DNA of 64,000 nt from Actinomycetota bacterium (GTDB lineage Bacteria; Actinomycetota; Thermoleophilia; Solirubrobacterales; 70-9), in the NCBI GenBank assembly GCA_018268675.1, contig JAFDWB010000093.1, positions 1 to 64,000 of the forward strand, in the 5' to 3' direction. The notes beneath the pieces were generated by a model. That model was not told the DNA's origin and made no database searches. It worked only from the letters and a program-made list of their open reading frames with translations. Within the stretch, counting starts at the first letter, position 1, and the number at the start of each line of letters is the position of its first letter. Positions 1 through 64,000 of the stretch are shown here, piece after piece. The position numbers and the translations under genes were made by a program.

Positions 1-312
1 CTCCTCGACCGCGACCCGCACGCCGTCGGCCATGGTGCCGAGGAAGACGGTCAGCGCGTTGGTCACCGCAGCCATCTGGTAACCCTGCTCGGGCGGCCCG
101 CAGACGGCGACCGCGAAGTCGTAGGAGAGCGCGATGATCGGCGAGAAGGCGCGGTGGAGCAACCCGGTGGCGACGTGCTGGACCGAGTAGCGGAGCCGGT
201 TGGAGAGCACCGTCGCGGTGAAGCGATCGGTGTCGTAGAGGGCTTCGAACTCGGCGTCGCCGAGGTCGCGGAGGAGCGTCTTCGGGGCGCCGATGACGGT
301 GGTCTGCTCCAT
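1..312 (-). CDS. hyuB: Hydantoinase B/oxoprolinase family protein, N-terminal part (cut by window edge)
   Basis: Only the first 104 codons are present; the gene continues beyond the left edge. It starts at the ATG 312-310, behind a purine-rich ribosome site (AGGGGAGAGGGG) and 17 nt after the hyuA stop at 330, so it is the last visible member of the minus-strand run that begins at 7540. Its N-terminus nearly matches the complete HyuB at 2389-4356 (shared YDTDRFTATV and SVQHVATGLLHRAFSP blocks), so it is the second copy of a tandem hyuA-hyuB duplication. HyuB proteins pair with HyuA in ATP-dependent hydantoinases, 5-oxoprolinases or acetone/acetophenone carboxylases. The exact substrate cannot be told from this fragment. 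Confidence 0.88.
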   Translation of the reverse strand, partial: MEQTTVIGAPKTLLRDLGDAEFEALYDTDRFTATVLSNRLRYSVQHVATGLLHRAFSPIIALSYDFAVAVCGPPEQGYQMAAVTNALTVFLGTMADGVRVAVEE

Positions 313-329
313 GATCGTCCCCTCTCCCC

Positions 330-2387
330 TCAGCCTTGCTCGCCCGCGCGAGTGATGACGATCTCGCCGATGCCACCGACCGTCGCCACCTGGCCGATGC
401 CGACGTGGGTGGTCGAGAGCGGCTCGCGGATCACTGCCGGACCGTTGATGACGTCGCCGAGCCGCAGGTCGTCGCGGTCGTATTCGGCCGCCTCGATGTC
501 CTCGTCCTCGAGGTGATGGAGGGTGATGGAGCCGACCGGCTGGAGCGTCTCCCCGGCAGGCCTGCTGCCGGGCGGCGGGTACTCGACTTTCTCGGTCGGC
601 ACCACCGCGGTGAGCCGGAAGGTGACACCCTGCACCGGCATCCCTTCGAAGCGGTTGCCGGAGCGCTGCTCGTAGCCGTCGTGGAAGTTGGCGATCATCT
701 CTTCGACCGCGGCCGGGGTGATCTCGCCGCTCGGCGCTTTGATGAACGGGGTCTCCCAGACCTGGCCGACCAGCTGGCCGTCGAAGCTGCGGACGAATTC
801 GACGTTCTCGGCCTGACTGCCGAGCGCCTCCTTCATCGACTCTTCCATCCCCGCGTAGACGGCGCCGACCTCGTCGGCGGCCTCCGGGGTGAGGATCGTG
901 TAGACGCTGCGACTGTCGGCGTGGACCTGGTCGGCGCTGACCAGGCCGAGCGCCGAGAAGAGCCCGGGGTGCGGCGGCACGATCACGCTCTTCAACTGCA
1001 TCAGCTCGAGCAGCGCCGGCAGCATCATCGGCCCCGCCGCGCCGTAGGCGACCATCGAGTATTCGCGCGGGTCGACGCCATTCTTGACGACCACGTCGAA
1101 GATCCCCTCGGCGACGTTGTTGAGCGCCATTTTGTAGGCGAACCTGACCCGTTCCGAGAGGTCGGCCTGGGTGTCGAGCCCTTCGAAGGCCTGCTTCGAG
1201 AGCTCCGGGTCGAGCCGCGAGCGGCCGGCGGCGAACTTGGAGCCGTCGAGGATGCCGATCAGCAGGAAGGTGTCGGTGGTGGTCGGCGCGGTGCCACCGC
1301 GGCCGTAACAGGCCGGGCCCGGGTCGGCGCCGGCGCTCTCCGGCCCCACCTTGACCTCGCCGGTCGGCGTGATGCTGACGATCGAACCACCCCCTGCGCC
1401 GACGCTGATGATCTCGTTGGAGAGCGTATTGACGACCAGGTCATGCTCGAGCTCGAAGGTGGTGCTGACGTACGGCTCGCCCGCGGTGACGACGCTGATG
1501 TCGCAGGAGGTGCCGCCGACGTCGGCGCAGAGCAGGTTCGGCTGCTCGATCATCCGGCCCAGGTGGGCGCAGGCGACGGTGCCCGCCGCCGGCCCGGAGA
1601 AGACGATCCGCGAGGGCTGCTCCATCGCCACCCGGACCGGCGCCAGCATCGCCGCGCAGTCGGCGAAATTCAGCTCACCGCCGAAACCGAGATCGATGAG
1701 GCCGGCGTGCAGCCGCTCCGAGTAGGGGCCATAGATGATCTTCATCAGCACGTCGATCGTCGTGGTCGAGGCGCGCGAGTACTCGCGGGCAAGCGGCGAG
1801 ACCTCGCTCGAGATCGAGCAGGCGACGTCGCCCAGCTCCTCTCGCACCAGCTCGCGCAGCCGCGCCTCGTTGGAGCCGTCGACGTAGGCGTTGATCAGGC
1901 AGATCGCGACCCCTTCGACGTTGCACCGACCCAGCACCCGCAGCTGCTCGCGGGCCTGCTCCTCGTCGAGTGGGACGACGGTCGAGCCGTCGGCGCCGAG
2001 CCGCTCCTTGATCCCGCGGCGCAGGTAGCGGGGGACGATCGGCGCGGTGACGTCGCCGAACGAGCGCCGCCAGCCCGGATCCGTGTTCGCCTCGGCCGGT
2101 CGCCAGGCGCGCGCCATGTCGAGCACGTCGCGGTGACCGAGCGTGGTCAGGAAGCCGATCTTCGGCAGCCGCCGGGTGATGATCGCGTTGAGCCCGTGGG
2201 TGCTGGCGTGGTTGAAGGCCGAGGCGGCGTCGACGCCGACCTCGGCGGCGCCCTCGAGCACGCCCTTGTGGGTCTCGCTGACGTTGGTCGCCACCTTGAC
2301 CGTCTCGATCGCGCCGTCGCGGATCGCGACGATGTCCGTGAACGTGCCGCCGACGTCGACGCCGATCATGCCTGAGCCCTGAGCCAC
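330..2387 (-). CDS. hyuA: Hydantoinase A/oxoprolinase family protein (copy 1)
   Basis: ATP-binding subunit of a hydantoinase/oxoprolinase/acetone-carboxylase-type enzyme of 685 aa, the usual length for the family. The ASKHA-fold phosphate loops are visible: DVGGTFTD at residues 11-18 and DVGGTSCD near 289-296, then a glycine-rich GAGGGS and SAGADPGPACYGRGG near 351. The start is a GTG one base after the stop of the upstream hyuB; an in-frame ATG at residue 7 is the alternative. It should form a complex with the HyuB protein encoded next to it and phosphorylate or activate an amide, imide or ketone substrate. It is a close paralogue of the HyuA at 4353-6404, and their first 215 bases are almost identical. 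Confidence 0.9.
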   Translation of the reverse strand: MAQGSGMIGVDVGGTFTDIVAIRDGAIETVKVATNVSETHKGVLEGAAEVGVDAASAFNHASTHGLNAIITRRLPKIGFLTTLGHRDVLDMARAWRPAEANTDPGWRRSFGDVTAPIVPRYLRRGIKERLGADGSTVVPLDEEQAREQLRVLGRCNVEGVAICLINAYVDGSNEARLRELVREELGDVACSISSEVSPLAREYSRASTTTIDVLMKIIYGPYSERLHAGLIDLGFGGELNFADCAAMLAPVRVAMEQPSRIVFSGPAAGTVACAHLGRMIEQPNLLCADVGGTSCDISVVTAGEPYVSTTFELEHDLVVNTLSNEIISVGAGGGSIVSITPTGEVKVGPESAGADPGPACYGRGGTAPTTTDTFLLIGILDGSKFAAGRSRLDPELSKQAFEGLDTQADLSERVRFAYKMALNNVAEGIFDVVVKNGVDPREYSMVAYGAAGPMMLPALLELMQLKSVIVPPHPGLFSALGLVSADQVHADSRSVYTILTPEAADEVGAVYAGMEESMKEALGSQAENVEFVRSFDGQLVGQVWETPFIKAPSGEITPAAVEEMIANFHDGYEQRSGNRFEGMPVQGVTFRLTAVVPTEKVEYPPPGSRPAGETLQPVGSITLHHLEDEDIEAAEYDRDDLRLGDVINGPAVIREPLSTTHVGIGQVATVGGIGEIVITRAGEQG

Positions 2388-2388
2388 T

Positions 2389-4356
2389 TCACACCGTCCC
2401 TTTTCGCTGTTGAGTCTTTGCCTGAGCGCGCTCGGCGGCGGTCGCCGCGGCGTCCACCTCGAGCTTCTCGGGAGCCCGATGCGGGTCCCCCACGATCACC
2501 ACGCCGAAATCGCGCCGGGCGCCATCGAGCGTGACGTAGCCGTCGCGGACGTCGAGCTTGACCCGCTCCGGATCGCGCTCGAAGGGGTCGCCCCAGCCGC
2601 CGCCGGCGTTGGTGACATAGCGCCACATCGCCCCGGGCTGGGTCTGCCAGACGGGGCTGCTGCAGAAGTACGCGTACTCGCCCGCGGGATCGGGGACCTG
2701 GGTCGCGGGATCGAGGGTTCCCGCCACGGGCACCGCCTCGGCGTAGACGGCGGGGTCGGTATCGACGAAGATCCCGCGGCCGCCGACCTCGCGCCCGTCG
2801 CGGCCGAAGATCCAGACACCGCCCCCGGCCCCGTCGGCGCCGCCCGCGACGCCCACTCCCGGCCGGTGACGGAACCGGAGTGGCGTCGTCTCGTGCTCGG
2901 CGGGCGCCGTCCACATGATGTCCTTGAGTACACCCGGGCCGCCACGATTGAAGCCGACGCCACCGGTGTCGGGCACGTATTCGCGCCGCAGGATCATCAG
3001 CGGGAAGCCGAGCTCGAGCAGCTCCGAGGGCGGCGCCATGAAGTTGAGCAGGTAGCTGCAAGAGTGACCGTCGGCGTCGCCCGCCTTCGAGGCGCCCCAG
3101 GGGCCGGTCTCGCCTCCGGCAACCGCACTGGCGGCCCAGGGCGTGCCGTCGGGGGTCGTCCCGTAACCGTTGTGGTGGCAGAGCGTCCCGTAATCGCCGC
3201 CGATCGCATCCTCGCCAAGCGCGTTGGCCAGCGCCCGGATCAGCACGGTCATGATCAGGTTGGTGACTTCCATGTAGAAGAAGATCCCGCCTTCGGGTGG
3301 CAGCGCCGTGGTGATCGTCCCGGCGGGCAGCACCAGGTCGAATTCGCGGAAGGTGCCGGAGGTGAAGTCGCTCTCCGGATCGAGCAGGATCTTCAGGCCG
3401 ACGCCGATCGCCGTCTTCGCGTCGAGCGCGCCGCCGTTGATACAGGTCCGCGCCTGGCGCGAGGAGCCGCTGAAGTCGGCCTCGAGGCGCGATCCCCGCT
3501 TGCGCAGGACGATCCTCACCCGATACTCCTCGTCGGCGTCGATCCCGTCGGCGTCGATCGAGTCGACGCCTTCGTAGTCGCCGTCGGGGATCGAGGCGAG
3601 CGCCGTCCGCATCGCCTCCGCCGAACCGTCGCAGAGGTAGCGCAGGGTGCCGAGGAAGGCATCGATCCCGTAGCGGTCGATGCTCTCCTGGATCAACTGC
3701 TCGCCGAGCTCGCAGCAGCCCTGCGTCGTCTTCAGGTCGGGCAGCAACTGCTGGGCGAGGCGGACGTTGTCGAAGATCATGCTGAAGGTCTCGCGCACCG
3801 GCTCGCCGCCGGCGTAGAGGAGGCGGGGACTGATCACCAGCCCGTTCTCGTAGGAGTTCCGCTTGCGCCCCGAGAAGCCACCGGGGGCGATTCCGCCGAC
3901 GTCGGTCTGGTGCGAGCGGATCACCATGAAGCAGGCGGTCCGGCCGTCGCGGAAGACCGGGCGGATGAAGCAAACGTCGTTCGGGTGGTTGCCCATCCGG
4001 CTCGGGTCGTTGCAGATCAGGAGGTCGCCGGGCTTCAGGTTCTCGATCCCGTACTCCTCGACCGCGACCCGCACGCCGTCGGCCATGGTGCCGAGGAAGA
4101 CGGTGAGCCCGTCGGTGACGGCGGCCATCTGGTACCCCTGCTCGGGCGGTCCGCAGATCGCCGCGGCGAAATCGTAGGCGAGCGCGATGATCGGCGAGAA
4201 GGCGCGGTGGAGCAACCCGGTGGCGACGTGCTGGACCGAGTAGCGGAGCCGGTTGGAGAACACCGTCGCGGTGAAGCGATCGGTGTCGTAGAGCGCCCCG
4301 AAGGCGTCCTCGTCGAGGTCGCGCAGCAGAGTGGGTGCGGCGACGGTGGTGGTCAT
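2389..4356 (-). CDS. hyuB: Hydantoinase B/oxoprolinase family protein (complete copy)
   Basis: Second subunit of the hydantoinase/oxoprolinase/carboxylase-type enzyme, 655 aa. The family block HQTDVGGIAPGGFSG lies near residues 148-162, and a glycine-rich C-terminal part (GGAGGGVWIFGRDG-type) is typical. The ATG start overlaps the stop of the upstream hyuA as ATGA (4356-4353), so the subunits are translationally coupled. The stop sits one base before the GTG of the next hyuA. HyuB is normally the catalytic partner that completes ring opening or carboxylation with HyuA. Substrate candidates are hydantoins, lactams, imides or ketones; the neighbouring RutA-like monooxygenase favours an N-heterocycle, which is inference. 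Confidence 0.9.
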   Translation of the reverse strand: MTTTVAAPTLLRDLDEDAFGALYDTDRFTATVFSNRLRYSVQHVATGLLHRAFSPIIALAYDFAAAICGPPEQGYQMAAVTDGLTVFLGTMADGVRVAVEEYGIENLKPGDLLICNDPSRMGNHPNDVCFIRPVFRDGRTACFMVIRSHQTDVGGIAPGGFSGRKRNSYENGLVISPRLLYAGGEPVRETFSMIFDNVRLAQQLLPDLKTTQGCCELGEQLIQESIDRYGIDAFLGTLRYLCDGSAEAMRTALASIPDGDYEGVDSIDADGIDADEEYRVRIVLRKRGSRLEADFSGSSRQARTCINGGALDAKTAIGVGLKILLDPESDFTSGTFREFDLVLPAGTITTALPPEGGIFFYMEVTNLIMTVLIRALANALGEDAIGGDYGTLCHHNGYGTTPDGTPWAASAVAGGETGPWGASKAGDADGHSCSYLLNFMAPPSELLELGFPLMILRREYVPDTGGVGFNRGGPGVLKDIMWTAPAEHETTPLRFRHRPGVGVAGGADGAGGGVWIFGRDGREVGGRGIFVDTDPAVYAEAVPVAGTLDPATQVPDPAGEYAYFCSSPVWQTQPGAMWRYVTNAGGGWGDPFERDPERVKLDVRDGYVTLDGARRDFGVVIVGDPHRAPEKLEVDAAATAAERAQAKTQQRKGTV

Positions 4357-6404
4357 CGGGCCTCCCTGCGGGTGATCACGATCTCGCCGACGCCGCCGAC
4401 CGTCGCCACCTGGCCGACCCCGACGAAGGTGGTCGAGAGTGGCTCGCGGATCACCGCCGGGCCGCTGACGACATCGCCCAGCGCAAGCGCCTCACGCTGG
4501 TACTCCTGCGCCTCGATGTCCTCGTCGTCGAGGTAGCGCAGCGTGATCGTTCCGCTCGGCGACGGTGCGGCGCCGGAGCCGGCCGCCGGAGACGGGTACT
4601 CGACCTTCTCGGTCGGCACCACCGCGGTGAGCCGGAAGGTCACGCCCTGCACGGGCATCCCCTCGAAGCGGTTGCCCGAGCGCTGCTCGTAGCCGTCGTG
4701 GAAGTTGGTGATCATCTCCTCCACCGCCGCCGCGTCGATCGCGCCACCGGGGGCCTTGATGAACGGGGTCTCCCAGACCTGGCCGACCAGCTGGCCGTCG
4801 AAGCTGCGGAGGAATTCGACCTGATCGGCGTCGGCGCCGAGGGTCCGTCGCAGCGAAGCCTCCATCGCGACGTAGACCGCGTCGATCTCCGTGGCCGCCT
4901 CGGGCCCGAGGATCGTGTAGACGCTGCGGCTCTCGGCGTGCGTCTGATCGGCGCTGACGAGGCCGAGCGCCGAGAAGAGACCTGGGTGCGGCGGCACGAT
5001 CACGCTCTTCAGCCGCATGCTGTCGAGCAACGCGGGCAGCATCATCGGCCCGGCGGCGCCGTAGGCGACCATCGAGTACTCGCGCGGGTCGACACCGTTC
5101 TTGACGACCACGTCGAAGATCCCCTCGGCGACGTTGTTGAGCGCCATCTTGTAGGCGTTGCGGACCCGCTCGTCAAAGCCGAACCCCGTCTCCAGCCCTT
5201 CGAAGGCCTGCTTCGAGAGCTCCGGGTCGAGCCGCGAGCGGCCGGCGGCGAACTTGGCGCCGTCGAGGATGCCGATCAGCAGGAAGGTGTCGGTGGTGGT
5301 CGGCGCGGTGCCGCCGCGGCCGTAACAGGCCGGGCCCGGGTCGGCGCCGGCGCTCTGCGGTCCGACCTGCAGCTCACCGGTGTCGGTGATCCAGACGATG
5401 CTGCCCCCGCCCGCGCCGACGCTGGCGATCTCGTTGGAGAGCGTGTTGACGACGAGATCGTGCTCGAGCTCGAAGGTGGTGTTGACGAAAGGCTCGCCAC
5501 CGACCACGACGCTGATGTCGCAGGAGGTGCCGCCGACGTCGGCGCAGAGCAGGTTCGGCTGCTCGATCATCTGGCCCAGGTGGGCGCAGGCGACGGTGCC
5601 CGCCGCCGGCCCGGAGAAGACGATCCGCGAGGGCTGCTCCATCGCCGTCTCGACCGGCGCCAGCATCGCCGCGCAGTCGGCGAAATTCAGCTCGCCCTCG
5701 AAGCCGAGCTCGGTGAGGCCGGCCTGCAGGCGCTCCGAGTAGGGGCCGTAGATGATCTTCATCAGCACGTCGATCGTCGTGGTGGTCGCGCGCGGGTGCT
5801 CGCGGGCGAGCGGCGAGACCTCGCTTGAGAGCGAGCAGGCGACGTCGCCCAGCTCCGCGGCGATCAGCTCGCCGAGCCGGCGCTCGTGGCGGCCGTCGAC
5901 GTAGGCGTTCAGCAGGCAGACGGCGACGCCCTCGACCCCACAGTCGGCCAGGATCCCCAGTTCTTCACGCGCCTGGTCCTCGTCGAGCGGGACCAGCACC
6001 GAGCCGTCGGCGGCGATCCGCTCGACCACCGTGCGGCGCAGGTAGCGCGGCACCAACGCCCGCCCGGAGGCGTCGCCGAAGCTGCGCCGCCAGTGCGGGT
6101 CGGTCTGGCCCGCCCGCGGCCGCCAGGCGTTCGCCATGTCGAGCATGTCCCGATGGCCGAAGCTGGTGACGAAAGCAATCTTCGGCAGCCGCCGGGTGAT
6201 GATCGCGTTGAGCCCGTGGGTGCTGGCGTGGTTGAAGGCCGAGGCGGCGTCGACGCCGACCTCGGCGGCGCCCTCGAGCACCCCCTTGTGGGTCTCGGTG
6301 ACGTTGGTCGCCACCTTCACGGTCTCGATCGCCCCGTCGCGGATCGCGACGATGTCCGTGAACGTGCCGCCGACGTCGACGCCGATCATGCCTGACGGAC
6401 TCAC
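4353..6404 (-). CDS. hyuA: Hydantoinase A/oxoprolinase family protein (copy 2)
   Basis: 683-aa HyuA paralogue of the gene at 330-2387, with the same DVGGTFTD and DVGGTSCD nucleotide-binding loops and SAGADPGPACYGRGG block. The GTG start at 6404 overlaps the TGA of the upstream monooxygenase as GTGA; an internal ATG five codons later (6389) is the alternative. It is encoded directly before the complete hyuB and coupled to it. Divergence from copy 1 is moderate in the middle and very low over the first 215 bases. Two HyuA subunits in one transcript could give isoenzymes with different substrate ranges or simply higher dosage. Confidence 0.9.
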   Translation of the reverse strand: MSPSGMIGVDVGGTFTDIVAIRDGAIETVKVATNVTETHKGVLEGAAEVGVDAASAFNHASTHGLNAIITRRLPKIAFVTSFGHRDMLDMANAWRPRAGQTDPHWRRSFGDASGRALVPRYLRRTVVERIAADGSVLVPLDEDQAREELGILADCGVEGVAVCLLNAYVDGRHERRLGELIAAELGDVACSLSSEVSPLAREHPRATTTTIDVLMKIIYGPYSERLQAGLTELGFEGELNFADCAAMLAPVETAMEQPSRIVFSGPAAGTVACAHLGQMIEQPNLLCADVGGTSCDISVVVGGEPFVNTTFELEHDLVVNTLSNEIASVGAGGGSIVWITDTGELQVGPQSAGADPGPACYGRGGTAPTTTDTFLLIGILDGAKFAAGRSRLDPELSKQAFEGLETGFGFDERVRNAYKMALNNVAEGIFDVVVKNGVDPREYSMVAYGAAGPMMLPALLDSMRLKSVIVPPHPGLFSALGLVSADQTHAESRSVYTILGPEAATEIDAVYVAMEASLRRTLGADADQVEFLRSFDGQLVGQVWETPFIKAPGGAIDAAAVEEMITNFHDGYEQRSGNRFEGMPVQGVTFRLTAVVPTEKVEYPSPAAGSGAAPSPSGTITLRYLDDEDIEAQEYQREALALGDVVSGPAVIREPLSTTFVGVGQVATVGGVGEIVITRREAR

Positions 6405-7540
6405 GCCCGCACCCCGATCGGTAGCCGCAGGCCGCGCTCCTCGAGCCGCGGCAGGACCGTCTCGGCGAAGGCGCCGAGCTCGGCCTCGTAGTCGAGGAAG
6501 GCCAGCATCACCCCGTCGAGCCCGATCTCGCTCAGCTCGGCGAGGCCCTCGGCGACCTGATCGGGCGTGCCGACCAGTTGCCGGGCGCCCATCCCGAGGA
6601 TCGCCTTGTCCTCGGCCTCGCGGATGAAGTCGTCGCTCAGTGACTCGCTGCCGAGGCCGAACTCGGTGAGGTAGCTGCGGGCCGCGGCGCGGTCGCCGCG
6701 GGCGATGATGTCCGTGGCGACCCGGCGGGCCTCGGCCTCGCTCTCGCGGCAGACGACGAAGCCGATCCCCATGAAGCTGAGCTCTCGCTGATATTTGTCG
6801 CGGGCGTGGGCGCGCGCCTTCTCGATATAGGCGCGACCGGTCTCCAAGGACTCGACGTGGACGAAGTTGACGTCGGCGTCGCGGGCGGCGAAATCCATCC
6901 CGGCGGCGGAGTTACCAGCGTTGATCAACATCGGATACTGGTCCTGCCAAGGCTTCGGGTGAGCCTGTACTTCGCTGAGCTGGAAGTACTCGCCGTCGAA
7001 GTCGAAGGGCTCCTCCTCGGTCCAGATCCGCCGCACGATCTCCATCCACTCGGCGCCGTAGCGGTAACGGTCGTCGTGCTCGCGCATCGAGGTGCCGAAC
7101 ATCGTCATGTCCGGCGCGAACCACCCCATCACCGCGTTGAAGGCGTAACGCCCATGGGCGATGTGGTCGATCGTGACGCACTGCTTGGCGGCCGCCACCG
7201 GGTGGGTCAGCGGTAGGTGCAGCGTCGAGACGACGCTGATCCGTTCGGTGCCTGCAGCGATCCCTGCGGCCCAGGTCATTGTCTCGAAGGAGTGGCGGAA
7301 GGGGTCGGTGTCGCCGCCCAGGCCGCGCCAGCGGGCGATCGGGATCAGCAGGTCCATCCCGATCCGGTCGGCCATCCGGGCGATCTCCAGGGTTTCGTCC
7401 CAAGATGCGCTGAAGCCGGTCTCGGCCGTGGTCAGCGAGAGCCCGTTGGTGCAGTTGAAACCGAACAGGCCGAGCTTCAGCCGATGCCCCGCACCGAGCA
7501 TCGCGCGGCCGCCCGGAACCGTTTCCGCAGCTGTCGTCAC
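6401..7540 (-). CDS. RutA/SfnG-like LLM-class flavin-dependent monooxygenase
   Basis: 379-aa luciferase-like monooxygenase of the two-component, reduced-FMN type, resembling pyrimidine monooxygenase RutA and dimethylsulfone monooxygenase SfnG. Diagnostic blocks are KLGLFGFNC near the N-terminus, ETMTWAAGIAA, an AAKQCVTIDHIAHGRYAFN strand, the MGWFAPDM loop and EHDDRYRYGAEWM. The start is a GTG at 7540, because the upstream ATG at 7556 hits a stop after six codons. It is the first gene of the hyuABAB operon, with a GTGA overlap into hyuA. A TAGATT box at 7613-7608 is a possible -10. The enzyme likely adds oxygen to a ring or C-N/C-S bond; a flavin reductase must be supplied from elsewhere. Paralogues lie at 20202 and 36204. 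Confidence 0.88.
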   Translation of the reverse strand: MTTAAETVPGGRAMLGAGHRLKLGLFGFNCTNGLSLTTAETGFSASWDETLEIARMADRIGMDLLIPIARWRGLGGDTDPFRHSFETMTWAAGIAAGTERISVVSTLHLPLTHPVAAAKQCVTIDHIAHGRYAFNAVMGWFAPDMTMFGTSMREHDDRYRYGAEWMEIVRRIWTEEEPFDFDGEYFQLSEVQAHPKPWQDQYPMLINAGNSAAGMDFAARDADVNFVHVESLETGRAYIEKARAHARDKYQRELSFMGIGFVVCRESEAEARRVATDIIARGDRAAARSYLTEFGLGSESLSDDFIREAEDKAILGMGARQLVGTPDQVAEGLAELSEIGLDGVMLAFLDYEAELGAFAETVLPRLEERGLRLPIGVRA

Positions 7541-7668
7541 CTCGGCCTCGTTCCCATCTCTTTTCCTCCGTCAAAGGGCCTCCGGCCTCCCGGGCCGAAG
7601 CCTCATAAATCTAACACAGACCAGAATTATTAGGATACGACCTGGCCAATCACTTTTAGGGAGCAGAA

Positions 7669-8154
7669 ATGAGCCATTCCTCGGATAGAACTTCGAGCAG
7701 AGACCGGGACGAGATCAGCGACCTCCTGATCCATTACGCCTACTGCATCGACACCCGTCAGACCGATCGGCTGGCCGAGGTCTTCGCCGCCGACGTGGTC
7801 ACCAACTACGGCTACGGCGAGGGTGGCGAATGGATTGGCGCCGAGATGCTGATCGCCGGCATCGGCGAGCAGGTCGCGAGCTTCGAGGCGACCGCCCACA
7901 TGATCACCAACATCCGCATCTCCCTCGCCGGCGACACCGCCTCGAGCACCTGTTACGTGACCGGCTGGCACTGGGTGAAGGAGGGCGACACCGACCCCGA
8001 GCGCGGTGCCGACTTCCTCTTCACCGCCGCGTACGTCGACGATCTTCGTCGCGAATCGGCGGGGTGGCGGATCAGCCGCCGCCGGGTGCGCCGTCTCGGC
8101 CCCTCGGCGCTGACGCTCGGCTCGCTCCCGGACTACATGCGCCCCCAGGAATAG
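7669..8154 (+). CDS. SnoaL-like/NTF2-fold protein
   Basis: 161-aa protein of the SnoaL-like (NTF2-fold) group common in aromatic, terpenoid and steroid catabolic clusters. The pattern EISDLLIHYAYCIDTRQTDRL, then a beta-rich core (TAHMITNIRISL, STCYVTGWHW) and a C-terminal GWRISRRRVRR strand, is typical. Family members are lyases, isomerases, dehydratases or non-catalytic subunits, so the reaction is unknown. The ATG is preceded by AGGGAG. The gene is divergent from the hyu operon, and the 128-bp gap carries AT-rich boxes that could serve both directions (TAGATT on minus, TTAGGAT on plus). It converges on the zinc-ribbon gene at 8172. Confidence 0.8.
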   Translation: MSHSSDRTSSRDRDEISDLLIHYAYCIDTRQTDRLAEVFAADVVTNYGYGEGGEWIGAEMLIAGIGEQVASFEATAHMITNIRISLAGDTASSTCYVTGWHWVKEGDTDPERGADFLFTAAYVDDLRRESAGWRISRRRVRRLGPSALTLGSLPDYMRPQE

Positions 8155-8171
8155 GGGCGCGCCACGCGACC

Positions 8172-8396
8172 TCAGACGAGGTCGGAAAGAAGTTCGATCG
8201 GGCCCAGCTTGGGGCCCGGCTCGCGCGAGACGGAGTGGAGGCAGTTCGCGCACTTGACGACGTCGAACCAACCGCCCTCGGAGAGGACGGGGTAGCGCTC
8301 GAGCCGCGCCTCGCCACAGGCTGGGCAACTGCCCTCGACCGGCTCGCGTTCGACCGACAACGTCGGTTCGGTCGGGCGGGCGTGGGGGATGGTCAT
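8172..8396 (-). CDS. Small zinc-ribbon protein
   Basis: 74-aa protein with two CxxC knuckles, CPAC and CANC, about 22 residues apart, which should bind one zinc. Good SD (GAGGAG) 8 nt before the ATG supports a real gene despite its size. I do not recognise a named family with confidence. Small Cys4 proteins occur as third subunits or assembly factors of acetone/acetophenone-carboxylase-type HyuAB enzymes and as regulators, so a link to the nearby hyu genes is possible but unproved. It lies downstream of the ABC binding-protein gene on the same strand, separated from it by a strong GC hairpin at 8433-8456. Confidence 0.7.
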   Translation of the reverse strand: MTIPHARPTEPTLSVEREPVEGSCPACGEARLERYPVLSEGGWFDVVKCANCLHSVSREPGPKLGPIELLSDLV

Positions 8397-8432
8397 CTTG
8401 GATCTCCTCTTTCGGGTCGGGCATCCGGAGAC

Positions 8433-8456
8433 GGGGCGGGCCTCAGTGCCCGCCCC
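8433..8456 (-). terminator. GC-rich hairpin between binding-protein and zinc-ribbon genes
   Basis: Perfect 9-bp stem GGGGCGGGC / GCCCGCCCC around the 6-nt loop CTCAGT. It lies in the 88-bp gap after the ABC binding-protein stop (8485) and before the zinc-ribbon start (8396). No T-run follows on the minus strand, so it may be a weak terminator, an attenuator or a 3'-end stabiliser that lets the binding protein be made in excess. Confidence 0.45.
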
Positions 8457-8484
8457 CCGTTCCGGAACTTTGATCCGGAGTGGC

Positions 8485-9699
8485 CTACTTGCCGCTCCAG
8501 AGTTTCTTGAACATCGCTTCGTAGTTGAAAGCGGGCGGTGAGTAGTAGTTCGGCGCCGCTTTCAAGGCCTTTTCGGCACCTTCTTTGCTGTCGATGTAAC
8601 CGACCGGCAGGCCGAACGCTTCCCACGGCTTCAGCCCGGCGGCGACGCGAACAACCTCGTCGACGCCGGCCCAGGCGGCGTAGTTGAACGGGTTCCAGAC
8701 CGTCGCTTTGGCGATTTCCGGACTTTTCAGCATGTCTTCCAAGAAGACCGGCTCGCCGTCGCTGCCGGCGAACTTGACTTCCCGACCCTGCTGTTCGGTG
8801 GTGGTCACCGCCGGGATGTTGTAGGTGTCGGATGCCGCGAACGCCCAACCGAGTTCGCCTTCCGGGTGTGCCGCGAGCGCCGCGGTGAAGTACGGCGGTC
8901 CCGGTTTGGTCAATTCTTCGGTAGCTATCTGTTGTTCTTCATAGACACATTCGGGGCATTTTTCTTCGATCGTTTCCTTCACGGCGTTACCGCGTTCGAT
9001 CATGATGGGGAACGCTTTGTCGCGGAACTGGAGGATCCGTTCCCCCGGTTTGGAGTTGGCGACGACGTAGGTGCCGATGAATTCACCGGTTTCTTTTCCG
9101 TCCGTCGAGGCGAGCGGGACCGGACTGTTCGGTCCGAAACCGGGGTCCGGCGTGCACATGACGCAAGACAGCGGAATGCCGGCCTTGATCGCCGAAGCGA
9201 CCGCGGATTTGACGGAGGCCAGATCGATCGAGTCGATCACGATCCCGTTGTAGCCTTCTTGGACGTACTTTTCGATGATCCCGGCCTGGACCGACGGGGT
9301 GAATTTCCCGTCGCCGATTTCGCTCGGTTCCCAGCCCGCTGCTTCAGCCGCGGCTACCGTCTGCTTGGCCATCCCAAGACAGCCGGTGCCGGCGGTGCTG
9401 CAGGTCACGATGCCGAGTTTCCCTTTCCCTGGGTTATACGGTTCCTGAGGAGGTTCCGGGTATTTCAGCGATTCCAGATTTGAGTGTTCGGAAACGAATT
9501 TCTTCGCTTCTTCGACGCCCGCGGACTTCGAGCCGGCGGCTTCCTTTTCTTCGCCTCCGCCGGCACTTTCCTTAGCTTCGCCGCCGCTCGATTCTTCGGT
9601 GGTCGAACTCGAGGAACTACTTCCGCAACCCGCGGCAACGATTCCAATGACGACAAAAAGAAGCAATGCCGCGAACAACAATCGCGTGGTCTTGGCCAT
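8485..9699 (-). CDS. ABC transporter substrate-binding lipoprotein (orphan)
   Basis: 404-aa periplasmic-binding-protein-like domain 1 (RbsB-type) lipoprotein. The signal peptide has a hydrophobic core and a VAAGC lipobox with C25 as the lipidated cysteine, followed by a Ser/Glu-rich tether. The mature part shows the sugar-binding-type fold (KLGIVTCSTAGTGC, GYNGIVIDSID, FAASDTYNIPAV) and cysteine pairs CVMC and CPEC that could form disulfides. SD GAGAGGAG precedes the ATG. No permease or ATPase is adjacent. The ATPase/permease pair at 33399-36151 has no binding protein of its own and is a candidate partner. Codon use (mostly GAA for Glu) differs from neighbours, suggesting high expression. Confidence 0.88.
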   Translation of the reverse strand: MAKTTRLLFAALLLFVVIGIVAAGCGSSSSSSTTEESSGGEAKESAGGGEEKEAAGSKSAGVEEAKKFVSEHSNLESLKYPEPPQEPYNPGKGKLGIVTCSTAGTGCLGMAKQTVAAAEAAGWEPSEIGDGKFTPSVQAGIIEKYVQEGYNGIVIDSIDLASVKSAVASAIKAGIPLSCVMCTPDPGFGPNSPVPLASTDGKETGEFIGTYVVANSKPGERILQFRDKAFPIMIERGNAVKETIEEKCPECVYEEQQIATEELTKPGPPYFTAALAAHPEGELGWAFAASDTYNIPAVTTTEQQGREVKFAGSDGEPVFLEDMLKSPEIAKATVWNPFNYAAWAGVDEVVRVAAGLKPWEAFGLPVGYIDSKEGAEKALKAAPNYYSPPAFNYEAMFKKLWSGK

Positions 9700-9760
9700 C
9701 GCGTTTCTCCTCTCTCGGCCGCCCGGGCGACCTTGATTAGCAAACCCCAGGTCAGAGCAA

Positions 9761-9789
9761 GTTCTAACCGAAGTTCAAATATAGATCAA
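9761..9789 (-). promoter_or_regulatory. Sigma-70-type promoter of the orphan binding-protein gene
   Basis: On the minus strand TTGATC (9789-9784), a 17-nt spacer, then TAGAAC (9766-9761). The start point would be near 9754, leaving a leader of about 55 nt that includes the 10-bp palindrome CGCCCGGGCG (9720-9729) and the SD. Confidence 0.6.
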
Positions 9790-9874
9790 CACGCGGCCGC
9801 CGGACAACCTCGATTTAGTCGAATCTACTGCCGCACGAGCCCTAGAGCGGTTTTCCCGAGAATCTAACTAGAGC

Positions 9875-9880
9875 TAGAAT
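9875..9880 (+). promoter_or_regulatory. -10 box of the acyl-CoA ligase gene at 9935
   Basis: TAGAAT, the recurring -10 motif of this window, lies 54 nt before the GTG start. No good -35 is visible; the AT-rich box sits back to back with the promoter of the divergent binding-protein gene. Confidence 0.4.
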
Positions 9881-9934
9881 ACTGGTTAACCGGCCACCAG
9901 GAGCGCTCGACGCGCTCGAAGAAAGGACGAAGCA

Positions 9935-11560
9935 GTGGATGATCGAACGATCGGCCGGCTGATCGCCGAAGCGGCCGATTCCCACCCCGACCGACCCTTT
10001 TTGGCCTGGGAGGACGAACGCTGGAGCTACGGCGACCTGGAGTCGATCACCAACCGCTACGCCAACGCCTTCGCCGGGCTCGGTGTGGGCAAGGGCGACC
10101 GAGTCGCGATCCTGATGCGCAACCGCCCCGAGTACTACTGGGTGCTCTGGGGCCTCGGCAAGATTGGTGCGATCCCGGTCACGATCAACACCTCGGCGAA
10201 GAAGGACCTCCTCGCCTACTTCATCGCGCAATCGCGCTCCGGGACACTCGTCCTCGCGGCCGAGTTCGACGCGGCGATCGCTGAGCTGCTCGCTCAGCTT
10301 CCTGACCTCGAGCGGGTGCTCCTCGCCGACGCGGAGTCGAGCCCCACCCTGGCCGGGGGCGCCGTCGACCTGTTGCCGCTTACCGAGCTCGAGCGCGGCG
10401 ACGATTCGCGGCCGCCGCTCGACGCAGTCGCGGGTGACGACCCGGCGGCGATCTTCTACACCTCCGGCACCACCGGCCCCTCGAAGGGAGTGCTCACCCC
10501 GCACAGCCAGCCGCGGGCCCTGGCGCGGGAGATGGTCGCCTACTTCGAGCTCGACGCCGACGACGTGCTGTTCACCTGCCTGCCGATGTTCCACGTGAAC
10601 GCGGTCTGGTACACGGGCTACTCGGCGATCGAGGCGGGTGGCTCGGTCGCCCTCGTCGACCGTTTCTCGGCCAGCCGTTTCTGGCAGCAGATCGACAAGT
10701 TCGGCGCCACCCAGTTCAACTTCATGGGTTCGATGGCGAACATCCTGAAGACCCTCGAGCCGAGCGAGGAGGAACGGCGCAACCAGGTACGAACCTCGCT
10801 GATCGGGCCGGCGACGGCCGACGTGATCGAGCTCTTCCGCGACCGCTACGGGATCGGTGTCGTGACCGGCTACGGGTCGACGGAGATGTACCTGATGACC
10901 CGCTTCCGGCCCTGGGAGGTGCCGGAGAAGATCGGCACCGCCGGCGCCGTATCCCCCGGCGGCCAGGTGCGGGTCCTCGACGAGGAGGGCAACGAGGTCG
11001 GGCCCGGCGTCGCCGGCGAGCTGACGATCAAGCCCGACGACCCCGGCTGGATGATGAACGGCTACTTCGAGATGCCCGAGGCGACCGGGAGGGCGATCGT
11101 CGACGGCTGGTTCCACAGCGGCGACCGCGGCTTCCTCGACGAAGACGGTTACCTCCACTTCGTCGATCGGATCAAGGACTCGATCCGGCGGCGCGGCGAG
11201 AACGTCTCGGCTTTCGAGTTGGAGACACAGGTCAACAAGCACCCCGGCGTCCAAGAGGTGGCGGCGATCCCCGTCCCGGCCGAGCTCGGCGAGGACGACA
11301 TCATGGTCTGGCTCGTCCCCAACCCGGGGACGGACCTCGACCCGGCCGAGGTGATCGCCTTCTGCGAAGAGCGGGTCGGCCGCTACATGCTGCCGCGCTT
11401 CGTCGAGATCGTCGATGAGTTGCCGAAGACCCCGACCTCGCGGATCGAGAAGTACAAGCTCCGCGAATGGGCCGCCGAGCGCCGGCCCGACCTCTGGGAC
11501 CGCGAAAAGGAGACGGCGGCCGGCCGCCAGGCCCGGGCGCCGAGAGGAGGACACAGATGA
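9935..11560 (+). CDS. CaiC-like acyl-CoA ligase (AMP-binding)
   Basis: 541-aa ANL-superfamily ligase that would activate a carboxylic acid to its CoA thioester via an acyl-adenylate. Motifs in order: P-loop YTSGTTGPSKG at 175-185, GYGSTE at 312-317, WFHSGD at 392-397 and the hinge DRIKDSIRRRGENVS at 411-425. In the C-terminal A10 motif the usual catalytic lysine position is Arg503 (PTSRIEKYKLR), a variant of some CaiC-like proteins. The start is a GTG with SD GAAAGGA. Its stop overlaps the ATG of the next SDR gene (ATGA), so the two are coupled. It resembles carnitine/crotonobetaine-CoA ligases, but the substrate is unknown. Confidence 0.87.
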   Translation: MDDRTIGRLIAEAADSHPDRPFLAWEDERWSYGDLESITNRYANAFAGLGVGKGDRVAILMRNRPEYYWVLWGLGKIGAIPVTINTSAKKDLLAYFIAQSRSGTLVLAAEFDAAIAELLAQLPDLERVLLADAESSPTLAGGAVDLLPLTELERGDDSRPPLDAVAGDDPAAIFYTSGTTGPSKGVLTPHSQPRALAREMVAYFELDADDVLFTCLPMFHVNAVWYTGYSAIEAGGSVALVDRFSASRFWQQIDKFGATQFNFMGSMANILKTLEPSEEERRNQVRTSLIGPATADVIELFRDRYGIGVVTGYGSTEMYLMTRFRPWEVPEKIGTAGAVSPGGQVRVLDEEGNEVGPGVAGELTIKPDDPGWMMNGYFEMPEATGRAIVDGWFHSGDRGFLDEDGYLHFVDRIKDSIRRRGENVSAFELETQVNKHPGVQEVAAIPVPAELGEDDIMVWLVPNPGTDLDPAEVIAFCEERVGRYMLPRFVEIVDELPKTPTSRIEKYKLREWAAERRPDLWDREKETAAGRQARAPRGGHR

Positions 11561-12360
11561 TCCTTGAGAACAAGCGCACGGTCGTCACCGGCGCCGCCAG
11601 CGGCATCGGTGCCGGGACGGCCCGCGCCTTTGCCCGCGAGGGCGCTCGGGTGGCGGTCCTCGACCGCGACGTCAACGGCGCCGCGAAGGTGGCCGGGGAA
11701 CTTGCCGAGCCACCCGCCGGGCCTCATCTCGCGGGCGAGGTCGACGTCGCCTCGCCGGAGTCGATCGACGCCGCCTTCGCCGAGGTCGACGCCGCTTTCG
11801 GCGGGGTCGACGTGCTGGTCAACTGCGCCGGCGTACGCGGCACCGGCAGCCCGCTCGAGGCGACACTCGAGGAGTGGCGGTTCGTGATCGACGTCAACCT
11901 CACCGGCAGCTTCTACTGCGCCCAATTGGCTGCCCGACGGATGGCCGAGGCGGGGACCGGCGGCAGCATCGTCAACATCGCCTCGACCGCCGGGATCCTC
12001 GCGGTCAACCAGCGCACCGCCTACTGCGCCAGCAAGGCCGGCGTCATCGGCCTGACCAAGAGCCTGGCGCTCGACCTCGGTGAACTCGGTATCCGCGTCA
12101 ACGCGATCTGTCCTGGCCTCACCCGGACCGGGCTCACCGCGCCCTACTACGAGGACGCCGGTTGGGTCGAGCAGGTCGAGTCCGACATCCCGCTGCGACG
12201 CTCCGGGCAGCCCGCCGACCTGGCGGAGGCAATCACCTTCTTGGCCTCCGACCACTCGGCCTACGTCACCGGCGTCTCGATCCCGGTGGACGGTGGGATG
12301 AGCGCGACCCGGCCGCTCGGCGGAGGCGGCACGGCCTTCTCGGCGAAACGCGCAGCCTGA
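11557..12360 (+). CDS. SDR family oxidoreductase
   Basis: 267-aa classical short-chain dehydrogenase/reductase. It has the Rossmann motif TGAASGIG at 11-18, NCAG at 89-92 and the catalytic pair Y156-x3-K160 in YCASK. D36 (VLDRD) after the second strand favours NAD(H). The ATG lies inside the stop of the CoA ligase (ATGA overlap), which sets the start and shows coupling. Probably oxidises or reduces a hydroxyacyl-CoA or alcohol intermediate of the acid activated by that ligase. Confidence 0.87.
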   Translation: MILENKRTVVTGAASGIGAGTARAFAREGARVAVLDRDVNGAAKVAGELAEPPAGPHLAGEVDVASPESIDAAFAEVDAAFGGVDVLVNCAGVRGTGSPLEATLEEWRFVIDVNLTGSFYCAQLAARRMAEAGTGGSIVNIASTAGILAVNQRTAYCASKAGVIGLTKSLALDLGELGIRVNAICPGLTRTGLTAPYYEDAGWVEQVESDIPLRRSGQPADLAEAITFLASDHSAYVTGVSIPVDGGMSATRPLGGGGTAFSAKRAA

Positions 12361-12387
12361 ATTGCTTTCGCTTATTTTCGAATCTTC

Positions 12388-12395
12388 TATAGAAT
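12388..12395 (+). promoter_or_regulatory. -10 region of the DUF1330/racemase operon
   Basis: TATAGAAT inside a small inverted repeat (TTCTATAGAA), 52 nt before the ATG at 12448 and after the end of the upstream SDR. It provides overlapping TATAGA and TAGAAT boxes; the -35 is not clear. Confidence 0.4.
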
Positions 12396-12447
12396 CAAAG
12401 CTAGCGTAGAGGGAGGACCGTCCCGGACCCTTGGAGGGAGATTTCGC

Positions 12448-12744
12448 ATGGCCGCTGGCTACACGATCACCCGCATCACGGTGACCGATCGAGAGAAGTA
12501 CAGGGAATACGCCCGCGGGGCATTTCCGACGATGGAGAAGCACAATTGCGAGGTACTGGTCGACGAGCGCGACCCCCAGTTGCTCGAGGGCGAGTGGTCG
12601 GGCGAACGGACGATCATCCTCAAATGGCCGTCGAAGCAGGCGGCGCTCGATTGGTACCAATCCCCGGAGTACCAGGAGATCATCGGCCTCCGGCACGCCG
12701 GCTCCCGTGCCGACATCGTCGTCGTCGAGGGCCTGGGCGACTAG
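12448..12744 (+). CDS. DUF1330 domain-containing protein
   Basis: 98-aa ferredoxin-like-fold protein of the DUF1330 family: YTITRITVTDREKYREYA at the start, GEWSGERTIILKWPS in the middle and the conserved AALDWYQSPEYQEIIGLR at the end. Strong SD GGAGGGAG precedes the ATG. Its stop TAG shares a base with the GTG of the racemase gene, so the pair is an operon. The biochemical role of DUF1330 is not established; members often sit in catabolic operons. Confidence 0.85.
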   Translation: MAAGYTITRITVTDREKYREYARGAFPTMEKHNCEVLVDERDPQLLEGEWSGERTIILKWPSKQAALDWYQSPEYQEIIGLRHAGSRADIVVVEGLGD

Positions 12745-13889
12745 TGGGCCCCCTGAGCGGAGTACGGGTGGTCGAGATCTCCGGCCAGGGCCCCGGGCCC
12801 TGGTGCGCGATGATGCTGAGCGATATGGGTGCCGAGGTTCTGCGGGTCGAGCGCGCGGACGCCGTCGGCGCCGTTCCGACGGGCGAGCTCGAACCGCAGT
12901 TCGTCAATCTGCGCGGCCGCCGTTCGATCGCGGTCGACCTGAAAAACAAACGTGGCGTCGAAACTGTGCTGCGCCTGGTCGAGAACGCCGACGCGCTGAT
13001 CGAGGGCTTCCGCCCCGGCGTCGTCGAGCGCCTCGGGATCGGGCCCGAGGATTGCCTGGCCCGCAACCCGCGCCTGATCTACGGCCGCATGACCGGCTGG
13101 GGCCAAGACGGTCCCTGGCGCGAGGTCGCCGGCCACGACATCAACTACGTGGCGATCAGCGGCCTGCTGAACGCGATCGGCGACCCCGGCGGCGGCCCCG
13201 TCCCGCCGCTCAACCTGGTCGGCGACTTCGGCGGCGGTGGCCTGCTGCTCGCCTTCGGGATCGTCTGCGCGCTGCTCGAGGCGCGCGTCTCCGGCGAGGG
13301 TCAGGTGATCGACGCCGCGATGGTCGACGGCTCATCCCTGCTCGGCGGGATGTTCTACGGCCTCACCCAGACCGGCCACTGGCAGGAAGAGCGGGGTGCC
13401 AACCTGCTCGACGGCGGCGCCCACTTCTACCGCACCTACGAGACCGCGGACGGGAAGTGGATCTCGGTCGGCGCGATCGAGCCCAAGTTCTACGCCGTCC
13501 TGGTCGAGGCCCTAGGCCTCGACGCGGCGGAGTTGCCGGACCAGCTCGACAAGAGCACCTGGCCGGAGCTACGCCGGCGTTTCGCCGAGATCTTCAAGAC
13601 CCGCAGCCGCGACGAGTGGACCGAGTCGCTGCTCCCGCTGGAGTCGTGCTTCGCTCCGGTCCTCTCGTTCGCGGAGGCGTACGAAAACGAGCACCACGCC
13701 TCGCGCGGGTCTTTCGTCGAGGTCGACGGCGTCAAGCAGCCGGCCCCCGCCCCGCGCTTCAGCCGCACCCCCGCCACCGTCGGCCGCGGCTCGGCGAAGC
13801 CCGGCGAGCACACCGACGAGGCGCTGCAGGATTGGGGCTTCGATCCGGCCGAGATCGGCGACCTGCGGGCCGCCGGCGCGATCGCCTGA
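12744..13889 (+). CDS. Alpha-methylacyl-CoA racemase-type CoA transferase family III protein
   Basis: 381-aa member of the CaiB/BaiF fold. The racemase signature is clear: GRMTGWGQ, then GHDINY with H131 and NLVGDFGG with D161. The 30-residue spacing matches the His126/Asp156 proton-transfer pair of mycobacterial MCR. It should epimerise 2-methylacyl-CoA esters so that only one enantiomer enters beta-oxidation, which implies methyl-branched (isoprenoid, sterol-side-chain or similar) substrates. The start is a GTG sharing one base with the TAG of the DUF1330 gene. The end meets the convergent enoyl-CoA hydratase gene. Confidence 0.88.
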   Translation: MGPLSGVRVVEISGQGPGPWCAMMLSDMGAEVLRVERADAVGAVPTGELEPQFVNLRGRRSIAVDLKNKRGVETVLRLVENADALIEGFRPGVVERLGIGPEDCLARNPRLIYGRMTGWGQDGPWREVAGHDINYVAISGLLNAIGDPGGGPVPPLNLVGDFGGGGLLLAFGIVCALLEARVSGEGQVIDAAMVDGSSLLGGMFYGLTQTGHWQEERGANLLDGGAHFYRTYETADGKWISVGAIEPKFYAVLVEALGLDAAELPDQLDKSTWPELRRRFAEIFKTRSRDEWTESLLPLESCFAPVLSFAEAYENEHHASRGSFVEVDGVKQPAPAPRFSRTPATVGRGSAKPGEHTDEALQDWGFDPAEIGDLRAAGAIA

Positions 13890-13890
13890 C

Positions 13891-14664
13891 TCAGACGCCG
13901 CGCCAGACGGGCGCGCGTTTCTCGAGGAAGGCGGCGATCCCCTCCTGCACGTCCTCGCTCGCGACGGCGACCGCCGCCGCCTGCCTGGAGAGCTCCCAGG
14001 CGATTTCGTCGCGGGGACCCGACTCGAGCATCACCCGGCGCGATTCACGCACCGCGATCGGCGCGTTCGCGGCGATCGCCGCGGCCAGCTCGAGCGCCGT
14101 CGCCAGCGCGGCGCCCGGCGCGGCGACCCGGTTGACGAGACCGAAGCGCACCGCCGTCTCGACCGCGATCGGCTCCCCGGTGAGGACGTGCTCCATCGCT
14201 AGGTTGACCGGCAGCTTGCGCGGCAGCCGGAAGAGCCCGCCCGCCGCGGCCACCAGACCGCGTTTCACCTCCGGCAGGCCGAACCGCGCCGCCTCGGAAG
14301 CGACGACGAGATCGCAGGAGAGGACGATCTCGGTACCGCCGGCCAACGCCGGGCCGTCGACCGCAGCGATCATCGGCTTGCGCCGCTTGCGGCGGACCAG
14401 CCCGGCAAAGCCACCGCGATCGGTGGAGAGCTGCATCCGGCGCCCGTCGCGGATCGCCTTCAGGTCGGCGCCGGCGCAGAACACCGGCGGCGTCGCGGTC
14501 AGCACCGCGACCCGCAGCCCCTCGTCCTCCTCGACCCGGTCGACCGCCGCCTCGAGGGCGGCGGTCACCTCCGGGCTGATCGCGTTGCGGGCCTCGGGGC
14601 GATCGATCGTGATCACCGCGACGTGTTCGTCGTGCATCTCGAAGCGGACCACCTCCGTGCTCAC
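13891..14664 (-). CDS. Enoyl-CoA hydratase/isomerase family protein
   Basis: 257-aa crotonase. The oxyanion-hole segment FCAGADLKAI and both hydratase glutamates are present: E112 (GGTEIVLSCD) and E132 (FGLPEVKRG), 20 residues apart as in rat crotonase Glu144/Glu164. A true 2-enoyl-CoA hydratase is therefore likely. The GTG start overlaps the stop of the upstream SnoaL-like gene (GTGA). It is the third gene of the minus-strand operon starting at 16427, probably controlled by the adjacent TetR regulator. Confidence 0.88.
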   Translation of the reverse strand: MSTEVVRFEMHDEHVAVITIDRPEARNAISPEVTAALEAAVDRVEEDEGLRVAVLTATPPVFCAGADLKAIRDGRRMQLSTDRGGFAGLVRRKRRKPMIAAVDGPALAGGTEIVLSCDLVVASEAARFGLPEVKRGLVAAAGGLFRLPRKLPVNLAMEHVLTGEPIAVETAVRFGLVNRVAAPGAALATALELAAAIAANAPIAVRESRRVMLESGPRDEIAWELSRQAAAVAVASEDVQEGIAAFLEKRAPVWRGV

Positions 14665-15182
14665 GCGGCCGCCTCCTTGAGGACCTCGAACATGTTGCGG
14701 AGGTTCGCGTCAAGGACGTGGGCGTTGCCCTCGTTCCAGTGGACGAGCTCCTTCAGCCCGCGCAATTTCCAGCCCGCGTCGGTGCGGACGAATTCGTCGC
14801 GGTAGTAACCGACCACGGTCTGGATCGGGCCGCCGGTCTCGGTCGGCATCCAGTGTTTGCCTTGCATGATCGCCAACACCGTCGCCTCGTCGCCGTCGAT
14901 CTGCCACTGCGAGGGGTACTTGATGTGCTGGCTCTGCGGCATCTGCTCGAAAAACGCCGCCAACCCCGTCACCCAGTCGTCGGCGCGAATCGTCGGCATC
15001 GGCTCGTCGAACAGTTCAAGCTCGGTGAAGTCGAGCGCGATCTCGTCAACCCAGCAGCTGCGGTAGAGCTCCCAGTTGCGCGAGTCCATGCCGTAGCAGT
15101 AGTTGTTGATCACGTCGGTGATCTCGGCCCTGTCGAGGAGGTAATCGACCTTCTCCTCGAGCGTGGCGAAGCGCTTGCTCAT
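14661..15182 (-). CDS. SnoaL-like/NTF2-fold protein
   Basis: 173-aa SnoaL-like domain protein. The opening helix segment (EEKVDYLLDRAEITDVINNY, then CYGMDSRNWELYRSCW) and core strands (HIKYPSQWQI, TVVGYYRDEFVRTDAGWKLRGL) match the family seen with hydratases and dehydrogenases in aromatic/steroid clusters. The ATG lies 12 nt after the stop of the iron-ADH gene, and its stop overlaps the enoyl-CoA hydratase start. It could be a small isomerase, dehydratase or ring-modifying enzyme; no catalytic assignment is possible. Confidence 0.82.
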   Translation of the reverse strand: MSKRFATLEEKVDYLLDRAEITDVINNYCYGMDSRNWELYRSCWVDEIALDFTELELFDEPMPTIRADDWVTGLAAFFEQMPQSQHIKYPSQWQIDGDEATVLAIMQGKHWMPTETGGPIQTVVGYYRDEFVRTDAGWKLRGLKELVHWNEGNAHVLDANLRNMFEVLKEAAA

Positions 15183-15194
15183 GGTCCGGCTCCC

Positions 15195-16427
15195 CTAGTA
15201 GACGCTCTGCAGGATCCCGAGGATCTCGTCCTCGGACTCGACCTGGCGCGGATTGGTGACGCTCATGAAGTCCTCGACCGACACCTTGGCGATCGCGACG
15301 AGGTCCTCCTCGCTGACGTTCCACTCGCGCAGTCGGGTCTCGACCCCAAGTTCGGCGACGATCTCCCGCAGTCGGGCGGTCGCGGCGGCGCCCGCCGCCT
15401 CGTCGTCGAGCCCGGCGACGTCGATCCCCATCGCCTCGGCGATCAGCCGCTGACGAGGGCCGACCGCGGGCCGGTTGAAGTCCATCACCCGCGGCAGGAG
15501 GATGCAGGAGGTGACCCCGTGGGGAACGCCACAATGCGCACCGAGCTGGTGGCCGAGCGCGTGGCTGAGGCCGGCCGGGACGTTGGGCAGCGACATGATC
15601 GACATCCAGGCGCCGACCTGGGAGATGCCGCGGGCGACGAGATCGTCCTGGTTCTGGGCGCCCCGCACCAGGTTCTGGGTCAGCATCTCGATCGCCCGCA
15701 GCGCCAGGGCGTCAGCGAACGGCTGCGGTTTCAGCGAGCTGACCGTCTCGACCGCGTGGTCGAGCGCCTTCAGCCCAGTCGAGCCCCACAGCGTCGGCGG
15801 CGTCTCGCGGCTCAGCTCGGGGTCGAGGATCACCACCCGTGGAGTCATCCCCGGCGCCCCGTAGGCGTCCTTGACGCCCCTGTCGGTGTCGGTGGCGCCG
15901 CCCCAAAGGGTGAACTCACCGGCCGAGAGGGTGGTGGAGATCGCGATGTGGGGCATCGTGACCTCGGGCAGCTCGGGGAACTCCAGCTCACCGTGGACCT
16001 CGCGGAAGTGGAGCGCGTCCATGCCGCCCTCGTCCTCGACCCCGGCCGCCAGCAGCAGGGCGACGAGCTTGGCCGTGTCGCACGGACTGCTGCCGCCGAA
16101 GCTGACCAAGCAGTCGGCGTGGGCCCCGCGGGCGGCGGCGGCGGCGGCGGCCACGGTCGCGCGCGGCACGTGCGCGCTGGTATCGCTGTAGACGGCGGCG
16201 AGTCGATCGCCGAGCACGCCGCCGACCCGATCGACGAGATCGGTCTTGGTCGCCAGTGTCGTCCCGGTGACCAGCAGCACCCGCTCGGCGCCGAGCCGAT
16301 CGACCTCAGCGGCGAGCTCCTCGACCGCTCCAGGGCCGAAGCGAACCTTTTCCATCGGCAGGAAATTGAACTCGCCGGCGGGCGGCCCGCCGGCGGGACC
16401 GACCCCGAACATCGTAGAAGCACTCAT
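15195..16427 (-). CDS. Iron-containing alcohol dehydrogenase/maleylacetate reductase family protein
   Basis: 410-aa protein of the group III dehydroquinate-synthase-like fold. The nucleotide loop GGSSPCDTAK lies at 111-120, and the histidine-rich SHALGHQLGAHCGVPHG is in the C-terminal half. In the GLKALDHAVE motif the first metal-ligand position, normally Asp, is Lys220. Maleylacetate reductases, which work without metal, also lack this Asp, so a maleylacetate-reductase-like or metal-free reaction is possible. Start: ATG 16427 with GGGATGGAGA as SD, chosen over an upstream in-frame start because of that SD. First gene of the operon facing the TetR regulator. Confidence 0.85.
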   Translation of the reverse strand: MSASTMFGVGPAGGPPAGEFNFLPMEKVRFGPGAVEELAAEVDRLGAERVLLVTGTTLATKTDLVDRVGGVLGDRLAAVYSDTSAHVPRATVAAAAAAARGAHADCLVSFGGSSPCDTAKLVALLLAAGVEDEGGMDALHFREVHGELEFPELPEVTMPHIAISTTLSAGEFTLWGGATDTDRGVKDAYGAPGMTPRVVILDPELSRETPPTLWGSTGLKALDHAVETVSSLKPQPFADALALRAIEMLTQNLVRGAQNQDDLVARGISQVGAWMSIMSLPNVPAGLSHALGHQLGAHCGVPHGVTSCILLPRVMDFNRPAVGPRQRLIAEAMGIDVAGLDDEAAGAAATARLREIVAELGVETRLREWNVSEEDLVAIAKVSVEDFMSVTNPRQVESEDEILGILQSVY

Positions 16428-16509
16428 TCTCCATCCCTTCTCGACCGAGGCGCCGGCGCCGGCGGGTCCCCGGCGGGTCACGCCTCCTCAAATCAACCCG
16501 GTTTCAATA

Positions 16510-16525
16510 TCTAATCAGAATTAGA
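16510..16525. promoter_or_regulatory. Perfect 16-bp palindrome, candidate TetR operator
   Basis: TCTAAT-CAGA-ATTAGA, a perfect 6-4-6 inverted repeat in the 194-bp gap between the iron-ADH operon (minus) and the TetR gene (plus). It contains TTAGAT/TAGATA boxes that could be the -10 of the minus-strand operon, so binding there would block its transcription. Confidence 0.55.
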
Positions 16526-16609
16526 ACTTGAAATCAGCAGGCGCGGCGGCGGGCGGGCGACGAGGTGGCGGGACGATCGACGGACCGGAAATGCCGTCGA
16601 AGTCGGCCA

Positions 16610-16615
16610 TATACT
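16610..16615 (+). promoter_or_regulatory. -10 box of the tetR gene, probable leaderless transcript
   Basis: TATACT ends 6 nt before the ATG at 16622. Transcription starting about 7 nt after a -10 would begin at or next to the ATG. No SD is present, consistent with a leaderless mRNA. Confidence 0.5.
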
Positions 16616-16621
16616 GCTTCC

Positions 16622-17275
16622 ATGGCCAAAGACGTACGGGTGAAACGAAGCCCTGGGAAAGCAACCAGGCCACTGGCGAAGTCGGCCGCCACGCGCCGCC
16701 GGGTACTCGGCGCCGCTGCCAAAGTCCTGATGGACCGCGGCTACGCTGCGACCCGGCTCGGCGACATCGCCGACTACGCCGACCTGCAGGCTGGAAGCCT
16801 CTACTACTACTTCGATTCTAAGGAGGAACTGGTCGAGGAGGTACTGCGTTACGGGGTCCAGTTCACCCACGCCCACGTCCGCACCGCGGTCGAGCAACTG
16901 CCCGAGGATGCAACGGCCGGCGACCGGTTGCGCGCCGCGGTCGACGCTCACCTCGAGTCGATGCTCGAACTCGGCGACCTCGCCCCAGCCCACGTCCGCA
17001 CGTTCAACCAGATCCCACCGGAGATGCAGGACCGACTGCGCACCGCCCGGCGTGCCTTCGGCAAATTCTGGGCCGAACTGGTCGAGGGCGCGATCGACGC
17101 GGGCGAAGTACGTTCCGACCTCGATCCCTACATCATCCGCCTCTTCATCGTCAACTCGATCGAACGGGTGGCCGAATGGCACCTGCGCCAGAAGCGCTCC
17201 GCCGAGGAGCTCGCGCAGATCATGCGGACGATGATCTTCGAAGGGGCCGGGATCGGCGCCGGCTGGTCACGCTGA
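16622..17275 (+). CDS. TetR/AcrR family transcriptional regulator
   Basis: 217-aa regulator with an N-terminal helix-turn-helix (residues about 20-65; RRRVLGAAAKVLMDRGYAA, then TRLGDIADYADLQAGSLYYY, FDSKEELVEEV) and an all-helical ligand-binding C-terminal domain. Start set at the ATG 16622 because a TATACT -10 lies just upstream; an in-frame start 19 codons earlier would lie ahead of that promoter. Divergent from the iron-ADH/SnoaL/enoyl-CoA-hydratase operon, which it most likely represses, perhaps released by an acyl-CoA. The palindrome at 16510-16525 is the candidate operator. Confidence 0.88.
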   Translation: MAKDVRVKRSPGKATRPLAKSAATRRRVLGAAAKVLMDRGYAATRLGDIADYADLQAGSLYYYFDSKEELVEEVLRYGVQFTHAHVRTAVEQLPEDATAGDRLRAAVDAHLESMLELGDLAPAHVRTFNQIPPEMQDRLRTARRAFGKFWAELVEGAIDAGEVRSDLDPYIIRLFIVNSIERVAEWHLRQKRSAEELAQIMRTMIFEGAGIGAGWSR

Positions 17276-17351
17276 ACCATTTCAGGACCCGCACTTCGGC
17301 GTTTTCGGGATCCTCGATTTTCTAATATTTATTTGGTAATTTGCAGGCACG

Positions 17352-18281
17352 TTGGCTGCCAGGGATGGGATCAGGGTCGGGCTCGGCCTGACCGGGCTGG
17401 ACGGCCTGGTCGAGCGGGCGCGGGAGCTCGAGGCGGCGGACTTCGACTTCCTCTCCTGCGGCGAGCACGTCTTCTTCCACGGTCCGACCCCAAATGCCCT
17501 CGTCGCCCTGGCCGCTGCCGCCGGCGCGACCACCCGGATCAGATTGCTCAGCGCGATCACCATCCTGCCGCTCTACCCTCCCCCCCTTGCGGCGAAGATG
17601 GCGTCCGTCCTCGACGTCGTCTCGGGCGGACGTTTCGACTTCGGGATAGGCGTCGGAGGCGAGATCGAGAAGGAGTTCTCGGCGATCGGGGTCCCCGTCC
17701 GGGAGCGCGGTCGCCGCACTGACGAGGCGCTCGAAGTCGTCGCCAAGCTCTTCTCTCCCGGCGAGCACTCCTTCGCGGGCGAGTTCACGAGCTTCGACGG
17801 GTGCCGCCTGCAACCACCACCCGCCCAGGCCGGCGGCCCACCGATCTGGGTCGCCGGGCGCAGCGAGGCGGCGATGCGCCGCGCCGGTCGCTTCGGCTCG
17901 GTCTGGATGCCCTATATGTACACGCCGGAGAAACTTGCGACGAGCCTGGCGGTCGTGCGCGAGGAGGCGGAGCGCAACGGACGCGACCCGGCCGCCGTCC
18001 GCGGCGCAATCTTTGCCTTCGTCTGCATCGACGAGGACGGCGACGCGGCCCGCGCCGCCGCGGTCGAGGCGGTGGGCCACAACTACCGGCAGGACTTCAG
18101 CCGACTCGGCCACTACCTTGTCGCGGGGACGCCGCGCGAGTGCGCGGCCCGGATCGGCGAATACACAGATGCCGGCGCCGAGGCCGTCCAGCTGCAGCTC
18201 GGCTGCGCGCCCGACGCTGAGCAAGGCGTCTACGAGGCGCTCCGCGACGAACTGCTGCCGCTGTTGCGCGGAACGGCCTAG
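17352..18281 (+). CDS. LLM-class flavin/F420-dependent oxidoreductase
   Basis: 309-aa luciferase-like TIM-barrel protein. Family features: VGLGLTGLDGLVERARELEA, CGEHVFF, RLLSAITILPLYPPPLAAKM, VSGGRFDFGIGVGGE and GGPPIWVAGRSEAAMRRAGR. The single-chain F420-type layout lacks the RutA-specific insertions, so it may use F420 or FMN. The start is a TTG at 17352 with a weak SD; an AT-rich stretch (TCTAATATTTATTTG, 17321-17335) just upstream is the likely promoter. It stands alone, converging on the acyl-CoA dehydrogenase gene. Confidence 0.8.
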   Translation: MAARDGIRVGLGLTGLDGLVERARELEAADFDFLSCGEHVFFHGPTPNALVALAAAAGATTRIRLLSAITILPLYPPPLAAKMASVLDVVSGGRFDFGIGVGGEIEKEFSAIGVPVRERGRRTDEALEVVAKLFSPGEHSFAGEFTSFDGCRLQPPPAQAGGPPIWVAGRSEAAMRRAGRFGSVWMPYMYTPEKLATSLAVVREEAERNGRDPAAVRGAIFAFVCIDEDGDAARAAAVEAVGHNYRQDFSRLGHYLVAGTPRECAARIGEYTDAGAEAVQLQLGCAPDAEQGVYEALRDELLPLLRGTA

Positions 18282-18339
18282 GGGAGCGGCGGCGATCAGG
18301 CGATGGTGCTCGTTACCGGAGGTTTCGGGCGGCCCGCGG

Positions 18340-19500
18340 TCAGTAGCTCCGCGGCAGGCCGAGCACGTGCTGGCCGACGAACGCCTGGACCAGGTTGTTG
18401 TTGATCGGCGCCGTCTTGTAGAGACGCGTCTCGCGGAACTTGCGCTCGATGTCGTACTCGGCGGCGAAGCCGAAGCCGCCGTGGGTGTCGATCGCCGCGT
18501 TGGCCGCCTGCCAAGAGGCTTCCGAGGCGAGGAACTTCGCCATGTTCGCCTCGGCGCCGGCATTCGCCCCCGATTCGTAGAGCGAGGCGGCCTTCCAGCG
18601 CATCAGGTCGGCCGCCTCGACCGCCATGTGCGCCTGGGCGAGCGGGAACTGGACGCCCTGATTGGAGCCGATCGGCCGCCCGAAGACTTCGCGTTCGCTC
18701 GCGTAGGCGACCGCGCGGTCGATGAAGAAGCGGCCGTCGCCGATGCACTCGGCGGCGATCAGGATCCGCTCCGCGTTCATGCCGCTGAGGATGTGACGGA
18801 ACCCCTTCCCGACCTCGCCGACGAGAGCGTCCTCGGGCAGCTCGAGGCCATCGAAGAAGACTTCGGTGGTGGCGTGGTTCATCATCGTCGCGATCGGTTT
18901 GATCGTCAGCTGCGCGCCGCGGTCGCGCATGTCGACGATGAAGACCGAGAGGCCGTCGGTCTTCTTCTCGACCTCCTCCAGCGGCGTCGTCCGCGCCAGT
19001 AGGATCATCAGGTCGGAGTGTTCGGCACGCGAGGTCCAGATCTTCTGGCCGTCGACCACCCAGCCACCACCGTCGCGGTGCCGCGCCCTGGTGCGGATCT
19101 GGGTCGTGTCGGAGCCGGCGTCGGGCTCGGTCACCGCGAACGCCTGCAGGCGCAGCTCGCCCGCCGCGATCCGGGGCAGGAACTCGGCTTTCTGGGCGTC
19201 GGAGCCGTGCCGCAGGACCGTCCCCATCACGTACATCTGGGCGTGGCAGGCGCCGCCGTTGCAGCCGCTCGCGCAGATCTCCTCCATGATCACGCTGGCC
19301 GCGCCGATCTGCAGACCGGCGCCGCCGTACTCCTCCGGGATCAGCGCCGCCAGCCAGCCGTGCGAAGTCAGCGCGGCGACGAACTCGGTCGGATACCGGT
19401 CCGGCTCCAGCGCCCGCCAGTACTCGCCGGGGAAATCGCCACAGAGGGTGCGGACCGCCTCGCGGACGGCCTTGAGCTCGTCGGGTTGGCTGAAGTCCAC
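18340..19500 (-). CDS. Acyl-CoA dehydrogenase
   Basis: 386-aa FAD-dependent dehydrogenase. Conserved blocks: EYGGAGL, FAVTEPDAGSDTTQIRTRA, GQKIWTSRAEHSDLMILLAR, VFGRPIGSNQGVQF and IDTHGGFGFAAEYDIER. The usual C-terminal catalytic-Glu motif (YEGT-type) is replaced by YKTAPINNN followed by QHVLGLPRSY, a known subfamily variant whose catalytic base lies elsewhere. Start: GTG at 19500, two bases after the stop of the MaoC gene. Together the pair would make and then hydrate an enoyl-CoA. Confidence 0.88.
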   Translation of the reverse strand: MDFSQPDELKAVREAVRTLCGDFPGEYWRALEPDRYPTEFVAALTSHGWLAALIPEEYGGAGLQIGAASVIMEEICASGCNGGACHAQMYVMGTVLRHGSDAQKAEFLPRIAAGELRLQAFAVTEPDAGSDTTQIRTRARHRDGGGWVVDGQKIWTSRAEHSDLMILLARTTPLEEVEKKTDGLSVFIVDMRDRGAQLTIKPIATMMNHATTEVFFDGLELPEDALVGEVGKGFRHILSGMNAERILIAAECIGDGRFFIDRAVAYASEREVFGRPIGSNQGVQFPLAQAHMAVEAADLMRWKAASLYESGANAGAEANMAKFLASEASWQAANAAIDTHGGFGFAAEYDIERKFRETRLYKTAPINNNLVQAFVGQHVLGLPRSY

Positions 19501-19502
19501 GC

Positions 19503-20039
19503 TCAGACCCTCCAGTCCTCGGACGGTTGCGGAAAGCCGTCGGCCGCCTGCGGCGCGCCCTCGCGGTAGCACATGAACGAACGCTTGAACTCGATCACGG
19601 TCTCACCGCGCTGGTTGATGCCGCGTGTCCGGATCGAGACGATTCCGACCTCCTGGTTGGAACGCGACTCCCGCAGGTCGAGCACCTCCGACTCGGCCCA
19701 GAGCGTGTCGCCGACGAAGACCGGCGCGGGAAGTTCGATGTCGGTCCAGGAGAGGTTGGCGGTGCCGTTCTCGCTCGTGTCCGGGACCGAGAGACCGGTG
19801 ACCAAGGCGACCGTCAGGCAGCTGTTGACGAGCATCCGGCGAAAACGGGTGCGGGCGGCGAACTCGGCGTTGAAATGGACCTGGTTGGTGTTCATCGTCA
19901 GCGCCGTAAACCAGACGTTGTCGGTCTCGGAGATCGTCCGGCCGATCCGGCTGCGGTAGACGTCGCCTACCTCGAAGTCCTCGAAGAAGCGCCCGCGCCA
20001 CTGCTTCGGGGCCCGGGCCGCCATCGCCTCGGTGTCCAT
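19503..20039 (-). CDS. MaoC family dehydratase
   Basis: 178-aa hot-dog-fold hydratase. The region TISETDNVWFTALTMNTNQ followed by VHFN carries the hydratase Asp/Asn/His pattern (H55). Rest typical of MaoC-like enoyl-CoA hydratases or mesaconyl-CoA-type enzymes. Start ATG 20039 with SD GAGGTAG; an open frame extends far upstream but has no coding character. First gene of a two-gene operon with the acyl-CoA dehydrogenase. Confidence 0.87.
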   Translation of the reverse strand: MDTEAMAARAPKQWRGRFFEDFEVGDVYRSRIGRTISETDNVWFTALTMNTNQVHFNAEFAARTRFRRMLVNSCLTVALVTGLSVPDTSENGTANLSWTDIELPAPVFVGDTLWAESEVLDLRESRSNQEVGIVSIRTRGINQRGETVIEFKRSFMCYREGAPQAADGFPQPSEDWRV

Positions 20040-20104
20040 TCTGTCTACCTCTTTCTTATCGCGGTTAGGTCGTGGAAGCAGCCGTATATCCACTATTGGA
20101 AGGC

Positions 20105-20110
20105 ATTCTA
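20105..20110 (-). promoter_or_regulatory. -10 box of the MaoC/acyl-CoA dehydrogenase operon
   Basis: TAGAAT on the minus strand in the 162-bp divergent gap with the LLM gene at 20202; the leader to the MaoC ATG would be about 60 nt. The gap is AT-rich and also has GATATTCT and TTAGAAG boxes that could serve the plus-strand gene. Confidence 0.4.
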
Positions 20111-20201
20111 TGACTTTGAATAAGGATGCAGAAATAGCGATATTCTGTTGGTTGTTAGAAGTTTGCGAAACCCGTGCCGAGGCCTGGGAAACGGAGGAGA
20201 G

Positions 20202-21338
20202 ATGACCAGCAAGACCGCGCCCGTCGGGGCCCGCCGCCTGATCGAGGAGGAGGGCAACAAGCTGAAGCTCGGGCTCTTCGGGCTGAACTGCAAGAACGGT
20301 CTCAACCTGACCATGGCCGAGACCAGATACGTGCCGACCTGGGAGCACACCCTGGCGGTCTCCCAGCGCGCCGACGATATGGGGCTCGAGATCCTCGTCC
20401 CGATCGCCCGCTGGCGCGGCTTCGAAGGCGCCAGCGATCCATTCGGCGAATCGTTCGAGACGATGACCTGGGCCGCCGGGATCGCCTCGAAGACCCGCGA
20501 CATCGTCCCGGTCGGGACCCTCCACGTGCCGCTTATGCACCCCGTGTTCGCCGCCAAACAGTGCGCCACGCTGGACCATCTGTCCGGCGGCCGTTTCGCC
20601 TTCAACGCGGTGATGGGCTGGGTCAGCGGCGACTTCGAGATGTTCGGCCAGGAGCTGCGCGAGCACGACGAGCGCTACCGCTACGGCGCCGAGTGGATGG
20701 ACGTCGTCCGCCGGATCTGGACCGAACCCGAGCCCTTCGACTTCGACGGTCAGTACTTCCAGCTGCGCAACGTCCGTGGCAAGCCCCATCCGCTGCAGGA
20801 TCCGTATCCGCTGATCCTTAACGCCGGCAACTCGAGCGCCGGAATGAACTTCGCCGCCCAGGAGGCCGATTTCAACTTCGCGATCGTCGAGACACTCGAG
20901 TCGGGCCGCGAATACGTGGAGAAGGCGAAGGCCAAAGCGCGCGAGTACGGACGCGACCTGCACCTCCTCGGCAACGCCTCGGTGATCTGCCGCGACAGCG
21001 AGGACGAGGCGATGGCGATCGTCGAGGAGATGCGCAGCAAGGGCGACCGCGAGGCCACCCGCAACTCGCTCGAGGAGTTCGGCATCAACAGCGACTCGCT
21101 GAGCGAGGAGTACTTCGAATTCGAGGACAACTGGATGATCAGCATGGGCTCCCGCCAGCTCTACGGCACGCCCGAGAAGATCGCCGAATCTCTCGCCGAG
21201 CTCTCCGAGATCGGTCTCGACGGGGTGATGCTTGCGTCACTCGACTACTACGACGAGCTCGGCGTCTTCAACGATCGCGTGATGCCGCTGTTGGTCGAAA
21301 TGGGGCTGCGTAACGAGGTCAAGGAGATCGCCCACTAG
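20202..21338 (+). CDS. RutA/SfnG-like LLM-class flavin-dependent monooxygenase
   Basis: 378-aa close paralogue of the monooxygenase at 6401-7540: KLKLGLFGLNCKNGLNLT, VPIARWRGFEG, SFETMTWAAGIAS, HLSGGRFAFNAVMGW, REHDERYRYGAEWM and NAGNSSAGM. Start: ATG 20202 with SD GGAGGAG, preferred to an upstream in-frame ATG. Expected to be a reduced-FMN-dependent oxygenase that needs a flavin reductase. It is divergent from the MaoC/dehydrogenase operon and converges on the double-VOC gene. Confidence 0.87.
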   Translation: MTSKTAPVGARRLIEEEGNKLKLGLFGLNCKNGLNLTMAETRYVPTWEHTLAVSQRADDMGLEILVPIARWRGFEGASDPFGESFETMTWAAGIASKTRDIVPVGTLHVPLMHPVFAAKQCATLDHLSGGRFAFNAVMGWVSGDFEMFGQELREHDERYRYGAEWMDVVRRIWTEPEPFDFDGQYFQLRNVRGKPHPLQDPYPLILNAGNSSAGMNFAAQEADFNFAIVETLESGREYVEKAKAKAREYGRDLHLLGNASVICRDSEDEAMAIVEEMRSKGDREATRNSLEEFGINSDSLSEEYFEFEDNWMISMGSRQLYGTPEKIAESLAELSEIGLDGVMLASLDYYDELGVFNDRVMPLLVEMGLRNEVKEIAH

Positions 21339-21365
21339 TCGGTCGAGCCCGGTGGCAGGCGCCGG

Positions 21366-22385
21366 TCAGGCCGATCTCGGGGGGACGCGCGGGGGTGGCC
21401 AGGGGGCCGGCGGCGGGAAGCGGGTGCGAGCGACGAACCCATACTCGGCCTCGAACTCGCGCGGCACCAGCATCAGCTCGGTGAGAACACCTTCGCCGTC
21501 GACCAGGTAGGCCTCGGTGTTGGGACGGTCGGGGGGTGCCAGGTTCGGCTCGATCCCGGCCGCCGCGGCCCGAGCGACGATCGCGTCGAACTGGGCGCGG
21601 TCGGTGGCCAGAAAGCCGGAGTTCATGAAGCCCTGGTCGCTCAACCGGTGGCCCGCAGGGCGCGGTCGCGGCGCCGGGTCCTCGTACTGGACCAGCTCGA
21701 CGTAGCTGTCCCCGGCCCGGAGGACGGCGGTGCGGCGGTGTGCTCCGTCGAGGCCCCAGAGCGCCTCCGACTCGGGCGCGTGGAGCTGGATGTCGTCCTC
21801 GGGGCGCAGGCCGAGCACACCGACGTAGAAGTCGAGCGCCGCGTCGAGGTCGGCGACCGACGCGGCCGCGTAGACGACCGCGGGCATCAGGGTGTTCTGG
21901 CGCGAGCGGACGCCGCCCGGGAAACCCGGCCCCTCCTCCATCAGCTCGAGGAAGATCCCGGTGCCGGGATCGCGGACGCAGATCCGCCGCCCCCCGGGGA
22001 GATCCAGCGGCGTCGCCGTGAACGGCTCGACCCCGAGCCGGCGCAGCCGCGCCAGGGCGTCGTCGAGGTCGGGCAGCGCGATCCCCCAGCGGACCCAGCC
22101 GAGGTCGCTGGGCCGCCAGTCCTCGGGTAGCGGGCGCTGGGCGGGCTGCACGTGGTTGAACAGCTCCAACTGGACACGGGCCTGACGGCCGACCATCCAC
22201 CAGAGGGTGCAGGTGGCGTCGTCGCCGAGTTCCTGGATCCGCCCCAGGTAGCTGCCCCAGAAGATGTGGGCGCCCGCGTCGGCGAAGCCGAACGCCTCGA
22301 CATAGAGACGGACCGTCGAGGCGATGTCGGCGGTGCAGAGGCCGAGCTGGGCAAGCGCGGGCTCGGGCGCCGTCGACGCGCTCAC
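21366..22385 (-). CDS. Double VOC (glyoxalase/dioxygenase-fold) protein
   Basis: 339-aa protein with two VOC domains (about residues 8-145 and 165-320). The halves show LGLCTADIASTVRLYVEAFG and AASVADLDAALDFYVGVLG as starts, with glutamates near strand ends (LELMEE, LTELML). The two-domain architecture is that of extradiol-type dioxygenases and related lyases, but a complete His/His/Glu triad is not obvious, so the activity is open. The GTG start overlaps the stop of the CoA ligase (GTGA), so it is co-translated with it. Confidence 0.78.
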   Translation of the reverse strand: MSASTAPEPALAQLGLCTADIASTVRLYVEAFGFADAGAHIFWGSYLGRIQELGDDATCTLWWMVGRQARVQLELFNHVQPAQRPLPEDWRPSDLGWVRWGIALPDLDDALARLRRLGVEPFTATPLDLPGGRRICVRDPGTGIFLELMEEGPGFPGGVRSRQNTLMPAVVYAAASVADLDAALDFYVGVLGLRPEDDIQLHAPESEALWGLDGAHRRTAVLRAGDSYVELVQYEDPAPRPRPAGHRLSDQGFMNSGFLATDRAQFDAIVARAAAAGIEPNLAPPDRPNTEAYLVDGEGVLTELMLVPREFEAEYGFVARTRFPPPAPWPPPRVPPRSA

Positions 22386-23959
22386 ACGCGCCGGGCCCGG
22401 TCGGCCCAAAGCTCTTCGCGGATCTGGACCTTGAGGATCTTGCCGACGCCACTCTTCGGCAGCTCCTCGACGAACTCAACCCGCTTCGGGACCTTGAACC
22501 CGCCGATCGAGTTGCGGCAGTGGGCGATCACCGCCTCGGCATCGAGCTCGGCACCCGGTTCCGGCGCGATCACCGCGGTGATCACCTCCCCCCAGCGCTC
22601 GTCCGGGGCGCCGACGACCGCCACTTCGCGTACCCCGGCGAGGGTCGAGATCGCGTTCTCGACCTCGCGCGGGTAGACGTTGAAGCCGCCGGTGATGATC
22701 ATGTCCTTGCGCCGGTCGAGGATGAACAGGAACCCCTGCTCGTCGATATAGCCGACGTCGCCGGTGCGGACGTAGCCGTCCTCGAAGACCTCGGCCGTCG
22801 CCTCTGGCTGGCGCCAGTAGCCGGGCGCCACCTGTTCGCCGCCGACCTTGATCTCACCTTGTTCGCCGGGACCGAGCTCGACCCCCTCGGGATCGATCAC
22901 CTTGACGTCGACGTAGTGCGCCGGTCGGCCGGCCGAAGCGAGCCGGGAAAGGCCGCCGGAGTGGATCTCGTCGACGTGGTCCTCGGGACGCAGGACGGTG
23001 ATCGGCAGGGGCGACTCGCTGGCCCCGTAGAACTGGGTCATCACGTCACCGAAGAATTCGCGCGCCCGCGCCGCCCGGTCCGGCTGGATCGCCGAGCCCG
23101 CGTAGGGGATCATCCGCACCGCGCCGACCGCGCCCCCCGGCTCGCCGCGGCGGCCGAGCTCCTCGACCACCATCGTGATCATCGTCGGGACCAGCGGCAG
23201 CACGGTCACCTCCCCGGCCTCGGCGATCGCGATCACTTCGCCGACCTCGAAACTCGGCTTCAACACGTTGAGGCCGCCGACCGCGTTGTTGTTGATGTGG
23301 ATCGTGCCGCTGAAATGACTGATCGGCGCCGTGTGCAGGGCAACGTCGTCGGAGCGGAATTCGACCTCGTGGAGGCCGTTCCGAACCATCGCCCCGACCG
23401 AGCGCTGCGAGGCCAGCACGCCCTTCGGCAGGCCGGTCGACCCCGACGTGTACATGACCCAGGCGGTCGAGTCGGGGGGCGGGACGGGCAGCTCCGCATC
23501 CTCCCCCGCGGCGACGAACTCGGCAAACGGCGCGTGGCCGGCGGCGAGGTCGGTTTCGTCGCCGACAACGAGGATCTCCTTCACCTGCGGTGGGATCCAA
23601 TCAGCGCCGTTGTCGGCCAGCCACTCGGAGTCGACGATCACCAGCGAGGGATCGATGTCGGCGGCGATCTGGGCGACCTCGGCGGCGTGCAGGCGCGGCA
23701 GGACGCCGACCCGGGTGTACCCGCCGAGCGCCAGGCCATGGTCGGCGACCACCCACTCACAACTGTTCGGGGCGATCATCACGACCCTGGCATCGGCCGG
23801 GACCGACGCCGCCCGCAGCGCGTTGGCGAACTTGCGGGCTTCGCTGCCCAGCTCGGCGAAGGTCAGCCCGACTCGGTCGTCCCTGATGGCCGCTCGCTCG
23901 GGAAAGTCGCGGTGCATGCGAGCGTAGATCTCGGCGATCGGTACGGCTGCATCCGGCAT
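22382..23959 (-). CDS. Acyl-CoA ligase (AMP-binding)
   Basis: 525-aa ANL ligase: P-loop MYTSGSTGLPKG near 169-180, GASESP motif, YVRTGDVGYIDEQGF, LDRRKDMIITGGFNVYPREVE and the A10 motif GVGKILKVQIR with the catalytic lysine present. Long/medium-chain FadD-like. ATG start with SD GAGGAGGG. First gene of a two-gene operon with the double VOC protein at 21366, suggesting that the ligase activates the acid formed or used by that enzyme. Confidence 0.88.
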   Translation of the reverse strand: MPDAAVPIAEIYARMHRDFPERAAIRDDRVGLTFAELGSEARKFANALRAASVPADARVVMIAPNSCEWVVADHGLALGGYTRVGVLPRLHAAEVAQIAADIDPSLVIVDSEWLADNGADWIPPQVKEILVVGDETDLAAGHAPFAEFVAAGEDAELPVPPPDSTAWVMYTSGSTGLPKGVLASQRSVGAMVRNGLHEVEFRSDDVALHTAPISHFSGTIHINNNAVGGLNVLKPSFEVGEVIAIAEAGEVTVLPLVPTMITMVVEELGRRGEPGGAVGAVRMIPYAGSAIQPDRAARAREFFGDVMTQFYGASESPLPITVLRPEDHVDEIHSGGLSRLASAGRPAHYVDVKVIDPEGVELGPGEQGEIKVGGEQVAPGYWRQPEATAEVFEDGYVRTGDVGYIDEQGFLFILDRRKDMIITGGFNVYPREVENAISTLAGVREVAVVGAPDERWGEVITAVIAPEPGAELDAEAVIAHCRNSIGGFKVPKRVEFVEELPKSGVGKILKVQIREELWADRARRV

Positions 23960-24249
23960 TCAGACCCTCCTCTGAGATCGTTCCCTATGGTCGTCGTCGA
24001 GGCGGCCCAAAGGCCCCGACGAGCTCAGATAATAATCTAATTTTAGTTTGAAGAAGATCGAAGGCCATCCACTCCCCGCGCACCGCCCGAGTACTCCTCA
24101 TCACCGACGTCACCTTCGGACCGATTCAGACCGGTGCCCCGGGGTCGCCCACAGCGGCTCGATCGCGACCGCCCTCGACGACACGATCGGCACTTTGCTG
24201 CTCGACCGCCTCGAGATCCCGGTCTCTGCCAGTAAGATCGAAACTCGGT
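23960..24249. other. Intergenic region without recognisable gene
   Basis: Divergent gap between the ligase (minus) and LLM (plus) genes. It holds an AT-rich patch with CTAA-TT-TTAG (24034-24043), likely promoter/operator sequence for the minus-strand ligase. The rest is high-GC with short open frames on both strands, none of which resembles a known protein. Confidence 0.5.
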
Positions 24250-24255
24250 TAGATT
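24250..24255 (+). promoter_or_regulatory. -10 box of the LLM-VOC-LLM-SDR operon
   Basis: TAGATT immediately before an in-frame ATG at 24256. Because transcription would start after that ATG, the box supports the downstream ATG at 24298 (with SD GAGGAG) as the true start. Confidence 0.45.
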
Positions 24256-24297
24256 ATGGCGGACCGAGTCGCCGTGGACGAAGAGGAGACGAGATCG

Positions 24298-25275
24298 ATG
24301 GCGAAAGCTAAATTCGGCATGTACCTGCCGCAGAAGGACTTCGCCGCGGCGCGTGAGGTGGCGCTCGTCTCGGAGCGCCAAGGCTTCTACTCGGTCTCGA
24401 TCAACGATCACTTCGTCACCCAGATCGGGCCCCCCGAGACACCGCAGCTCGAGTGCTTCTCGACCCTGGCCGCGATCGCCGCGGTCACCAGTCAGATCCG
24501 CGTCGTCCCGGCCGTCGCCTCGGCGTCCTACCGGACCCCGGCGATGCTGGCGAAGATCACGGCGACGATCGACCACCTAAGCGGCGGGCGTCTGGTGCTC
24601 GGCCTCGGCGCCGGCTGGCAGCGCTCCGAGTACGAAGCCCACGGCTACTCCTTCCCGCCCGCCAAGGTGCGTATCGAGCAGCTCGCAGAGACGATCCAGA
24701 TCCTCAAGGCGATGTGGACCGAAGACTCACCGAGCTTCTCCGGCCAGTACTTCTCGATCGACGGCGCAAACAGCTACCCGCGACCGGTCCAGCAGCCGCA
24801 CATCCCGCTGATGCTCGGCGGCTCGAGCGAGCGGATGCTGCGGATCGCCGCCGCCGAGGCCGACATCGTCAACCTGATCCCGCCGACGTCGGGCGGCAAA
24901 GACTTCCTCAAGGACCGTACGGCAATCGAGGAGTTCACCGCCGAGACGCTGATCGAGAAGATCGCCCTTCTCCGGCGCCTGACCGAGGAAGCGGGGCGCG
25001 AGCCAGGGGCGGTCGAGGTCGGCGGCCTGGCGATGACCCGGGTCACCGAAGACGCCGACGACCCGGGACTGCGCAAACTGAGCGAGCGGCTCGGCGTCCC
25101 CGACCTCGACCGCGCACGGCGCTCGCCGACCGTCCTGCTCGGCACCCCCGACCAGGTGACCGAGGAGCTGCGATACCGGATCGAGGAGCTGGGGGTGACC
25201 TACCTGATCATCGTCCCGACCTCGAAGGAGACGGTCGACTTGTTCGCCGAGCACGTGATGCCCGAATTCAGCTGA
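24298..25275 (+). CDS. LLM-class F420-dependent oxidoreductase
   Basis: 325-aa single-domain luciferase-like protein: AKFGMYLPQKDF, SINDHFVTQ, IRVVPAVASASYRTPAMLAK, LSGGRLVLGLGAGWQRSEYEAHG, PLMLGGSSERMLRIAA and VLLGTPDQVTEEL. This pattern is typical of actinobacterial F420-dependent LLMs. Start ATG 24298 with SD GAGGAG; an ATG 14 codons upstream is excluded by the promoter position. First gene of a plus-strand operon: LLM, VOC, LimB-like LLM and SDR, then a ligase. Confidence 0.86.
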   Translation: MAKAKFGMYLPQKDFAAAREVALVSERQGFYSVSINDHFVTQIGPPETPQLECFSTLAAIAAVTSQIRVVPAVASASYRTPAMLAKITATIDHLSGGRLVLGLGAGWQRSEYEAHGYSFPPAKVRIEQLAETIQILKAMWTEDSPSFSGQYFSIDGANSYPRPVQQPHIPLMLGGSSERMLRIAAAEADIVNLIPPTSGGKDFLKDRTAIEEFTAETLIEKIALLRRLTEEAGREPGAVEVGGLAMTRVTEDADDPGLRKLSERLGVPDLDRARRSPTVLLGTPDQVTEELRYRIEELGVTYLIIVPTSKETVDLFAEHVMPEFS

Positions 25276-25288
25276 GAGGAACGAAACC

Positions 25289-25702
25289 ATGATCAAGAGC
25301 ATGAGCCACATCGGAGTCGTGGTCGAGGACCTCGACCAGGCCACCGCGGAGTGGTGCGAGCGGTACGGGCTCGTCAATCTCGGCGGCGAAGTCGTCGAGG
25401 TCGAGGGGGTCCGCAACGCCTTCCTGTCGGCGGGCCCCAGCCGTGAGGAAGCGGCCTGCATCGAGCTGATCGAGCCGCTCGACAAGTCCGACATGTCGAA
25501 CGCGATCGCCCGCTTCCTGGCTAACAAAGGCGAGGGTCTCTACCACGTCGCCTTCTTCGTCGACGACCCGACCGCCGACGGCGAGAAGCTGCGCGAACAC
25601 GGAGTTGTCGTGATCGACCGTGAGGCCCACGCCGAGGGCGAGCGTGCGCGCGCGGTGATCCACCCGAAGTCGGCCAACGGTTTGATGCTGGAGCTGCTCT
25701 GA
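25289..25702 (+). CDS. VOC protein, methylmalonyl-CoA-epimerase-like
   Basis: 137-aa single VOC domain. The metal ligands of the epimerase type are visible: H7 (SHIGVVV), E59 (CIELIEP), H86 (YHVAFFV) and E135 (LMLELL), at the spacing seen in methylmalonyl-CoA epimerases. It could epimerise or isomerise an acyl-CoA or act as a lyase on a ring-cleavage product. SD GAGAGGA precedes the ATG. It lies between two LLM genes in the same operon, only 13 and 10 nt from them. Confidence 0.83.
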   Translation: MIKSMSHIGVVVEDLDQATAEWCERYGLVNLGGEVVEVEGVRNAFLSAGPSREEAACIELIEPLDKSDMSNAIARFLANKGEGLYHVAFFVDDPTADGEKLREHGVVVIDREAHAEGERARAVIHPKSANGLMLELL

Positions 25703-25712
25703 AGGCTTCCCG

Positions 25713-26858
25713 ATGAGATTCGGCGCCTTCTTCCCTCCGGTCCACCCCGCCCGCACGAACCCGACCCTGGCGCTGAGCCGTGACCTCGACCTGATCGAGA
25801 CGCTCGACCGGCTCGGCTACGACGAGGCCTGGTTCGGCGAGCACCACTCGACCGGCTGGGAGATCGTCGGCTCGCCCGAGCTGATGGTCGCCACGGCGGC
25901 CGCCCGCACCTCGCGGATCCAGCTCGGCACCGGCGTCATCTCGGTGCCCTATCACCATCCCTTCCTGGTCGCCGACCGGATGGTCCTGCTCGACCACCTG
26001 ACCCGGGGCCGGGCGCTTTTCGGAGTCGGCCCAGGCGCCCTGCCGTCGGACTCCCACATGCTCGGCCTCGATCCCCGGGCGCAGCGGGCGATGCTCGCCG
26101 AGGGCATGGACGTGATCGTTCGCCTGCTGGCCGGAGAGGCGGTGACCGAGCGCAGCGAGTGGTTCACCCTCGAGGACGCCCAGCTGCAGCTGCGGCCCTT
26201 CTCGCAGCCGCGGATGGAGATCGTCGTCGCCGCGATGACCTCGCCCAGCGGCCCCGAGCTGGCGGCGCGCCTCGGCGCCGGGCTGCTCTCGATCGGCGCG
26301 ACCCAGCAGAGCGGCTTCGACGTGCTCGGCCGACACTGGGACCTGCTGCAGCGGACGGCGGCGGGAGTGGGCACCGAGGTCAGCCGGGAGAGCTGGCGCC
26401 TGGTCGGGCCGATGCACGTCGCCGAAACGGAGGAGCAGGCGCGGCGTGAGGTCGCGTACGGGCTCGAGGACTGGTTCGACTATTTCCGCCGCGTCAACGC
26501 GCTGCCGCTCTCCGGCAAGGGCGAGACCGTCGCGGAGATGATCGACTCGCTGAACGCGGAAGGGCTCGGAGTGATCGGCACGCCGGAGATGGCCTGCGCG
26601 CAGATCGACCGGCTGCTCGCCCACACCGGCGGCTTCGGCACCTACGTGGTGATGGGCCACGAGTGGGCCGACCCGGCGGCGACGCGGCGCTCGTTCGAGC
26701 TGATCGCCGACCAGGTCTTCCCCCGCTACCAGGGCTCGGCGCGACAGCGCCTGCGCTCCGAGGAGTGGGTCGCCGAGCGTCGCCAGGCGCTGATCGGGAA
26801 AGCCAAAGGTGCGGTGATCGCCGCGATCAAAGAAAGGGACCGGGAGGTCGGGAAATGA
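25713..26858 (+). CDS. Limonene-1,2-monooxygenase-like LLM flavin monooxygenase
   Basis: 381-aa LLM closely patterned on LimB-type enzymes: MRFGAFFPPVHPARTNPTLA, LDRLGYDEAWFGEHHSTGWE, LGTGVISVPYHHPFLVADRM, DHLTRGRALFGVGPGALPSD. LimB enzymes epoxidise limonene with reduced flavin, so a terpenoid or cyclic alkene substrate is plausible here. The stop overlaps the ATG of the next SDR gene (ATGA). A separate flavin reductase is required; candidates are encoded at 29873 and 50407. Confidence 0.86.
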   Translation: MRFGAFFPPVHPARTNPTLALSRDLDLIETLDRLGYDEAWFGEHHSTGWEIVGSPELMVATAAARTSRIQLGTGVISVPYHHPFLVADRMVLLDHLTRGRALFGVGPGALPSDSHMLGLDPRAQRAMLAEGMDVIVRLLAGEAVTERSEWFTLEDAQLQLRPFSQPRMEIVVAAMTSPSGPELAARLGAGLLSIGATQQSGFDVLGRHWDLLQRTAAGVGTEVSRESWRLVGPMHVAETEEQARREVAYGLEDWFDYFRRVNALPLSGKGETVAEMIDSLNAEGLGVIGTPEMACAQIDRLLAHTGGFGTYVVMGHEWADPAATRRSFELIADQVFPRYQGSARQRLRSEEWVAERRQALIGKAKGAVIAAIKERDREVGK

Positions 26859-27703
26859 GCGTCGTCGGAAAGTCGATCGTTGTCGTCGGGGCGACCAGCG
26901 GCATCGGCGCCGCTACCGTACGGCGGCTGGTCGCGGGCGGGGCCGAGGTCACGTTTGCAGGCCGACGGTCGGCGCCGGGCGAAGCGCTGGCCGCCGAACT
27001 CGGGGAGCGCGCCGTCTTCCAGCGCGCCGACATCACCGTAGAGGCCGAGGTCGAAACCCTTTTCGCCGCGGCGGCCGACCGGCGAGGCAGCGTTGACGGT
27101 GCGGTCAACTGCGCCGGCGAGCCGCTGCCGGGAGCTCCGGTCCAAGCGACCGACGTGGCCGGGTTCGAGCGCTACGTCGGCTCTTTCGCGGCCGGGGCGG
27201 TCAGCTTCACCAAGCACGCCGCGTTGCACATGCTGCCCGCCCGCAGCGGCAGCATCGTCCACGTCACCAGCGTCGCCGGGCACTTCGGCGGCTGGTCGGG
27301 GATCGCCTACTCGGCCGCCAAGGCAGCCCTTCTGCAGATCGTCCGCAGCGCCGCGGTCGAACTCGGCGAGAGCGGCGTCCGCGTCAACAGCGTCTGCCCC
27401 GGTCCGATCCTGACCGGGATGTTCGCCAAGGCGGCAGGCGTCGACCCCAGCGAGGCCGACGTGATGGAAGCGCCCGAGCAAGAGTTCGCCGAGCTGGTCT
27501 CGCAATGGCAGGCGATGCCCGGGGTCGGCTATCCGGACGACGTCGCCGCGGCCGCCGCCTGGCTGGTCGGCGACGACGCCCGCTTCGTCAACGGAGTCGA
27601 CGTCCCGGTCGACGGCGGCATCGTCGCGGGCCGGCCGGCCTCGGTCGGGATGCCCGCGCGCGCGGCCCTGGCCGCCGCCTTCCGCCGGCGCGAAGAGGAC
27701 TGA
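26855..27703 (+). CDS. SDR family oxidoreductase
   Basis: 282-aa SDR: VVVGATSGIGAATV at the N-terminus, NCAGEPLPG, catalytic IAYSAAKAA (Tyr-x3-Lys) and RVNSVCPGPILTGM. Start ATG inside the stop of the LimB-like gene. The product of the monooxygenase, or an alcohol derived from it, is a plausible substrate. The C-terminal tail (ARAALAAAFRRREED) is longer than usual. Confidence 0.86.
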   Translation: MSVVGKSIVVVGATSGIGAATVRRLVAGGAEVTFAGRRSAPGEALAAELGERAVFQRADITVEAEVETLFAAAADRRGSVDGAVNCAGEPLPGAPVQATDVAGFERYVGSFAAGAVSFTKHAALHMLPARSGSIVHVTSVAGHFGGWSGIAYSAAKAALLQIVRSAAVELGESGVRVNSVCPGPILTGMFAKAAGVDPSEADVMEAPEQEFAELVSQWQAMPGVGYPDDVAAAAAWLVGDDARFVNGVDVPVDGGIVAGRPASVGMPARAALAAAFRRREED

Positions 27704-27723
27704 TCTCTTTCTCGAAGATGAAT

Positions 27724-27729
27724 TAGAAT
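27724..27729 (+). promoter_or_regulatory. -10 box of the leaderless ligase gene at 27737
   Basis: TAGAAT ends 7 nt before the GTG at 27737; CTGATC 18 nt upstream (27700-27705) is a weak -35. No SD precedes the GTG, so a leaderless transcript is expected, independent of the operon upstream. Confidence 0.55.
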
Positions 27730-27736
27730 CCTGCTC

Positions 27737-29311
27737 GTGGACTTGGGTTGGATCACGCGCTCGCCGCACGCCCAGCTGCCGTTGGGGGATCCAGATGCGA
27801 TCGCCCTCAGCTTCGAGCGCGAGCATCAACTGACCTATCGCGAGCTGCTGGACAGACAGACGCAGCTCGCCAACGGCCTGTTGGCACTCGGGGTCGAGCC
27901 GGGCGACCGGGTCGGGATCCTGATGCGGAACAACGCCGAGTACCTCCCCCTTCACTTTGCCATCGCCCGGATCGGCGCGATCTCGGTGCGGCTGAACTTC
28001 CGCCTCACCGCGCCGGAGATCGAGTTCGCGCTCAAGGACTCCGGCTGCAGGGTGGTCTGCTCGGAGCCCGACTTCCTCGAGCGGCTGGAGAAGATCGCCG
28101 GGCCGATCCCGGCGGAGACGATCGTGATCTTCGGCGAGGCCGTGGGGACCTCGCTCGATCTGATCCCGTCGAGCGACCTCTACCAGCACGGCAACGCCGA
28201 CCCCGACCTGCCGACCCCGGTCGGCGCCGACCCGCTGATGCTGATGTACACCTCAGGGACGACCGGCTTCCCAAAGGCCGCGGTCTGGACCCACGACACC
28301 GCGATCGGCTGCGCCGTCAGCCAGGCGCTCGAGTTCGGTTTCGGCCCCGACACGGTGGCGATGAGCACCGGGCCGCTCTACCACGCGGCGGCCTTCGAGG
28401 TGCTGCTGCTGCCGGCGATGTTGATGCACGGCAGCGCCGTCTTCATGTCGAGCGGCCAGTTCTCGGTCGAGCGGATGGTCGAGATCGCGGCCGCCAACCG
28501 GGTGACCGACATCATGATCTTCCCCTTCATGGTCTACGACCTGCTGCGCCTCGAGCACGTCGACCGAAATCTGATGCCCGCCATGCGCCGGATCCTCACC
28601 GGCGGCGACCCGATCGCGCCGTGGGCGCTGGAAGCCGCCGCCGAGCGCTTCCCGGACATCGAGATCGTCCAGGGCTACGGGCTGACCGAGGCGACCCAAT
28701 CGACGCTCCTGCCCGGGGACCTGGCGGCGAAACACCCCGGCAGCATCGGCAGGCCGTTCCCGCTGAAGGAGGTCAAAGTCGTCGACGAGGCCGGCGCGGA
28801 CGCCGCCGAAGGGGAAGTCGGCGAGGTCTGGATCCGCGGCCACGGGGTGACGACGGAATACTGGCAGCGGCCAGAGGAGACGGCAGCGACCTACACCGAG
28901 GGCGGCTGGCTACACACCGGCGACGTCGGCCAGGTGACCAACGGGCTGCTCTCCCTCGCGGGCCGCAAGAAGGACATGATCCGCAGCGGCGCCGAGAACA
29001 TCTCGCCCGCCGAAGTCGAGGCGGCGCTGACCACCAGCCCGGAGATCGAGGACGCCGCCGTGATCGCGATCCCCGACGCCCGCTACACGGAGGTCGGCTG
29101 CGCGCTCGTCGTACTCGCCGACGGGGTCGAGCTCGACCCCGAGGCACTCGACGCATATTGCCGCGAACGGCTCGCCGCTTACAAGTGCCCGAAGCGCTAC
29201 GTGGCGATCGCCGACCTACCGCGCAACGCCAGCGGCAAGGTCCTGAAGGCGCAGTTGCGCGAGGAGTACCGCCACCTCGGCAGCACCCCTGGCATCCCCC
29301 AGTCGGCCTAG
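27737..29311 (+). CDS. Acyl-CoA ligase (AMP-binding)
   Basis: 524-aa ANL ligase: P-loop MYTSGTTGFPKAAVWTH near 172-188 (with A instead of G after the lysine), GYGLTEATQS, WLHTGDVGQ, GRKKDMIRSGAENISPAEVE, and A10 NASGKVLKAQLR with the catalytic lysine. It is a near paralogue of the ligase at 60400 (shared VGWIT/LGWIT start, IGRPFPLKEVKVVDE, RKKDMIRSG). The GTG start is directly downstream of a -10 box. Its position after LLM-VOC-LLM-SDR matches the other module in opposite order, implying related pathways. Confidence 0.88.
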   Translation: MDLGWITRSPHAQLPLGDPDAIALSFEREHQLTYRELLDRQTQLANGLLALGVEPGDRVGILMRNNAEYLPLHFAIARIGAISVRLNFRLTAPEIEFALKDSGCRVVCSEPDFLERLEKIAGPIPAETIVIFGEAVGTSLDLIPSSDLYQHGNADPDLPTPVGADPLMLMYTSGTTGFPKAAVWTHDTAIGCAVSQALEFGFGPDTVAMSTGPLYHAAAFEVLLLPAMLMHGSAVFMSSGQFSVERMVEIAAANRVTDIMIFPFMVYDLLRLEHVDRNLMPAMRRILTGGDPIAPWALEAAAERFPDIEIVQGYGLTEATQSTLLPGDLAAKHPGSIGRPFPLKEVKVVDEAGADAAEGEVGEVWIRGHGVTTEYWQRPEETAATYTEGGWLHTGDVGQVTNGLLSLAGRKKDMIRSGAENISPAEVEAALTTSPEIEDAAVIAIPDARYTEVGCALVVLADGVELDPEALDAYCRERLAAYKCPKRYVAIADLPRNASGKVLKAQLREEYRHLGSTPGIPQSA

Positions 29312-29315
29312 TGAC

Positions 29316-29843
29316 CTAGCCGACCGCGGCCGGGATCGCGCCGTGGGCGGGGTGGCGGCGGGCCGCCGGCGAGACGACCTCGGTCCAAAACCCGAGCGTC
29401 GCGAAGGTGTCGAAGAAGACCGCGGCACCATCGCCGTCCAGGCCCCAGCCCGAGATGGTCTGAATCGTGCCGAAGCCGGCCGCCGCCATGCGGGCGATCG
29501 CGGCCTCGAGGTCCTCGGTTCGAAAGCCGAGGTGGTGAAGGCCGTAGCCGTGGCGCTCGACGTGCTCGTGGACGATCGAGACACCGCCTGGAAGCGGTTC
29601 TATGTACTCGACCTGGGTGGTGCCGACGCCGATCGCGATCCGCGACGCGTAGGGAGCGTCCTCGCCGCGAAAGGTCGACTCCCGCACCAGTTCGGAGCGG
29701 TCGTAGGTCCAGACCTCGAGCGGCCCGCAACCGGTGACCGCCCGGAAGCCTTCGACCGCCGCCTCCAGATCGGGAACCGCGATGCCGACCTGGTAGGGGC
29801 CTTCGCCGAGCCCGAGCAGCCCTGTGATCTCCGCCGTCACCAA
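29316..29843 (-). CDS. VOC family protein
   Basis: 175-aa glyoxalase-fold protein: YQVGIAVPDLEAAVEGFRAV, TTQVEYIEPLPGG, LHHLGFRTEDLEAAIARM and ATLGFWTEVV strands. The first ligand position is Gln (YQVG), not His, so metal binding may be altered. Start taken as TTG 29843, 7 nt from the -10 TAGAAT; the GTG one codon later is equally possible. Divergent from the FMN reductase gene, sharing a palindromic promoter. Converges tail to tail with the ligase gene. Confidence 0.8.
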   Translation of the reverse strand: MVTAEITGLLGLGEGPYQVGIAVPDLEAAVEGFRAVTGCGPLEVWTYDRSELVRESTFRGEDAPYASRIAIGVGTTQVEYIEPLPGGVSIVHEHVERHGYGLHHLGFRTEDLEAAIARMAAAGFGTIQTISGWGLDGDGAAVFFDTFATLGFWTEVVSPAARRHPAHGAIPAAVG

Positions 29844-29850
29844 GGGGTCG

Positions 29851-29865
29851 ATTCTAACCTAGAAT
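29851..29865. promoter_or_regulatory. Palindromic divergent promoter ATTCTAACCTAGAAT
   Basis: Perfect 6-3-6 inverted repeat. Read on plus it gives TAGAAT (29860-29865), 7 nt before the GTG of the FMN reductase. Read on minus it gives TAGAAT (29856-29851), 7 nt before the TTG of the VOC gene. Both transcripts would be leaderless, and one protein bound here would control both. Confidence 0.6.
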
Positions 29866-29872
29866 AGGAATT

Positions 29873-30439
29873 GTGGACGCCATGAAAGGACTCCGGATAC
29901 TGGCCCTCGATTGTTCGCCGTCCGGCCCGGGCCGGACCGGGAACGTGCTCGGGCAGGTCCTCGACGGGAGCGCCGCCACCGGCGCCGAGGTCTCTTTGAT
30001 CCACCTGGGAGGCGATGCACCGACGAGTGTCGAGAACGCTGTCGGGGCGATGCTCGAGGCCGACGCCTTCGTCTTCGGCTCGCCGATCTATCGGGCCACC
30101 TTCGCCACCCCGTTCAAGGCCCTGCTCGACGCGACCCCGCGCGGGATGTGGGGCGAGACGGAGGCGCCGCTGACCGCACGCGCCGTCGCCATCGTCGCGA
30201 CCGGCGCCTCCGCCCACCACTTCCTCGCGCTCGCGGCGATGCGCAATGTCCTCGTCGACTTTTTCGCCGCCCACGTCGTCTCCCCCGGCCTCTACGTCGA
30301 GCAGGCCGAATTCGGCGCCGACCGCACGCTCACCGCCGAGGCAGCCGAGCGCGCCCGCCTGCAGGGCGAGGCGCTGGTCGAGCTGGCCGGCGCGATCGCC
30401 GGCTCGACCGCGCTCGGCGCGGTGACCCCGCAGGCCTGA
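29873..30439 (+). CDS. NADPH-dependent FMN reductase
   Basis: 188-aa flavodoxin-fold reductase of the SsuE/MsuE type. The FMN phosphate loop is CSPSGPGRTGNVL near the N-terminus, followed by EADAFVFGSPIYRATFATPF and LLDATPRGMW. It would supply reduced FMN to two-component monooxygenases such as the LimB- and RutA-like enzymes around it. GTG start 7 nt after a -10 box, no SD, hence probably leaderless; the ATG three codons in is an alternative. It ends next to the ribBA remnant. Confidence 0.85.
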   Translation: MDAMKGLRILALDCSPSGPGRTGNVLGQVLDGSAATGAEVSLIHLGGDAPTSVENAVGAMLEADAFVFGSPIYRATFATPFKALLDATPRGMWGETEAPLTARAVAIVATGASAHHFLALAAMRNVLVDFFAAHVVSPGLYVEQAEFGADRTLTAEAAERARLQGEALVELAGAIAGSTALGAVTPQA

Positions 30440-30446
30440 GGCGCGC

Positions 30447-30922
30447 TCAGGCGGCGGCCGGCCAGGCCAGCTGCATCAGGATTCCCATGCGCTTGACCTT
30501 GGTCGCCAGGTGGGCGGCGTCGTGAGGGTTCGGCGGGAGAGCGATGGGGATCTGGTCGGCATCAGGCCGAGCCGCTGGTTCGCCTCGACCGTGTCGAGGC
30601 CTCTTCCTGCGGCTTGTAGGCACGCAGCTCGTTCAGCAGGCCGATCCCGACGACCCGTTCGACCAGCCGCTCACGGTAGCGTCGGTACTCGATCAGGTCG
30701 GCGATCCTGACCATCTTGAGACAGTCCTCGGCGCTCGAGGACCCCGCCGTTCTACGCCCGCAGCGGGCTGACGTGGCCGCTTTTGACGATCGACCGTGCG
30801 TCGCCGGCGGGATCGACCGCGACGCTGATCGTCCGCGTGCGGTCCGCCGCGGAGATGCCGGTCGTGATCCCCTCGCGGGCGTCGATCGTGACCGTGAACT
30901 GAGTCTGCAGCAGCCCGACCCA
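30447..30922 (-). pseudogene. ribBA: Decayed ribBA (3,4-DHBP synthase/GTP cyclohydrolase II) pseudogene
   Basis: Shifted minus-strand frames give RibBA pieces in the correct order. 30910-30770: [20 protein letters not shown] followed by SGHVSPLRA (RibB substrate region), then a TAG and NGGVLER. 30724-30652: LKMVRIADLIEYRRYRERLV, the RibB C-terminus, running directly into GIGLLNELRAYKPQEE (RibA). Then, after a one-base deletion, DTVEANQRLGL. Last, in another frame, LPPNPHDAAHLATKVKRMG (RibA C-terminus) to the stop at 30447. Segments between these are missing, including the RibA zinc site, so the gene is dead. It lies downstream of an SDR gene and convergent with the FMN reductase gene. Confidence 0.85.
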
Positions 30923-30949
30923 TCGGGCGGCCCGCCCCGATCGCCCTCC

Positions 30950-31717
30950 TCAGGACCGGGCGGGCATGCGGATCGCGCCGTCGAGGCGGATCGTCTCGCC
31001 GTTCAGGTACTGGTTGGCGACGATCTGGCAGGCCAAGTTCGCGTACTCGTCGGCGTTGCCGAGCCGTTTCGGCTGCGAGACCGATTCGGCGAGGCCTTTC
31101 TTTTTCTCCTCCGGCAACCGGCCGAGCAGCGGCGTGTCCATCAGGCCCGGGGCGATCGTGCAGACGCGGACCCCACGCGCGGCGAGGTCGCGCGCCGCGC
31201 AGATCGTCAGCCCGACCACGCCGCCCTTGCTCGCCGCGTAACCGGCCTGGCCGATCTGGCCCTCGAAGGCGGCGGCGGAAGCGGTCATCACGACGACCCC
31301 GGCCTCCTCGCCGACCAGCCCGTTGCGTGTCATCTGCGCCGCTGCCAGCCGCAACACGTTGATCGAGCCGAGCAGGTTGACACGGATGATCTCGTCGAAG
31401 AGATCCTGCTCGGCGGCGTTGCCGTCGCGATCGACGATCCGTCTGCTGCCACCGCGCCCGGCGCAGTGGATGGCGGCCCGCAGGGGTGCCATCTCCTGAG
31501 CGGCGTCGATCGCGGCGCCGATCTCCGTGGCGCTGGTCACGTCGGCAGGGACGAACTTCATCGCCGCGCCGGCCGCGGCGGCAACCTGCTCACCGTCGGA
31601 GGAAGGAAGGTCGGCGATCACCACCGAAGCGCCCGCCTCGAGCATCCGTTTCGCGGTCGCCAACCCCAACCCCGAAGCCCCGCCGGTGACCAGTACCGAA
31701 TTCCCAACGACCTCCAT
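30950..31717 (-). CDS. SDR, 3-hydroxyacyl-CoA dehydrogenase type-2-like
   Basis: 255-aa SDR resembling HSD10/3-hydroxy-2-methylbutyryl-CoA dehydrogenase: VTGGASGLGLATAKRML, HCAGRGG, GYAASKGGVVGL and the C-terminal NGETIRLDGAIRM. HSD10-type enzymes oxidise 2-methyl-3-hydroxyacyl-CoA and steroids, which fits the branched-substrate theme set by the racemase at 12744. ATG with SD AAGGAGAGG. Last intact gene of the long minus-strand run from 43080; 66 nt separate it from the VOC gene. Confidence 0.87.
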   Translation of the reverse strand: MEVVGNSVLVTGGASGLGLATAKRMLEAGASVVIADLPSSDGEQVAAAAGAAMKFVPADVTSATEIGAAIDAAQEMAPLRAAIHCAGRGGSRRIVDRDGNAAEQDLFDEIIRVNLLGSINVLRLAAAQMTRNGLVGEEAGVVVMTASAAAFEGQIGQAGYAASKGGVVGLTICAARDLAARGVRVCTIAPGLMDTPLLGRLPEEKKKGLAESVSQPKRLGNADEYANLACQIVANQYLNGETIRLDGAIRMPARS

Positions 31718-31783
31718 CAGACCTCTCCTTCCCAGGCCCGCCAGGCGCGGACATTTTCAAATCTGGAATAGGTTACCGAAGGC

Positions 31784-32332
31784 CTAAGAGCCGTACCGGG
31801 CACGGAACTCGGCCAGCGAGAGGAGTGGGTCGGAGCCGTCCCAGCCGACCGCGGCGCGGCGCACCGCCTCGTAGTGGGCGACCACCCGTGGCTGTTCGCG
31901 GTAGAGCTCGACGCGGACGCCGATCAACTCGCGCGCGTCGTGGAAGACGAAGTCCTGCTCGTTGATCCCCGCGGAGACGATCAGGGGGGCGCCCAGCCGC
32001 TCGAGCCGGGCGCTCTCAGCCTCCAGGTCCTCGACGAACCAACCCGCGTGATGCAGGCCATAAGAGCCGATTCCGAGTTCCTCGGCAAGGCCCGGAGGGT
32101 GCGCCCCATGGCTCTCGAACAACTCCAACAGCAGCTCGCCCCATTGGCCGGTGGAGGTGCTGTGGCTCCACTCCGCCGGAGCGCCTCTCCAGACGGTGTC
32201 CCGAAGCCGCAGCGGGCCATCGCCGAGCCGACAGAACGGGCCCGCCCCGGCCGTCTCCACCCAGCGTGCGACGGCGTCCTCGATGTCGGGTACGGCGAAG
32301 CCAAGATGGGCGATCGGTCTCTCGAACAGCAC
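31784..32332 (-). CDS. VOC family protein, methylmalonyl-CoA-epimerase-like
   Basis: 182-aa VOC protein: PIAHLGFAVPDIEDAVARWV with H9, ELLLELFE, GLHHAGWFVEDLEAES and VRVELYRE provide His/Glu/His/Glu ligand candidates in the epimerase pattern. Start GTG at 32332, 10 nt after the LacI stop. The LacI stop TAG lies within TAGCAT (32345-32340), 7 nt before the GTG, so an additional leaderless promoter is possible. Confidence 0.82.
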   Translation of the reverse strand: MLFERPIAHLGFAVPDIEDAVARWVETAGAGPFCRLGDGPLRLRDTVWRGAPAEWSHSTSTGQWGELLLELFESHGAHPPGLAEELGIGSYGLHHAGWFVEDLEAESARLERLGAPLIVSAGINEQDFVFHDARELIGVRVELYREQPRVVAHYEAVRRAAVGWDGSDPLLSLAEFRARYGS

Positions 32333-32342
32333 TTAGAAAATG

Positions 32343-33380
32343 CTATCGACCGGAGGACGTCTTGAGGTCGACGGGGGCACAGCTGCGACCCTCGACGAAC
32401 TCAGTCGGCAAGACCACGTCGCGGGCCTCTTCGGATCCTTTGAGCTGCGAGATCAGGAGCTCGGCGGCGCGCAGGCCGAACTCGCGCATGTCACGGCGCA
32501 CCACCGAGATCGGCGGCTCGTGAAGGGCGGCAGCGGAGGACTGGTCGCAACCGATCAACGAGACGTCGGTGGGGATCCGGACGCCGAGCCGATTGAAGGT
32601 GAGGAGCGCGCCTTCGCAGAAGACGTTGCCGGCCGCGATCACCGCGGTCGGCCGCGGCTCGGCTTCGAGCAGGCGCTCGGCCCCCGCTTCCCCTTCGGCC
32701 ACGGTCAGGCCCCCTTCGAAGACGCTGAGCTCGGCATCGGGCACGGCGGCGAGCGCCTCCTCGACTCCCGCGCGGCGCTCGCGGCTGGGCCGGCGCGGGC
32801 CGCCGACCAGGAGCCCGATCCGCCGGTGCCCGAGGTCCAACAGCGAGCGAGTCGCCGCGGCCATGCTGCCGCGGTGGTCGAAGGTGACCCTGGCGATCCC
32901 CTCGCCATCCGGGAGTTCGCGATCGAGCAGGACTATCGGACAGCGGGCGGCTCGTAGCGCGGCGACCGTCCCGGCATCATCCTCGTCGCTCAGCAACAGC
33001 AGCAGACCGTCGACGCCGCGTTGCTCGAGCAGCTCGATCCGGCCGGAGTCCTGCTCCGCCATCCCCTCCGAGTTGGTCAGCAACATCGAGTAACCGGCCT
33101 CGCGAAGTCGCCGCTCGGCGCCGGTCACGGTCTGGGCGACCATCGGGTTGGAGATGTCGGCGACGACGAAGCCGACCGTGCCGGTCCGACCGCTGCGCAG
33201 GCCACGGGCGAGGAGATCGGGGCGGTAGTGGAGCTCCTCGACCGCGTTCATGACCACCTCGCGCATCCGCTCGCTCACATCCGGATGGCCGGAGAGCACC
33301 CTCGAGACCGACGACGGGCCCACCCCCGCCCGGCGCGCGACGTCGCGCATATCCGGCCGACGGCCATTATCCGGAGACAC
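32343..33380 (-). CDS. LacI family transcriptional regulator
   Basis: 345-aa regulator with an N-terminal LacI HTH (MRDVARRAGVGPSSVSRVLS plus hinge helix GLRSGRTG) and a periplasmic-binding-protein-like effector domain (TVGFVVADISNPMVAQTV, CPIVLLDRELPD, IPTDVSLIGCDQ). GTG start 18 nt after the permease stop. Encoded inside the ABC/SDR operon, so it probably autoregulates that operon in response to the imported sugar-like compound. The CGATCCCGGGATCG palindrome at 36180-36193 is a candidate operator. Confidence 0.9.
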   Translation of the reverse strand: MSPDNGRRPDMRDVARRAGVGPSSVSRVLSGHPDVSERMREVVMNAVEELHYRPDLLARGLRSGRTGTVGFVVADISNPMVAQTVTGAERRLREAGYSMLLTNSEGMAEQDSGRIELLEQRGVDGLLLLLSDEDDAGTVAALRAARCPIVLLDRELPDGEGIARVTFDHRGSMAAATRSLLDLGHRRIGLLVGGPRRPSRERRAGVEEALAAVPDAELSVFEGGLTVAEGEAGAERLLEAEPRPTAVIAAGNVFCEGALLTFNRLGVRIPTDVSLIGCDQSSAAALHEPPISVVRRDMREFGLRAAELLISQLKGSEEARDVVLPTEFVEGRSCAPVDLKTSSGR

Positions 33381-33398
33381 GACGAGACCGCGCAGCCG

Positions 33399-34619
33399 CT
33401 ATGTCGTTCGCCGTTTGAACACGCTCGAGAAGGCGACGGCGAGGATCAGGACGAGGCCGTTGACGACTTCGGTCCAGGTGAACGGGACACCGCCGACGAT
33501 CAGCCCCTGGCTGACCCAGACGAGAAAGGTGCCGCCGATCAGGGTTCCCCAGACGTGGAATCGGCCGGTCGAGAGGATCACGGTCGAGAGGAAGGCGGCG
33601 GCGAAGGCGGGCAGCAGGAACGAGGTCGCGGCGCCGGGCGAGGCGGTCCCCTGGTTGGCGCCGAGAAGGATCCCGGCGAGCGCCGCGAGGACGCCCCCGA
33701 GGACGAACGCCTTGAAGGTCTCCTTGCCCGGATTGACACCGGCCAGGGTGGCGGCCTCGGCGTTGCTGCCGGTCGCCCGCAGGTAGCGACCATAGGTCGT
33801 GTAGTCGAGCAGCAGCCAGACCACCAAGGCGACGATCAGGAGCACGCCCATCGTCCACGAGATCGCGTTGACCCAGTTCGAAAGCCCGAGTGCGAAGAGA
33901 ATCGCCGCGATCACCACGACGACGGCGCCGCTGATGATGTCCCAGCGCCGCTCCTCGGTCCGCGCCGGTCGCATCCGGCGGAAGGCGAGGAAGACCATAA
34001 CGGCGGCGGCCCCGAGGCCGACCCAGACCAGCACCGCGGGGAACTTCTCGCCCAGCGAGCCGAGCGAGTTGGCGCCGGAGAACCAGCTGGGGAGTTCGGC
34101 CTGTCCCGCCCCGGCGACGATCTGGGTTCCCTTCGAGTAGACCGCCGAAAGGCCGAGGAAGACACCGCCGGTGCCAAGCGTCGCGATGAACGTGTTGACC
34201 CGCAACTTGACCACCAGGAAGCCGTTGACGGCGCCGCCGACGACACCGACCAGCAGGCAGACGGCCAAGACCAGGGCGAAGGGCCAGTCTTGGTTCAGCT
34301 TCAGCCCGATCACGAGGAAGGCCGAGAGCGTCGCCATCGAGGCAACAGAAAGGTCGAACTGACCCGCTATCAGGGTCACCAGAACGGCCAGACCGAGCAG
34401 CAGGACCGGGGTGTTCTGGTGGATGTCGAGGGCACGCGCGTCGGTGCTCGCGAACTTGCCGCCCAGCCAGATCGTGTAGATCAGGAAGACGACCAGGAAG
34501 GCGATGAAGGTGATCGACGCGCCCAGGAGCTTGGTCAGGTCGAACTGCCGCTGGGCCGAACTGCCCCGTTTCGAATCAGGGTTGACGGGGGTGGCCGGGA
34601 CGGCCTCGGTCGCGCTCAT
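33399..34619 (-). CDS. ABC transporter permease, RbsC-type (importer 1)
   Basis: 406-aa integral membrane protein with about 10 hydrophobic segments and the RbsC-family stretches VLVTLIAGQFDLSVASMATL, RVNTFIATLGTGGVFLGLSA, YGRYLRATGSNAEAATLAGV and WGTLIGGTFLVWVSQGL. Starts by ATGA overlap with the ATPase stop. Forms the channel of a carbohydrate-type (CUT2) importer. There is no binding-protein gene in this half of the operon. Confidence 0.9.
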   Translation of the reverse strand: MSATEAVPATPVNPDSKRGSSAQRQFDLTKLLGASITFIAFLVVFLIYTIWLGGKFASTDARALDIHQNTPVLLLGLAVLVTLIAGQFDLSVASMATLSAFLVIGLKLNQDWPFALVLAVCLLVGVVGGAVNGFLVVKLRVNTFIATLGTGGVFLGLSAVYSKGTQIVAGAGQAELPSWFSGANSLGSLGEKFPAVLVWVGLGAAAVMVFLAFRRMRPARTEERRWDIISGAVVVVIAAILFALGLSNWVNAISWTMGVLLIVALVVWLLLDYTTYGRYLRATGSNAEAATLAGVNPGKETFKAFVLGGVLAALAGILLGANQGTASPGAATSFLLPAFAAAFLSTVILSTGRFHVWGTLIGGTFLVWVSQGLIVGGVPFTWTEVVNGLVLILAVAFSSVFKRRTT

Positions 34620-36151
34620 CAGATGAAGGCCTCCAGTTGTTGCGGGTTCGTCTCCTCGGCTTCGATGAAGGCGCCGAGCCGGCCGTCGACGACGACGGCG
34701 ATGCGGTTGCAGATTGCGAACAGGTCCTCCGAATCAGAGGTGACGACGAGGACCCCGGCGCCACCGGAGGCCAGGTCCTCGATCAGCTTGTAGATCTCCA
34801 TCCGGGTGCCGACGTCGACGCCGCGGGTTGGCTCGCAGAGCACGTAGACGGACGGCCCGCTGAGCAGAGCTCGCCCGAAGACGACCTTCTGCTTGTTGCC
34901 ACCGGAGAGCGTGCCGAAGACCGCGCCGGGATCGGCTGGTCTGACGCTGAGGCGATCCATCACCTCACCCGCGTCACGGCGCTCGCTTCCCCCGCGCAAG
35001 AGCCGCACCGGCGAGCGCCAGCGGGACAGCGAGGAGATCGTCAGATTCTCGAGGGTGCTCTGCTCGAGGAAGCCGCCTTGCGTCTCACGGTGCGGCGGCA
35101 CCAGCGCGGAGGTGCAGCCGGCGGCCCGTACGACCTTGCCGCCGCGCGGCTTCATCGTCCCGTGGGCGAGGTGGGCGACATCGTGAAGTCCCGAGCCGGG
35201 GAGGCCGGTGAGCCCGACGATTTCGCCGCTCTTGAGGATCAGGTCGACGCCGTCGATCAGCCCGCCCTTGACGTCCTCCAGGCGGAGCAACTCCTTGCCG
35301 CCGCCCGCCGGACGCGGCTTTGCCGTCGCCTCCTGGGCGACATCTTCTTTCTCCCGCGTGACCAGCATCTCGACCAGCGCCGAGCGGTCGAGCGAGGCGG
35401 CCGGAGAATCGGCGACGATCTTGCCGTCGAGCAGGAGGACGACGCGGTTGGTGGCGTCGAGGATCTCCGAGAGCTTGTGACTGACCATGATCACGGTCGC
35501 CCCGCGGGCGGCGGTCTGCTTCAGCGCTTCGATCAGTCGATGCGAGTCGTGGGGAGGCAGGGTCGAGGTCGCCTCATCGACGAAGATGACTCGCGCGCCG
35601 CGCTCCAGGACCCGCGTGATCGCGACCAACGTCTTCTCCCCCGGAGACAATTGGCCAATCAGAGTTTCTACTGGCAATTCGAGACCGACATTAGCCAGCG
35701 CACGGACCGCCGCCTCCCGCTCGCGGCCACGGTCCACGAACGGGCCGATGCGCCGCATCGGTTGCTCGCCGAGCCTCAGGTTGTCGGAGATCGAGAGCTC
35801 GTCGACCAGCCCGAGATCCTGGTGGATAAACCCCACCTCGGGCCGTTCACCGAGCTTCGAGACGGCTTCGCCGCCGTACTGGATCTGGCCTGAACTGCGG
35901 TCGTAGACGCCGTCAAGGATCTTGATCAGGGTCGACTTGCCCGCCCCGTTGGGGCCCATCAGGCCGACGAAGTCACCGCCCCTGATAGTCAGGTCGATGC
36001 CGCCCAGGACCTCGGTCGAGCCGAACGACTTGCGCAGTCCAGAGATCACGATGTCCTTGGCCGGCTCGATTTGCCCAAACCCGTCGCGGTCGCCTTCGGG
36101 GCTCGCTGCGGATCCGGTCGCAACTGTGGTCGCGTCCAATTTTCTCTCCAC
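34619..36151 (-). CDS. ABC transporter ATP-binding protein, RbsA-type tandem NBD (importer 1)
   Basis: 510-aa protein with two nucleotide-binding domains. NBD1 has Walker A GPNGAGKST (about 71-79), signature LSPGE and Walker B VIFVDEAT. NBD2 has a degenerate Walker A (GLPGSGLHD), signature LSGGNKQK and a Walker B reading VYVLCEPTRG, in which the Asp before Glu is Cys. The degenerate second site is usual in this family; the Cys is less so. GTG start at 36151, 52 nt after the LLM stop, in a gap with a TTGACA and a palindrome. Overlaps the permease gene. Confidence 0.9.
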   Translation of the reverse strand: MERKLDATTVATGSAASPEGDRDGFGQIEPAKDIVISGLRKSFGSTEVLGGIDLTIRGGDFVGLMGPNGAGKSTLIKILDGVYDRSSGQIQYGGEAVSKLGERPEVGFIHQDLGLVDELSISDNLRLGEQPMRRIGPFVDRGREREAAVRALANVGLELPVETLIGQLSPGEKTLVAITRVLERGARVIFVDEATSTLPPHDSHRLIEALKQTAARGATVIMVSHKLSEILDATNRVVLLLDGKIVADSPAASLDRSALVEMLVTREKEDVAQEATAKPRPAGGGKELLRLEDVKGGLIDGVDLILKSGEIVGLTGLPGSGLHDVAHLAHGTMKPRGGKVVRAAGCTSALVPPHRETQGGFLEQSTLENLTISSLSRWRSPVRLLRGGSERRDAGEVMDRLSVRPADPGAVFGTLSGGNKQKVVFGRALLSGPSVYVLCEPTRGVDVGTRMEIYKLIEDLASGGAGVLVVTSDSEDLFAICNRIAVVVDGRLGAFIEAEETNPQQLEAFI

Positions 36152-36179
36152 GGTTAGAAAAACCCGGACCCATGGAAAC

Positions 36180-36200
36180 CGATCCCGGGATCGTTGTCAA
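36180..36200 (-). promoter_or_regulatory. Internal promoter with CGATCCCGGGATCG palindrome
   Basis: On the minus strand TTGACA (36200-36195) is followed at once by the perfect 14-bp palindrome CGATCCCGGGATCG (36193-36180); the -10 region (TTCCAT) is weak. The gap lies just upstream of importer 1. A palindrome in the spacer is where a LacI-type repressor would act, and such a regulator is encoded three genes downstream. Confidence 0.5.
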
Positions 36201-36203
36201 GGG

Positions 36204-37253
36204 CTAAATGCGCAGATCCATTTCACGCAACAGCGGCAGCACCTTTTCTCCCAGTGGGCGCAGTTCGGAGGCGTAGTCGGGCAGGCCGAAGAAAACGCCG
36301 TCGATTCCCGCGTCGGAGAGCGCCCGCAGGCCCTCGGCGACCTGTTCGGGGGTGCCACGAATGGCGTGGGCGCCAAACCCGACGACGAATTTGGCCTCGA
36401 AATCGGCGATCTGCTCGCCGAAGCTTTCGCTCTCGATACCGAGCACTCGCATCACGTTGCGAGCTCCCTCCCAGTCGCCGTCGTCGAGGATCGCGCGGTA
36501 GGCGCGCTCCGCCTCGCGCTCGCTGTCGCGGCAGATGATCACCGCGTTGGTGAGGACCCCGGCCTGGCGTTCGTAGCGCTCTGCCGCCAGGGCTCGGAAC
36601 CGGGCGCCGAACTCGCGGGCCGAGTCGATCGAGGTGACGCTGGCAAAGTTGAAATCGACCTCGCGAGCGGCGAAGTCGAGGCCGGCCGGCGAGCTGCCGG
36701 CGTTGATCAGGATCGGTCGGGACTGCGGCTTCGGCAGGCTCTGCACCTCCCGCAGTTGGAAGAACTCGCCATCGAAGTCGAAGGGCTCGGACTCCGACCA
36801 GAGCCGGTTGACGATCGCGAGCCACTCGGTGCCGAATCGGTAGCGGGAGTCGTGCTCGCGCTGGGTGGCGCCGAACATCGCCATCTCTTCGGTGAACCAG
36901 CCCATCACCAGGTTGAGGCCGAGGCGGCCGCCGGAGATGTGGTCGACGGTCGCCGCCATCTTCGCCGCGGCGACAGGGTGGATCAGCGGCACGTGGAGGG
37001 TGGCGAAGACCCGCGTCCGCTCGGTCGCCTCAGCGAGTCCGGCGGCCCAGGTGAACGACTCGAAGGATTCGCCGTTGAAGTTACCGCTGCCACCGAATCC
37101 GCGCCAGCGGGCGACCGGCACCACCGCGTCGAGTCCGAGCTCGTCGGCCTCGATCGCGATCTTCTGCATCGTCGCCCAGTCGACCCGATGCGGGGAGTCG
37201 GCGACCATCGTCATGCCTCCGCTGCAGTTGAAGTTGAAGACGCCGAGCTTCAT
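36204..37253 (-). CDS. RutA/SfnG-like LLM-class flavin-dependent monooxygenase
   Basis: 349-aa LLM, third RutA/SfnG-like paralogue: MKLGVFNFNCSGGMTM, VARWRGFGGSGNFNGESFES, TVDHISGGRLGLNLVMGWF, REHDSRYRFGTEWL, INAGSSPAGLDFAAREVDFN. Start taken at the ATG 37253; a TTG at 37289, overlapping the stop of the upstream dehydrogenase, would add 12 residues. Embedded between the tartrate-dehydrogenase-like gene and importer 1, so its substrate may be the imported compound. Needs reduced FMN. Confidence 0.86.
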   Translation of the reverse strand: MKLGVFNFNCSGGMTMVADSPHRVDWATMQKIAIEADELGLDAVVPVARWRGFGGSGNFNGESFESFTWAAGLAEATERTRVFATLHVPLIHPVAAAKMAATVDHISGGRLGLNLVMGWFTEEMAMFGATQREHDSRYRFGTEWLAIVNRLWSESEPFDFDGEFFQLREVQSLPKPQSRPILINAGSSPAGLDFAAREVDFNFASVTSIDSAREFGARFRALAAERYERQAGVLTNAVIICRDSEREAERAYRAILDDGDWEGARNVMRVLGIESESFGEQIADFEAKFVVGFGAHAIRGTPEQVAEGLRALSDAGIDGVFFGLPDYASELRPLGEKVLPLLREMDLRI

Positions 37254-37285
37254 CCTGTGCTCGCCCAGGGATGTCGCCCCCGCGT

Positions 37286-38419
37286 TCAACCCCTGCCTCC
37301 GGCGGCGACCATCTCCACCGGCGCGGCGGCGGCGCCTTTCAGAGCCAGCCGCTCGACCACCGCCGCGGTCACCTCGGCGGTCCGCGCACTGCCGCCGAGG
37401 TCCGGCGTCAGCGCCTCCCCGCTTCGCAACACCGCCTCGACCGAGGCCATGACCGCGTCCGCCGCGTCCACCTCACCGAGGTGCCGGAGCATCATCGCCA
37501 CCGACCAGATCTGGCCGATCGGGTTGGCGACACCGCGGCCCGCGATGTCGGGGGCGGAGCCGTGTATCGGCTCGAACATCGATGGGTGGCGGCCGGTGGG
37601 GTCGAGGTTGGCGGACGAGCCGAGCCCGATTCCGCCGACCACCGCGGCGCCGATCTCGCTGAGGATGTCGCCGAAGAGGTTGGAAGCGACGACGACGTCG
37701 AACTCGGCTGGTTCGAGGACGAAGGCGGCGGCCAGTGCGTCGACGTGGACGCTGCGCAGCTCGACCGCCGGGAACTCTGCCGCCACCGCCCTGACCGCGG
37801 CGTCCCAGAAGGGCATGCTGTGGGGGAGCCCGTTGGACTTGGTCGCCGAGACCACCCGGCCACGACGTTCGGTGGCCAGCCGAAAGGCATAACGGGCGAC
37901 GCGTTCGCAGCCGGTGCGGCTGAACCCGGCCACCTGCAGACAGACCTCGTCGTCCGACGGCTGGCGGAGGACGCCGCCGATATCCGAGTACTCGCCCTCG
38001 GTGTTCTCCCTCACGACCACCAAGTCGACCGCGGCCGCCAACCGGTCGGCGAGCGGTGAGCGGACGCCGCCGATGCGGCGGATCGGACGCACGTTCACGA
38101 ACTGATCGAAACGGCGCCGGATGGGCATTATCAGCTCCCAGATCGAGACCGCGTCGGGGACGTCGGAGCGACCGATCGCGCCGAGCATGATCGCCTCGAA
38201 ACGGTCGAGGCGATCGAGCGCGTCGGCCGGCATCATCCGCCCCTTGGCGACGTAGTGGTCGCATCCCCAGGGGAACCGCTCGAGCTCGAGCTCGAAACCC
38301 CAGCGCCCGGTGGCGGCGGTCAGCACCGCGAGCGCCGCCTCGGTCGTTTCGACGCCGATCCCGTCGCCGGGGATCACGGCGACGCGATGGAGCCTGCGGG
38401 CGCTCCGCTCGTCGGTCAA
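37286..38419 (-). CDS. Tartrate/D-malate dehydrogenase-like (isocitrate/isopropylmalate dehydrogenase family)
   Basis: 377-aa NAD-dependent beta-decarboxylating dehydrogenase. Signatures: VAVIPGDGIGVETTEAAL, WGCDHYVAKGRMMPADALD, PIRRRFDQFVNVRPIR, VVRENTEGEYSDIGG, SATKSNG and NLFGDILSEIGAAVVG followed by ANLDPTGRHPSMFEPIHGSA. The WGCDHY and PIRRRFDQFVNVRP forms point to tartrate dehydrogenase/D-malate dehydrogenase rather than LeuB. Expected to oxidise and decarboxylate a 2-hydroxy acid. TTG start 10 nt after the SDR stop, with a weak SD. Follows the SDR of importer 2 and precedes the LLM. Confidence 0.86.
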   Translation of the reverse strand: MTDERSARRLHRVAVIPGDGIGVETTEAALAVLTAATGRWGFELELERFPWGCDHYVAKGRMMPADALDRLDRFEAIMLGAIGRSDVPDAVSIWELIMPIRRRFDQFVNVRPIRRIGGVRSPLADRLAAAVDLVVVRENTEGEYSDIGGVLRQPSDDEVCLQVAGFSRTGCERVARYAFRLATERRGRVVSATKSNGLPHSMPFWDAAVRAVAAEFPAVELRSVHVDALAAAFVLEPAEFDVVVASNLFGDILSEIGAAVVGGIGLGSSANLDPTGRHPSMFEPIHGSAPDIAGRGVANPIGQIWSVAMMLRHLGEVDAADAVMASVEAVLRSGEALTPDLGGSARTAEVTAAVVERLALKGAAAAPVEMVAAGGRG

Positions 38420-38429
38420 CGCCGCGGGC

Positions 38430-39248
38430 CTATCTCCAGCCCGAGCGGGCGTGCCGGATCGTGGTGCCGCCGTCGACGACGAGCGCGTGCCCGGTCACGT
38501 AGGACGAGAGGTCGCTGCAGAGCCAGAAGATCGCGTCGGCGAGCTCAGAGGGATCGCCCGCGCGGTTCATCGGTGCGGTCGCGTCGAGGCGTTTCTCGGC
38601 CTCGGGATCGTCGTCGCGCATCGTGTCGACGTTCATTTTCGTCCGCGCCCTGCCGGGCAGCACGGCGTTGACGCGGATCGAGTCGCGGGCGAACTCTATC
38701 GCCGCGGTCTCGGTCAGCCCGATCACGCCCTTCTTGCTGGCGCAGTACCCGGCCATCCCCTCGAGCGCCTGCGCCGCCCCCGAGGAGGAGAGGTTGACGA
38801 TCGAGCCGCCGTTGCCGCACTTCTTCATCGCCCGCACCTCGAAACGCGTGCAGTAGAACGGTCCGTCGAGGTCGACCCGGACCAACTCCCGCCACTCGTC
38901 GAGGCCCATCCGATCGATCAGCGAGGCGTCGTCGCCGTCGAGCTTGTAGCGCTGCGGGATGGCGGCGTTGTTGACCGCCGCGTCGAGCCGGCCGTAGGTG
39001 TCGACCGCGAAGGCCACCATTGCCTCGACCTGGCCGGGGTCGCCGACATCAGCGCCGATCGAGGCCGCGGTGCCCCCCGCGGCCTCGATCTTTTCGACGG
39101 TTTCGGAAATCCCCGGCTCGTCGACGTCGGCGACGACCACCTGGAAGCCGGCCTCGGCGAGCCGCAACGCGGTGGCCTCACCGATTCCCTGCGCGGCGCC
39201 GGTCACCAGGCCGACGCGGCCGCTGTAGTCGAGTGTGATCGGGCTCAA
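38430..39248 (-). CDS. SDR family oxidoreductase
   Basis: 272-aa classical SDR: GLVTGAAQGIGEATAL, NNAAIPQRY, IVNLSSSGAAQ, GYCASKKGVIGLTETAA and DGGTTIRHARSGW. TTG start chosen because GAGGAG lies 8 nt upstream and overlaps the permease stop (TGAGGAG), indicating coupling; the ATG inside that stretch is out of frame and stops after three codons. Likely an alcohol or polyol dehydrogenase for the compound brought in by importer 2. Confidence 0.85.
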   Translation of the reverse strand: MSPITLDYSGRVGLVTGAAQGIGEATALRLAEAGFQVVVADVDEPGISETVEKIEAAGGTAASIGADVGDPGQVEAMVAFAVDTYGRLDAAVNNAAIPQRYKLDGDDASLIDRMGLDEWRELVRVDLDGPFYCTRFEVRAMKKCGNGGSIVNLSSSGAAQALEGMAGYCASKKGVIGLTETAAIEFARDSIRVNAVLPGRARTKMNVDTMRDDDPEAEKRLDATAPMNRAGDPSELADAIFWLCSDLSSYVTGHALVVDGGTTIRHARSGWR

Positions 39249-39260
39249 ATTGCCATCTCC

Positions 39261-40313
39261 TCAGGTTGTTTTCGGTTTTGCCCGCTCCCGATGGCGGGCG
39301 ACGAGCACGGCCGCCGAGACGGCGACGATCAGGGCCACACCGTTGAAGACGTCAGGCACCCAGATCGGCGCGCCGGCCAGGGTCAGGCCGTTGATCCCGA
39401 CCGCCAGTACGAGGACGCCGACCACGGTGCCCCAGACGTTGAACATGCCGCGGCGGATCGTCGTCGCGCCGAGGAAGGCCGCGGCGTAGGCGGGCAGCAG
39501 GAATTCGGGTCCGACGGTCGCTGCGGCCGAGCCGAGATGGGCGGTCTGCAACACGCCGCAAAGGCCCGAGAGAGTGCCGGCGACGATGAACGCGCCGGCG
39601 AGCCGGCGGGTCGTCGAGATGCCGGCCAGCCGGGCCGCCTCACGCGCCATCCCGGTCGCGCGCAGGTAGCGGCCGAAGGGCGTTCGCTCCATCGCGTACC
39701 AGGCGACGATCGCGATGATCAGGAAGTAGAGGACGACGATTTCGATGCCGAAGACGCGGGTGGTGGCGATCGAGGTGAACGATTCCCCGATTCCTTCGAA
39801 GACCGTGTTGCCGTTGGTCAGCAGCAGGTTTCCGCCGGCCAGGATCGTCGACATCCCGAGCGTTGCGATGAACGCGTTGACGCCGATCCCGACCACGATC
39901 GCCGCGTTGATCAGGCCGATCGCGGCGCCGATCATCAGGGTCAGGACAATCACCAGAGCCGGCGTCATCCCGTGCGAGGCGAACTCCGCCGAGGCGACCG
40001 AACAAAAGCCCAGGTTGGCGGCAATCGAAAGGTCGAACTCGCCCGCCGCCAGCGGCAGGACGACGGCCAGGGCGAGGATCCCGGGGATCGCCTGGTTCCC
40101 AAGCAGCGACTTGATGTTGCGCGAGGTCGGGAAGGTGCCCGACTGCCAGATCGCAAAGCCGACGCACATCAGGATGAGGAAGATCACGATGCCGTACTCG
40201 GCCGTGTACTCCAGGACGCGGTCGCCGATCCCGCGCGCGGCGCGGGACTCCTCACCGGAACCCTTCTCGTCGACGGCCAGAGGGGCCTCGTCGGCGGATT
40301 TCATCGAGCTCAT
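39261..40313 (-). CDS. ABC transporter permease, RbsC-type (importer 2)
   Basis: 350-aa membrane protein with about 9-10 transmembrane segments and CUT2 motifs: LALAVVLPLAAGEFDLSIAA, VNAFIATLGMSTILAGGNLL, PFGRYLRATGMAREAARLAG, RRGMFNVWGTVVGVLVLAVG. Start ATG 40313 by ATGA overlap with the ATPase stop; this start is better supported than the longer open frame upstream. Forms importer 2 with the ATPase (40310) and binding protein (41887). Confidence 0.9.
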   Translation of the reverse strand: MSSMKSADEAPLAVDEKGSGEESRAARGIGDRVLEYTAEYGIVIFLILMCVGFAIWQSGTFPTSRNIKSLLGNQAIPGILALAVVLPLAAGEFDLSIAANLGFCSVASAEFASHGMTPALVIVLTLMIGAAIGLINAAIVVGIGVNAFIATLGMSTILAGGNLLLTNGNTVFEGIGESFTSIATTRVFGIEIVVLYFLIIAIVAWYAMERTPFGRYLRATGMAREAARLAGISTTRRLAGAFIVAGTLSGLCGVLQTAHLGSAAATVGPEFLLPAYAAAFLGATTIRRGMFNVWGTVVGVLVLAVGINGLTLAGAPIWVPDVFNGVALIVAVSAAVLVARHRERAKPKTT

Positions 40314-41851
40314 TGGTCGGGCTCCTCCTCGCTGTCCGGGTTTGCTGCCAGCAGGGTCAGTCGCTCCTCCGCGACCTCCACCCCCTTCGCGATCGCGACC
40401 AGCTCGCCTCGGTTGAGGACGAGCACCCGCTCGCAGAGGCCGACCAGGTCGGCGGCATCGGTCGAGCCGACGACGACCGAGACACCTTCGTCGGCCAGGT
40501 TGCGGACGATCTGCGCGATTTCGCGCTTCGCGCCGATGTCGATGCCCTGCATCGGCTCGTCCAGCACCAGCAGGGTCGGGTCGCGCCTGACGGCGCGCGA
40601 GACGACCGCCTTCTGCTGGTTGCCGCCGCTGAAGTAGGCGACCAGGCGACGCGGATCGGGCGGCCGGATGCCGAATTCCTTGATCGCGTCGCGGGTCGAG
40701 CGTCGCTCCTCGCGGAGGTTCAGCCAACCGCCGGTGAAGAAGCGGTTGAGGAGGCCGAGCGAAAGGTTCTCCTGCAGCGACATCGCCGTGATGCAGCCGG
40801 CCCCGCGACGGTCCTGGGGGACGTAGGAGACGCCGGCGCGGAGAGCGTCGGACGGCGTCTTCGGCTCGAACGGCTCGCCCGCCAAGGTGCAGGTCCCCGC
40901 TTCGGCCCGTTGGGCGCCGGCCAGGATCCGCGCCAGCTCGCTGCGCCCGCAGCCAACGAGGCCGGCGATGCCGACGATCTCACCGCGGCGGACCTCGAAG
41001 TCGATGCCGCGAAGTCGGGGCCCGCGCAGGCCGCGGACGCTCAGCGTCACCTCGTCCTCGGGAGCTTTCGCGCGCCGGCCTTCGTCGGCGGCGCTGCCAC
41101 CGACGATCAGTTCGACCAGGCCGTCAGGGTCAAGCCCCGCCCGCTTGCGCTCCGCGACGACGCGGCCGTCGCGGAGGACGACGACGCGGTCGGCGATCCG
41201 CATGACCTCGTCGATGCGATGGCTGACCAGGACCACGGCGCCACCGCGGTCGCGGATCGCCCGCATCACCTCGAGCACGCGCTCGACCTCGTCCTGAGGC
41301 AACGCCGCGGTCGGCTCGTCAAGGAAGAGCACGTGGTGACGGGTGTCGTCTCTGGAGGTGCGCGAGTCCTGGACCGCGCGCGCCATCCCGATGATGGTCT
41401 TGGTCGTCGTGTCGAGTTCGCCGACCCGTCGGCCGGGGTCCTCGCCGACGCCGAAGGTCGCCAGCACCTCGGCGACCCGCCGGTGTTCGCGCCGCTTGCT
41501 GATCGGCCCGAGCTCGGTGCGGGTGCGGAAGTGGTCGACGAAGGCGAAGTTGTCGGCGATCGTCAGATCGTCGACCAGTGCGAGGTCCTGGTGCATGAAC
41601 CGCAGCCCTGCTTCATGGGCCTGGCGCGGGCTGAGCGGCAAGGAGAGTTCCCGGTCGAAGACGGTCACGGTGCGCGCCTCGTCGGGCTCGTAGAACCCGG
41701 CGAAGATCTTGATCAGGGTCGACTTGCCCGAGCCGTTGTGCCCGAGCAGCGCCGTGATTTCGCCCGCCGGGAAGGACGTCGACACGTCGTCGAGTGCCCG
41801 CTGACCTGCAAAGGTCTTCGACAACCCTTCGACGGTGAGTCCTCCCGGCAT
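40310..41851 (-). CDS. ABC transporter ATP-binding protein, RbsA-type tandem NBD (importer 2)
   Basis: 513-aa tandem ATPase. NBD1 has an intact Walker A (GHNGSGKST near 36-44) and Walker B (VLFLDEPTAAL), but its signature region reads GELDTTTKTIIGMARAV with no LSGGQ-like core. NBD2 has the family-typical degenerate Walker A (GLVGCGRSE), intact signature YFSGGNQQK and Walker B LLVLDEPMQG. So the one composite site made of NBD1 Walker A and NBD2 signature is intact and the opposite site is doubly degenerate. ATG start 35 nt after the binding-protein stop; overlaps the permease. Confidence 0.9.
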   Translation of the reverse strand: MPGGLTVEGLSKTFAGQRALDDVSTSFPAGEITALLGHNGSGKSTLIKIFAGFYEPDEARTVTVFDRELSLPLSPRQAHEAGLRFMHQDLALVDDLTIADNFAFVDHFRTRTELGPISKRREHRRVAEVLATFGVGEDPGRRVGELDTTTKTIIGMARAVQDSRTSRDDTRHHVLFLDEPTAALPQDEVERVLEVMRAIRDRGGAVVLVSHRIDEVMRIADRVVVLRDGRVVAERKRAGLDPDGLVELIVGGSAADEGRRAKAPEDEVTLSVRGLRGPRLRGIDFEVRRGEIVGIAGLVGCGRSELARILAGAQRAEAGTCTLAGEPFEPKTPSDALRAGVSYVPQDRRGAGCITAMSLQENLSLGLLNRFFTGGWLNLREERRSTRDAIKEFGIRPPDPRRLVAYFSGGNQQKAVVSRAVRRDPTLLVLDEPMQGIDIGAKREIAQIVRNLADEGVSVVVGSTDAADLVGLCERVLVLNRGELVAIAKGVEVAEERLTLLAANPDSEEEPDQ

Positions 41852-41886
41852 GGCGATCAGGCGGTCGCTCTACTCTGGGGCGACGT

Positions 41887-43080
41887 CTACTTGACGCCCC
41901 AGAGTTCTTTGTAGTGCTGTTCGAATTCCGCTTCGTCGCCTTCGAAGTACGTCCCGGCAGGCGGAGCGTTTTCCCAGGTCAGGAGCTTGATCGGGTCGGT
42001 CGCCCAGGCGTTCGAGGGAACTTTCTGTTCGTTGAACGTCCGGTTCAGGACGTCGTAGGCCTCCCAGGCCTGCCACTGGGTGGCGTTGGCGACGTCGGCG
42101 TTCTGGATTTCCTTCTTGCGCAGGTATTCCGTGCTTTGTTTGAAACCGCCGTAGGAGACGATTTTCACGCTGTTTTGCAGGCCGGCCTGCTTGATCGCCG
42201 CGACGATCGGCGGCACCGCTGCGTCGTAGGGCGCGTAGACGTAATTCACTTCGGGGTTCGCCTGCAGGACCCCACCCATCTTCGGACCGAGTTTCGTTTC
42301 GAGTTCGGTCACCTGCATTTCGGTTTCGTTGATGATTTCGCAGCTCGGGCAGAGTTCTTCGAGCAGCGGCCTGAACTGTTTCGCGCGTTCGGCGACGATC
42401 CCGAACTCCTTGTCTTCGACGAGGGCGATCTTCGCTTCGCCGCCGCTTTCCTTGGCCATGAAGGCGGCGAGGTATTCGGCTTCCTTCCGGGGGTTGTAGC
42501 CGATGTTCCCGAGCCACAGGCCTTCCCTCGGTTTTTCGACGTTGGACTGCACGACCACCGGGATCCCGGCCGCCTTCAGCGCTTTCATCCCGTTCGGCAC
42601 GAGGCTCGGCGTGACCGCCCCGAGGACGACCCCGTCGACGCCTTCGGTGATCGCCTGGTTGATCCCCGCTTCGTAGCCCTGCGGAGTGCCCTTGCCGTCG
42701 ATGTAGGTGGACTTCCAGCCGAGGGCCTTGGTCGCGGTTTCCGCTCCCTGCTGCAGCAGCTGCTCACCTTCGGCGGCCGCCAGGGTCATGATCAGCGCCA
42801 CGTGCTTGCCCTTGGCCGCCGGATCCTTTTCGGTCGGGCCTTCCCACTTGGCCGGCGCGTACGCTTCGCCGAGGATCTTTTCAACCTTCGCTTCGGCGCC
42901 GGAACCCGATTCCGAGGATTCCGATTCGGCGCTTTCGGATTCGGCGGAGCTTTCGGCAGGCGCCGTCGATTCAGGGGAGCTCGACGAACCGCCTCCTCCA
43001 CAGGCCGCGACCAAGATCGCCGCCGCCAACACCGCCATGACGAGCATGACGACACGGCCAAGTTCCCAGATGCGCTTCAT
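41887..43080 (-). CDS. ABC transporter substrate-binding lipoprotein (importer 2)
   Basis: 397-aa RbsB-type binding lipoprotein. The signal peptide ends in a VAAC lipobox with C27 lipidated, followed by a low-complexity Ser/Glu tether (residues about 28-63). The mature fold shows HVALIMTLAAAEGEQLLQQG, GVDGVVLGAVTPSLVPNG, IPVVVQSNVEK and a CPSC pair that may form a disulfide, similar to the CPEC of the orphan binding protein. SD GGAGGA before the ATG. Glu codons are almost all GAA, unlike the neighbouring genes. First gene of the long importer operon. Confidence 0.9.
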   Translation of the reverse strand: MKRIWELGRVVMLVMAVLAAAILVAACGGGGSSSSPESTAPAESSAESESAESESSESGSGAEAKVEKILGEAYAPAKWEGPTEKDPAAKGKHVALIMTLAAAEGEQLLQQGAETATKALGWKSTYIDGKGTPQGYEAGINQAITEGVDGVVLGAVTPSLVPNGMKALKAAGIPVVVQSNVEKPREGLWLGNIGYNPRKEAEYLAAFMAKESGGEAKIALVEDKEFGIVAERAKQFRPLLEELCPSCEIINETEMQVTELETKLGPKMGGVLQANPEVNYVYAPYDAAVPPIVAAIKQAGLQNSVKIVSYGGFKQSTEYLRKKEIQNADVANATQWQAWEAYDVLNRTFNEQKVPSNAWATDPIKLLTWENAPPAGTYFEGDEAEFEQHYKELWGVK

Positions 43081-43108
43081 TCATTCCTCCGGATCCCGTT
43101 TTCAGCCC

Positions 43109-43131
43109 GCGGCTCGGTCCCTCCGAGCCGC
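43109..43131 (-). promoter_or_regulatory. Leader hairpin of the importer-2 operon
   Basis: Perfect 9-bp stem GCGGCTCGG / CCGAGCCGC around a 5-nt loop, 28 nt upstream of the binding-protein ATG and before its SD. It lies downstream of a TTGACA (minus, 43188-43183), so it should be in the 5' UTR and could stabilise the mRNA or act as a regulatory structure. Confidence 0.45.
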
Positions 43132-43158
43132 TGTACCAACGCTGGAACTGTTTCCGGG

Positions 43159-43188
43159 ACCGTAGCCGACAAAATCTAATTCTGTCAA
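43159..43188 (-). promoter_or_regulatory. Candidate promoter of the importer-2 operon
   Basis: Minus-strand TTGACA (43188-43183) with TACGGT 18 nt downstream (43164-43159); an alternative -10 TAGATT lies at 43178-43173. AAAATCT and AGATTTT form an inverted repeat across 43171-43200. The -10 choice is uncertain. Confidence 0.4.
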
Positions 43189-43212
43189 GAAAAAGATTTT
43201 CGGCCACGCGAT

Positions 43213-44829
43213 TCAACGACGGACAACGTAACCCGCCGCCTCGCGATCCCAGGCATCGGCGGTCCTGCCCGCTTCGCGGAGGAGGTCCTTGCGAACCTTC
43301 TCGGTCGCCGTCCTCGGCAGCGTCGGGAGCAGGCGGACGAAGCGGGGTAGGGCAAAGTAGGGGATCGTCGGCTCGACGAACTCGACCAGCTCGCGTGGCG
43401 TCACAGTCGCCCCGTCGACGAGCACGACCGCGACCGCGACCTCGTCCTCGCTGAGCTCCGAGGGCACCGCGTAGGCGGCGCAATCGGTGACCTCGGGGTG
43501 GCGCAGGAAGGCCTCCTCGACCTCGAACGACGAAATGTTCTCGCCGCGCCGGCGCATCGCGTCCTTGGCCCGGTCGACGAAGAAATAGAACCCGTCGGCG
43601 TCGCGACGCATCAGGTCGCCGGTGTGGAACCAGAGGTCCGAGGTCGCCGCCAGGGTGGCCTCCGGATCGCGCCAGTACCCCTGGGTGGAGATGCCCGGTC
43701 GCGTCGTTCGAACCCAGAGCTCGCCGACCTCTCCCGGGCCGACGCGGAAGCCGTCGCCGTCGACGAGCGTGCATTCGTAGCCTGCCGAGGGCTTCCCACA
43801 GGAGCCGACCGGCGTCGTCTCGCCGGGCTGGTGCCAGATGAAGACGCCGAAGTCGGTGAGGCCGTAACCCTGGATCACATGAAAGCCGAAGCGTTCGTCG
43901 ATCGCCTTCGTGTAGCTCTCCGTCGCGGGCGCGACATTGACCACCCTGAGGCGGTGGCTGCGCTCCTCCGGAGTCGGCTCCTGGCCGATCAGGAGTGGCG
44001 TCATCGCGCCCAGCATGGCCGAGGCGGTGGCCTCGCAGGCGACCACGTCGGCCCAGAAACCGCCGACGCTGAAGCGCTTGCGGATCGCGATCGAGGCACG
44101 TGCCTGGAGCGACGCCAGGAGTCCGCAACAGAGCGCTGCGGTGTGGAAGAGAGGCAGGCAGCAGTAGAAGACGTCGTCGGCGACCAACTGCAAGGAGTGG
44201 CGCGCGCTGCGGGTGAAGAACGCGGTGCTGTTGGCGGTCCAGACGACGCCCTTCGAGGGGCCTGTGGTGCCCGAGGTGAACATGATCGAGGCCGGGTCCG
44301 TGCCGGAGCCGGGGCGTGGGGGCGGCGCCGAGGAGAGGCGCAGCTCGGCCTGGCCGACGGTGCTGATGCCCACCGCCGGTGGCGCGCCGTCGATCGCGAC
44401 GTAAAGCTCGACCGTCTCCAGCTCGGCGATTGCCTCGAGCGCCGCGGCGGCAGATTCACGCTCTGCGAAAACCGCCTTCACCCCCGCCCGCTCCAACATC
44501 CGCCGCAGCATCAGGCCGCGGTGGGAGAGGTTGATCGGCACGACGATCGCGCCCAGCCGCTGGACCGCGAACCAGGTCTCGACGAACTCGAAGCGATTCG
44601 AGCAGAAGAGCGCCACCGTGTCGCCCGGTCCGATGCCCCGTGCGGCGAGCCCCGCGGCGAGCCTCCCGACCACCGCATCGACTTCCGCGTAGGTGTGCTC
44701 ACCGCCCTCGAGGAAGCGCAGCCAGACCTTCGCGCCGCACTCGGACGCGGCGGCGGTGAGTTCCTCGCCGACCGACGGAATCGCCTCGGCGGAATCCTCT
44801 CGAGTCGCCCACGTCCCGAGCTCGCCCAC
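43213..44829 (-). CDS. Acyl-CoA ligase (AMP-binding)
   Basis: 538-aa ANL ligase of the CaiC/FadD-like group: P-loop MFTSGTTGPSKGVVWT, GYGLTDFG, WFHTGDLMRRDADGFYFFVD, RAKDAMRRRGENISSFEVEE and A10 TATEKVRKDLLR, with the catalytic lysine present but Gly replaced by Glu. It shares its C-terminal WDREAAGYVVRR with the ligase at 54558 (WDREASGYQVSR), its closest paralogue here. The GTG start lies 6 nt after a TAGAAT -10 box, so the gene is probably leaderless and separately controlled from the MaoC operon upstream. Confidence 0.88.
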   Translation of the reverse strand: MGELGTWATREDSAEAIPSVGEELTAAASECGAKVWLRFLEGGEHTYAEVDAVVGRLAAGLAARGIGPGDTVALFCSNRFEFVETWFAVQRLGAIVVPINLSHRGLMLRRMLERAGVKAVFAERESAAAALEAIAELETVELYVAIDGAPPAVGISTVGQAELRLSSAPPPRPGSGTDPASIMFTSGTTGPSKGVVWTANSTAFFTRSARHSLQLVADDVFYCCLPLFHTAALCCGLLASLQARASIAIRKRFSVGGFWADVVACEATASAMLGAMTPLLIGQEPTPEERSHRLRVVNVAPATESYTKAIDERFGFHVIQGYGLTDFGVFIWHQPGETTPVGSCGKPSAGYECTLVDGDGFRVGPGEVGELWVRTTRPGISTQGYWRDPEATLAATSDLWFHTGDLMRRDADGFYFFVDRAKDAMRRRGENISSFEVEEAFLRHPEVTDCAAYAVPSELSEDEVAVAVVLVDGATVTPRELVEFVEPTIPYFALPRFVRLLPTLPRTATEKVRKDLLREAGRTADAWDREAAGYVVRR

Positions 44830-44835
44830 AGCCTG

Positions 44836-44841
44836 ATTCTA
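44836..44841 (-). promoter_or_regulatory. -10 box of the leaderless ligase gene at 44829
   Basis: Minus-strand TAGAAT followed by CAGGCT and the GTG start, a 6-nt gap with no SD. Same arrangement as at 27724, 29851 and 29860. Confidence 0.5.
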
Positions 44842-44848
44842 TCTTGTT

Positions 44849-45295
44849 TTAGATTCCCGGGGATGACGGAGCAAGGTTGACGACGGCGCGGGCCGCCTTC
44901 AGCACCGCGCTTCTGCCCGCTTCGACGGTCAGCTCGACCACGACCCGGCCGCCGTCCAGGAGCTCGGTCACGGTGCCTTCGACGACAACCATGGCCGGCC
45001 CCTCCACGCCGACCGGGACCATCCCGGAGAAGCGCGTCGAGAAGTCCTCCACCGCACCCGGGTCGCCGGCCCAGTCGGTCACCAGCCGACCGGCCAGCGC
45101 CATCGTCAGCATCCCGTGGGCGATCACTTCGGGCAGACCGGCGCGTTCGGCGGCCTGGTCGCTCCAGTGGATCGAGTTGAAGTCGAGCGCCGCACCGGCG
45201 TAGCGCACCAGCCGGGCACGGTCGAGCTCGAAGCCGCGCGGGCCGATCCGGTCGCCGATCCCGACTGCGGCGGCACTCCGCCTCCCTTCAGCCAC
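44849..45295 (-). CDS. MaoC-like (R)-hydratase, HadB-type
   Basis: 148-aa hot-dog domain with the hydratase-2 motif YAGAALDFNSIHWSDQAAER then AGLPEVIAHGML, which has Asp, Asn/Ser and His in the catalytic arrangement. Pairs with the HadA-like protein at 45288, whose stop it overlaps by 8 nt. Such HadAB-type dimers hydrate trans-2-enoyl thioesters to (R)-3-hydroxyacyl thioesters. GTG start. Last gene of the eight-gene operon from 50895. Confidence 0.87.
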   Translation of the reverse strand: MAEGRRSAAAVGIGDRIGPRGFELDRARLVRYAGAALDFNSIHWSDQAAERAGLPEVIAHGMLTMALAGRLVTDWAGDPGAVEDFSTRFSGMVPVGVEGPAMVVVEGTVTELLDGGRVVVELTVEAGRSAVLKAARAVVNLAPSSPGI

Positions 45296-45752
45296 GATCG
45301 GACCCGGGGGCAGTCCCGCGGGAGACGAGGACGCTGGTCACCCGGCAGACCGGTTCGCCGGCCTCGGTCGCCAGCGCGCAGAGGATCTCCAACAGCTCGT
45401 TGCCGCCCGCGTTGCGGATCGAGGCGATCGTCACCTCGCCGACCAGCGTGTCGCCTGCGTAGATCGGCCGCGAGCCCTCGATCCGCTGTTCGCCATGGAC
45501 CACCCGCGAGTAGTCGAGCCCGAGCCGGGGGTCGCGGCGTGGCCCCTGGCCCATCTGCAGGGAGACCACCGAGCCGAAGGTCGGCGGCGCCGGGATGTCA
45601 CGGTGGCCCAGCGCCCGGGCCAGCTCGAGATCGGCGTAGACCGGAGCCTCGTCGCCGATCGCCGCGGCGAACTCGCGGATCTTCTGCCGCGAGACGTCGA
45701 ACGGCGGCCCGGGATCGTAGGAGCGGCCGACCAGGGCGCGGTTCAGCGGCAT
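45288..45752 (-). CDS. MaoC N-terminal-domain dehydratase, HadA-type
   Basis: 154-aa FAS1-like dehydratase/MaoC-N protein: RSYDPGPPFDVSRQKIREFA, PPTFGSVVSLQMG, HGEQRIEGSRPIYAGDTLVG. This half lacks the catalytic motif and forms the substrate channel with a HadB-like partner, encoded directly downstream. ATG start overlaps the SDR stop (ATGA). The longer open frame upstream is the shadow of the SDR gene. Confidence 0.85.
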   Translation of the reverse strand: MPLNRALVGRSYDPGPPFDVSRQKIREFAAAIGDEAPVYADLELARALGHRDIPAPPTFGSVVSLQMGQGPRRDPRLGLDYSRVVHGEQRIEGSRPIYAGDTLVGEVTIASIRNAGGNELLEILCALATEAGEPVCRVTSVLVSRGTAPGSDRG

Positions 45753-46498
45753 CAGATGTGCCTTCCCCCCGCGACCTCGACGACGGTGCCGGTGATGTAG
45801 CTGGCCAGGTCGGAGGCCAAGAAGAGCACCGTCGTCGCGATCTCGTCGGGATCCCCGGCCCGGCCCATCGGCACTTCCTCCTCGCGCTGGGCGAAGATCT
45901 CCGGCGGCATCGCTTCCGTCATCGCCGTCTTGATCAGGCCGGGCTGGATCGCGTTGACCCGAACCCCGGCGTGGGCGACCTCTTTCGCCGCCGCCTTGGT
46001 CAGCCCGACGATCCCCGCCTTGGCGGCGCTGTAATTGGTCTGGCCGATGTTGCCGACCTTGCCTGAGATCGAGGAGATGTTGACGATCGAACCGCCGTCC
46101 TCTTGCTCCCGCATCGCCAACGAGGCCGCTTTGGTCCCCAACCAGGTGCCTTTGAGGTGGACGGCGACCACCGCATCGAAGTCCTCGACGCTCATCTTCC
46201 GCATCGTCGCATCGCGGGTGATCCCGGCGTTGTTGACCATCACGTCGATCGACCCGAACTCCTCGCGGCAGCGAGCGACGACCGCCTCGACCGCCTCCGG
46301 CGAGGTGACGTCGCAGGCGATCCCGATCGCCTTGCCGCCCGCCACGGCGACCGTCTTCGCCGCCTCGCTCGCGCGCCCCTCGGCAACATCGGCGATCACC
46401 AGGGCGGCCCCCTCGGCGCCGAGCCGGCGGGCGATCGCCAGCCCGATTCCCTGGGCCCCGCCGGTCACCACCGCCGCTTTTCCGTCCAGCATTCCCAT
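45752..46498 (-). CDS. FabG-like SDR, 3-oxoacyl-reductase/3-hydroxyacyl-CoA dehydrogenase
   Basis: 248-aa SDR with [55 protein letters not shown] with AAKAG, and [22 protein letters not shown] and NYSAAKAG are hallmark FabG sequences. Next to HadA/HadB-like hydratases it would interconvert 3-oxo- and (R)-3-hydroxyacyl-CoA. SD AAAGGAG 6 nt before the ATG. Confidence 0.88.
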
Positions 46499-46513
46499 CG
46501 TTTCTCCTTTCGC

Positions 46514-47668
46514 TCAGTTCAAGGTCGCTTCGGTTCCGAGCAGCGCCGTCGCCTGGCTCGAGAGGACGGCGCCGTTGCCGTGCGCGAGCGCGACCTCGAC
46601 CCCCTCCTGCTGGCGGTCGCCCGCCTCGCCCCGCAGCTGCCGCACCGCCTCGATCACGGTGAAGATCCCGTACATCCCCGGGTGGCAGTAGGAAAGACCG
46701 CCGCCGTTGGTGTTCACCGGCAGCTCCCCGCCGGGCCCGATGCGGCCGCCGGCGACAAACTCGCCGCCCTCGCCCTTGGCGCAGAAGCCGAGGTCCTCGA
46801 GGAAGAGGATCGGATTGATCGTGAAGGCGTCGTAGAGCTCGACCACGTCGACGTCCGCGGGCCCGAGACCCGCCATCGCGAAAGCACGGGCGCCGGATTC
46901 GGTGGCGGCGGTCACGGTCAGATCCGGCATCTGGGAGATGTCGCGATGCCAGTGGGCGACCCCGCAACCGAGCAGATGGGCGGCGGGCTTCGGCGCCCCG
47001 CGGGCCCGCTCGGCCGAGGTGACGACCAGGGCGCCGCCGCCGTCGGTGACGAGGCAGCAGTCGCGCACCCCGAGCGGGTCGCAGACGAGCCGCGCCGTCA
47101 GTACGTCCTCGACGCTCAACGGCCCGCGCTCGAAGGCCTTCGGGTTCAGCTGTGCCCAGCGACGCGCGGCGATGGCGACTTCGGCCATCTGCTCTCGCGT
47201 CGTCCCGTACTGGTGCATGTGGCGGGAGGCGGCCAGCGCGTACATCGTCAAGGGCCAGCGCGGGCGGAACGGCTCTTCCCAGATCGAGACGCTCGCCGGC
47301 GTGATCAGCCTGCCCGCCTCGGAGCGTTGGATCGAGCCGTAGACGATCAGTGCCACCTCGATCAACCCGGCCTCGATCGCTCCGGCGGCATAGAGCAGAT
47401 GGCTGATCGCCGAGCTGCCGCCGATGTTGCTGCCGTCGCTGTAGCGGGGACGGATGCCGAGGTACTCGGCCGCGTTCAGGGTCGGCGCCGGCTGCACCGA
47501 GGAGGCGCAGAAGAGCGCGTCGACCTCGGTCCGGTCGATGCCCGCATCGGCGAGGGCGCGGGTCGCCGCCTGGCCGATCAGGTCCTGCTCGGTGAGGCCG
47601 GGCGCGACGACGCCGAGGTCGGCCTCGGCGACGCCGACCACCGCGAGGCGACCGCGCAGCGGGTTCAC
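46514..47668 (-). CDS. Thiolase-fold lipid-transfer protein (Ltp-like; possible acyl-CoA retro-aldolase)
   Basis: 384-aa thiolase-superfamily protein of the SCP-x/Ltp type. The nucleophile-cysteine region reads SNIGGSSAISHLLYAAGAI, without Cys, and the C-terminal part has ELYDAFTINPILFLEDLGFC, AKGEGGEFV and GGGLSYCHPGMYG. This is the pattern of Ltp proteins that, with a DUF35 partner, catalyse retro-aldol cleavage in steroid side-chain degradation (Ltp2-ChsH2 in mycobacteria). The DUF35 gene is directly upstream with a GTGA overlap, strengthening that reading. Substrate unknown. Confidence 0.85.
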   Translation of the reverse strand: MNPLRGRLAVVGVAEADLGVVAPGLTEQDLIGQAATRALADAGIDRTEVDALFCASSVQPAPTLNAAEYLGIRPRYSDGSNIGGSSAISHLLYAAGAIEAGLIEVALIVYGSIQRSEAGRLITPASVSIWEEPFRPRWPLTMYALAASRHMHQYGTTREQMAEVAIAARRWAQLNPKAFERGPLSVEDVLTARLVCDPLGVRDCCLVTDGGGALVVTSAERARGAPKPAAHLLGCGVAHWHRDISQMPDLTVTAATESGARAFAMAGLGPADVDVVELYDAFTINPILFLEDLGFCAKGEGGEFVAGGRIGPGGELPVNTNGGGLSYCHPGMYGIFTVIEAVRQLRGEAGDRQQEGVEVALAHGNGAVLSSQATALLGTEATLN

Positions 47669-48030
47669 GAGCGGTCCGCAGGGACGAAGACGGGCGCCGT
47701 GCCTGCCTCCTTGAGCAGGCGGAGGCGGTCGCCGATCCTCACCCCGTCGGCAGGCACCCGGTCGACCCGGCTCATCAGCCGGAAGCCCTCGTCGAGGTCG
47801 ACGAGGCAGACGTTGTATGGCTCCTGGCGGTGCGGCCGCATGACCGTGGTCGCGTAGACCGTCCCGGCGCCCGAGGAGATCTCCCAGGCCAACGCGGTGG
47901 AGCCGCAGTGGGGGCAGACGACGCGCGGGTAGAACACCGCCCGCGCGCAGTCGCCGCAACGCTGGAACCGCAGCTCCCCCGCCGCCAGCCCTTCCTGATA
48001 GCCGATCCAGGGGGATGCGGACTCGGTCAA
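47665..48030 (-). CDS. DUF35 Zn-ribbon/OB-fold protein, partner of the Ltp-like protein
   Basis: 121-aa protein: a rubredoxin-like zinc ribbon (C25, C28, C39, C42 in RCGDC and CPHCG) followed by an acyl-CoA-binding OB fold (GAGTVYATTVMRPH, YNVCLVDLDEGFRLMSRV). DUF35 proteins act as acyl-CoA scaffolds for thiolase-fold partners. Start TTG at 48030, overlapping the acyl-CoA dehydrogenase stop (TTGA). In mycobacterial ChsH2 this domain is fused to a MaoC domain; here it is free-standing. Confidence 0.88.
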   Translation of the reverse strand: MTESASPWIGYQEGLAAGELRFQRCGDCARAVFYPRVVCPHCGSTALAWEISSGAGTVYATTVMRPHRQEPYNVCLVDLDEGFRLMSRVDRVPADGVRIGDRLRLLKEAGTAPVFVPADRS

Positions 48031-49187
48031 GCCGTCACCTTGGCCCGCCGGGCAGCGAGCATCTGGCGGGCGATCACGAGCTTCTGGATCTCGTCGGTCC
48101 CCTCGTAGATCCGGTAGAGGCGGGCGTCACGGTAGAAGCGCTCGATCGGCACCGTCCGCATGTAGCCCATCCCGCCCAGCACCTGGACGCCACGGTCGGC
48201 GACCTTGTTGACCATCTGCGAGCAGAAGAGCTTCGTGCAGGCGGGACCCTGGCGCATGTCGGTGCCGGCGTCGTAGGCGCGGGCCGCCTCGAGGGCCATC
48301 GCGCGCCCGGCACGGGCTTCGGTCTCCGATTCGGCGAGCAGCGCCTGGACCAGCTGGAAGTCGCCGATCGGGACGCCGCCCTGGCGGTTGTCGATCGCGT
48401 AGGCGGTCATCTCCTCGACGATCCGCTCGGCCATCCCGACGCAGAGCGAGCCGATCGTCAGGCGCCCCTTGGCGAGCGATTTCATCGCCGCCCGGAAGCC
48501 CGTTTCCTCCTCGCCACCGATCAGCGCCGAGGCTGGGACGCGGACGTCGTCGAGAAAGAGCTCGGAGGTCCAGGCACCCTGCTGGCCCATCTTCTTGTCG
48601 TGGGGGCCGATCGTCAGGCCGGGCGTGCCCGCGTCGACGAGGAAGGCCGAGATGCCCTTGGTCCCTTCGGCGTCCGGATCGGTACGGGCGAAGACGACGA
48701 ACACGGTCGAGAGCTCGGCGTTGGTGATGAAGCGCTTGGTCCCGTTGATCACGTACTCGTCGCCGGCGCGCTTGGCGCGCGTCCGCATCCCGCTGGGGTC
48801 CGAGCCCGCCTCGGCCTCGGTCAGCGCGAAACAGCCGATTGCGGCGCCACTCGCCAGCTCCGGTAGGTAGTGCCGTTTCTGCTCCTCGGTGCCGTAGTTG
48901 GCGATCGTCTGGCCCGCGATCCCGTTGTTGGTCCCGAACAGGGAGCGAAAGGCGGGCGAGGTGCGTCCGACCTCGAAAGCGAGGCGGACCTCCTCGACCA
49001 TGGTGAAGCCGAGACCGCCGTACTCCTCCGGCAGGGCGTAGCCGAAGAGACCCATCTTCGCCGCCTCCTCGCGGAGAACCTCGGGCACCGAGTCGCTCTC
49101 TTCGATCTCCTCCTCGCGAGGGATCACCTCGCGGTTGACGAAGTCGCGAACCGCTTCGGCGATCGCCTCGAACTCTCCGTTGTCCAT
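48027..49187 (-). CDS. Acyl-CoA dehydrogenase
   Basis: 386-aa FAD enzyme: ALPEEYGGLGFTMVEEVRLA, CFALTEAEAGSDPSGMRTRA, YVINGTKRFITNAELS, GGMGYMRTVPIERFYRDARL and YEGTDEIQ with E362 as the catalytic base, as in medium-chain dehydrogenases. It would form the 2-enoyl-CoA for the HadAB-like hydratase of the same operon. ATG start 17 nt after the thiolase stop; electrons go to an ETF not encoded here. Confidence 0.9.
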   Translation of the reverse strand: MDNGEFEAIAEAVRDFVNREVIPREEEIEESDSVPEVLREEAAKMGLFGYALPEEYGGLGFTMVEEVRLAFEVGRTSPAFRSLFGTNNGIAGQTIANYGTEEQKRHYLPELASGAAIGCFALTEAEAGSDPSGMRTRAKRAGDEYVINGTKRFITNAELSTVFVVFARTDPDAEGTKGISAFLVDAGTPGLTIGPHDKKMGQQGAWTSELFLDDVRVPASALIGGEEETGFRAAMKSLAKGRLTIGSLCVGMAERIVEEMTAYAIDNRQGGVPIGDFQLVQALLAESETEARAGRAMALEAARAYDAGTDMRQGPACTKLFCSQMVNKVADRGVQVLGGMGYMRTVPIERFYRDARLYRIYEGTDEIQKLVIARQMLAARRAKVTA

Positions 49188-49204
49188 GGCCCTCCCGACC
49201 CCCT

Positions 49205-50386
49205 TCAGTTCTCGATCAGCTCGAGGATGGTGGCGTTTGCAGTACCTCCACCCTCACACATCGACTGCAGCCCGTAGCGGATCTTCGCCGCCTCCATCTG
49301 GTGCAGCATCGTCGTCATCAGTCGCGCCCCCGAGCCCCCCAGCGGGTGACCGAGAGCGATCGCCCCACCGTTGGGGTTGACCAGGTCGCGCTCGGCGCCG
49401 ATCTCGGCCATCCAGGTAAGGGTGACGCTGGCGAAAGCCTCGTTGATCTCGTAGGTGCCGATGTCGTCGAGGCCGAGTCCGGTCCGCTCCATCACGGTCT
49501 TCGTCGCCGGCACCGGCCCGTAGAGCATCGTCAACGGGTCATCTCCCGCCAGGGCGAAACCGACGAAGCGGGCGCGCGGCTTGAGGTCGAGCTTTTCCGC
49601 GATCTCGCTGGTCGTGATCAGGAGCGCCGCGGCGCCGTCGGAAATCTGGGAGGAGTTGCCGGCGGTGACCACGCCCTCGTGCTTGAACGGCGCCTTGAGG
49701 CCGGCCATCTTCTCCACCGTGCCCCCGCGGCGGACGCCCTCATCGGTGTCGACCAGAGTGGTCGCGCCGTCCTCGCCCGGCGCCTCGATCGGGACGATCT
49801 CGCGCTCGAAATGGCCGCCGTCGATCGCCGCCGCGGCGCGCTCGTGCGAGCCGAGGCTGAATTCATCGAGGTCGGTGCGGCTGAAGTTGAAGCGTTCGGC
49901 GAGCTTCTCGGCCCCCAGGCCCTGGCTGAATTCTGAGGTCTCGTAACGCTCGATCGCCATCGGCCCGTACGGTTCGCCGGGGCCGTTCAGCCGCGCCCAG
50001 CCCATCGGCACGCGGCTCATCGACTCGACCCCTCCGGCGACGATGAGGTCGTGCTGGCCCGACATCACCGCGGCGGCGGCGAAGTGCGCCGCCTGCTGGG
50101 AGGAGCCGCACTGGCGGTCGACGGTCGTGCCGGGGATCTTCTCCGGCCAGCCCGCGGCGAGCACCGCGTAGCGACCGATGTTGGCGGACTGGTCGCCAGC
50201 CTGGGTGACGCAGCCCCAGATCACGTCTTCGATCCGCTCCGGATCCACCCCCGAGCGGGAGACCAGCTCCTGCAGCACCAGGGCCGAGAGATCGACCGGG
50301 TGGACGGTGCTGAGCGCCCCGTTCCGCTTCCCCACCGGGCTCCGTACCGCCTCGACGATTACGGCATCACGACCTGCAAGGCTCAT
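49205..50386 (-). CDS. Acetyl-CoA C-acyltransferase (thiolase)
   Basis: 393-aa thiolase with all catalytic residues: C93 in VDRQCGSSQQA, the INEAFAS block, H347 in GHPLGGSGAR and C377 in SMCEGGGTANA. It would cleave a 3-oxoacyl-CoA to acetyl-CoA (or propionyl-CoA) and a shortened acyl-CoA. ATG start with SD GAGGAGG. Second gene of the operon, 20 nt after the flavin reductase. Confidence 0.9.
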   Translation of the reverse strand: MSLAGRDAVIVEAVRSPVGKRNGALSTVHPVDLSALVLQELVSRSGVDPERIEDVIWGCVTQAGDQSANIGRYAVLAAGWPEKIPGTTVDRQCGSSQQAAHFAAAAVMSGQHDLIVAGGVESMSRVPMGWARLNGPGEPYGPMAIERYETSEFSQGLGAEKLAERFNFSRTDLDEFSLGSHERAAAAIDGGHFEREIVPIEAPGEDGATTLVDTDEGVRRGGTVEKMAGLKAPFKHEGVVTAGNSSQISDGAAALLITTSEIAEKLDLKPRARFVGFALAGDDPLTMLYGPVPATKTVMERTGLGLDDIGTYEINEAFASVTLTWMAEIGAERDLVNPNGGAIALGHPLGGSGARLMTTMLHQMEAAKIRYGLQSMCEGGGTANATILELIEN

Positions 50387-50406
50387 CTGTAGACCTCCTC
50401 GGTCCG

Positions 50407-50895
50407 CTAGAGGCGAGCGAAGTCGCCCCGGTAGAAGATCAGTGGCGAATGGAGGTCGGCCGACTCGGATTCGTCGATCTCCATCTCCAGCACCCGGCCG
50501 ACGACGATCAAGTGGTCGCCCGCCGGATGTTCAGCGACGATGCGGCACTCGATCTGAGCGATCGCCCCGACCAGGCGGGGGTTGCCGTGGCCGCTGATCA
50601 GGTGGTCGACGCCGGCGTAGCGGTCGCTGCCCTTCTGCGCGAACCGCGATGCCAGCAGTTCCTGGCGATTGCCGAGGACGTTGACGCAGAACCTGCCGAC
50701 CGCCTGGATCTCGGGCCAGGTCTCGGAGCTCTGCGCGGCGCAGAAGAGGACCAGCGGCGGATCCAGCGAGACCGAGGTGAAGGAGTTGGCGACCATCCCC
50801 ACCGGACCCGCCTCGGTGCCCGCGGTGATCACGGTGACGCCGGTGGCGAAGTGGCCGAGGACATGCCGCATCGCGGCCTCGTCGATCTCGGTCAT
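50407..50895 (-). CDS. Flavin reductase (HpaC/HsaB-like) of two-component monooxygenases
   Basis: 162-aa flavin-reductase-like domain: MRHVLGHFATGVTVITAGTE, GMVANSFTSVSLDPPLVLFC, GDHLIVVGRVLE and SPLIFYRGDF. It reduces FMN/FAD with NAD(P)H for a diffusible-flavin monooxygenase such as the RutA-, LimB- or HsaA-type enzymes. Start: ATG 50895 because GGAGGA lies 6 nt upstream; in-frame starts at 50928 and 50943 lack an SD. First gene of the thiolase/dehydrogenase operon although no monooxygenase is in that operon. Confidence 0.86.
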   Translation of the reverse strand: MTEIDEAAMRHVLGHFATGVTVITAGTEAGPVGMVANSFTSVSLDPPLVLFCAAQSSETWPEIQAVGRFCVNVLGNRQELLASRFAQKGSDRYAGVDHLISGHGNPRLVGAIAQIECRIVAEHPAGDHLIVVGRVLEMEIDESESADLHSPLIFYRGDFARL

Positions 50896-50979
50896 CCGGT
50901 CCTCCGCACCACTGTTGCGCTTCGTCATCACGCCCGATCGCACCGCCTCGGCCTCTCCAATTCTTCGAATTCTCGTTAG

Positions 50980-50985
50980 ATAATA
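50980..50985 (-). promoter_or_regulatory. -10 box of the flavin reductase-thiolase operon
   Basis: Minus-strand TATTAT in the 126-bp gap after the SDR at 51022. An ATTC-TTC-GAAT inverted repeat (50960-50970) follows and could be an operator. No consensus -35 is visible. Confidence 0.4.
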
Positions 50986-51021
50986 GCGGGAGCAGCGATT
51001 CCGAAGGAGGTCGGACCGGTG

Positions 51022-51810
51022 TCAGCCGCCGCCGAATCCTCCGGCCACCGAGACCGTCTGGCCGGTCACCTGACGGGCCCGGTCGGAGGCGAGGAAGAGG
51101 ACCGCATCGGCAATGTCGCGCGGTTCGCTGAGCCGGCGGACCGGGGTCAGCTTGCGGACGTAGTCGACCTGTTCGTCGTTCATCAGGTCCTTCTGGTGCT
51201 GCCACATCGAGTCGCTGCCGAGGCCGCTGTCGTCGCCCGGGATCACCAGGCCGGGAGCGACCAGGTTGGCCCGCACGCCGTAGCGGCCGTACTCCTTGGC
51301 GACCGAGCGGGCGAAGCCGACAAGGCCCGCCTTGGCCGCCGCGTAGACGCTCTGGCGGGCTTCACCGAAGGCGGCCATCGAGGTGGTGGCGACGATCGCC
51401 CCCCGTCGACGCTCCATCATTCCCGGCAACAGAGCGCGAACGCACGACATGCAGCTGCTGAGGTTGACGTCGATGATCTTCGGCCAGATCTCCGGCTCGT
51501 AGTCGAGGAAGAAGCCGGGCTGGTTCCAGCCGACGTTGGCGGCGAGGACGTCGACGCCTCCCATCCGACTCTCCGCCTCCGCGCAGGCGGCGACCGCCTC
51601 CTCGTGCTCGCCCAGGTCGGCGGCGACCACGCCGGCTTCGGGAGCGCCGGCGGCAAGCGCCTCGGCGGCGGTTTCGGAGGCCCGCGACTGATCACGGTCG
51701 ACAATCGTGATCCGTGCTCCCTCGCCCGCGAAACCGAGCACGATCGCGCGGCCGATGTGCGATGCACCGCCCGTGACCATCACCCGTGCCTCGGCCAGGC
51801 CCAAGTCCAT
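51022..51810 (-). CDS. SDR family oxidoreductase
   Basis: 262-aa SDR: VMVTGGASHIGRAIVLG, ANVGWNQPGFFLDYEPEIWP, VATTSMAAFGEARQSVYAAA then KAG (catalytic Tyr-x3-Lys present) and RANLVAPGLVIPG. The ANVG and long EPEIWPKIIDVN loops differ from FabG-like members. ATG start with SD GTGGAGG. Divergent from the SDR at 51891; the gap contains AT-rich TATATTAGAAA sequence. Confidence 0.85.
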   Translation of the reverse strand: MDLGLAEARVMVTGGASHIGRAIVLGFAGEGARITIVDRDQSRASETAAEALAAGAPEAGVVAADLGEHEEAVAACAEAESRMGGVDVLAANVGWNQPGFFLDYEPEIWPKIIDVNLSSCMSCVRALLPGMMERRRGAIVATTSMAAFGEARQSVYAAAKAGLVGFARSVAKEYGRYGVRANLVAPGLVIPGDDSGLGSDSMWQHQKDLMNDEQVDYVRKLTPVRRLSEPRDIADAVLFLASDRARQVTGQTVSVAGGFGGG

Positions 51811-51890
51811 CCTCCACTCACTTCCCCTCAGTCGGCTTTCTGGAATATATTAGAAACTTGTCAGATTCGGATCGGAGGGAGGGAATCGAA

Positions 51891-52649
51891 GTGGCATCGG
51901 AGGAGAAGTGGGCCTTGCTCGCCGGCGGCTCCGGCGGCGTCGGCGGCGCCCTCTGCGAAGCGCTGGCCGCGGATGGTTGGGATATTGCGCTGACCTACCG
52001 AGGCAACCAGGAGCGCGCCCGAGAGGTCGCCGATGCGGTGCGGCGCCGAGGCCGGCAGGCGAGTGTCCACCAGCTCGACCTCGGCGACGAAGCGGCGACG
52101 GCGGAGCTCGTCGCCGCGGCCGGCGGCGACGCCCCCCTGCACGGCGTCGTCTACGCCGCCGGGCCGCCGCTGACGATCGACTACGCCTCCAACATCCCGC
52201 CGGCGCGGATGCGCGAACAGCTTCTCGGCGACACCGCAGGCGCCTACAACCTGCTGCAGCCGAGCATCGTCCGGCTCCGTGAGACGCGGGGCGCGATCCT
52301 CTCCGTGACCACCCCCGGCATCCGCCGGGTGGTCAAGAAGCACGTCCTCTCGGCGCCGCCGAAGGCGGCGATCGAGGCGATCGTGCGGGCGATCGCGGCC
52401 GAGGAGGGGCGCAACGGGATCCGCGCCAATTGCCTTGGCATCGGCCTGATCGAAGACGGCATCTGGGACTCGCTGGTCGAACAGGGCCACTACAGCGAGC
52501 AGAACCTCGCCAACGCGCGCCGCGAGATCGCCCTCGGCTCGATCGGCCGCGCAAGTGACGTCGCCGCAATGGGCGCCTACCTGATGTCGCCGAAGGCCGC
52601 CTGGATCACTGGCCAGACCTTCGACGTCGACGGCGGCTACACCGTCTGA
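51891..52649 (+). CDS. SDR-fold protein lacking the catalytic tyrosine
   Basis: 252-aa Rossmann SDR: LLAGGSGGVGGALCEALAAD, VVYAAGPPLTID, ILSVTTPGIRRVVKKHVLSA and PPKAAIEAIVRAI. The active-site lysine is kept (SAPPK), but the position of the usual Tyr is Ser, and no Tyr fits the FabI-type spacing either. It may be a non-canonical reductase or a non-enzymatic SDR. GTG start with SD GGAGGGAGG; an upstream in-frame ATG is rejected because it lies ahead of the AT-rich promoter stretch and has no SD. Confidence 0.82.
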   Translation: MASEEKWALLAGGSGGVGGALCEALAADGWDIALTYRGNQERAREVADAVRRRGRQASVHQLDLGDEAATAELVAAAGGDAPLHGVVYAAGPPLTIDYASNIPPARMREQLLGDTAGAYNLLQPSIVRLRETRGAILSVTTPGIRRVVKKHVLSAPPKAAIEAIVRAIAAEEGRNGIRANCLGIGLIEDGIWDSLVEQGHYSEQNLANARREIALGSIGRASDVAAMGAYLMSPKAAWITGQTFDVDGGYTV

Positions 52650-52666
52650 GCGCTCCCGAGGATGAC

Positions 52667-53644
52667 TCAGAGCAGGTCGGCACAGAACGCCGCGACCGCG
52701 CGATTGAGCACGTCGGCCCGCTCCCACTGGAGGAAGTGCCCGGCTTCCTCGACCAGGAAGGGGCCGACCCGCACGGCGTGTGCGACCTCCATGCGAGCGG
52801 TGAAGCGAGGTCCGACGATCTCGTCCTCGATTCCGTAGAGGATCATCGTCGGCACCGCCTCGTTGACGCGATCGAGCATGGTCGGGGCAGAGAGGTACTC
52901 GCGGCGCTCGGCGGCCTCGTAGTAGCCGAGCGAGGAACGGAAGACGGCGGGGTCACCGAACGGCTCGGCCATGAACTCGGCGGCCGCGTCGTCGAAGGAG
53001 TACGGCCCGGCCAGGTTGCGAGGCGGCTCCCCCTCCTTCCAGACGCGCCCCTGGTAGAAGGACTTGACGTAGTCGATGCGGCCGCGGTCGGAGCCGAGGC
53101 GCTCGACCAGCGCGTCGGCTTCGCCGCCTTGGATCGCTTTGTGGTCTGAGATCGCGGCGATCTCCTCGCCCTGGCTGCTGGGGATCCCGTGCGCGCGGTA
53201 CAGCTCCGGCAGCACCGGGCTGGTGCCGTTGAAGAGGACCTGGCGGATCGCCAGGCCGGAGAAGCGGAGAGCCGCGTCCTGAGCGACGCCGCAGCCCTGG
53301 TCGCCGCCGACCAGGACGGCGCGCTCGTGCCCGAGGGCGTCGAGAAGCCCGCGCAGGTCGCGGGCGGCAAGCGGCAGGTCGAGGTAGGCGTGCGGACCGT
53401 CGGGGACGGTCGACTCGCCGAAGCCACGCTGGTCGGGGACGATCACCTCGAACCCCGCCGCGGCGAGCGGCTCGACGTTGCGCCACCAGAGCCGCTTCGT
53501 CCCCGGCCAGCCGTGCAGGAGGACGACCGGCAGGCCGCCGCGGCCCTCGTGCAGATAGGCGAGCTCGATGCCGTCACCGACGGCGGCGCGGTGCACCTCG
53601 AAAGCGTCGGCGCGGAGCGGCGGGGTCGGCTGGTCGCGTTTCAC
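52667..53644 (-). CDS. Alpha/beta hydrolase, epoxide-hydrolase-like
   Basis: 325-aa alpha/beta hydrolase: HGWPG oxyanion motif at 44-48, nucleophile D115 in GGDQGCGVA, acid D274 in GIEDEIV and base H303 in EEAGHFLQWE. An Asp nucleophile with HGWPG is typical of epoxide hydrolases and haloalkane dehalogenases. With LimB-like epoxidising monooxygenases in the same island, an epoxide hydrolase is the better reading. The ATG overlaps the SDR stop (ATGA). Confidence 0.85.
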   Translation of the reverse strand: MKRDQPTPPLRADAFEVHRAAVGDGIELAYLHEGRGGLPVVLLHGWPGTKRLWWRNVEPLAAAGFEVIVPDQRGFGESTVPDGPHAYLDLPLAARDLRGLLDALGHERAVLVGGDQGCGVAQDAALRFSGLAIRQVLFNGTSPVLPELYRAHGIPSSQGEEIAAISDHKAIQGGEADALVERLGSDRGRIDYVKSFYQGRVWKEGEPPRNLAGPYSFDDAAAEFMAEPFGDPAVFRSSLGYYEAAERREYLSAPTMLDRVNEAVPTMILYGIEDEIVGPRFTARMEVAHAVRVGPFLVEEAGHFLQWERADVLNRAVAAFCADLL

Positions 53645-54516
53645 GGCTTCACCGCCCGGAGCTTCGCGACCGCCTCCGGGCGACCGTCTCGACGCGGTCG
53701 GTTGATCGTCAGCAGGAGGCCGCCATCGGAGAGGAGGGCCTGCCCGGTGACATAGGCGGAGAGCCGCGAGGCGAAGAACACCGCGAGCCCTGCGGTCTCG
53801 TCCGAGCGTCCCAGCCGGCCCAGCGCCGGGGCCGAGCGGTTGAGGTCGAGGAACTCCTCGACGCTGTCGACGCCGGGCGGCAGCTCACCACCGGGGAAGT
53901 CCATCGGTTCGTGGGTGCCGGGGACGATGCAGTTGACGCGGATCCCGAACTGGGCGAGCTCGAGGGCCAGCGTCTTGGTCAGGTGGATGACGCCGGCCTT
54001 GGCGGCTCCGTAGGCGGAGAGCGCGTCGGCGGCGGTGATGCCACTGGAGGAGCCGGTGTTGATGATTCGGCCCGCGGTCCCGCGCTCGATCATCGCCAGC
54101 GCCGCGTGGCGGCTGCCGTAGACGACCGGTTTGAGGTTCAGCGCGACGGTCCGGTCCCAGTCCTCGTCGTCGTAGTCGAGGAACGGCACCGAGCCGATCG
54201 TGCCGCCGACGTGGTTCATCTGCACGTCGAGGCGGTCAAACTCGGCGAGCGCCGCGGCGACCGCGCCACGCACCGAGTCCGAATCGGTGGCGTCGGTCTC
54301 GACGAATATCGCGCGGCGCCCGAGTGCCTCGACCGCGGCGACCGTACGGCACCCGCCGTCGGCGTCGAGGTCGGCGACCACGACATCGCAACCGGCCCGG
54401 GCCAGCTGGACGCAGTGGCTGCGACCCATTCCCTCCCCGCCACCGCCGAGCACCAGGGCCACCTCGTCGACCAGCCCGAGCAGGTCCGGATCGATGCTGA
54501 AGGCTTCGCCGGTCAT
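53641..54516 (-). CDS. SDR family oxidoreductase
   Basis: 291-aa SDR with an unusual nucleotide loop (LVLGGGGEGMGRSHCVQLAR), MNHVGGTIGSVPF in place of NNAG, catalytic SAYGAAKAGVIHLTKTLALE and RVNCIVPGTHEPM. ATG at 54516 sits 8 nt after a -10 box with a consensus TTGACA -35. Forms a two-gene operon with the epoxide-hydrolase-like gene, suggesting oxidation of a diol or its product. Confidence 0.85.
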   Translation of the reverse strand: MTGEAFSIDPDLLGLVDEVALVLGGGGEGMGRSHCVQLARAGCDVVVADLDADGGCRTVAAVEALGRRAIFVETDATDSDSVRGAVAAALAEFDRLDVQMNHVGGTIGSVPFLDYDDEDWDRTVALNLKPVVYGSRHAALAMIERGTAGRIINTGSSSGITAADALSAYGAAKAGVIHLTKTLALELAQFGIRVNCIVPGTHEPMDFPGGELPPGVDSVEEFLDLNRSAPALGRLGRSDETAGLAVFFASRLSAYVTGQALLSDGGLLLTINRPRRDGRPEAVAKLRAVKP

Positions 54517-54524
54517 CCATCGGT

Positions 54525-54553
54525 TTTCTAACTGTCATTCGATAACCTGTCAA
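54525..54553 (-). promoter_or_regulatory. Consensus promoter of the SDR/epoxide-hydrolase operon
   Basis: Minus strand: TTGACA (54553-54548), 17-nt spacer, TAGAAA (54530-54525), then 8 nt to the ATG at 54516. One of the two best -35/-10 pairs in the window. It overlaps the start region of the divergent ligase gene (ATG 54558), so the two promoters must compete. Confidence 0.65.
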
Positions 54554-54557
54554 GGCG

Positions 54558-56147
54558 ATGGGTTCGGAGCCGCCGCCACTCGTGCACGAGATCCTCGGCC
54601 GGGCAGCCGCAGGCGACCCCGAGCGACCCTGGCTGACCTTCACCAACGGCGCCACCCACACGCTCGCCGACCTCGATGCGCGGGTCGACCGGGTCGTCGC
54701 CGGCCTCCAGGCCGCGGGTGTCGCCAAGGGCGACCGCATCGCGATCATGGCGTCGAACCGGATCGAGTTCGTCGCCACCTGGTTCGCCGCCCACCGCGCC
54801 GGGGCGATCGCCGTCCCGGTCAACGTGGCGATGCGTGGCGACGTGCTCGCCCACGTCCTCGACCTGGTCGAGCCGACGGCGATCGTGATCGAGGGCCAGT
54901 ACCTGCGACGACTCGCCGACGCGATCGGCGGCCGTGAGTACCTGCGCTCGGTCTCCGTCCTCGACCCCGAGCCCGACGCGGACGCCGCCTGGCCTGGCTG
55001 GGCCCCCTACGCCGACCTGCACAGCGCCGAGACCCCGCGCCGGGTCGAGATGTCGCCCAACGATCCCTCCTCGATCATGTACACGTCGGGGACGACCGGG
55101 CCGTCGAAGGGCATCGTCTGGACCCACGGCTCTACCTGGCACATGATCCAGATCCCGCGCGTCCAGATGGGCTACGGGCCCGACGACGTCGTCTACACCT
55201 GCCTGCCGCTCTTCCACGCGACGGCGCTGATCGTCTCGATGCTGATGTCGCTCGCGGCCGGGGCGCGGATCGTGATCGCACCGCGCTTCAGCGTCTCCGG
55301 CTTCTGGGACGACGTGATCGCGCACGAGGCCACCGGCACCGCCTTCCTCGGCGCAATGACCCAGCTTCTGATCGCCGTCGAGCCCTCACCGCTCGATCGC
55401 ACCCACCGGCTCCGCACGGCGATGATGGTCCCCGCCAAGGAGGAGGACCGCGCGGTCTTCCGCGAGCGCTTCGGGCTCGAGGTGGTCGAGTCGTACGGGC
55501 TCACCGACTTCGGCTGGCTGGCCTGGCCGCGCGTCGGCGAGCCCGTCCCCCCGGGCTCGGTCGGTCGCCCCCACGAGAGCTTCGAGGTGCGCCTCGTCGA
55601 CGCCGACGACGAGGACGTCCCGGTGGGGGAGGCGGGCGAGATCGTCGCCCGTCCGCGCCGCCCATGGACGACGCCACTCGGCTATTGGGGGATGCCGGAG
55701 GCGACGCTCGAGTCGCGCCGCAACCTTTGGTTCCACACCGGCGACCTGCTGCGCGCCGACACCGAGGGCTACCTCTACTTCGTCGACCGTGGCAAGGACG
55801 CGATGCGGCGCCGGGGCGAGAACGTCTCCTCGTTCGAGGTCGAGCGGGCGGTCGCCGGCCACCCCGCGGTCGCCGAGTGCGCCGCCTACGCGATCTCCTC
55901 GGACTTCTCCGAAGACGAGGTCGCGATCGCCGTCGTCCTGCGCGACGGCGCCGAACTCGAGGCCGCCGAGCTGATCGCGGCGATCGAAGGCCGGCTCCCC
56001 TACTTCGCCGTGCCCCGTTTCGTGCGCTTCGTCCCGGCCCTGCCGAAGACCCAGACCGAGAAGGTGCGCAAGGACCAGCTGCGCGCGGCGGGCCTCACCG
56101 ACGACACCTGGGACAGGGAAGCCAGCGGCTACCAGGTGTCCCGCTGA
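54558..56147 (+). CDS. Acyl-CoA ligase (AMP-binding)
   Basis: 529-aa ANL ligase: P-loop MYTSGTTGPSKGIVWTHG, YGLTDFGWLAWPR, WFHTGDLLRADTEGYLYFVD, RGKDAMRRRGENVSSFEVE and A10 TQTEKVRKDQLR with the lysine kept. Closest paralogue here is the ligase at 43213, including the same C-terminal WDREAxGYxV motif. The ATG has little SD (AAGG) and a GATAAC -10 candidate 11 nt upstream. Followed by a remnant of an SDR gene. Confidence 0.88.
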   Translation: MGSEPPPLVHEILGRAAAGDPERPWLTFTNGATHTLADLDARVDRVVAGLQAAGVAKGDRIAIMASNRIEFVATWFAAHRAGAIAVPVNVAMRGDVLAHVLDLVEPTAIVIEGQYLRRLADAIGGREYLRSVSVLDPEPDADAAWPGWAPYADLHSAETPRRVEMSPNDPSSIMYTSGTTGPSKGIVWTHGSTWHMIQIPRVQMGYGPDDVVYTCLPLFHATALIVSMLMSLAAGARIVIAPRFSVSGFWDDVIAHEATGTAFLGAMTQLLIAVEPSPLDRTHRLRTAMMVPAKEEDRAVFRERFGLEVVESYGLTDFGWLAWPRVGEPVPPGSVGRPHESFEVRLVDADDEDVPVGEAGEIVARPRRPWTTPLGYWGMPEATLESRRNLWFHTGDLLRADTEGYLYFVDRGKDAMRRRGENVSSFEVERAVAGHPAVAECAAYAISSDFSEDEVAIAVVLRDGAELEAAELIAAIEGRLPYFAVPRFVRFVPALPKTQTEKVRKDQLRAAGLTDDTWDREASGYQVSR

Positions 56148-56172
56148 GCGGGAGGAAAAGGGAAGGGACACG

Positions 56173-56300
56173 TCGAGATTCGAGGGAAAGATCGTCGCCG
56201 AGCGGCTCGAGCAGTTCGGACCGAACGGCGTCGTCGGCCTGACCCGCGGGCTCACGGTCGAGTGGGCCCGCTACGGGATCCGCGTCGACGCAGTCCCCCA
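56173..56300 (+). pseudogene. SDR gene remnant (internally deleted)
   Basis: One open plus-strand frame reads SRFEGKIVAERLEQF, resembling an SDR N-terminus, and then jumps to GVVGLTRGLTVEWARYGIRV followed by DAV, the helix and strand after the SDR active site. The Rossmann loop and the catalytic Ser/Tyr/Lys are missing, as is a start codon, although a purine-rich SD-like stretch (GGAGGAAAAGGGAAGGG) precedes it. The shape fits an SDR that once followed the ligase gene and lost its middle. Confidence 0.7.
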
Positions 56301-56302
56301 GC

Positions 56303-56623
56303 TCACCGAAACCGAGACGCGGTGCCCCGCACCGACTGAAAGGCCTCGGTCCGCTCGAGGTAGTGGGTGCCGAGCGGCGAGACCTCGATGTCGAGGTAGG
56401 GAAAGAGCGGCAGCGAGCTGAGCCGGTCGTGCAGCGCGTCGGCGTCGGCCGCACTCCAGACCCCGAGCGCGTCGCGTCGCCCCGGAACCCTCCACATCCG
56501 CAACAGTGCGCCATCCCGGATCGCCGCTTCACCGGCTTCCTTCTCGGCCTTCCTCAACTCCTTGATCCGCTCCTCGGGCAGCGCATCCAGCCCGTCGATG
56601 ACAAAGCTGACGAAAAACTCCAT
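56303..56623 (-). CDS. Muconolactone delta-isomerase family protein
   Basis: 106-aa ferredoxin-like protein: MEFFVSFVIDGLDALPEERI, AAIRDGALLRMWRVPGRRDA, LGVWSAADADALHDRLSSLP and LDIEVSPLGTHYLER. This is the MIase family (muconolactone isomerase, catC-like), though such small proteins often have other isomerase roles. Last gene of the seven-gene operon from 62705, 23 nt after the epimerase. SD AAGGAGG before the ATG. Confidence 0.83.
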   Translation of the reverse strand: MEFFVSFVIDGLDALPEERIKELRKAEKEAGEAAIRDGALLRMWRVPGRRDALGVWSAADADALHDRLSSLPLFPYLDIEVSPLGTHYLERTEAFQSVRGTASRFR

Positions 56624-56646
56624 CCTTCCTCCTTGTTGGCCGGCGC

Positions 56647-57582
56647 TCAGCCGGGTTGACCTTCGAAGTGGTCGAGCATCTCGGCGAGCCCCTGCTCGAG
56701 CGTGAAGTGGGGCTCGAAGCCGAGCACCTCGCGGGCCCGCGAGCCGTCGCCGATCGGCGGCGCCGGGATCACCGCCGGGTATGGCTCCGGCTCGACCTCG
56801 GCGCCCGGCCGCAGGCCCTGGAGCACTTCGCAGATCTCGGCGGCGGTGTAGCTGCGCAGAACCGGCGTGTTGAAGACCGCCTGCGGCTGCGGACCGGCGA
56901 AAGCGGCGGCGATGAAGAGGGCGGCCATGTCGCGGTTGTAGATCGGCTGGGCAGGCAGCGGGTCCCAGGACGGGATCCGCCCCGGGCGGCCGTGGGCGAC
57001 TTCGAAGACCGCCTTGTTGAAGAGGCCGACGCCGCCGGTCAGACGGCCGATGCCGTAGGCGGTGGGCGGTCGGAGGCCGATCGCGGCGAGCCCGGTTGAG
57101 TCACGGTAGGAGCCCGCGATCACCTCACAGGCGAGCTTCGAGATCCCATAAGCCTGGGTCGGAGAGCCCCGATAGTCCTCAGGAACCTCCTCACCTCGGT
57201 AGTCGGGACGGGTCTCGTTGACGGCGATCGTGCTCGCCCAGGAGACGCCCGCGACGTCGAGCGCCAGCGCCGTCTCGAAGACGTTGGCGCTGCTGATCAC
57301 GTTGTCGGCGACCGCCCGGGCCGGACCGGCCGCCGAGGCGAAGGCGATCGAGGCGGCGAGGTGGACGATCCGCTCGGTCCCCTGACGCTTCGCGGTCCGC
57401 AGCAGCGCGGTCAGGTCGGTGACGTCGCCGGCGACGACCTCGACGTCGTCGCGGAAGGGGGCGAGGTTCTCGCCGTCGGGCACGAGATCGAAGACGACGA
57501 CCCCGTGGCCCTGTTCGAGCAGCTGCTCGACCACCCGCCACCCGATCAGACCCGAACCACCCGTCACCAGCACCTCAGCCAT
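56647..57582 (-). CDS. NAD-dependent epimerase/dehydratase family protein
   Basis: 311-aa extended SDR: VLVTGGSGLIGWRVVEQLLE, HLAASIAFASAAGPARAV, the catalytic YGISKLACEVI (Tyr-x3-Lys) and LRPPTAYGIG. Family members act on nucleotide sugars, steroids (3-beta-HSD-like) or small ketones; the substrate is open, and the catabolic neighbours argue against a nucleotide-sugar role. Start ATG 57582 (a GTG one codon earlier also fits) overlapping the LLM stop. Confidence 0.84.
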   Translation of the reverse strand: MAEVLVTGGSGLIGWRVVEQLLEQGHGVVVFDLVPDGENLAPFRDDVEVVAGDVTDLTALLRTAKRQGTERIVHLAASIAFASAAGPARAVADNVISSANVFETALALDVAGVSWASTIAVNETRPDYRGEEVPEDYRGSPTQAYGISKLACEVIAGSYRDSTGLAAIGLRPPTAYGIGRLTGGVGLFNKAVFEVAHGRPGRIPSWDPLPAQPIYNRDMAALFIAAAFAGPQPQAVFNTPVLRSYTAAEICEVLQGLRPGAEVEPEPYPAVIPAPPIGDGSRAREVLGFEPHFTLEQGLAEMLDHFEGQPG

Positions 57583-58669
57583 CACCTGACCTCGCTTTCT
57601 CGTGAACCTTCCCGGCGACCGCCGGCAGCACCGAAGACTTCATCCGCGCGCACCAGCGGGCCGGCGGGCCGCAGATCTGCAGGCCGACCTGGTCGGCTCC
57701 GGCGGCCTCCATCGCACGCAGCTCGCCGGCGACCGCGTCGGCGTCACCGACGAAGGCGACCGCGCCGATCAGCTCCGGCGAGAGGAATCGGCGGAACCGG
57801 CCGGGGACCTCCACCAGGTAGCCCTCGTAGCCATCGAGGTGGGCCTCCTCGGCGGCGAGGTCCTGACGCCGGCGCAGGTATTCGGCGAAGGCCGCCCGGA
57901 ACGGTTCCGGCACCGCCGCCGGGTCGTCGAACCGGGTGGTCAGGAAACGCAGCCGCGAGATCGCCAACGGGCCGAGCGCGGCCTGCGCCTCGGGTTCGGC
58001 GAGCTCCTCCTCGCTCTCGACCGGGTAGACCGAGGTCAGGAGCCCGATTTTCACCGAGCCCGGCTGGCGAGCCGAGGCGAGCGCCCCCTCGTCGATCTGC
58101 CGGCGCACCGCGGCGAGCTTCTCGGCGCCTTCCCAGCGCACGTAGACACCATCGGCGTAGGCGCCCGCCAGCCGCTGCCCGCGCGGCCCGAAAGCTGAGA
58201 CCCAGAGCTCGAACGGATGCGACAGATCGAGCCAACGGCCGCGTCGGTGAATCAGCCGCACCCGCCTTGAGCGACCGCCCTCGCGGTAATCGATCGTCTG
58301 CCCACTCAGCAGTCCCCGTACCGCCTCGGCGAAGGCATGCGTCTCCGCCAGCGTGGCCGGCTCCATCCCCAGCGAGAAGCGGGCCGAGCTGCCAACGCCG
58401 AGGCCGAAGGCGACGCGGCCGGGCGCCGCCACGGCAAGCGTGCCGAGCGCCTGCGCGGTGGCAATCGCCGACCGCGACCGCGGGTTGGTGACGCCAGGAC
58501 CGACAACCAGCCTGGTCGTGGTCCGCGCGGCCTCGAGCAGAGCCATGTAGGGGTCGGCGTAGACCAGCGGGCTGTCGTAGGCCCAAAGGTGAGAGAAGCC
58601 GGCCTCCTCGACGGCACGCGCCGTCTCGCCGATCCCCAGGTGCGAATCGGTGTAGATCCCGACGTCCAT
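57575..58669 (-). CDS. LLM-class F420-dependent oxidoreductase
   Basis: 364-aa single-domain LLM, methylene-H4MPT-reductase-like: MDVGIYTDSHLGIGETARAV, SHLWAYDSPLVYADPYMALL, RLVVGPGVTNPRSRSAIATA, GRVAFGLGVGSSARFSLGM. The TNPRSR and GLGVGSS blocks are typical F420-binding segments. ATG overlaps the VOC stop (ATGA). Same VOC-LLM pairing as at 24298-25702 but in reverse order. Confidence 0.85.
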   Translation of the reverse strand: MDVGIYTDSHLGIGETARAVEEAGFSHLWAYDSPLVYADPYMALLEAARTTTRLVVGPGVTNPRSRSAIATAQALGTLAVAAPGRVAFGLGVGSSARFSLGMEPATLAETHAFAEAVRGLLSGQTIDYREGGRSRRVRLIHRRGRWLDLSHPFELWVSAFGPRGQRLAGAYADGVYVRWEGAEKLAAVRRQIDEGALASARQPGSVKIGLLTSVYPVESEEELAEPEAQAALGPLAISRLRFLTTRFDDPAAVPEPFRAAFAEYLRRRQDLAAEEAHLDGYEGYLVEVPGRFRRFLSPELIGAVAFVGDADAVAGELRAMEAAGADQVGLQICGPPARWCARMKSSVLPAVAGKVHEKARSGDG

Positions 58670-59667
58670 CACCGTGACGCGAGGGCGACCGCCTGGCCCC
58701 ACGGGGTGAGGAGGCGGGGCATCGAGGGCAGCGTGTCGTCGGGCACCGCCCCGGCCGCCACCAGTCCCGCCTCGGCGTTCGGCAGCGAGTCGGCCTCGAA
58801 GACCGGGTGCATCACCTTGGCGGCCTCGGGGTCGAAGGCGGGCCGCAGGACGCCCTCGGGGTCGGGGATCAGCAGCTCCATCGGCTCGAAGTTGAAATCG
58901 GCGCAGCGTAGGAACCCGATCCGGATCTGGGTGCCGTGCGGAAAGCGCTGGTCGGGCACCGAGCGGTCGGGCTCGGGGGCGGGCTCAGCGTCGGGGATCA
59001 CTGTCCAGACGCCGCCCGAGCGCATCATCCGCGGCAGCTCGAAGACCAGCTCGCAGCCGAGATGCTCGACAAAGAACCGGACCGCTTGGTCGAAGTCCGG
59101 CACCCGCAGGCCCATGTGGGCCGTGCCGCGGTTGGTCGGCACCGGGGCCCGTGGGGCGGGCTTCGGCGGCGGTCCCTCGACGGCCCAGGTGTGGGGACGA
59201 GAGGGGTGCCAGCAGACGACCTCGGCGCCTTCGATTTCATAGGCGACCGGGTGTGGGTTGGAGATCAGCTCAAGGTCCATCCCCCAGGGCGAGTCGAAAT
59301 GGATGTAGGTCGATTCCTCACCCGCCTCCGCGGCGAACCGGTCGAGCACCGTGTTGCCGGCCGCCATCCCCTGCTCGCGGACCCCGGCGACCGCCATCTC
59401 GATGTCGTCGACGTACCAGCAGGGGTGGGAGTCGAGGCCCCAATGGGGCAGCAGCGGCTCGCCGTCGGCGTCGTCGAGCTGCTCGACGACGAGATCCGGG
59501 CCGTTGGCGAGACTCAGACGGGCGGTCCGCAGGATCCTGCCGTCGTCGCCGATTGCCGGCCCTCCGCGGGCCTCCTGGCGATAACCGAAGGCGCCGAAGA
59601 CCCGGATCGCCTCGTCGAGGTCGGGCACCAGCATTCCGAGCGCGATGACCCTGGCGGAGGCGCTCAC
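58669..59667 (-). CDS. Double VOC (glyoxalase/dioxygenase-fold) protein
   Basis: 332-aa protein with two VOC modules (about 5-145 and 175-330): ALGMLVPDLDEAIRVFGAFG, HPCWYVDDIEMAVAGVREQG, then TAHMGLRVPDFDQAVRFFVE and PMELLIPDPEG. H/E residues in the second module (AHMGLR, PMELLI) could bind metal. The start GTG overlaps the SDR stop (GTGA). Shares layout but little local sequence with the double VOC at 21366. Could be a ring-cleaving dioxygenase-like or lyase enzyme. Confidence 0.8.
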   Translation of the reverse strand: MSASARVIALGMLVPDLDEAIRVFGAFGYRQEARGGPAIGDDGRILRTARLSLANGPDLVVEQLDDADGEPLLPHWGLDSHPCWYVDDIEMAVAGVREQGMAAGNTVLDRFAAEAGEESTYIHFDSPWGMDLELISNPHPVAYEIEGAEVVCWHPSRPHTWAVEGPPPKPAPRAPVPTNRGTAHMGLRVPDFDQAVRFFVEHLGCELVFELPRMMRSGGVWTVIPDAEPAPEPDRSVPDQRFPHGTQIRIGFLRCADFNFEPMELLIPDPEGVLRPAFDPEAAKVMHPVFEADSLPNAEAGLVAAGAVPDDTLPSMPRLLTPWGQAVALASR

Positions 59668-60407
59668 GCGAACATGCCGCCATCGACGACCAGCTCGGCC
59701 CCAGTCAGATAGGCCGACTCGGAACTGACCAGGAAGGCGACGGCGCGGGCGACGTCGGCGGGAGTCGCCAACCGCCCCAGCGGGATTTTCGCCAGGGTCG
59801 CGGCATCGGCCTGGAAGCCCACTTCGCTCACCATCGGGGTCTCGACCAGGCCGGGGAGGATCGCGTTGACGCGGATGCCGCGCGGCGCCAGCTCGACCGC
59901 CGCCGCCCGGCTCATCCCGCGCAGCGCCCACTTGGTCGCCGAGTAGGCAAAGAAGCGATGCGAGCCATGCAGGGCCGACCCCGAGCAGATGTTGACGATC
60001 GCGCCGCCGCCTGCCCGCTCGATCGCAGGTGCCGCGGCCCGCATCCCGTAGAAGGGCCCCGACTGGTTGATGGCGAGGTGGAGCGACCAGTTCTCGTCGT
60101 CCGTCTCCGGCAGCGTCGCGGGTCGGTTGATCCCGGCGTTGTTGACCAGCGCGGTGAGCCTGCCGAACCGTTCCTCGGCGGCCGCCACCACCGTGGTCCA
60201 GGCGCGCGGGTCGGCGACGTCGTGGGGGACGAAGGCGGCGCGGTCGCCGAGCGCCGCAGCGCTCGCCTCGCCCTCGTCCTCGCGCAGGTCGGTGAGCAGG
60301 ACCGAGGCGCCGCGCTCGCACATGACACGGGCGAACTCGGCGCCCTGCCCGCGGGCGGCACCGGTGACGATCGCCACCGTCGCGCTCAGATCGCCGATCT
60401 CAGTCAA
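59664..60407 (-). CDS. SDR family oxidoreductase
   Basis: 247-aa SDR: AIVTGAARGQGAEFARVMCE, NNAGINRPATLP, NICSGSALHGSHRFFAYSAT then KWALRGMSRAA (catalytic Tyr-x3-Lys), RVNAILPGLVETPMVSEVGF. The start is TTG at 60407, overlapping the ligase stop by 8 nt. A QG instead of IG in the Rossmann loop resembles other actinobacterial terpene-alcohol or 3-alpha-hydroxysteroid dehydrogenase-like SDRs; the substrate is not fixed. Confidence 0.85.
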   Translation of the reverse strand: MTEIGDLSATVAIVTGAARGQGAEFARVMCERGASVLLTDLREDEGEASAAALGDRAAFVPHDVADPRAWTTVVAAAEERFGRLTALVNNAGINRPATLPETDDENWSLHLAINQSGPFYGMRAAAPAIERAGGGAIVNICSGSALHGSHRFFAYSATKWALRGMSRAAAVELAPRGIRVNAILPGLVETPMVSEVGFQADAATLAKIPLGRLATPADVARAVAFLVSSESAYLTGAELVVDGGMFA

Positions 60408-61962
60408 CGGTCGCCGGCTCCTGGCCGAGCGGCCGGCAGCGCTCGCGCAGCGTCGTCTTCAGCACCTTGCCGCTGCCGTTGCGGGGCAACTCGTCGAGCC
60501 GGAGCACGTGCTTCGGGCACTTGTAGGAGGCGAGGTGCTCCCGACAGTGGGCGATCACCTCGGCGTCGCTCAACTCGGCCCCCGGCCCGAGGACGATCAC
60601 CGCGCAGCCGACCTCGAGCCACTTCGGGTCGGGAACGGCGACTACCGCGGCATCGGCGATCAGCGGGTGGGCGACCAGCGTCTTCTCGACTTCGGCAGGC
60701 GAGATGTTCTCGCCGCCGCTGCGGATCATGTCCTTCTTGCGCCCGGCCAGGAACAGCAGCCCGCCCGACACCCGGCCGACGTCGCCGGTGCGCAACCAAC
60801 CGGAACCGAAGGTGGCGACGCTCTCCTCGGGCCGGTGCCAGTAGCCCTCGGTGGTGCCGGGACCGCGGACGAGGATCTCACCGGACTCCCCCTCCGCGCT
60901 CTCGCGGCCCTCCTCGTCGACCACTTTGACCTCCTTCAGTGGGAACGGGCGGCCGATGCTGTCGGGGTGACGGAGGCCCGCCTCGTGGTCGAGGAAGGTC
61001 GACTGGGTGCCCTCGGTGAGACCATAACCCTGGCGGATCTCGACCTCCGGAAAGCGTTCCTGCGCCGCCTCCAGCGCCCAGCTGAGGATCGCGTCACCGC
61101 CGGTGAAGATGCCGCGCAGGCTCGGCAGCCGCTCGGCGTCAAGGCCCGGCAGCCGCATCAGGTCGTAGAGCATGAACGGGTAGAGCATGATGTCGGTGAC
61201 CTCCTCGGCGGCCATCACCTCGACCACCCGCTCGATCTCGAAGCCGCCGGTCCGAGTGGCGATCGCCCGCCCCTGCCGCATCAGCGTCGGCAGCAAAAGC
61301 GCCTCCAGCGCGCCAGCGTGGTAGAGCGGGCCGGTGGTCATCATCACCGTCGAGGAGTCGAGCCGCAGCTCGAGCGCCTGCGCCACGAGGCAGCCGAGCG
61401 TCGTGTCGTGGGTCCATACCGCGCCCTTTGGGAAGCCGGTCGTCCCCGACGTGTACATCAGCACCTGCGGATCGGAGCCCTCGGGGCGCGCGACCGGCGG
61501 CTCGTCGTCACGGTTGCGCAGGAAGTCGGCGCCGTCCTTCGCCCAGAGCGGCCGCTCGGCGGCGCCGAAGGCGACGTACGCACGGACCGAGAGCCGGTCC
61601 CGCAGCGGCTCGATCCGCCGCAGCAGCTCGCTGTGCGCACAGAGGACGGAGGTCTCGGAGTCGTCGAGGGCGAAACGCAGCTCCTCGCCCGTCAAACGCG
61701 TGTTCAGCCGCACCGCGATCGCGCCGATCCGAGCGGTCGCGAAGTAGAGGGCGAGGTAGTCGAGCGAGTTGAGGAGCAGGATCCCGACCCGGTCGCCGCG
61801 CTCGACGCCGAGCTCCAGCAGCGCGTTGGCGTAGCGGTTCTGCAACACCGCCAGGCCGCCGTAGGTGATCCGTTCCTGGCGCTCCAGCGAGAAGGCGGTC
61901 CGCTCGCTGTCGCCGAGCGGGATCTGCGCCTCCGAGGCGGCCGTGATCCAACCGACGTCCAC
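60400..61962 (-). CDS. Acyl-CoA ligase (AMP-binding)
   Basis: 520-aa ANL ligase: P-loop MYTSGTTGFPKGAVWTHD, RQGYGLTEGTQSTF, WLRTGDVGRVSGG, GRKKDMIRSGGENISPAEVE and A10 NGSGKVLKTTLR with the lysine kept. Near paralogue of the ligase at 27737. The start is GTG 61962 (VDVGWIT aligned with MDLGWIT of that paralogue), 5 nt after the MBL stop; the longer open frame upstream is a shadow. Second gene of the operon. Confidence 0.88.
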   Translation of the reverse strand: MDVGWITAASEAQIPLGDSERTAFSLERQERITYGGLAVLQNRYANALLELGVERGDRVGILLLNSLDYLALYFATARIGAIAVRLNTRLTGEELRFALDDSETSVLCAHSELLRRIEPLRDRLSVRAYVAFGAAERPLWAKDGADFLRNRDDEPPVARPEGSDPQVLMYTSGTTGFPKGAVWTHDTTLGCLVAQALELRLDSSTVMMTTGPLYHAGALEALLLPTLMRQGRAIATRTGGFEIERVVEVMAAEEVTDIMLYPFMLYDLMRLPGLDAERLPSLRGIFTGGDAILSWALEAAQERFPEVEIRQGYGLTEGTQSTFLDHEAGLRHPDSIGRPFPLKEVKVVDEEGRESAEGESGEILVRGPGTTEGYWHRPEESVATFGSGWLRTGDVGRVSGGLLFLAGRKKDMIRSGGENISPAEVEKTLVAHPLIADAAVVAVPDPKWLEVGCAVIVLGPGAELSDAEVIAHCREHLASYKCPKHVLRLDELPRNGSGKVLKTTLRERCRPLGQEPATVD

Positions 61963-61967
61963 CGGCG

Positions 61968-62705
61968 CTACCTGATCCCGTCCGGGTAGAGCTCGTAGAC
62001 CGCGTGGTCGTGCATCGGCAGCAGGTAGTCGCCCTCGCGGTTCGCCTTCTTCAGCGCCTCGACGGTGTCCCTGGTGTTGACGGAGTAGCCGGGCGGGACC
62101 TCCTGGGTCAGCCCTGGGTCGATCAGGTAGGCGACGTCGCCGACGATGACCGCCTGCCCCGAGTCGACGTCGACGTAGACCATCTGGTGCCCGGGCGAGT
62201 GGCCGCCCGTGACCACCGTGCGCACGCCCGGCGCGATCTCCGAATCGCCGTCGAGCAGCTCGACCTGCTTCCACAGCGGGTCGACGATCTTGGCGATGTC
62301 GACGCGGTCGTAGAAGACGTCGGGGAAGTGCGGTGCCGCCGCGTAGCCGAGCTCCGAACGCTGCATCACCAGCCTCGCCTTCGGCAGCTTGTCGGCGACC
62401 CCGGTGTGGTCGAGGTGCAGGTGGGTGAAGAGCAGGATGCCGATGTCGCCAGGCTCGAGCCCGTGCCTGGCGAGGTTCGCCTCCAGCGTCTGCTCGGGTG
62501 ACTGGCGGAAGGGGAAGCCGGAACTCTCGAACAGCTCGTCGACATCGCGGAACCCCGCGTCGACCATGATCGGCGTCTCGCCGCCCAGGATCAGATAAGT
62601 CGAGCAGGGGATCCAGCGCTTCTCCCCCGGCGTCATCGACCAGACCATGAAGCTGGTGTCAGCCTCCCCTTCGCCCAGGTTCATCGGTTGGATCTCAAGT
62701 CCCAT
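61968..62705 (-). CDS. MBL-fold hydrolase, lactonase-like
   Basis: 245-aa metallo-beta-lactamase-fold protein with a full dinuclear site: THLHLDH (H95, H97, D99, H100), H169 in GGHSPGH, D190 in VGDVAY and a C-terminal H232/H234 in MHDHA. Length and layout resemble N-acyl-homoserine-lactone lactonases (AiiA-like). In this operon a lactone of a ring-cleavage or Baeyer-Villiger product is a likelier substrate than a quorum signal, which is inference. ATG start with SD GGAGAAAGAGG; first gene of the operon. Confidence 0.86.
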   Translation of the reverse strand: MGLEIQPMNLGEGEADTSFMVWSMTPGEKRWIPCSTYLILGGETPIMVDAGFRDVDELFESSGFPFRQSPEQTLEANLARHGLEPGDIGILLFTHLHLDHTGVADKLPKARLVMQRSELGYAAAPHFPDVFYDRVDIAKIVDPLWKQVELLDGDSEIAPGVRTVVTGGHSPGHQMVYVDVDSGQAVIVGDVAYLIDPGLTQEVPPGYSVNTRDTVEALKKANREGDYLLPMHDHAVYELYPDGIR

Positions 62706-62737
62706 CAGCCCTCTTTCTCCTTCACAACCCTTTCCTC

Positions 62738-62743
62738 AATCTA
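62738..62743 (-). promoter_or_regulatory. -10 box of the MBL-ligase-SDR-VOC-LLM operon
   Basis: Minus-strand TAGATT, about 32 nt before the MBL ATG and followed by a good SD. No convincing -35. Confidence 0.4.
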
Positions 62744-62777
62744 AGCCAACATCGAAATTGGGTGCCGCGCTCGAGGC

Positions 62778-63101
62778 TCAGATGGCCGCCATGCCCGGCA
62801 GCCCGAACCCGGTCGACTCGAGGAAGCTGGCCTTCGCCTTGCCGACGAAGAGCTCCTTCTCGCGCTCTCGTTTCGCCTGTACATGTACGGTCCCGAGATG
62901 ACGGTCGAGATCCTCTCGCGAGCGCCATTTCTCGATCAGAAAGACGCGCTGCTCGTCGTCAACGACCCGATGGACCGCGTAGATCAGGCAGCCGTCGTCG
63001 CGCGCGTGGGTCTGCTCACAGAGCTCGGAGAGGACCCCCAGGGCCTCGTCCTCGCGCCCCGGCGCGAGCTCCATCTCGGCGACGACCACGATTTCGGACA
63101 C
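62778..63101 (-). CDS. Antibiotic-biosynthesis-monooxygenase (ABM) domain protein
   Basis: 107-aa dimeric alpha-beta barrel: VVVAEMELAPGREDEALGVL, SELCEQTHARDDGCLIYAVH, VFLIEKWRSREDLDRHL. The family includes cofactor-free quinol monooxygenases (YgiN-like) and small accessory enzymes. GTG start 63101 with SD GGAGAGGGAG; a TTG two codons upstream is possible. Divergent from the crotonase gene with a shared AT-rich gap. Confidence 0.83.
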   Translation of the reverse strand: MSEIVVVAEMELAPGREDEALGVLSELCEQTHARDDGCLIYAVHRVVDDEQRVFLIEKWRSREDLDRHLGTVHVQAKREREKELFVGKAKASFLESTGFGLPGMAAI

Positions 63102-63130
63102 GTCCAACTCCCTCTCCTCGACCCAAGGAT

Positions 63131-63161
63131 AATTCGAACCAGAATTCGAATCTAGTAGGTT
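63131..63161. promoter_or_regulatory. Divergent promoter region with direct repeat AATTCGAA
   Basis: AATTCGAA occurs twice (63131-63138, 63143-63150), 12 nt apart; each contains the palindrome TTCGAA. Downstream on plus, TAGGTT (63156-63161) ends 6 nt before the ATG at 63168, with no SD, so the crotonase gene is probably leaderless. The repeat may be an operator for both directions. Confidence 0.45.
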
Positions 63162-63167
63162 ACGCGA

Positions 63168-64000
63168 ATGGCCGCCGGAGGGAGCTTCGAGTACATCCGA
63201 TACGCGGTCACCGACCACGTCGCGCGGATCACCCTCGACCGCCCCGAGAAGCTGAACGCACTGATCGACCCCGCCTACGCCGAGCTGCACCGAGCGCTCG
63301 ACGCGATCGACGCCGACGACGATGTTCGGGCGGTGGTGATCACCGGTGAGGGCCGCGGCTTCTGCGCCGGCCGCGACCTCTCCGGCGGCGGCGAGACCTT
63401 CTCCTACGACACGCCGATCGACCGGCATCGTGACATCGGCGGCCTCCTGACCCTGCGCATCTTCCGCTGCCTGAAGCCGATCATCGCCGCCGTCAACGGG
63501 CCGGCGGTCGGGATCGGCGCGACGATGCTCTTGCCGATGGACGTCCGCCTGGCCTCCACCGAGGCGAGTTTCGGCTTCGTCTTCGCCCGCCGCGGGATCG
63601 TCAACGAGGCCGCCTCGAGCTGGTTCCTCCCGCGCGTCGTCGGGATCAGCCGGGCGATCGAATGGGCGACGACGGGGCGCGTCTTCGACGCCGACGAGGC
63701 GCTCGAGGGCGGCCTCGTCCGCAGCGTCCACGAGCCCGACGACCTGCTCGCCGCCGCGGACGAGTTGGGCCACGAGATCGCCGACAACTCGGCCCCGGTC
63801 TCGGTCGCGCTGATCCGCCAGATGATGTGGCGGATGCTCGGCGCCGACGACCCGATGGAGGCGCATAAGATCGACTCCCGCGCGGTCGCCGCCCGGGGCG
63901 CCTCCGCCGACGCCAAGGAGGGGGTCGAGGCGTTCCTCGAGAAGCGGTCGGCGCAGTTCCCGATCGGTGTCAGCGATGGGATGCCGGACTTCTTCCCGTG
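63168..64000 (+). CDS. Crotonase (enoyl-CoA hydratase/isomerase) family protein, cut by window edge
   Basis: 277 codons are visible and the frame is still open at the edge. Crotonase features: ITLDRPEKLNALIDPAYAEL, FCAGRDLSGGGETF (oxyanion hole), KPIIAAVNGPAVGIGATMLL, FGFVFARRGIVNEAASSWFL. Neither hydratase glutamate is present (Thr and Phe at the two positions); the Glu in VNEAASS may take over, as in related isomerase-like members. Start ATG 63168 follows a TAGGTT -10 box by 6 nt. Confidence 0.87.
   Translation, partial: MAAGGSFEYIRYAVTDHVARITLDRPEKLNALIDPAYAELHRALDAIDADDDVRAVVITGEGRGFCAGRDLSGGGETFSYDTPIDRHRDIGGLLTLRIFRCLKPIIAAVNGPAVGIGATMLLPMDVRLASTEASFGFVFARRGIVNEAASSWFLPRVVGISRAIEWATTGRVFDADEALEGGLVRSVHEPDDLLAAADELGHEIADNSAPVSVALIRQMMWRMLGADDPMEAHKIDSRAVAARGASADAKEGVEAFLEKRSAQFPIGVSDGMPDFFP

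What the first reader, a model, noticed from the sequence alone, without database searches (positions are those of the whole stretch)
1..7540. RutA/SfnG-like monooxygenase translationally coupled to a hydantoinase operon
RutA opens the uracil ring by oxygenation, and HyuAB-type enzymes open cyclic imides or lactams with ATP. A RutA-like LLM overlapping hyuA by GTGA, with a doubled hyuAB set, suggests an oxygenase-plus-ATP-hydrolase route for an N-heterocycle that is neither the Rut nor the classic hydantoin pathway.
Basis: inference. Interest (0 to 1): 0.6.

Follow-up and report, generated by a model that had tools for sequence, protein, structure and literature searches.

The report
Oxygenase beside three-part hydantoinase-like enzyme
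The gene pair is real, but a comparison of genomes shows that the constant partner of this ATP-using enzyme is an overlooked small zinc-ribbon protein and not the oxygenase, so it looks more like an unassayed relative of the ketone carboxylases than a clear-cut enzyme for nitrogen rings.

Summary
A luciferase-like monooxygenase (LLM, 6401-7540, minus strand) overlaps hyuA by GTGA, and hyuAB is tandemly duplicated (82-85% aa). The second hyuB is cut by the contig end. In 17 of 17 other hyuAB loci of this subtype, ZnR adjoins hyuA or hyuB, and in one it is fused to HyuB. In a 232-genome sample of the order, hyuA of this subtype and strong ZnR matches occur in exactly the same 11 genomes. The LLM family shares only this genome with them, and only 1 of 17 sister hyuAB loci has an LLM within 10 kb. 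In the window the LLM sits between ZnR and hyuA, where relatives have ZnR itself. A published survey says hydantoinases lack a gamma subunit and ketone carboxylases have one. Frequent neighbours (SDR 15/17, acyl-CoA ligase 11/17, FAD monooxygenase 8/17) suit ketone metabolism, but HyuAB sequence and fold lie nearer the hydrolases. The LLM has RutA's dioxygen motif, which SfnG lacks, but belongs to neither family. Best reading: a three-subunit ATP-dependent carbonyl-activating enzyme, slightly more likely a carboxylase than an amidohydrolase, paired here with an FMNH2 oxygenase. The N-heterocycle route is possible but unproven.

The parts
6401..7540 (-). LLM: FMNH2-dependent luciferase-like monooxygenase, 379 aa, RutA-type dioxygen motif (T106, N135, V137)
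   Evidence: PF00296; motif in 45/45 family members
6401..6404 (-). GTGA overlap: stop of the LLM and start of hyuA1
   Evidence: sequence
4353..6404 (-). hyuA1: alpha subunit, ASKHA-type ATP site (DVGGTFTD, DVGGT, GADPGP), 683 aa
   Evidence: PF01968/PF05378/PF19278; motifs
2389..4356 (-). hyuB1: beta subunit, metal tetrad D62/H124/D127/H149, 655 aa
   Evidence: PF02538 E=4.1e-116; alignment to CapB and carboxylases; the four residues are invariant in the 15-row alignment of relatives
330..2387 (-). hyuA2: second alpha subunit, 82% identical to hyuA1
1..312 (-). hyuB2: N-terminal 104 aa of the second beta subunit, cut by the contig end
8172..8396 (-).
   Evidence: next to hyuA or hyuB in 17/17 relatives, fused to HyuB in one; co-occurrence
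7541..7668 (.). intergenic region between the divergent LLM operon and the SnoaL-like gene, likely to hold the promoters
   Evidence: gene layout; inference
7669..8154 (+). SnoaL-like protein (PF13577), divergent, between ZnR and the LLM; role unknown
8485..9699 (-). Peripla_BP_4 (RbsB-type) substrate-binding lipoprotein upstream of ZnR on the same strand; possible uptake component
   Evidence: PF13407; RbsABC-type genes also lie near LLM homologues and near one sister hyuAB

Best explanation
The core is a three-subunit ATP-dependent carbonyl-activating enzyme, HyuA + HyuB + ZnR. HyuA (ASKHA kinase fold) phosphorylates the substrate's carbonyl as its enol or imidate, and/or bicarbonate. The activated intermediate moves to the metal centre of HyuB (D62/H124/D127/H149), where the bond is made (carboxylation) or broken (ring opening). 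ZnR docks on HyuB as a structural or allosteric gamma-like subunit. I think carboxylation of a ketone-type substrate is somewhat more likely (about 0.5) than hydrolysis of a cyclic amide (about 0.35). In this genome an FMNH2-dependent RutA-like monooxygenase has come to lie between znR and hyuA and is coupled to hyuA, so that oxygenase and ATP enzyme are made together. In 8 of 17 sister loci an FAD FMO/BVMO-type monooxygenase lies within 10 kb, and the LLM may fill the same place. Shown: gene content, overlap, duplication, conserved ATP, metal and dioxygen motifs, ZnR linkage and co-occurrence, and one HyuB-ZnR fusion. Inferred: ZnR docking, substrate class, reaction type, shared pathway with the LLM.
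For: ZnR adjoins hyuAB in 17/17 sister loci: upstream of hyuA with gaps of -4 to +98 nt in 15, after hyuB in one, fused to HyuB's C-terminus in Pseudonocardia oceani. ZnR (E<=1e-30) and hyuA1-type (E<=1e-170) occur in the same 11 of 232 order genomes and ZnR and hyuB1-type in the same 3 of 396 phylum genomes. The weaker ZnR hits of the order lie at or beside other HyuAB pairs. Three other HyuB genes of this genome carry Acetone_carb_G (PF08882) at or near the C-terminus. The literature restricts gamma to ketone carboxylases (PMC5214803). A zinc-ribbon subunit, VdcD, activates a decarboxylase (PMC8379154); 6/18 ZnR members match the VdcD model weakly, best E 0.005. Neighbours within 10 kb: SDR 15/17, CoA ligase 11/17, FAD monooxygenase 8/17. 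ATP and metal motifs intact.
Against: HyuA groups on the hydantoinase side of the tree, apart from ApcC and AcxA, though on long branches. HyuA and HyuB score best against N-methylhydantoinase and caprolactamase, and the HyuB1 model is nearest caprolactamase (Z 36.3, against 28.7 for Apc and 22.6 for Acx; mean pLDDT 69). ZnR has no sequence hit to Apc or Acx gamma or to PF08882, and three members have lost the Cys residues. In this genome CoA ligases are not enriched near HyuB genes (3/28 within 12 kb). LLM plus hyuAB of this subtype is seen in only two genomes, and in the second they are several kb apart.
Confidence: 0.5

Rival explanations
1. One reading: the LLM oxygenates an N-heterocycle as RutA does, and HyuAB hydrolyses the resulting cyclic imide or lactam with ATP.
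For: RutA-type dioxygen motif in the LLM family; HyuAB nearest N-methylhydantoinase and caprolactamase. A distant LLM homologue in Variovorax sp. RA8 is followed by an SDR, an isochorismatase-family hydrolase, leuCD-like genes and a flavin reductase, reminiscent of rutA/rutB/rutF.
Against: No amidase, carbamoylase or obvious nitrogen-metabolism genes among the annotated genes beside the operon. Sister hyuAB loci sit with SDR, CoA ligase and FAD monooxygenase genes. The third subunit is not described for hydantoinases.
Confidence: 0.33
2. Chance neighbourhood: the LLM and hyuAB serve different substrates and share a promoter because this genome holds dense islands of catabolic genes.
For: The genome has 45 PF00296 matches and 22 HyuB matches at about ten places. 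The pairing is not conserved. 4-nt overlaps are common.
Against: Translational coupling in one operon. Four of six LLM1-family genes lie within 12 kb of a HyuB, against 7 of 39 other LLMs, with 6% of the genome that close (post hoc, small numbers). In Nocardioides immobilis an LLM homologue lies 5.6 kb from hyuB of this subtype.
Confidence: 0.3
3. The LLM is a sulfone/sulfonate oxygenase of the SfnG type.
For: Best NCBIfam hit is SfnG, 211.6 bits; best solved structure is SfnG.
Against: Below the SfnG cut-off of 383. SfnG and the alkanesulfonate enzyme have Ala where the whole family has Thr (RutA T105), and they fall outside the family in the tree.
Confidence: 0.07

Closest known systems
Acetophenone carboxylase ApcABCDE (PDB 5L9W)
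   Same: alpha and beta subunits, ATP motifs, metal tetrad; small Cys4 zinc subunit; gene order gamma-alpha-beta (apcB-C-D) as in the sister loci
   Different: No alpha' (hyuA2 is a near copy, 82% identical, not a 30% paralogue), no epsilon found; HyuA does not group with ApcC; ZnR not alignable to Apc gamma here
Acetone carboxylase AcxABC (PDB 5M45, 5SVB)
   Same: alpha-beta-gamma composition; some weaker-ZnR relatives have the order alpha-beta-gamma
   Different: ZnR does not match PF08882; beta subunit much shorter (655 against 776 aa); metal ligand Asp62 where Acx has Glu89
Caprolactamase CapAB (PDB 6YRA) and N-methylhydantoinase (PDB 7HK5)
   Same: closest HyuA/HyuB by sequence score and by fold; same metal tetrad
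   Different: two subunits only; below the NCBIfam CapA and CapB cut-offs; HyuB1 has about 21 extra N-terminal residues before the part that aligns to CapB
RutA pyrimidine monooxygenase
   Same: Thr105, Asn134, Val136, Trp139 of RutA conserved; RG-x-GG loop
   Different: 164 bits against a cut-off of 498; Lys69 replaced by Arg in 45/45; no rut gene set
VdcD, zinc-ribbon activator subunit of vanillate decarboxylase
   Same: under 10 kDa, Cys4 TFIIS-like ribbon; marginal profile similarity
   Different: partner enzyme is UbiD-like, not HyuAB; similarity below threshold

Membership tests
Hydantoinase/oxoprolinase branch (Hyd, alpha-beta) | HyuA and HyuB domains with ATP motifs and metal tetrad | tested here: met
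   Pfam, motifs, tetrad
Hydantoinase/oxoprolinase branch (Hyd, alpha-beta) | Two subunits only, no gamma (PMC5214803) | tested here: not met
   A ZnR gene adjoins hyuAB in 17/17 relatives, is fused in one, and co-occurs in 11/11 and 3/3 genomes; physical complex not tested
Hydantoinase/oxoprolinase branch (Hyd, alpha-beta) | HyuA clusters with Hyd and apart from Apc/Acx | tested here: met
   Starred branches separate it from ApcC/AcxA, but long branches and few references
Acetophenone carboxylase (Apc) | NCBIfam equivalog cut-offs for the subunits | tested here: not met
   ApcC 205 of 1500, ApcA 132 of 1250, ApcD 85 of 1500 bits
Acetophenone carboxylase (Apc) | Second, divergent alpha' subunit | tested here: not met
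   hyuA2 is an 82% duplicate; sister loci have a single hyuA of this type
Acetophenone carboxylase (Apc) | Small Cys4 zinc gamma subunit next to alpha-beta | tested here: inconclusive
   Present as ZnR in position and Cys pattern, but no homology to Apc gamma shown
Acetone carboxylase (Acx) | gamma subunit of PF08882 | tested here: not met
   No PF08882 hit for ZnR at E<=5; PF08882 is found fused to other HyuB proteins of this genome
ATP-dependent ketone carboxylase (activity) | Bicarbonate- and ATP-dependent carboxylation of a ketone | not testable with these tools
   needs enzyme assay
Caprolactamase CapAB | NCBIfam equivalog cut-off (1000 bits) | tested here: not met
   CapA 334, CapB 188
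RutA | NCBIfam TIGR03612 cut-off 498.3 | tested here: not met
   164.1 bits
RutA | Dioxygen motif Thr105, Asn134-x-Val136 | tested here: met
   T, N, V in 45/45 family members
RutA | Lys69 of the substrate-side loop (role recalled from memory) | tested here: not met
   Arg in 45/45
SfnG | NCBIfam TIGR04021 cut-off 383 | tested here: not met
   211.6 bits; Thr instead of Ala at RutA position 105
VdcD | NCBIfam NF041205 cut-off 30 bits | tested here: not met
   6/18 members match weakly, best E 0.005; the scores shown are 14.0-14.6 bits

The most novel reading that the evidence does not exclude
Probability: 0.3. Interest if true: 0.7.

Novelty: new variant of a known kind. Interest (0 to 1): 0.48.

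Why it matters
Here is a clade whose alpha and beta look hydantoinase-like yet travel with a dedicated zinc-ribbon protein. It is a direct test of what the small subunit does and whether the rule predicts chemistry. HyuAB genes are widely annotated as 'hydantoinase' by default, so the answer would change many annotations. The LLM pairing itself matters less, as it is not conserved.

Tried and rejected
ZnR as a homologue of Apc/Acx gamma: no hit in PDB sequences, Pfam or Foldseek/VIA on a pLDDT 87 model, which only shows generic TFIIS/Rpb9-like ribbons; inconclusive, not disproved. C8 contig end as the missing rest of hyuB2: thought unlikely, because dS is 0.68 against 0.26-0.31 for the duplicates and no k-mers of 19 or more are shared with the window; it is probably a third copy. 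LLM + HyuAB as a conserved pair: rejected. RutA or SfnG membership: rejected by cut-offs. Metal tetrad or ATP motifs as discriminators of hydrolase and carboxylase: useless, shared by both. A literature search for hydantoinase with luciferase-like monooxygenase and operon, and one for hydantoinase with zinc ribbon, found nothing. CoA-ligase proximity as support within this genome: not enriched.
Full report
WHAT IS THERE. On the minus strand lie an LLM (6401-7540), hyuA1 (4353-6404), hyuB1 (2389-4356), hyuA2 (330-2387) and the first 104 codons of hyuB2 (1-312). The LLM and hyuA1 share GTGA and hyuA1 and hyuB1 share ATGA. Pfam confirms Bac_luciferase, Hydant_A_N/Hydantoinase_A/Hydant_A_C and Hydantoinase_B. 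The two hyuAB copies are a tandem duplication (HyuA 82% aa; 84% nt) with dS about 0.3, dN/dS 0.3-0.4 and both HyuA ATP sites intact.

A MISSED GENE. Upstream, at 8172-8396(-), lies a 74-aa ORF, ZnR, with CPAC...CANC and a YPVLSEGGW segment. I found 17 other loci with hyuA of the same subtype (52-64% aa; other HyuA of this genome are 32-36% in the pairs compared) in Actinomycetota (including Pseudonocardia dioxanivorans CB1190, P. oceani, Nocardioides immobilis and Rhodococcus plasmids) and on a Burkholderia arboris plasmid. All 17 have ZnR at the operon: directly upstream of hyuA in 15 (gaps -4 to +98 nt), just after hyuB in L158, and as an in-frame C-terminal extension of HyuB in P. oceani L133. 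In the 232-genome order sample, hyuA of this subtype (E<=1e-170) and strong ZnR matches (E<=1e-30) fall in exactly the same 11 genomes. In the 396-genome phylum sample, hyuB of this subtype and ZnR fall in the same 3. Five weaker ZnR matches in the order sample lie at or beside other HyuAB pairs, three of them clearly in the order alpha-beta-ZnR. The genomes are related, so these counts are not independent events, but the linkage is unusually tight. ZnR is therefore the constant partner of this enzyme, and the LLM is not.

THE LLM. Only 1 of the 17 loci has an LLM homologue within 10 kb (N. immobilis, 5.6 kb from hyuB). Of 84 LLM-homologue loci outside this genome, from Actinomycetota, Pseudomonadota, Bacillota and others, only that one has hyuAB of this subtype nearby; one more has a distant HyuB. 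In the order, the LLM family (E<=1e-85) occurs in 6 genomes and shares only this one with the hyuA subtype. In the window, the LLM and a divergent SnoaL-like gene lie between znR and hyuA1, 1767 nt apart, where relatives have the two genes side by side. I read this as a derived arrangement. Within this genome 4 of 6 LLM1-family genes lie within 12 kb of a HyuB, against 7 of 39 other LLMs: suggestive, post hoc and based on small numbers. The protein belongs to neither RutA nor SfnG by curated cut-offs. All 45 family members examined carry Thr, Asn and Val at RutA 105, 134 and 136, the dioxygen motif linked to N5-(hydro)peroxyflavin chemistry (PMC10005588, PMC8234197). SfnG and an alkanesulfonate monooxygenase have Ala at 105 and fall outside the family. 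RutA itself sits on a branch too long to place. A distinct FMNH2 oxygenase family with RutA-like oxygen chemistry is the best-supported description. Its common neighbours elsewhere are SDRs, carboxymuconolactone decarboxylase-like proteins, aldehyde dehydrogenases, RbsABC-type transporters, flavin reductases, leuC/D-like and riboflavin genes.

HYDROLASE OR CARBOXYLASE. Weidenweber et al. 2017 (PMC5214803) define the family's branches: hydantoinases with alpha and beta only, acetone carboxylases with alpha, beta and gamma, and acetophenone carboxylase with alpha', gamma, alpha, beta (and epsilon). By composition and, in the sister loci, by gene order (gamma-alpha-beta as in apcB-C-D) this enzyme resembles the carboxylases. 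Three other HyuB genes of this genome carry the acetone carboxylase gamma domain PF08882 at or near the C-terminus, the same place where P. oceani carries ZnR. Neighbours within 10 kb of the 17 loci are SDR in 15, acyl-CoA ligase in 11 and FMO/BVMO-like FAD monooxygenase in 8 (Pfam checks), which fit alcohol-to-ketone-to-acyl-CoA logic. Such genes are common in these genomes, and in this genome CoA ligases are not enriched near HyuB, so this is supporting evidence only. On the other side, HyuA scores best against N-methylhydantoinase and HyuB against caprolactamase, the HyuA tree puts the clade on the hydantoinase side (long branches), and the HyuB1 model (mean pLDDT 69) is closest to CapB (Z 36.3), then N-methylhydantoinase (29.4), Apc (28.7) and Acx (22.6). 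The metal tetrad (D62, H124, D127, H149) and ATP motifs are common to all branches. I put carboxylation at about 0.5 and amide hydrolysis at about 0.35.

ZnR MECHANISM. The predicted fold is a generic zinc ribbon (TFIIS/Rpb9-like, best Z 4.2). No relation to Apc or Acx gamma could be shown or excluded. A useful parallel is VdcD, a zinc-ribbon subunit under 10 kDa that activates vanillate decarboxylase allosterically and also resembles TFIIS (PMC8379154); 6 of 18 ZnR members match its profile weakly (best E 0.005). Two Rhodococcus members and one Pseudonocardia member have lost the cysteines but keep YPVLSEGGW, so that segment, not the metal, may carry the interaction. Docking on HyuB is inferred from the fusion.

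VERDICT. The inferred N-heterocycle pathway is possible but not favoured, and the premise of a conserved oxygenase-HyuAB unit is not met. The more durable finding is a hydantoinase-like alpha-beta pair with a dedicated zinc-ribbon third protein, which I found no description of in the papers searched (open-access library only).

Noticed in passing
window 8172-8396(-): Zinc-ribbon ORF with no family model above cut-off in Pfam or NCBIfam; constant neighbour of this hyuAB subtype.
   Followed up: yes
L032:3297-5465(-), L029:1409-3583(-), and contig C87 near 212 kb of the own genome: HyuB proteins with a C-terminal acetone carboxylase gamma domain (PF08882); Pfam-confirmed on the protein for the first two, by six-frame match for the third.
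   Followed up: partly
L133:8913-11057(-) (Pseudonocardia oceani KRD185): Natural HyuB-ZnR fusion.
   Followed up: yes
L150:9947-17971(+) (Variovorax sp. RA8 plasmid 2): LLM-SDR-isochorismatase-ICL/PEP mutase-leuC-leuD-RibBA-flavin reductase cluster: RutA/RutB/RutF-like logic joined to leuCD and lyase genes, possibly a catabolic route for an alkyl-substituted N-heterocycle.
   Followed up: no
L151:6048-16703 (Rhizobium tropici CIAT 899 pRtrCIAT899a): LLM homologue with flavin reductase, carboxymuconolactone decarboxylase-like protein and RbsABC-type transporter; related LLM genes recur on many Rhizobium plasmids (57 of 71 plasmid records).
   Followed up: no
own genome: Large catabolic expansion: 45 PF00296 matches, 28 AMP-ligase matches and 22 HyuB matches in 4.2 Mb, reminiscent of the enzyme-family expansions reported for SAR202.
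   Followed up: partly
L030:1-1002(+) (contig C8): C-terminal part of another hyuB of the subtype (63% to hyuB1) at a contig end, followed by a Zn-dependent alcohol dehydrogenase and three SDRs; probably a third copy.
   Followed up: partly
window 36204-37253(-) and flanks 33399-43080: LLM paralogue between two ribose-type ABC transporter sets and an isopropylmalate-dehydrogenase-like gene; syntenic in G008 (L119, 80-97% aa).
   Followed up: no
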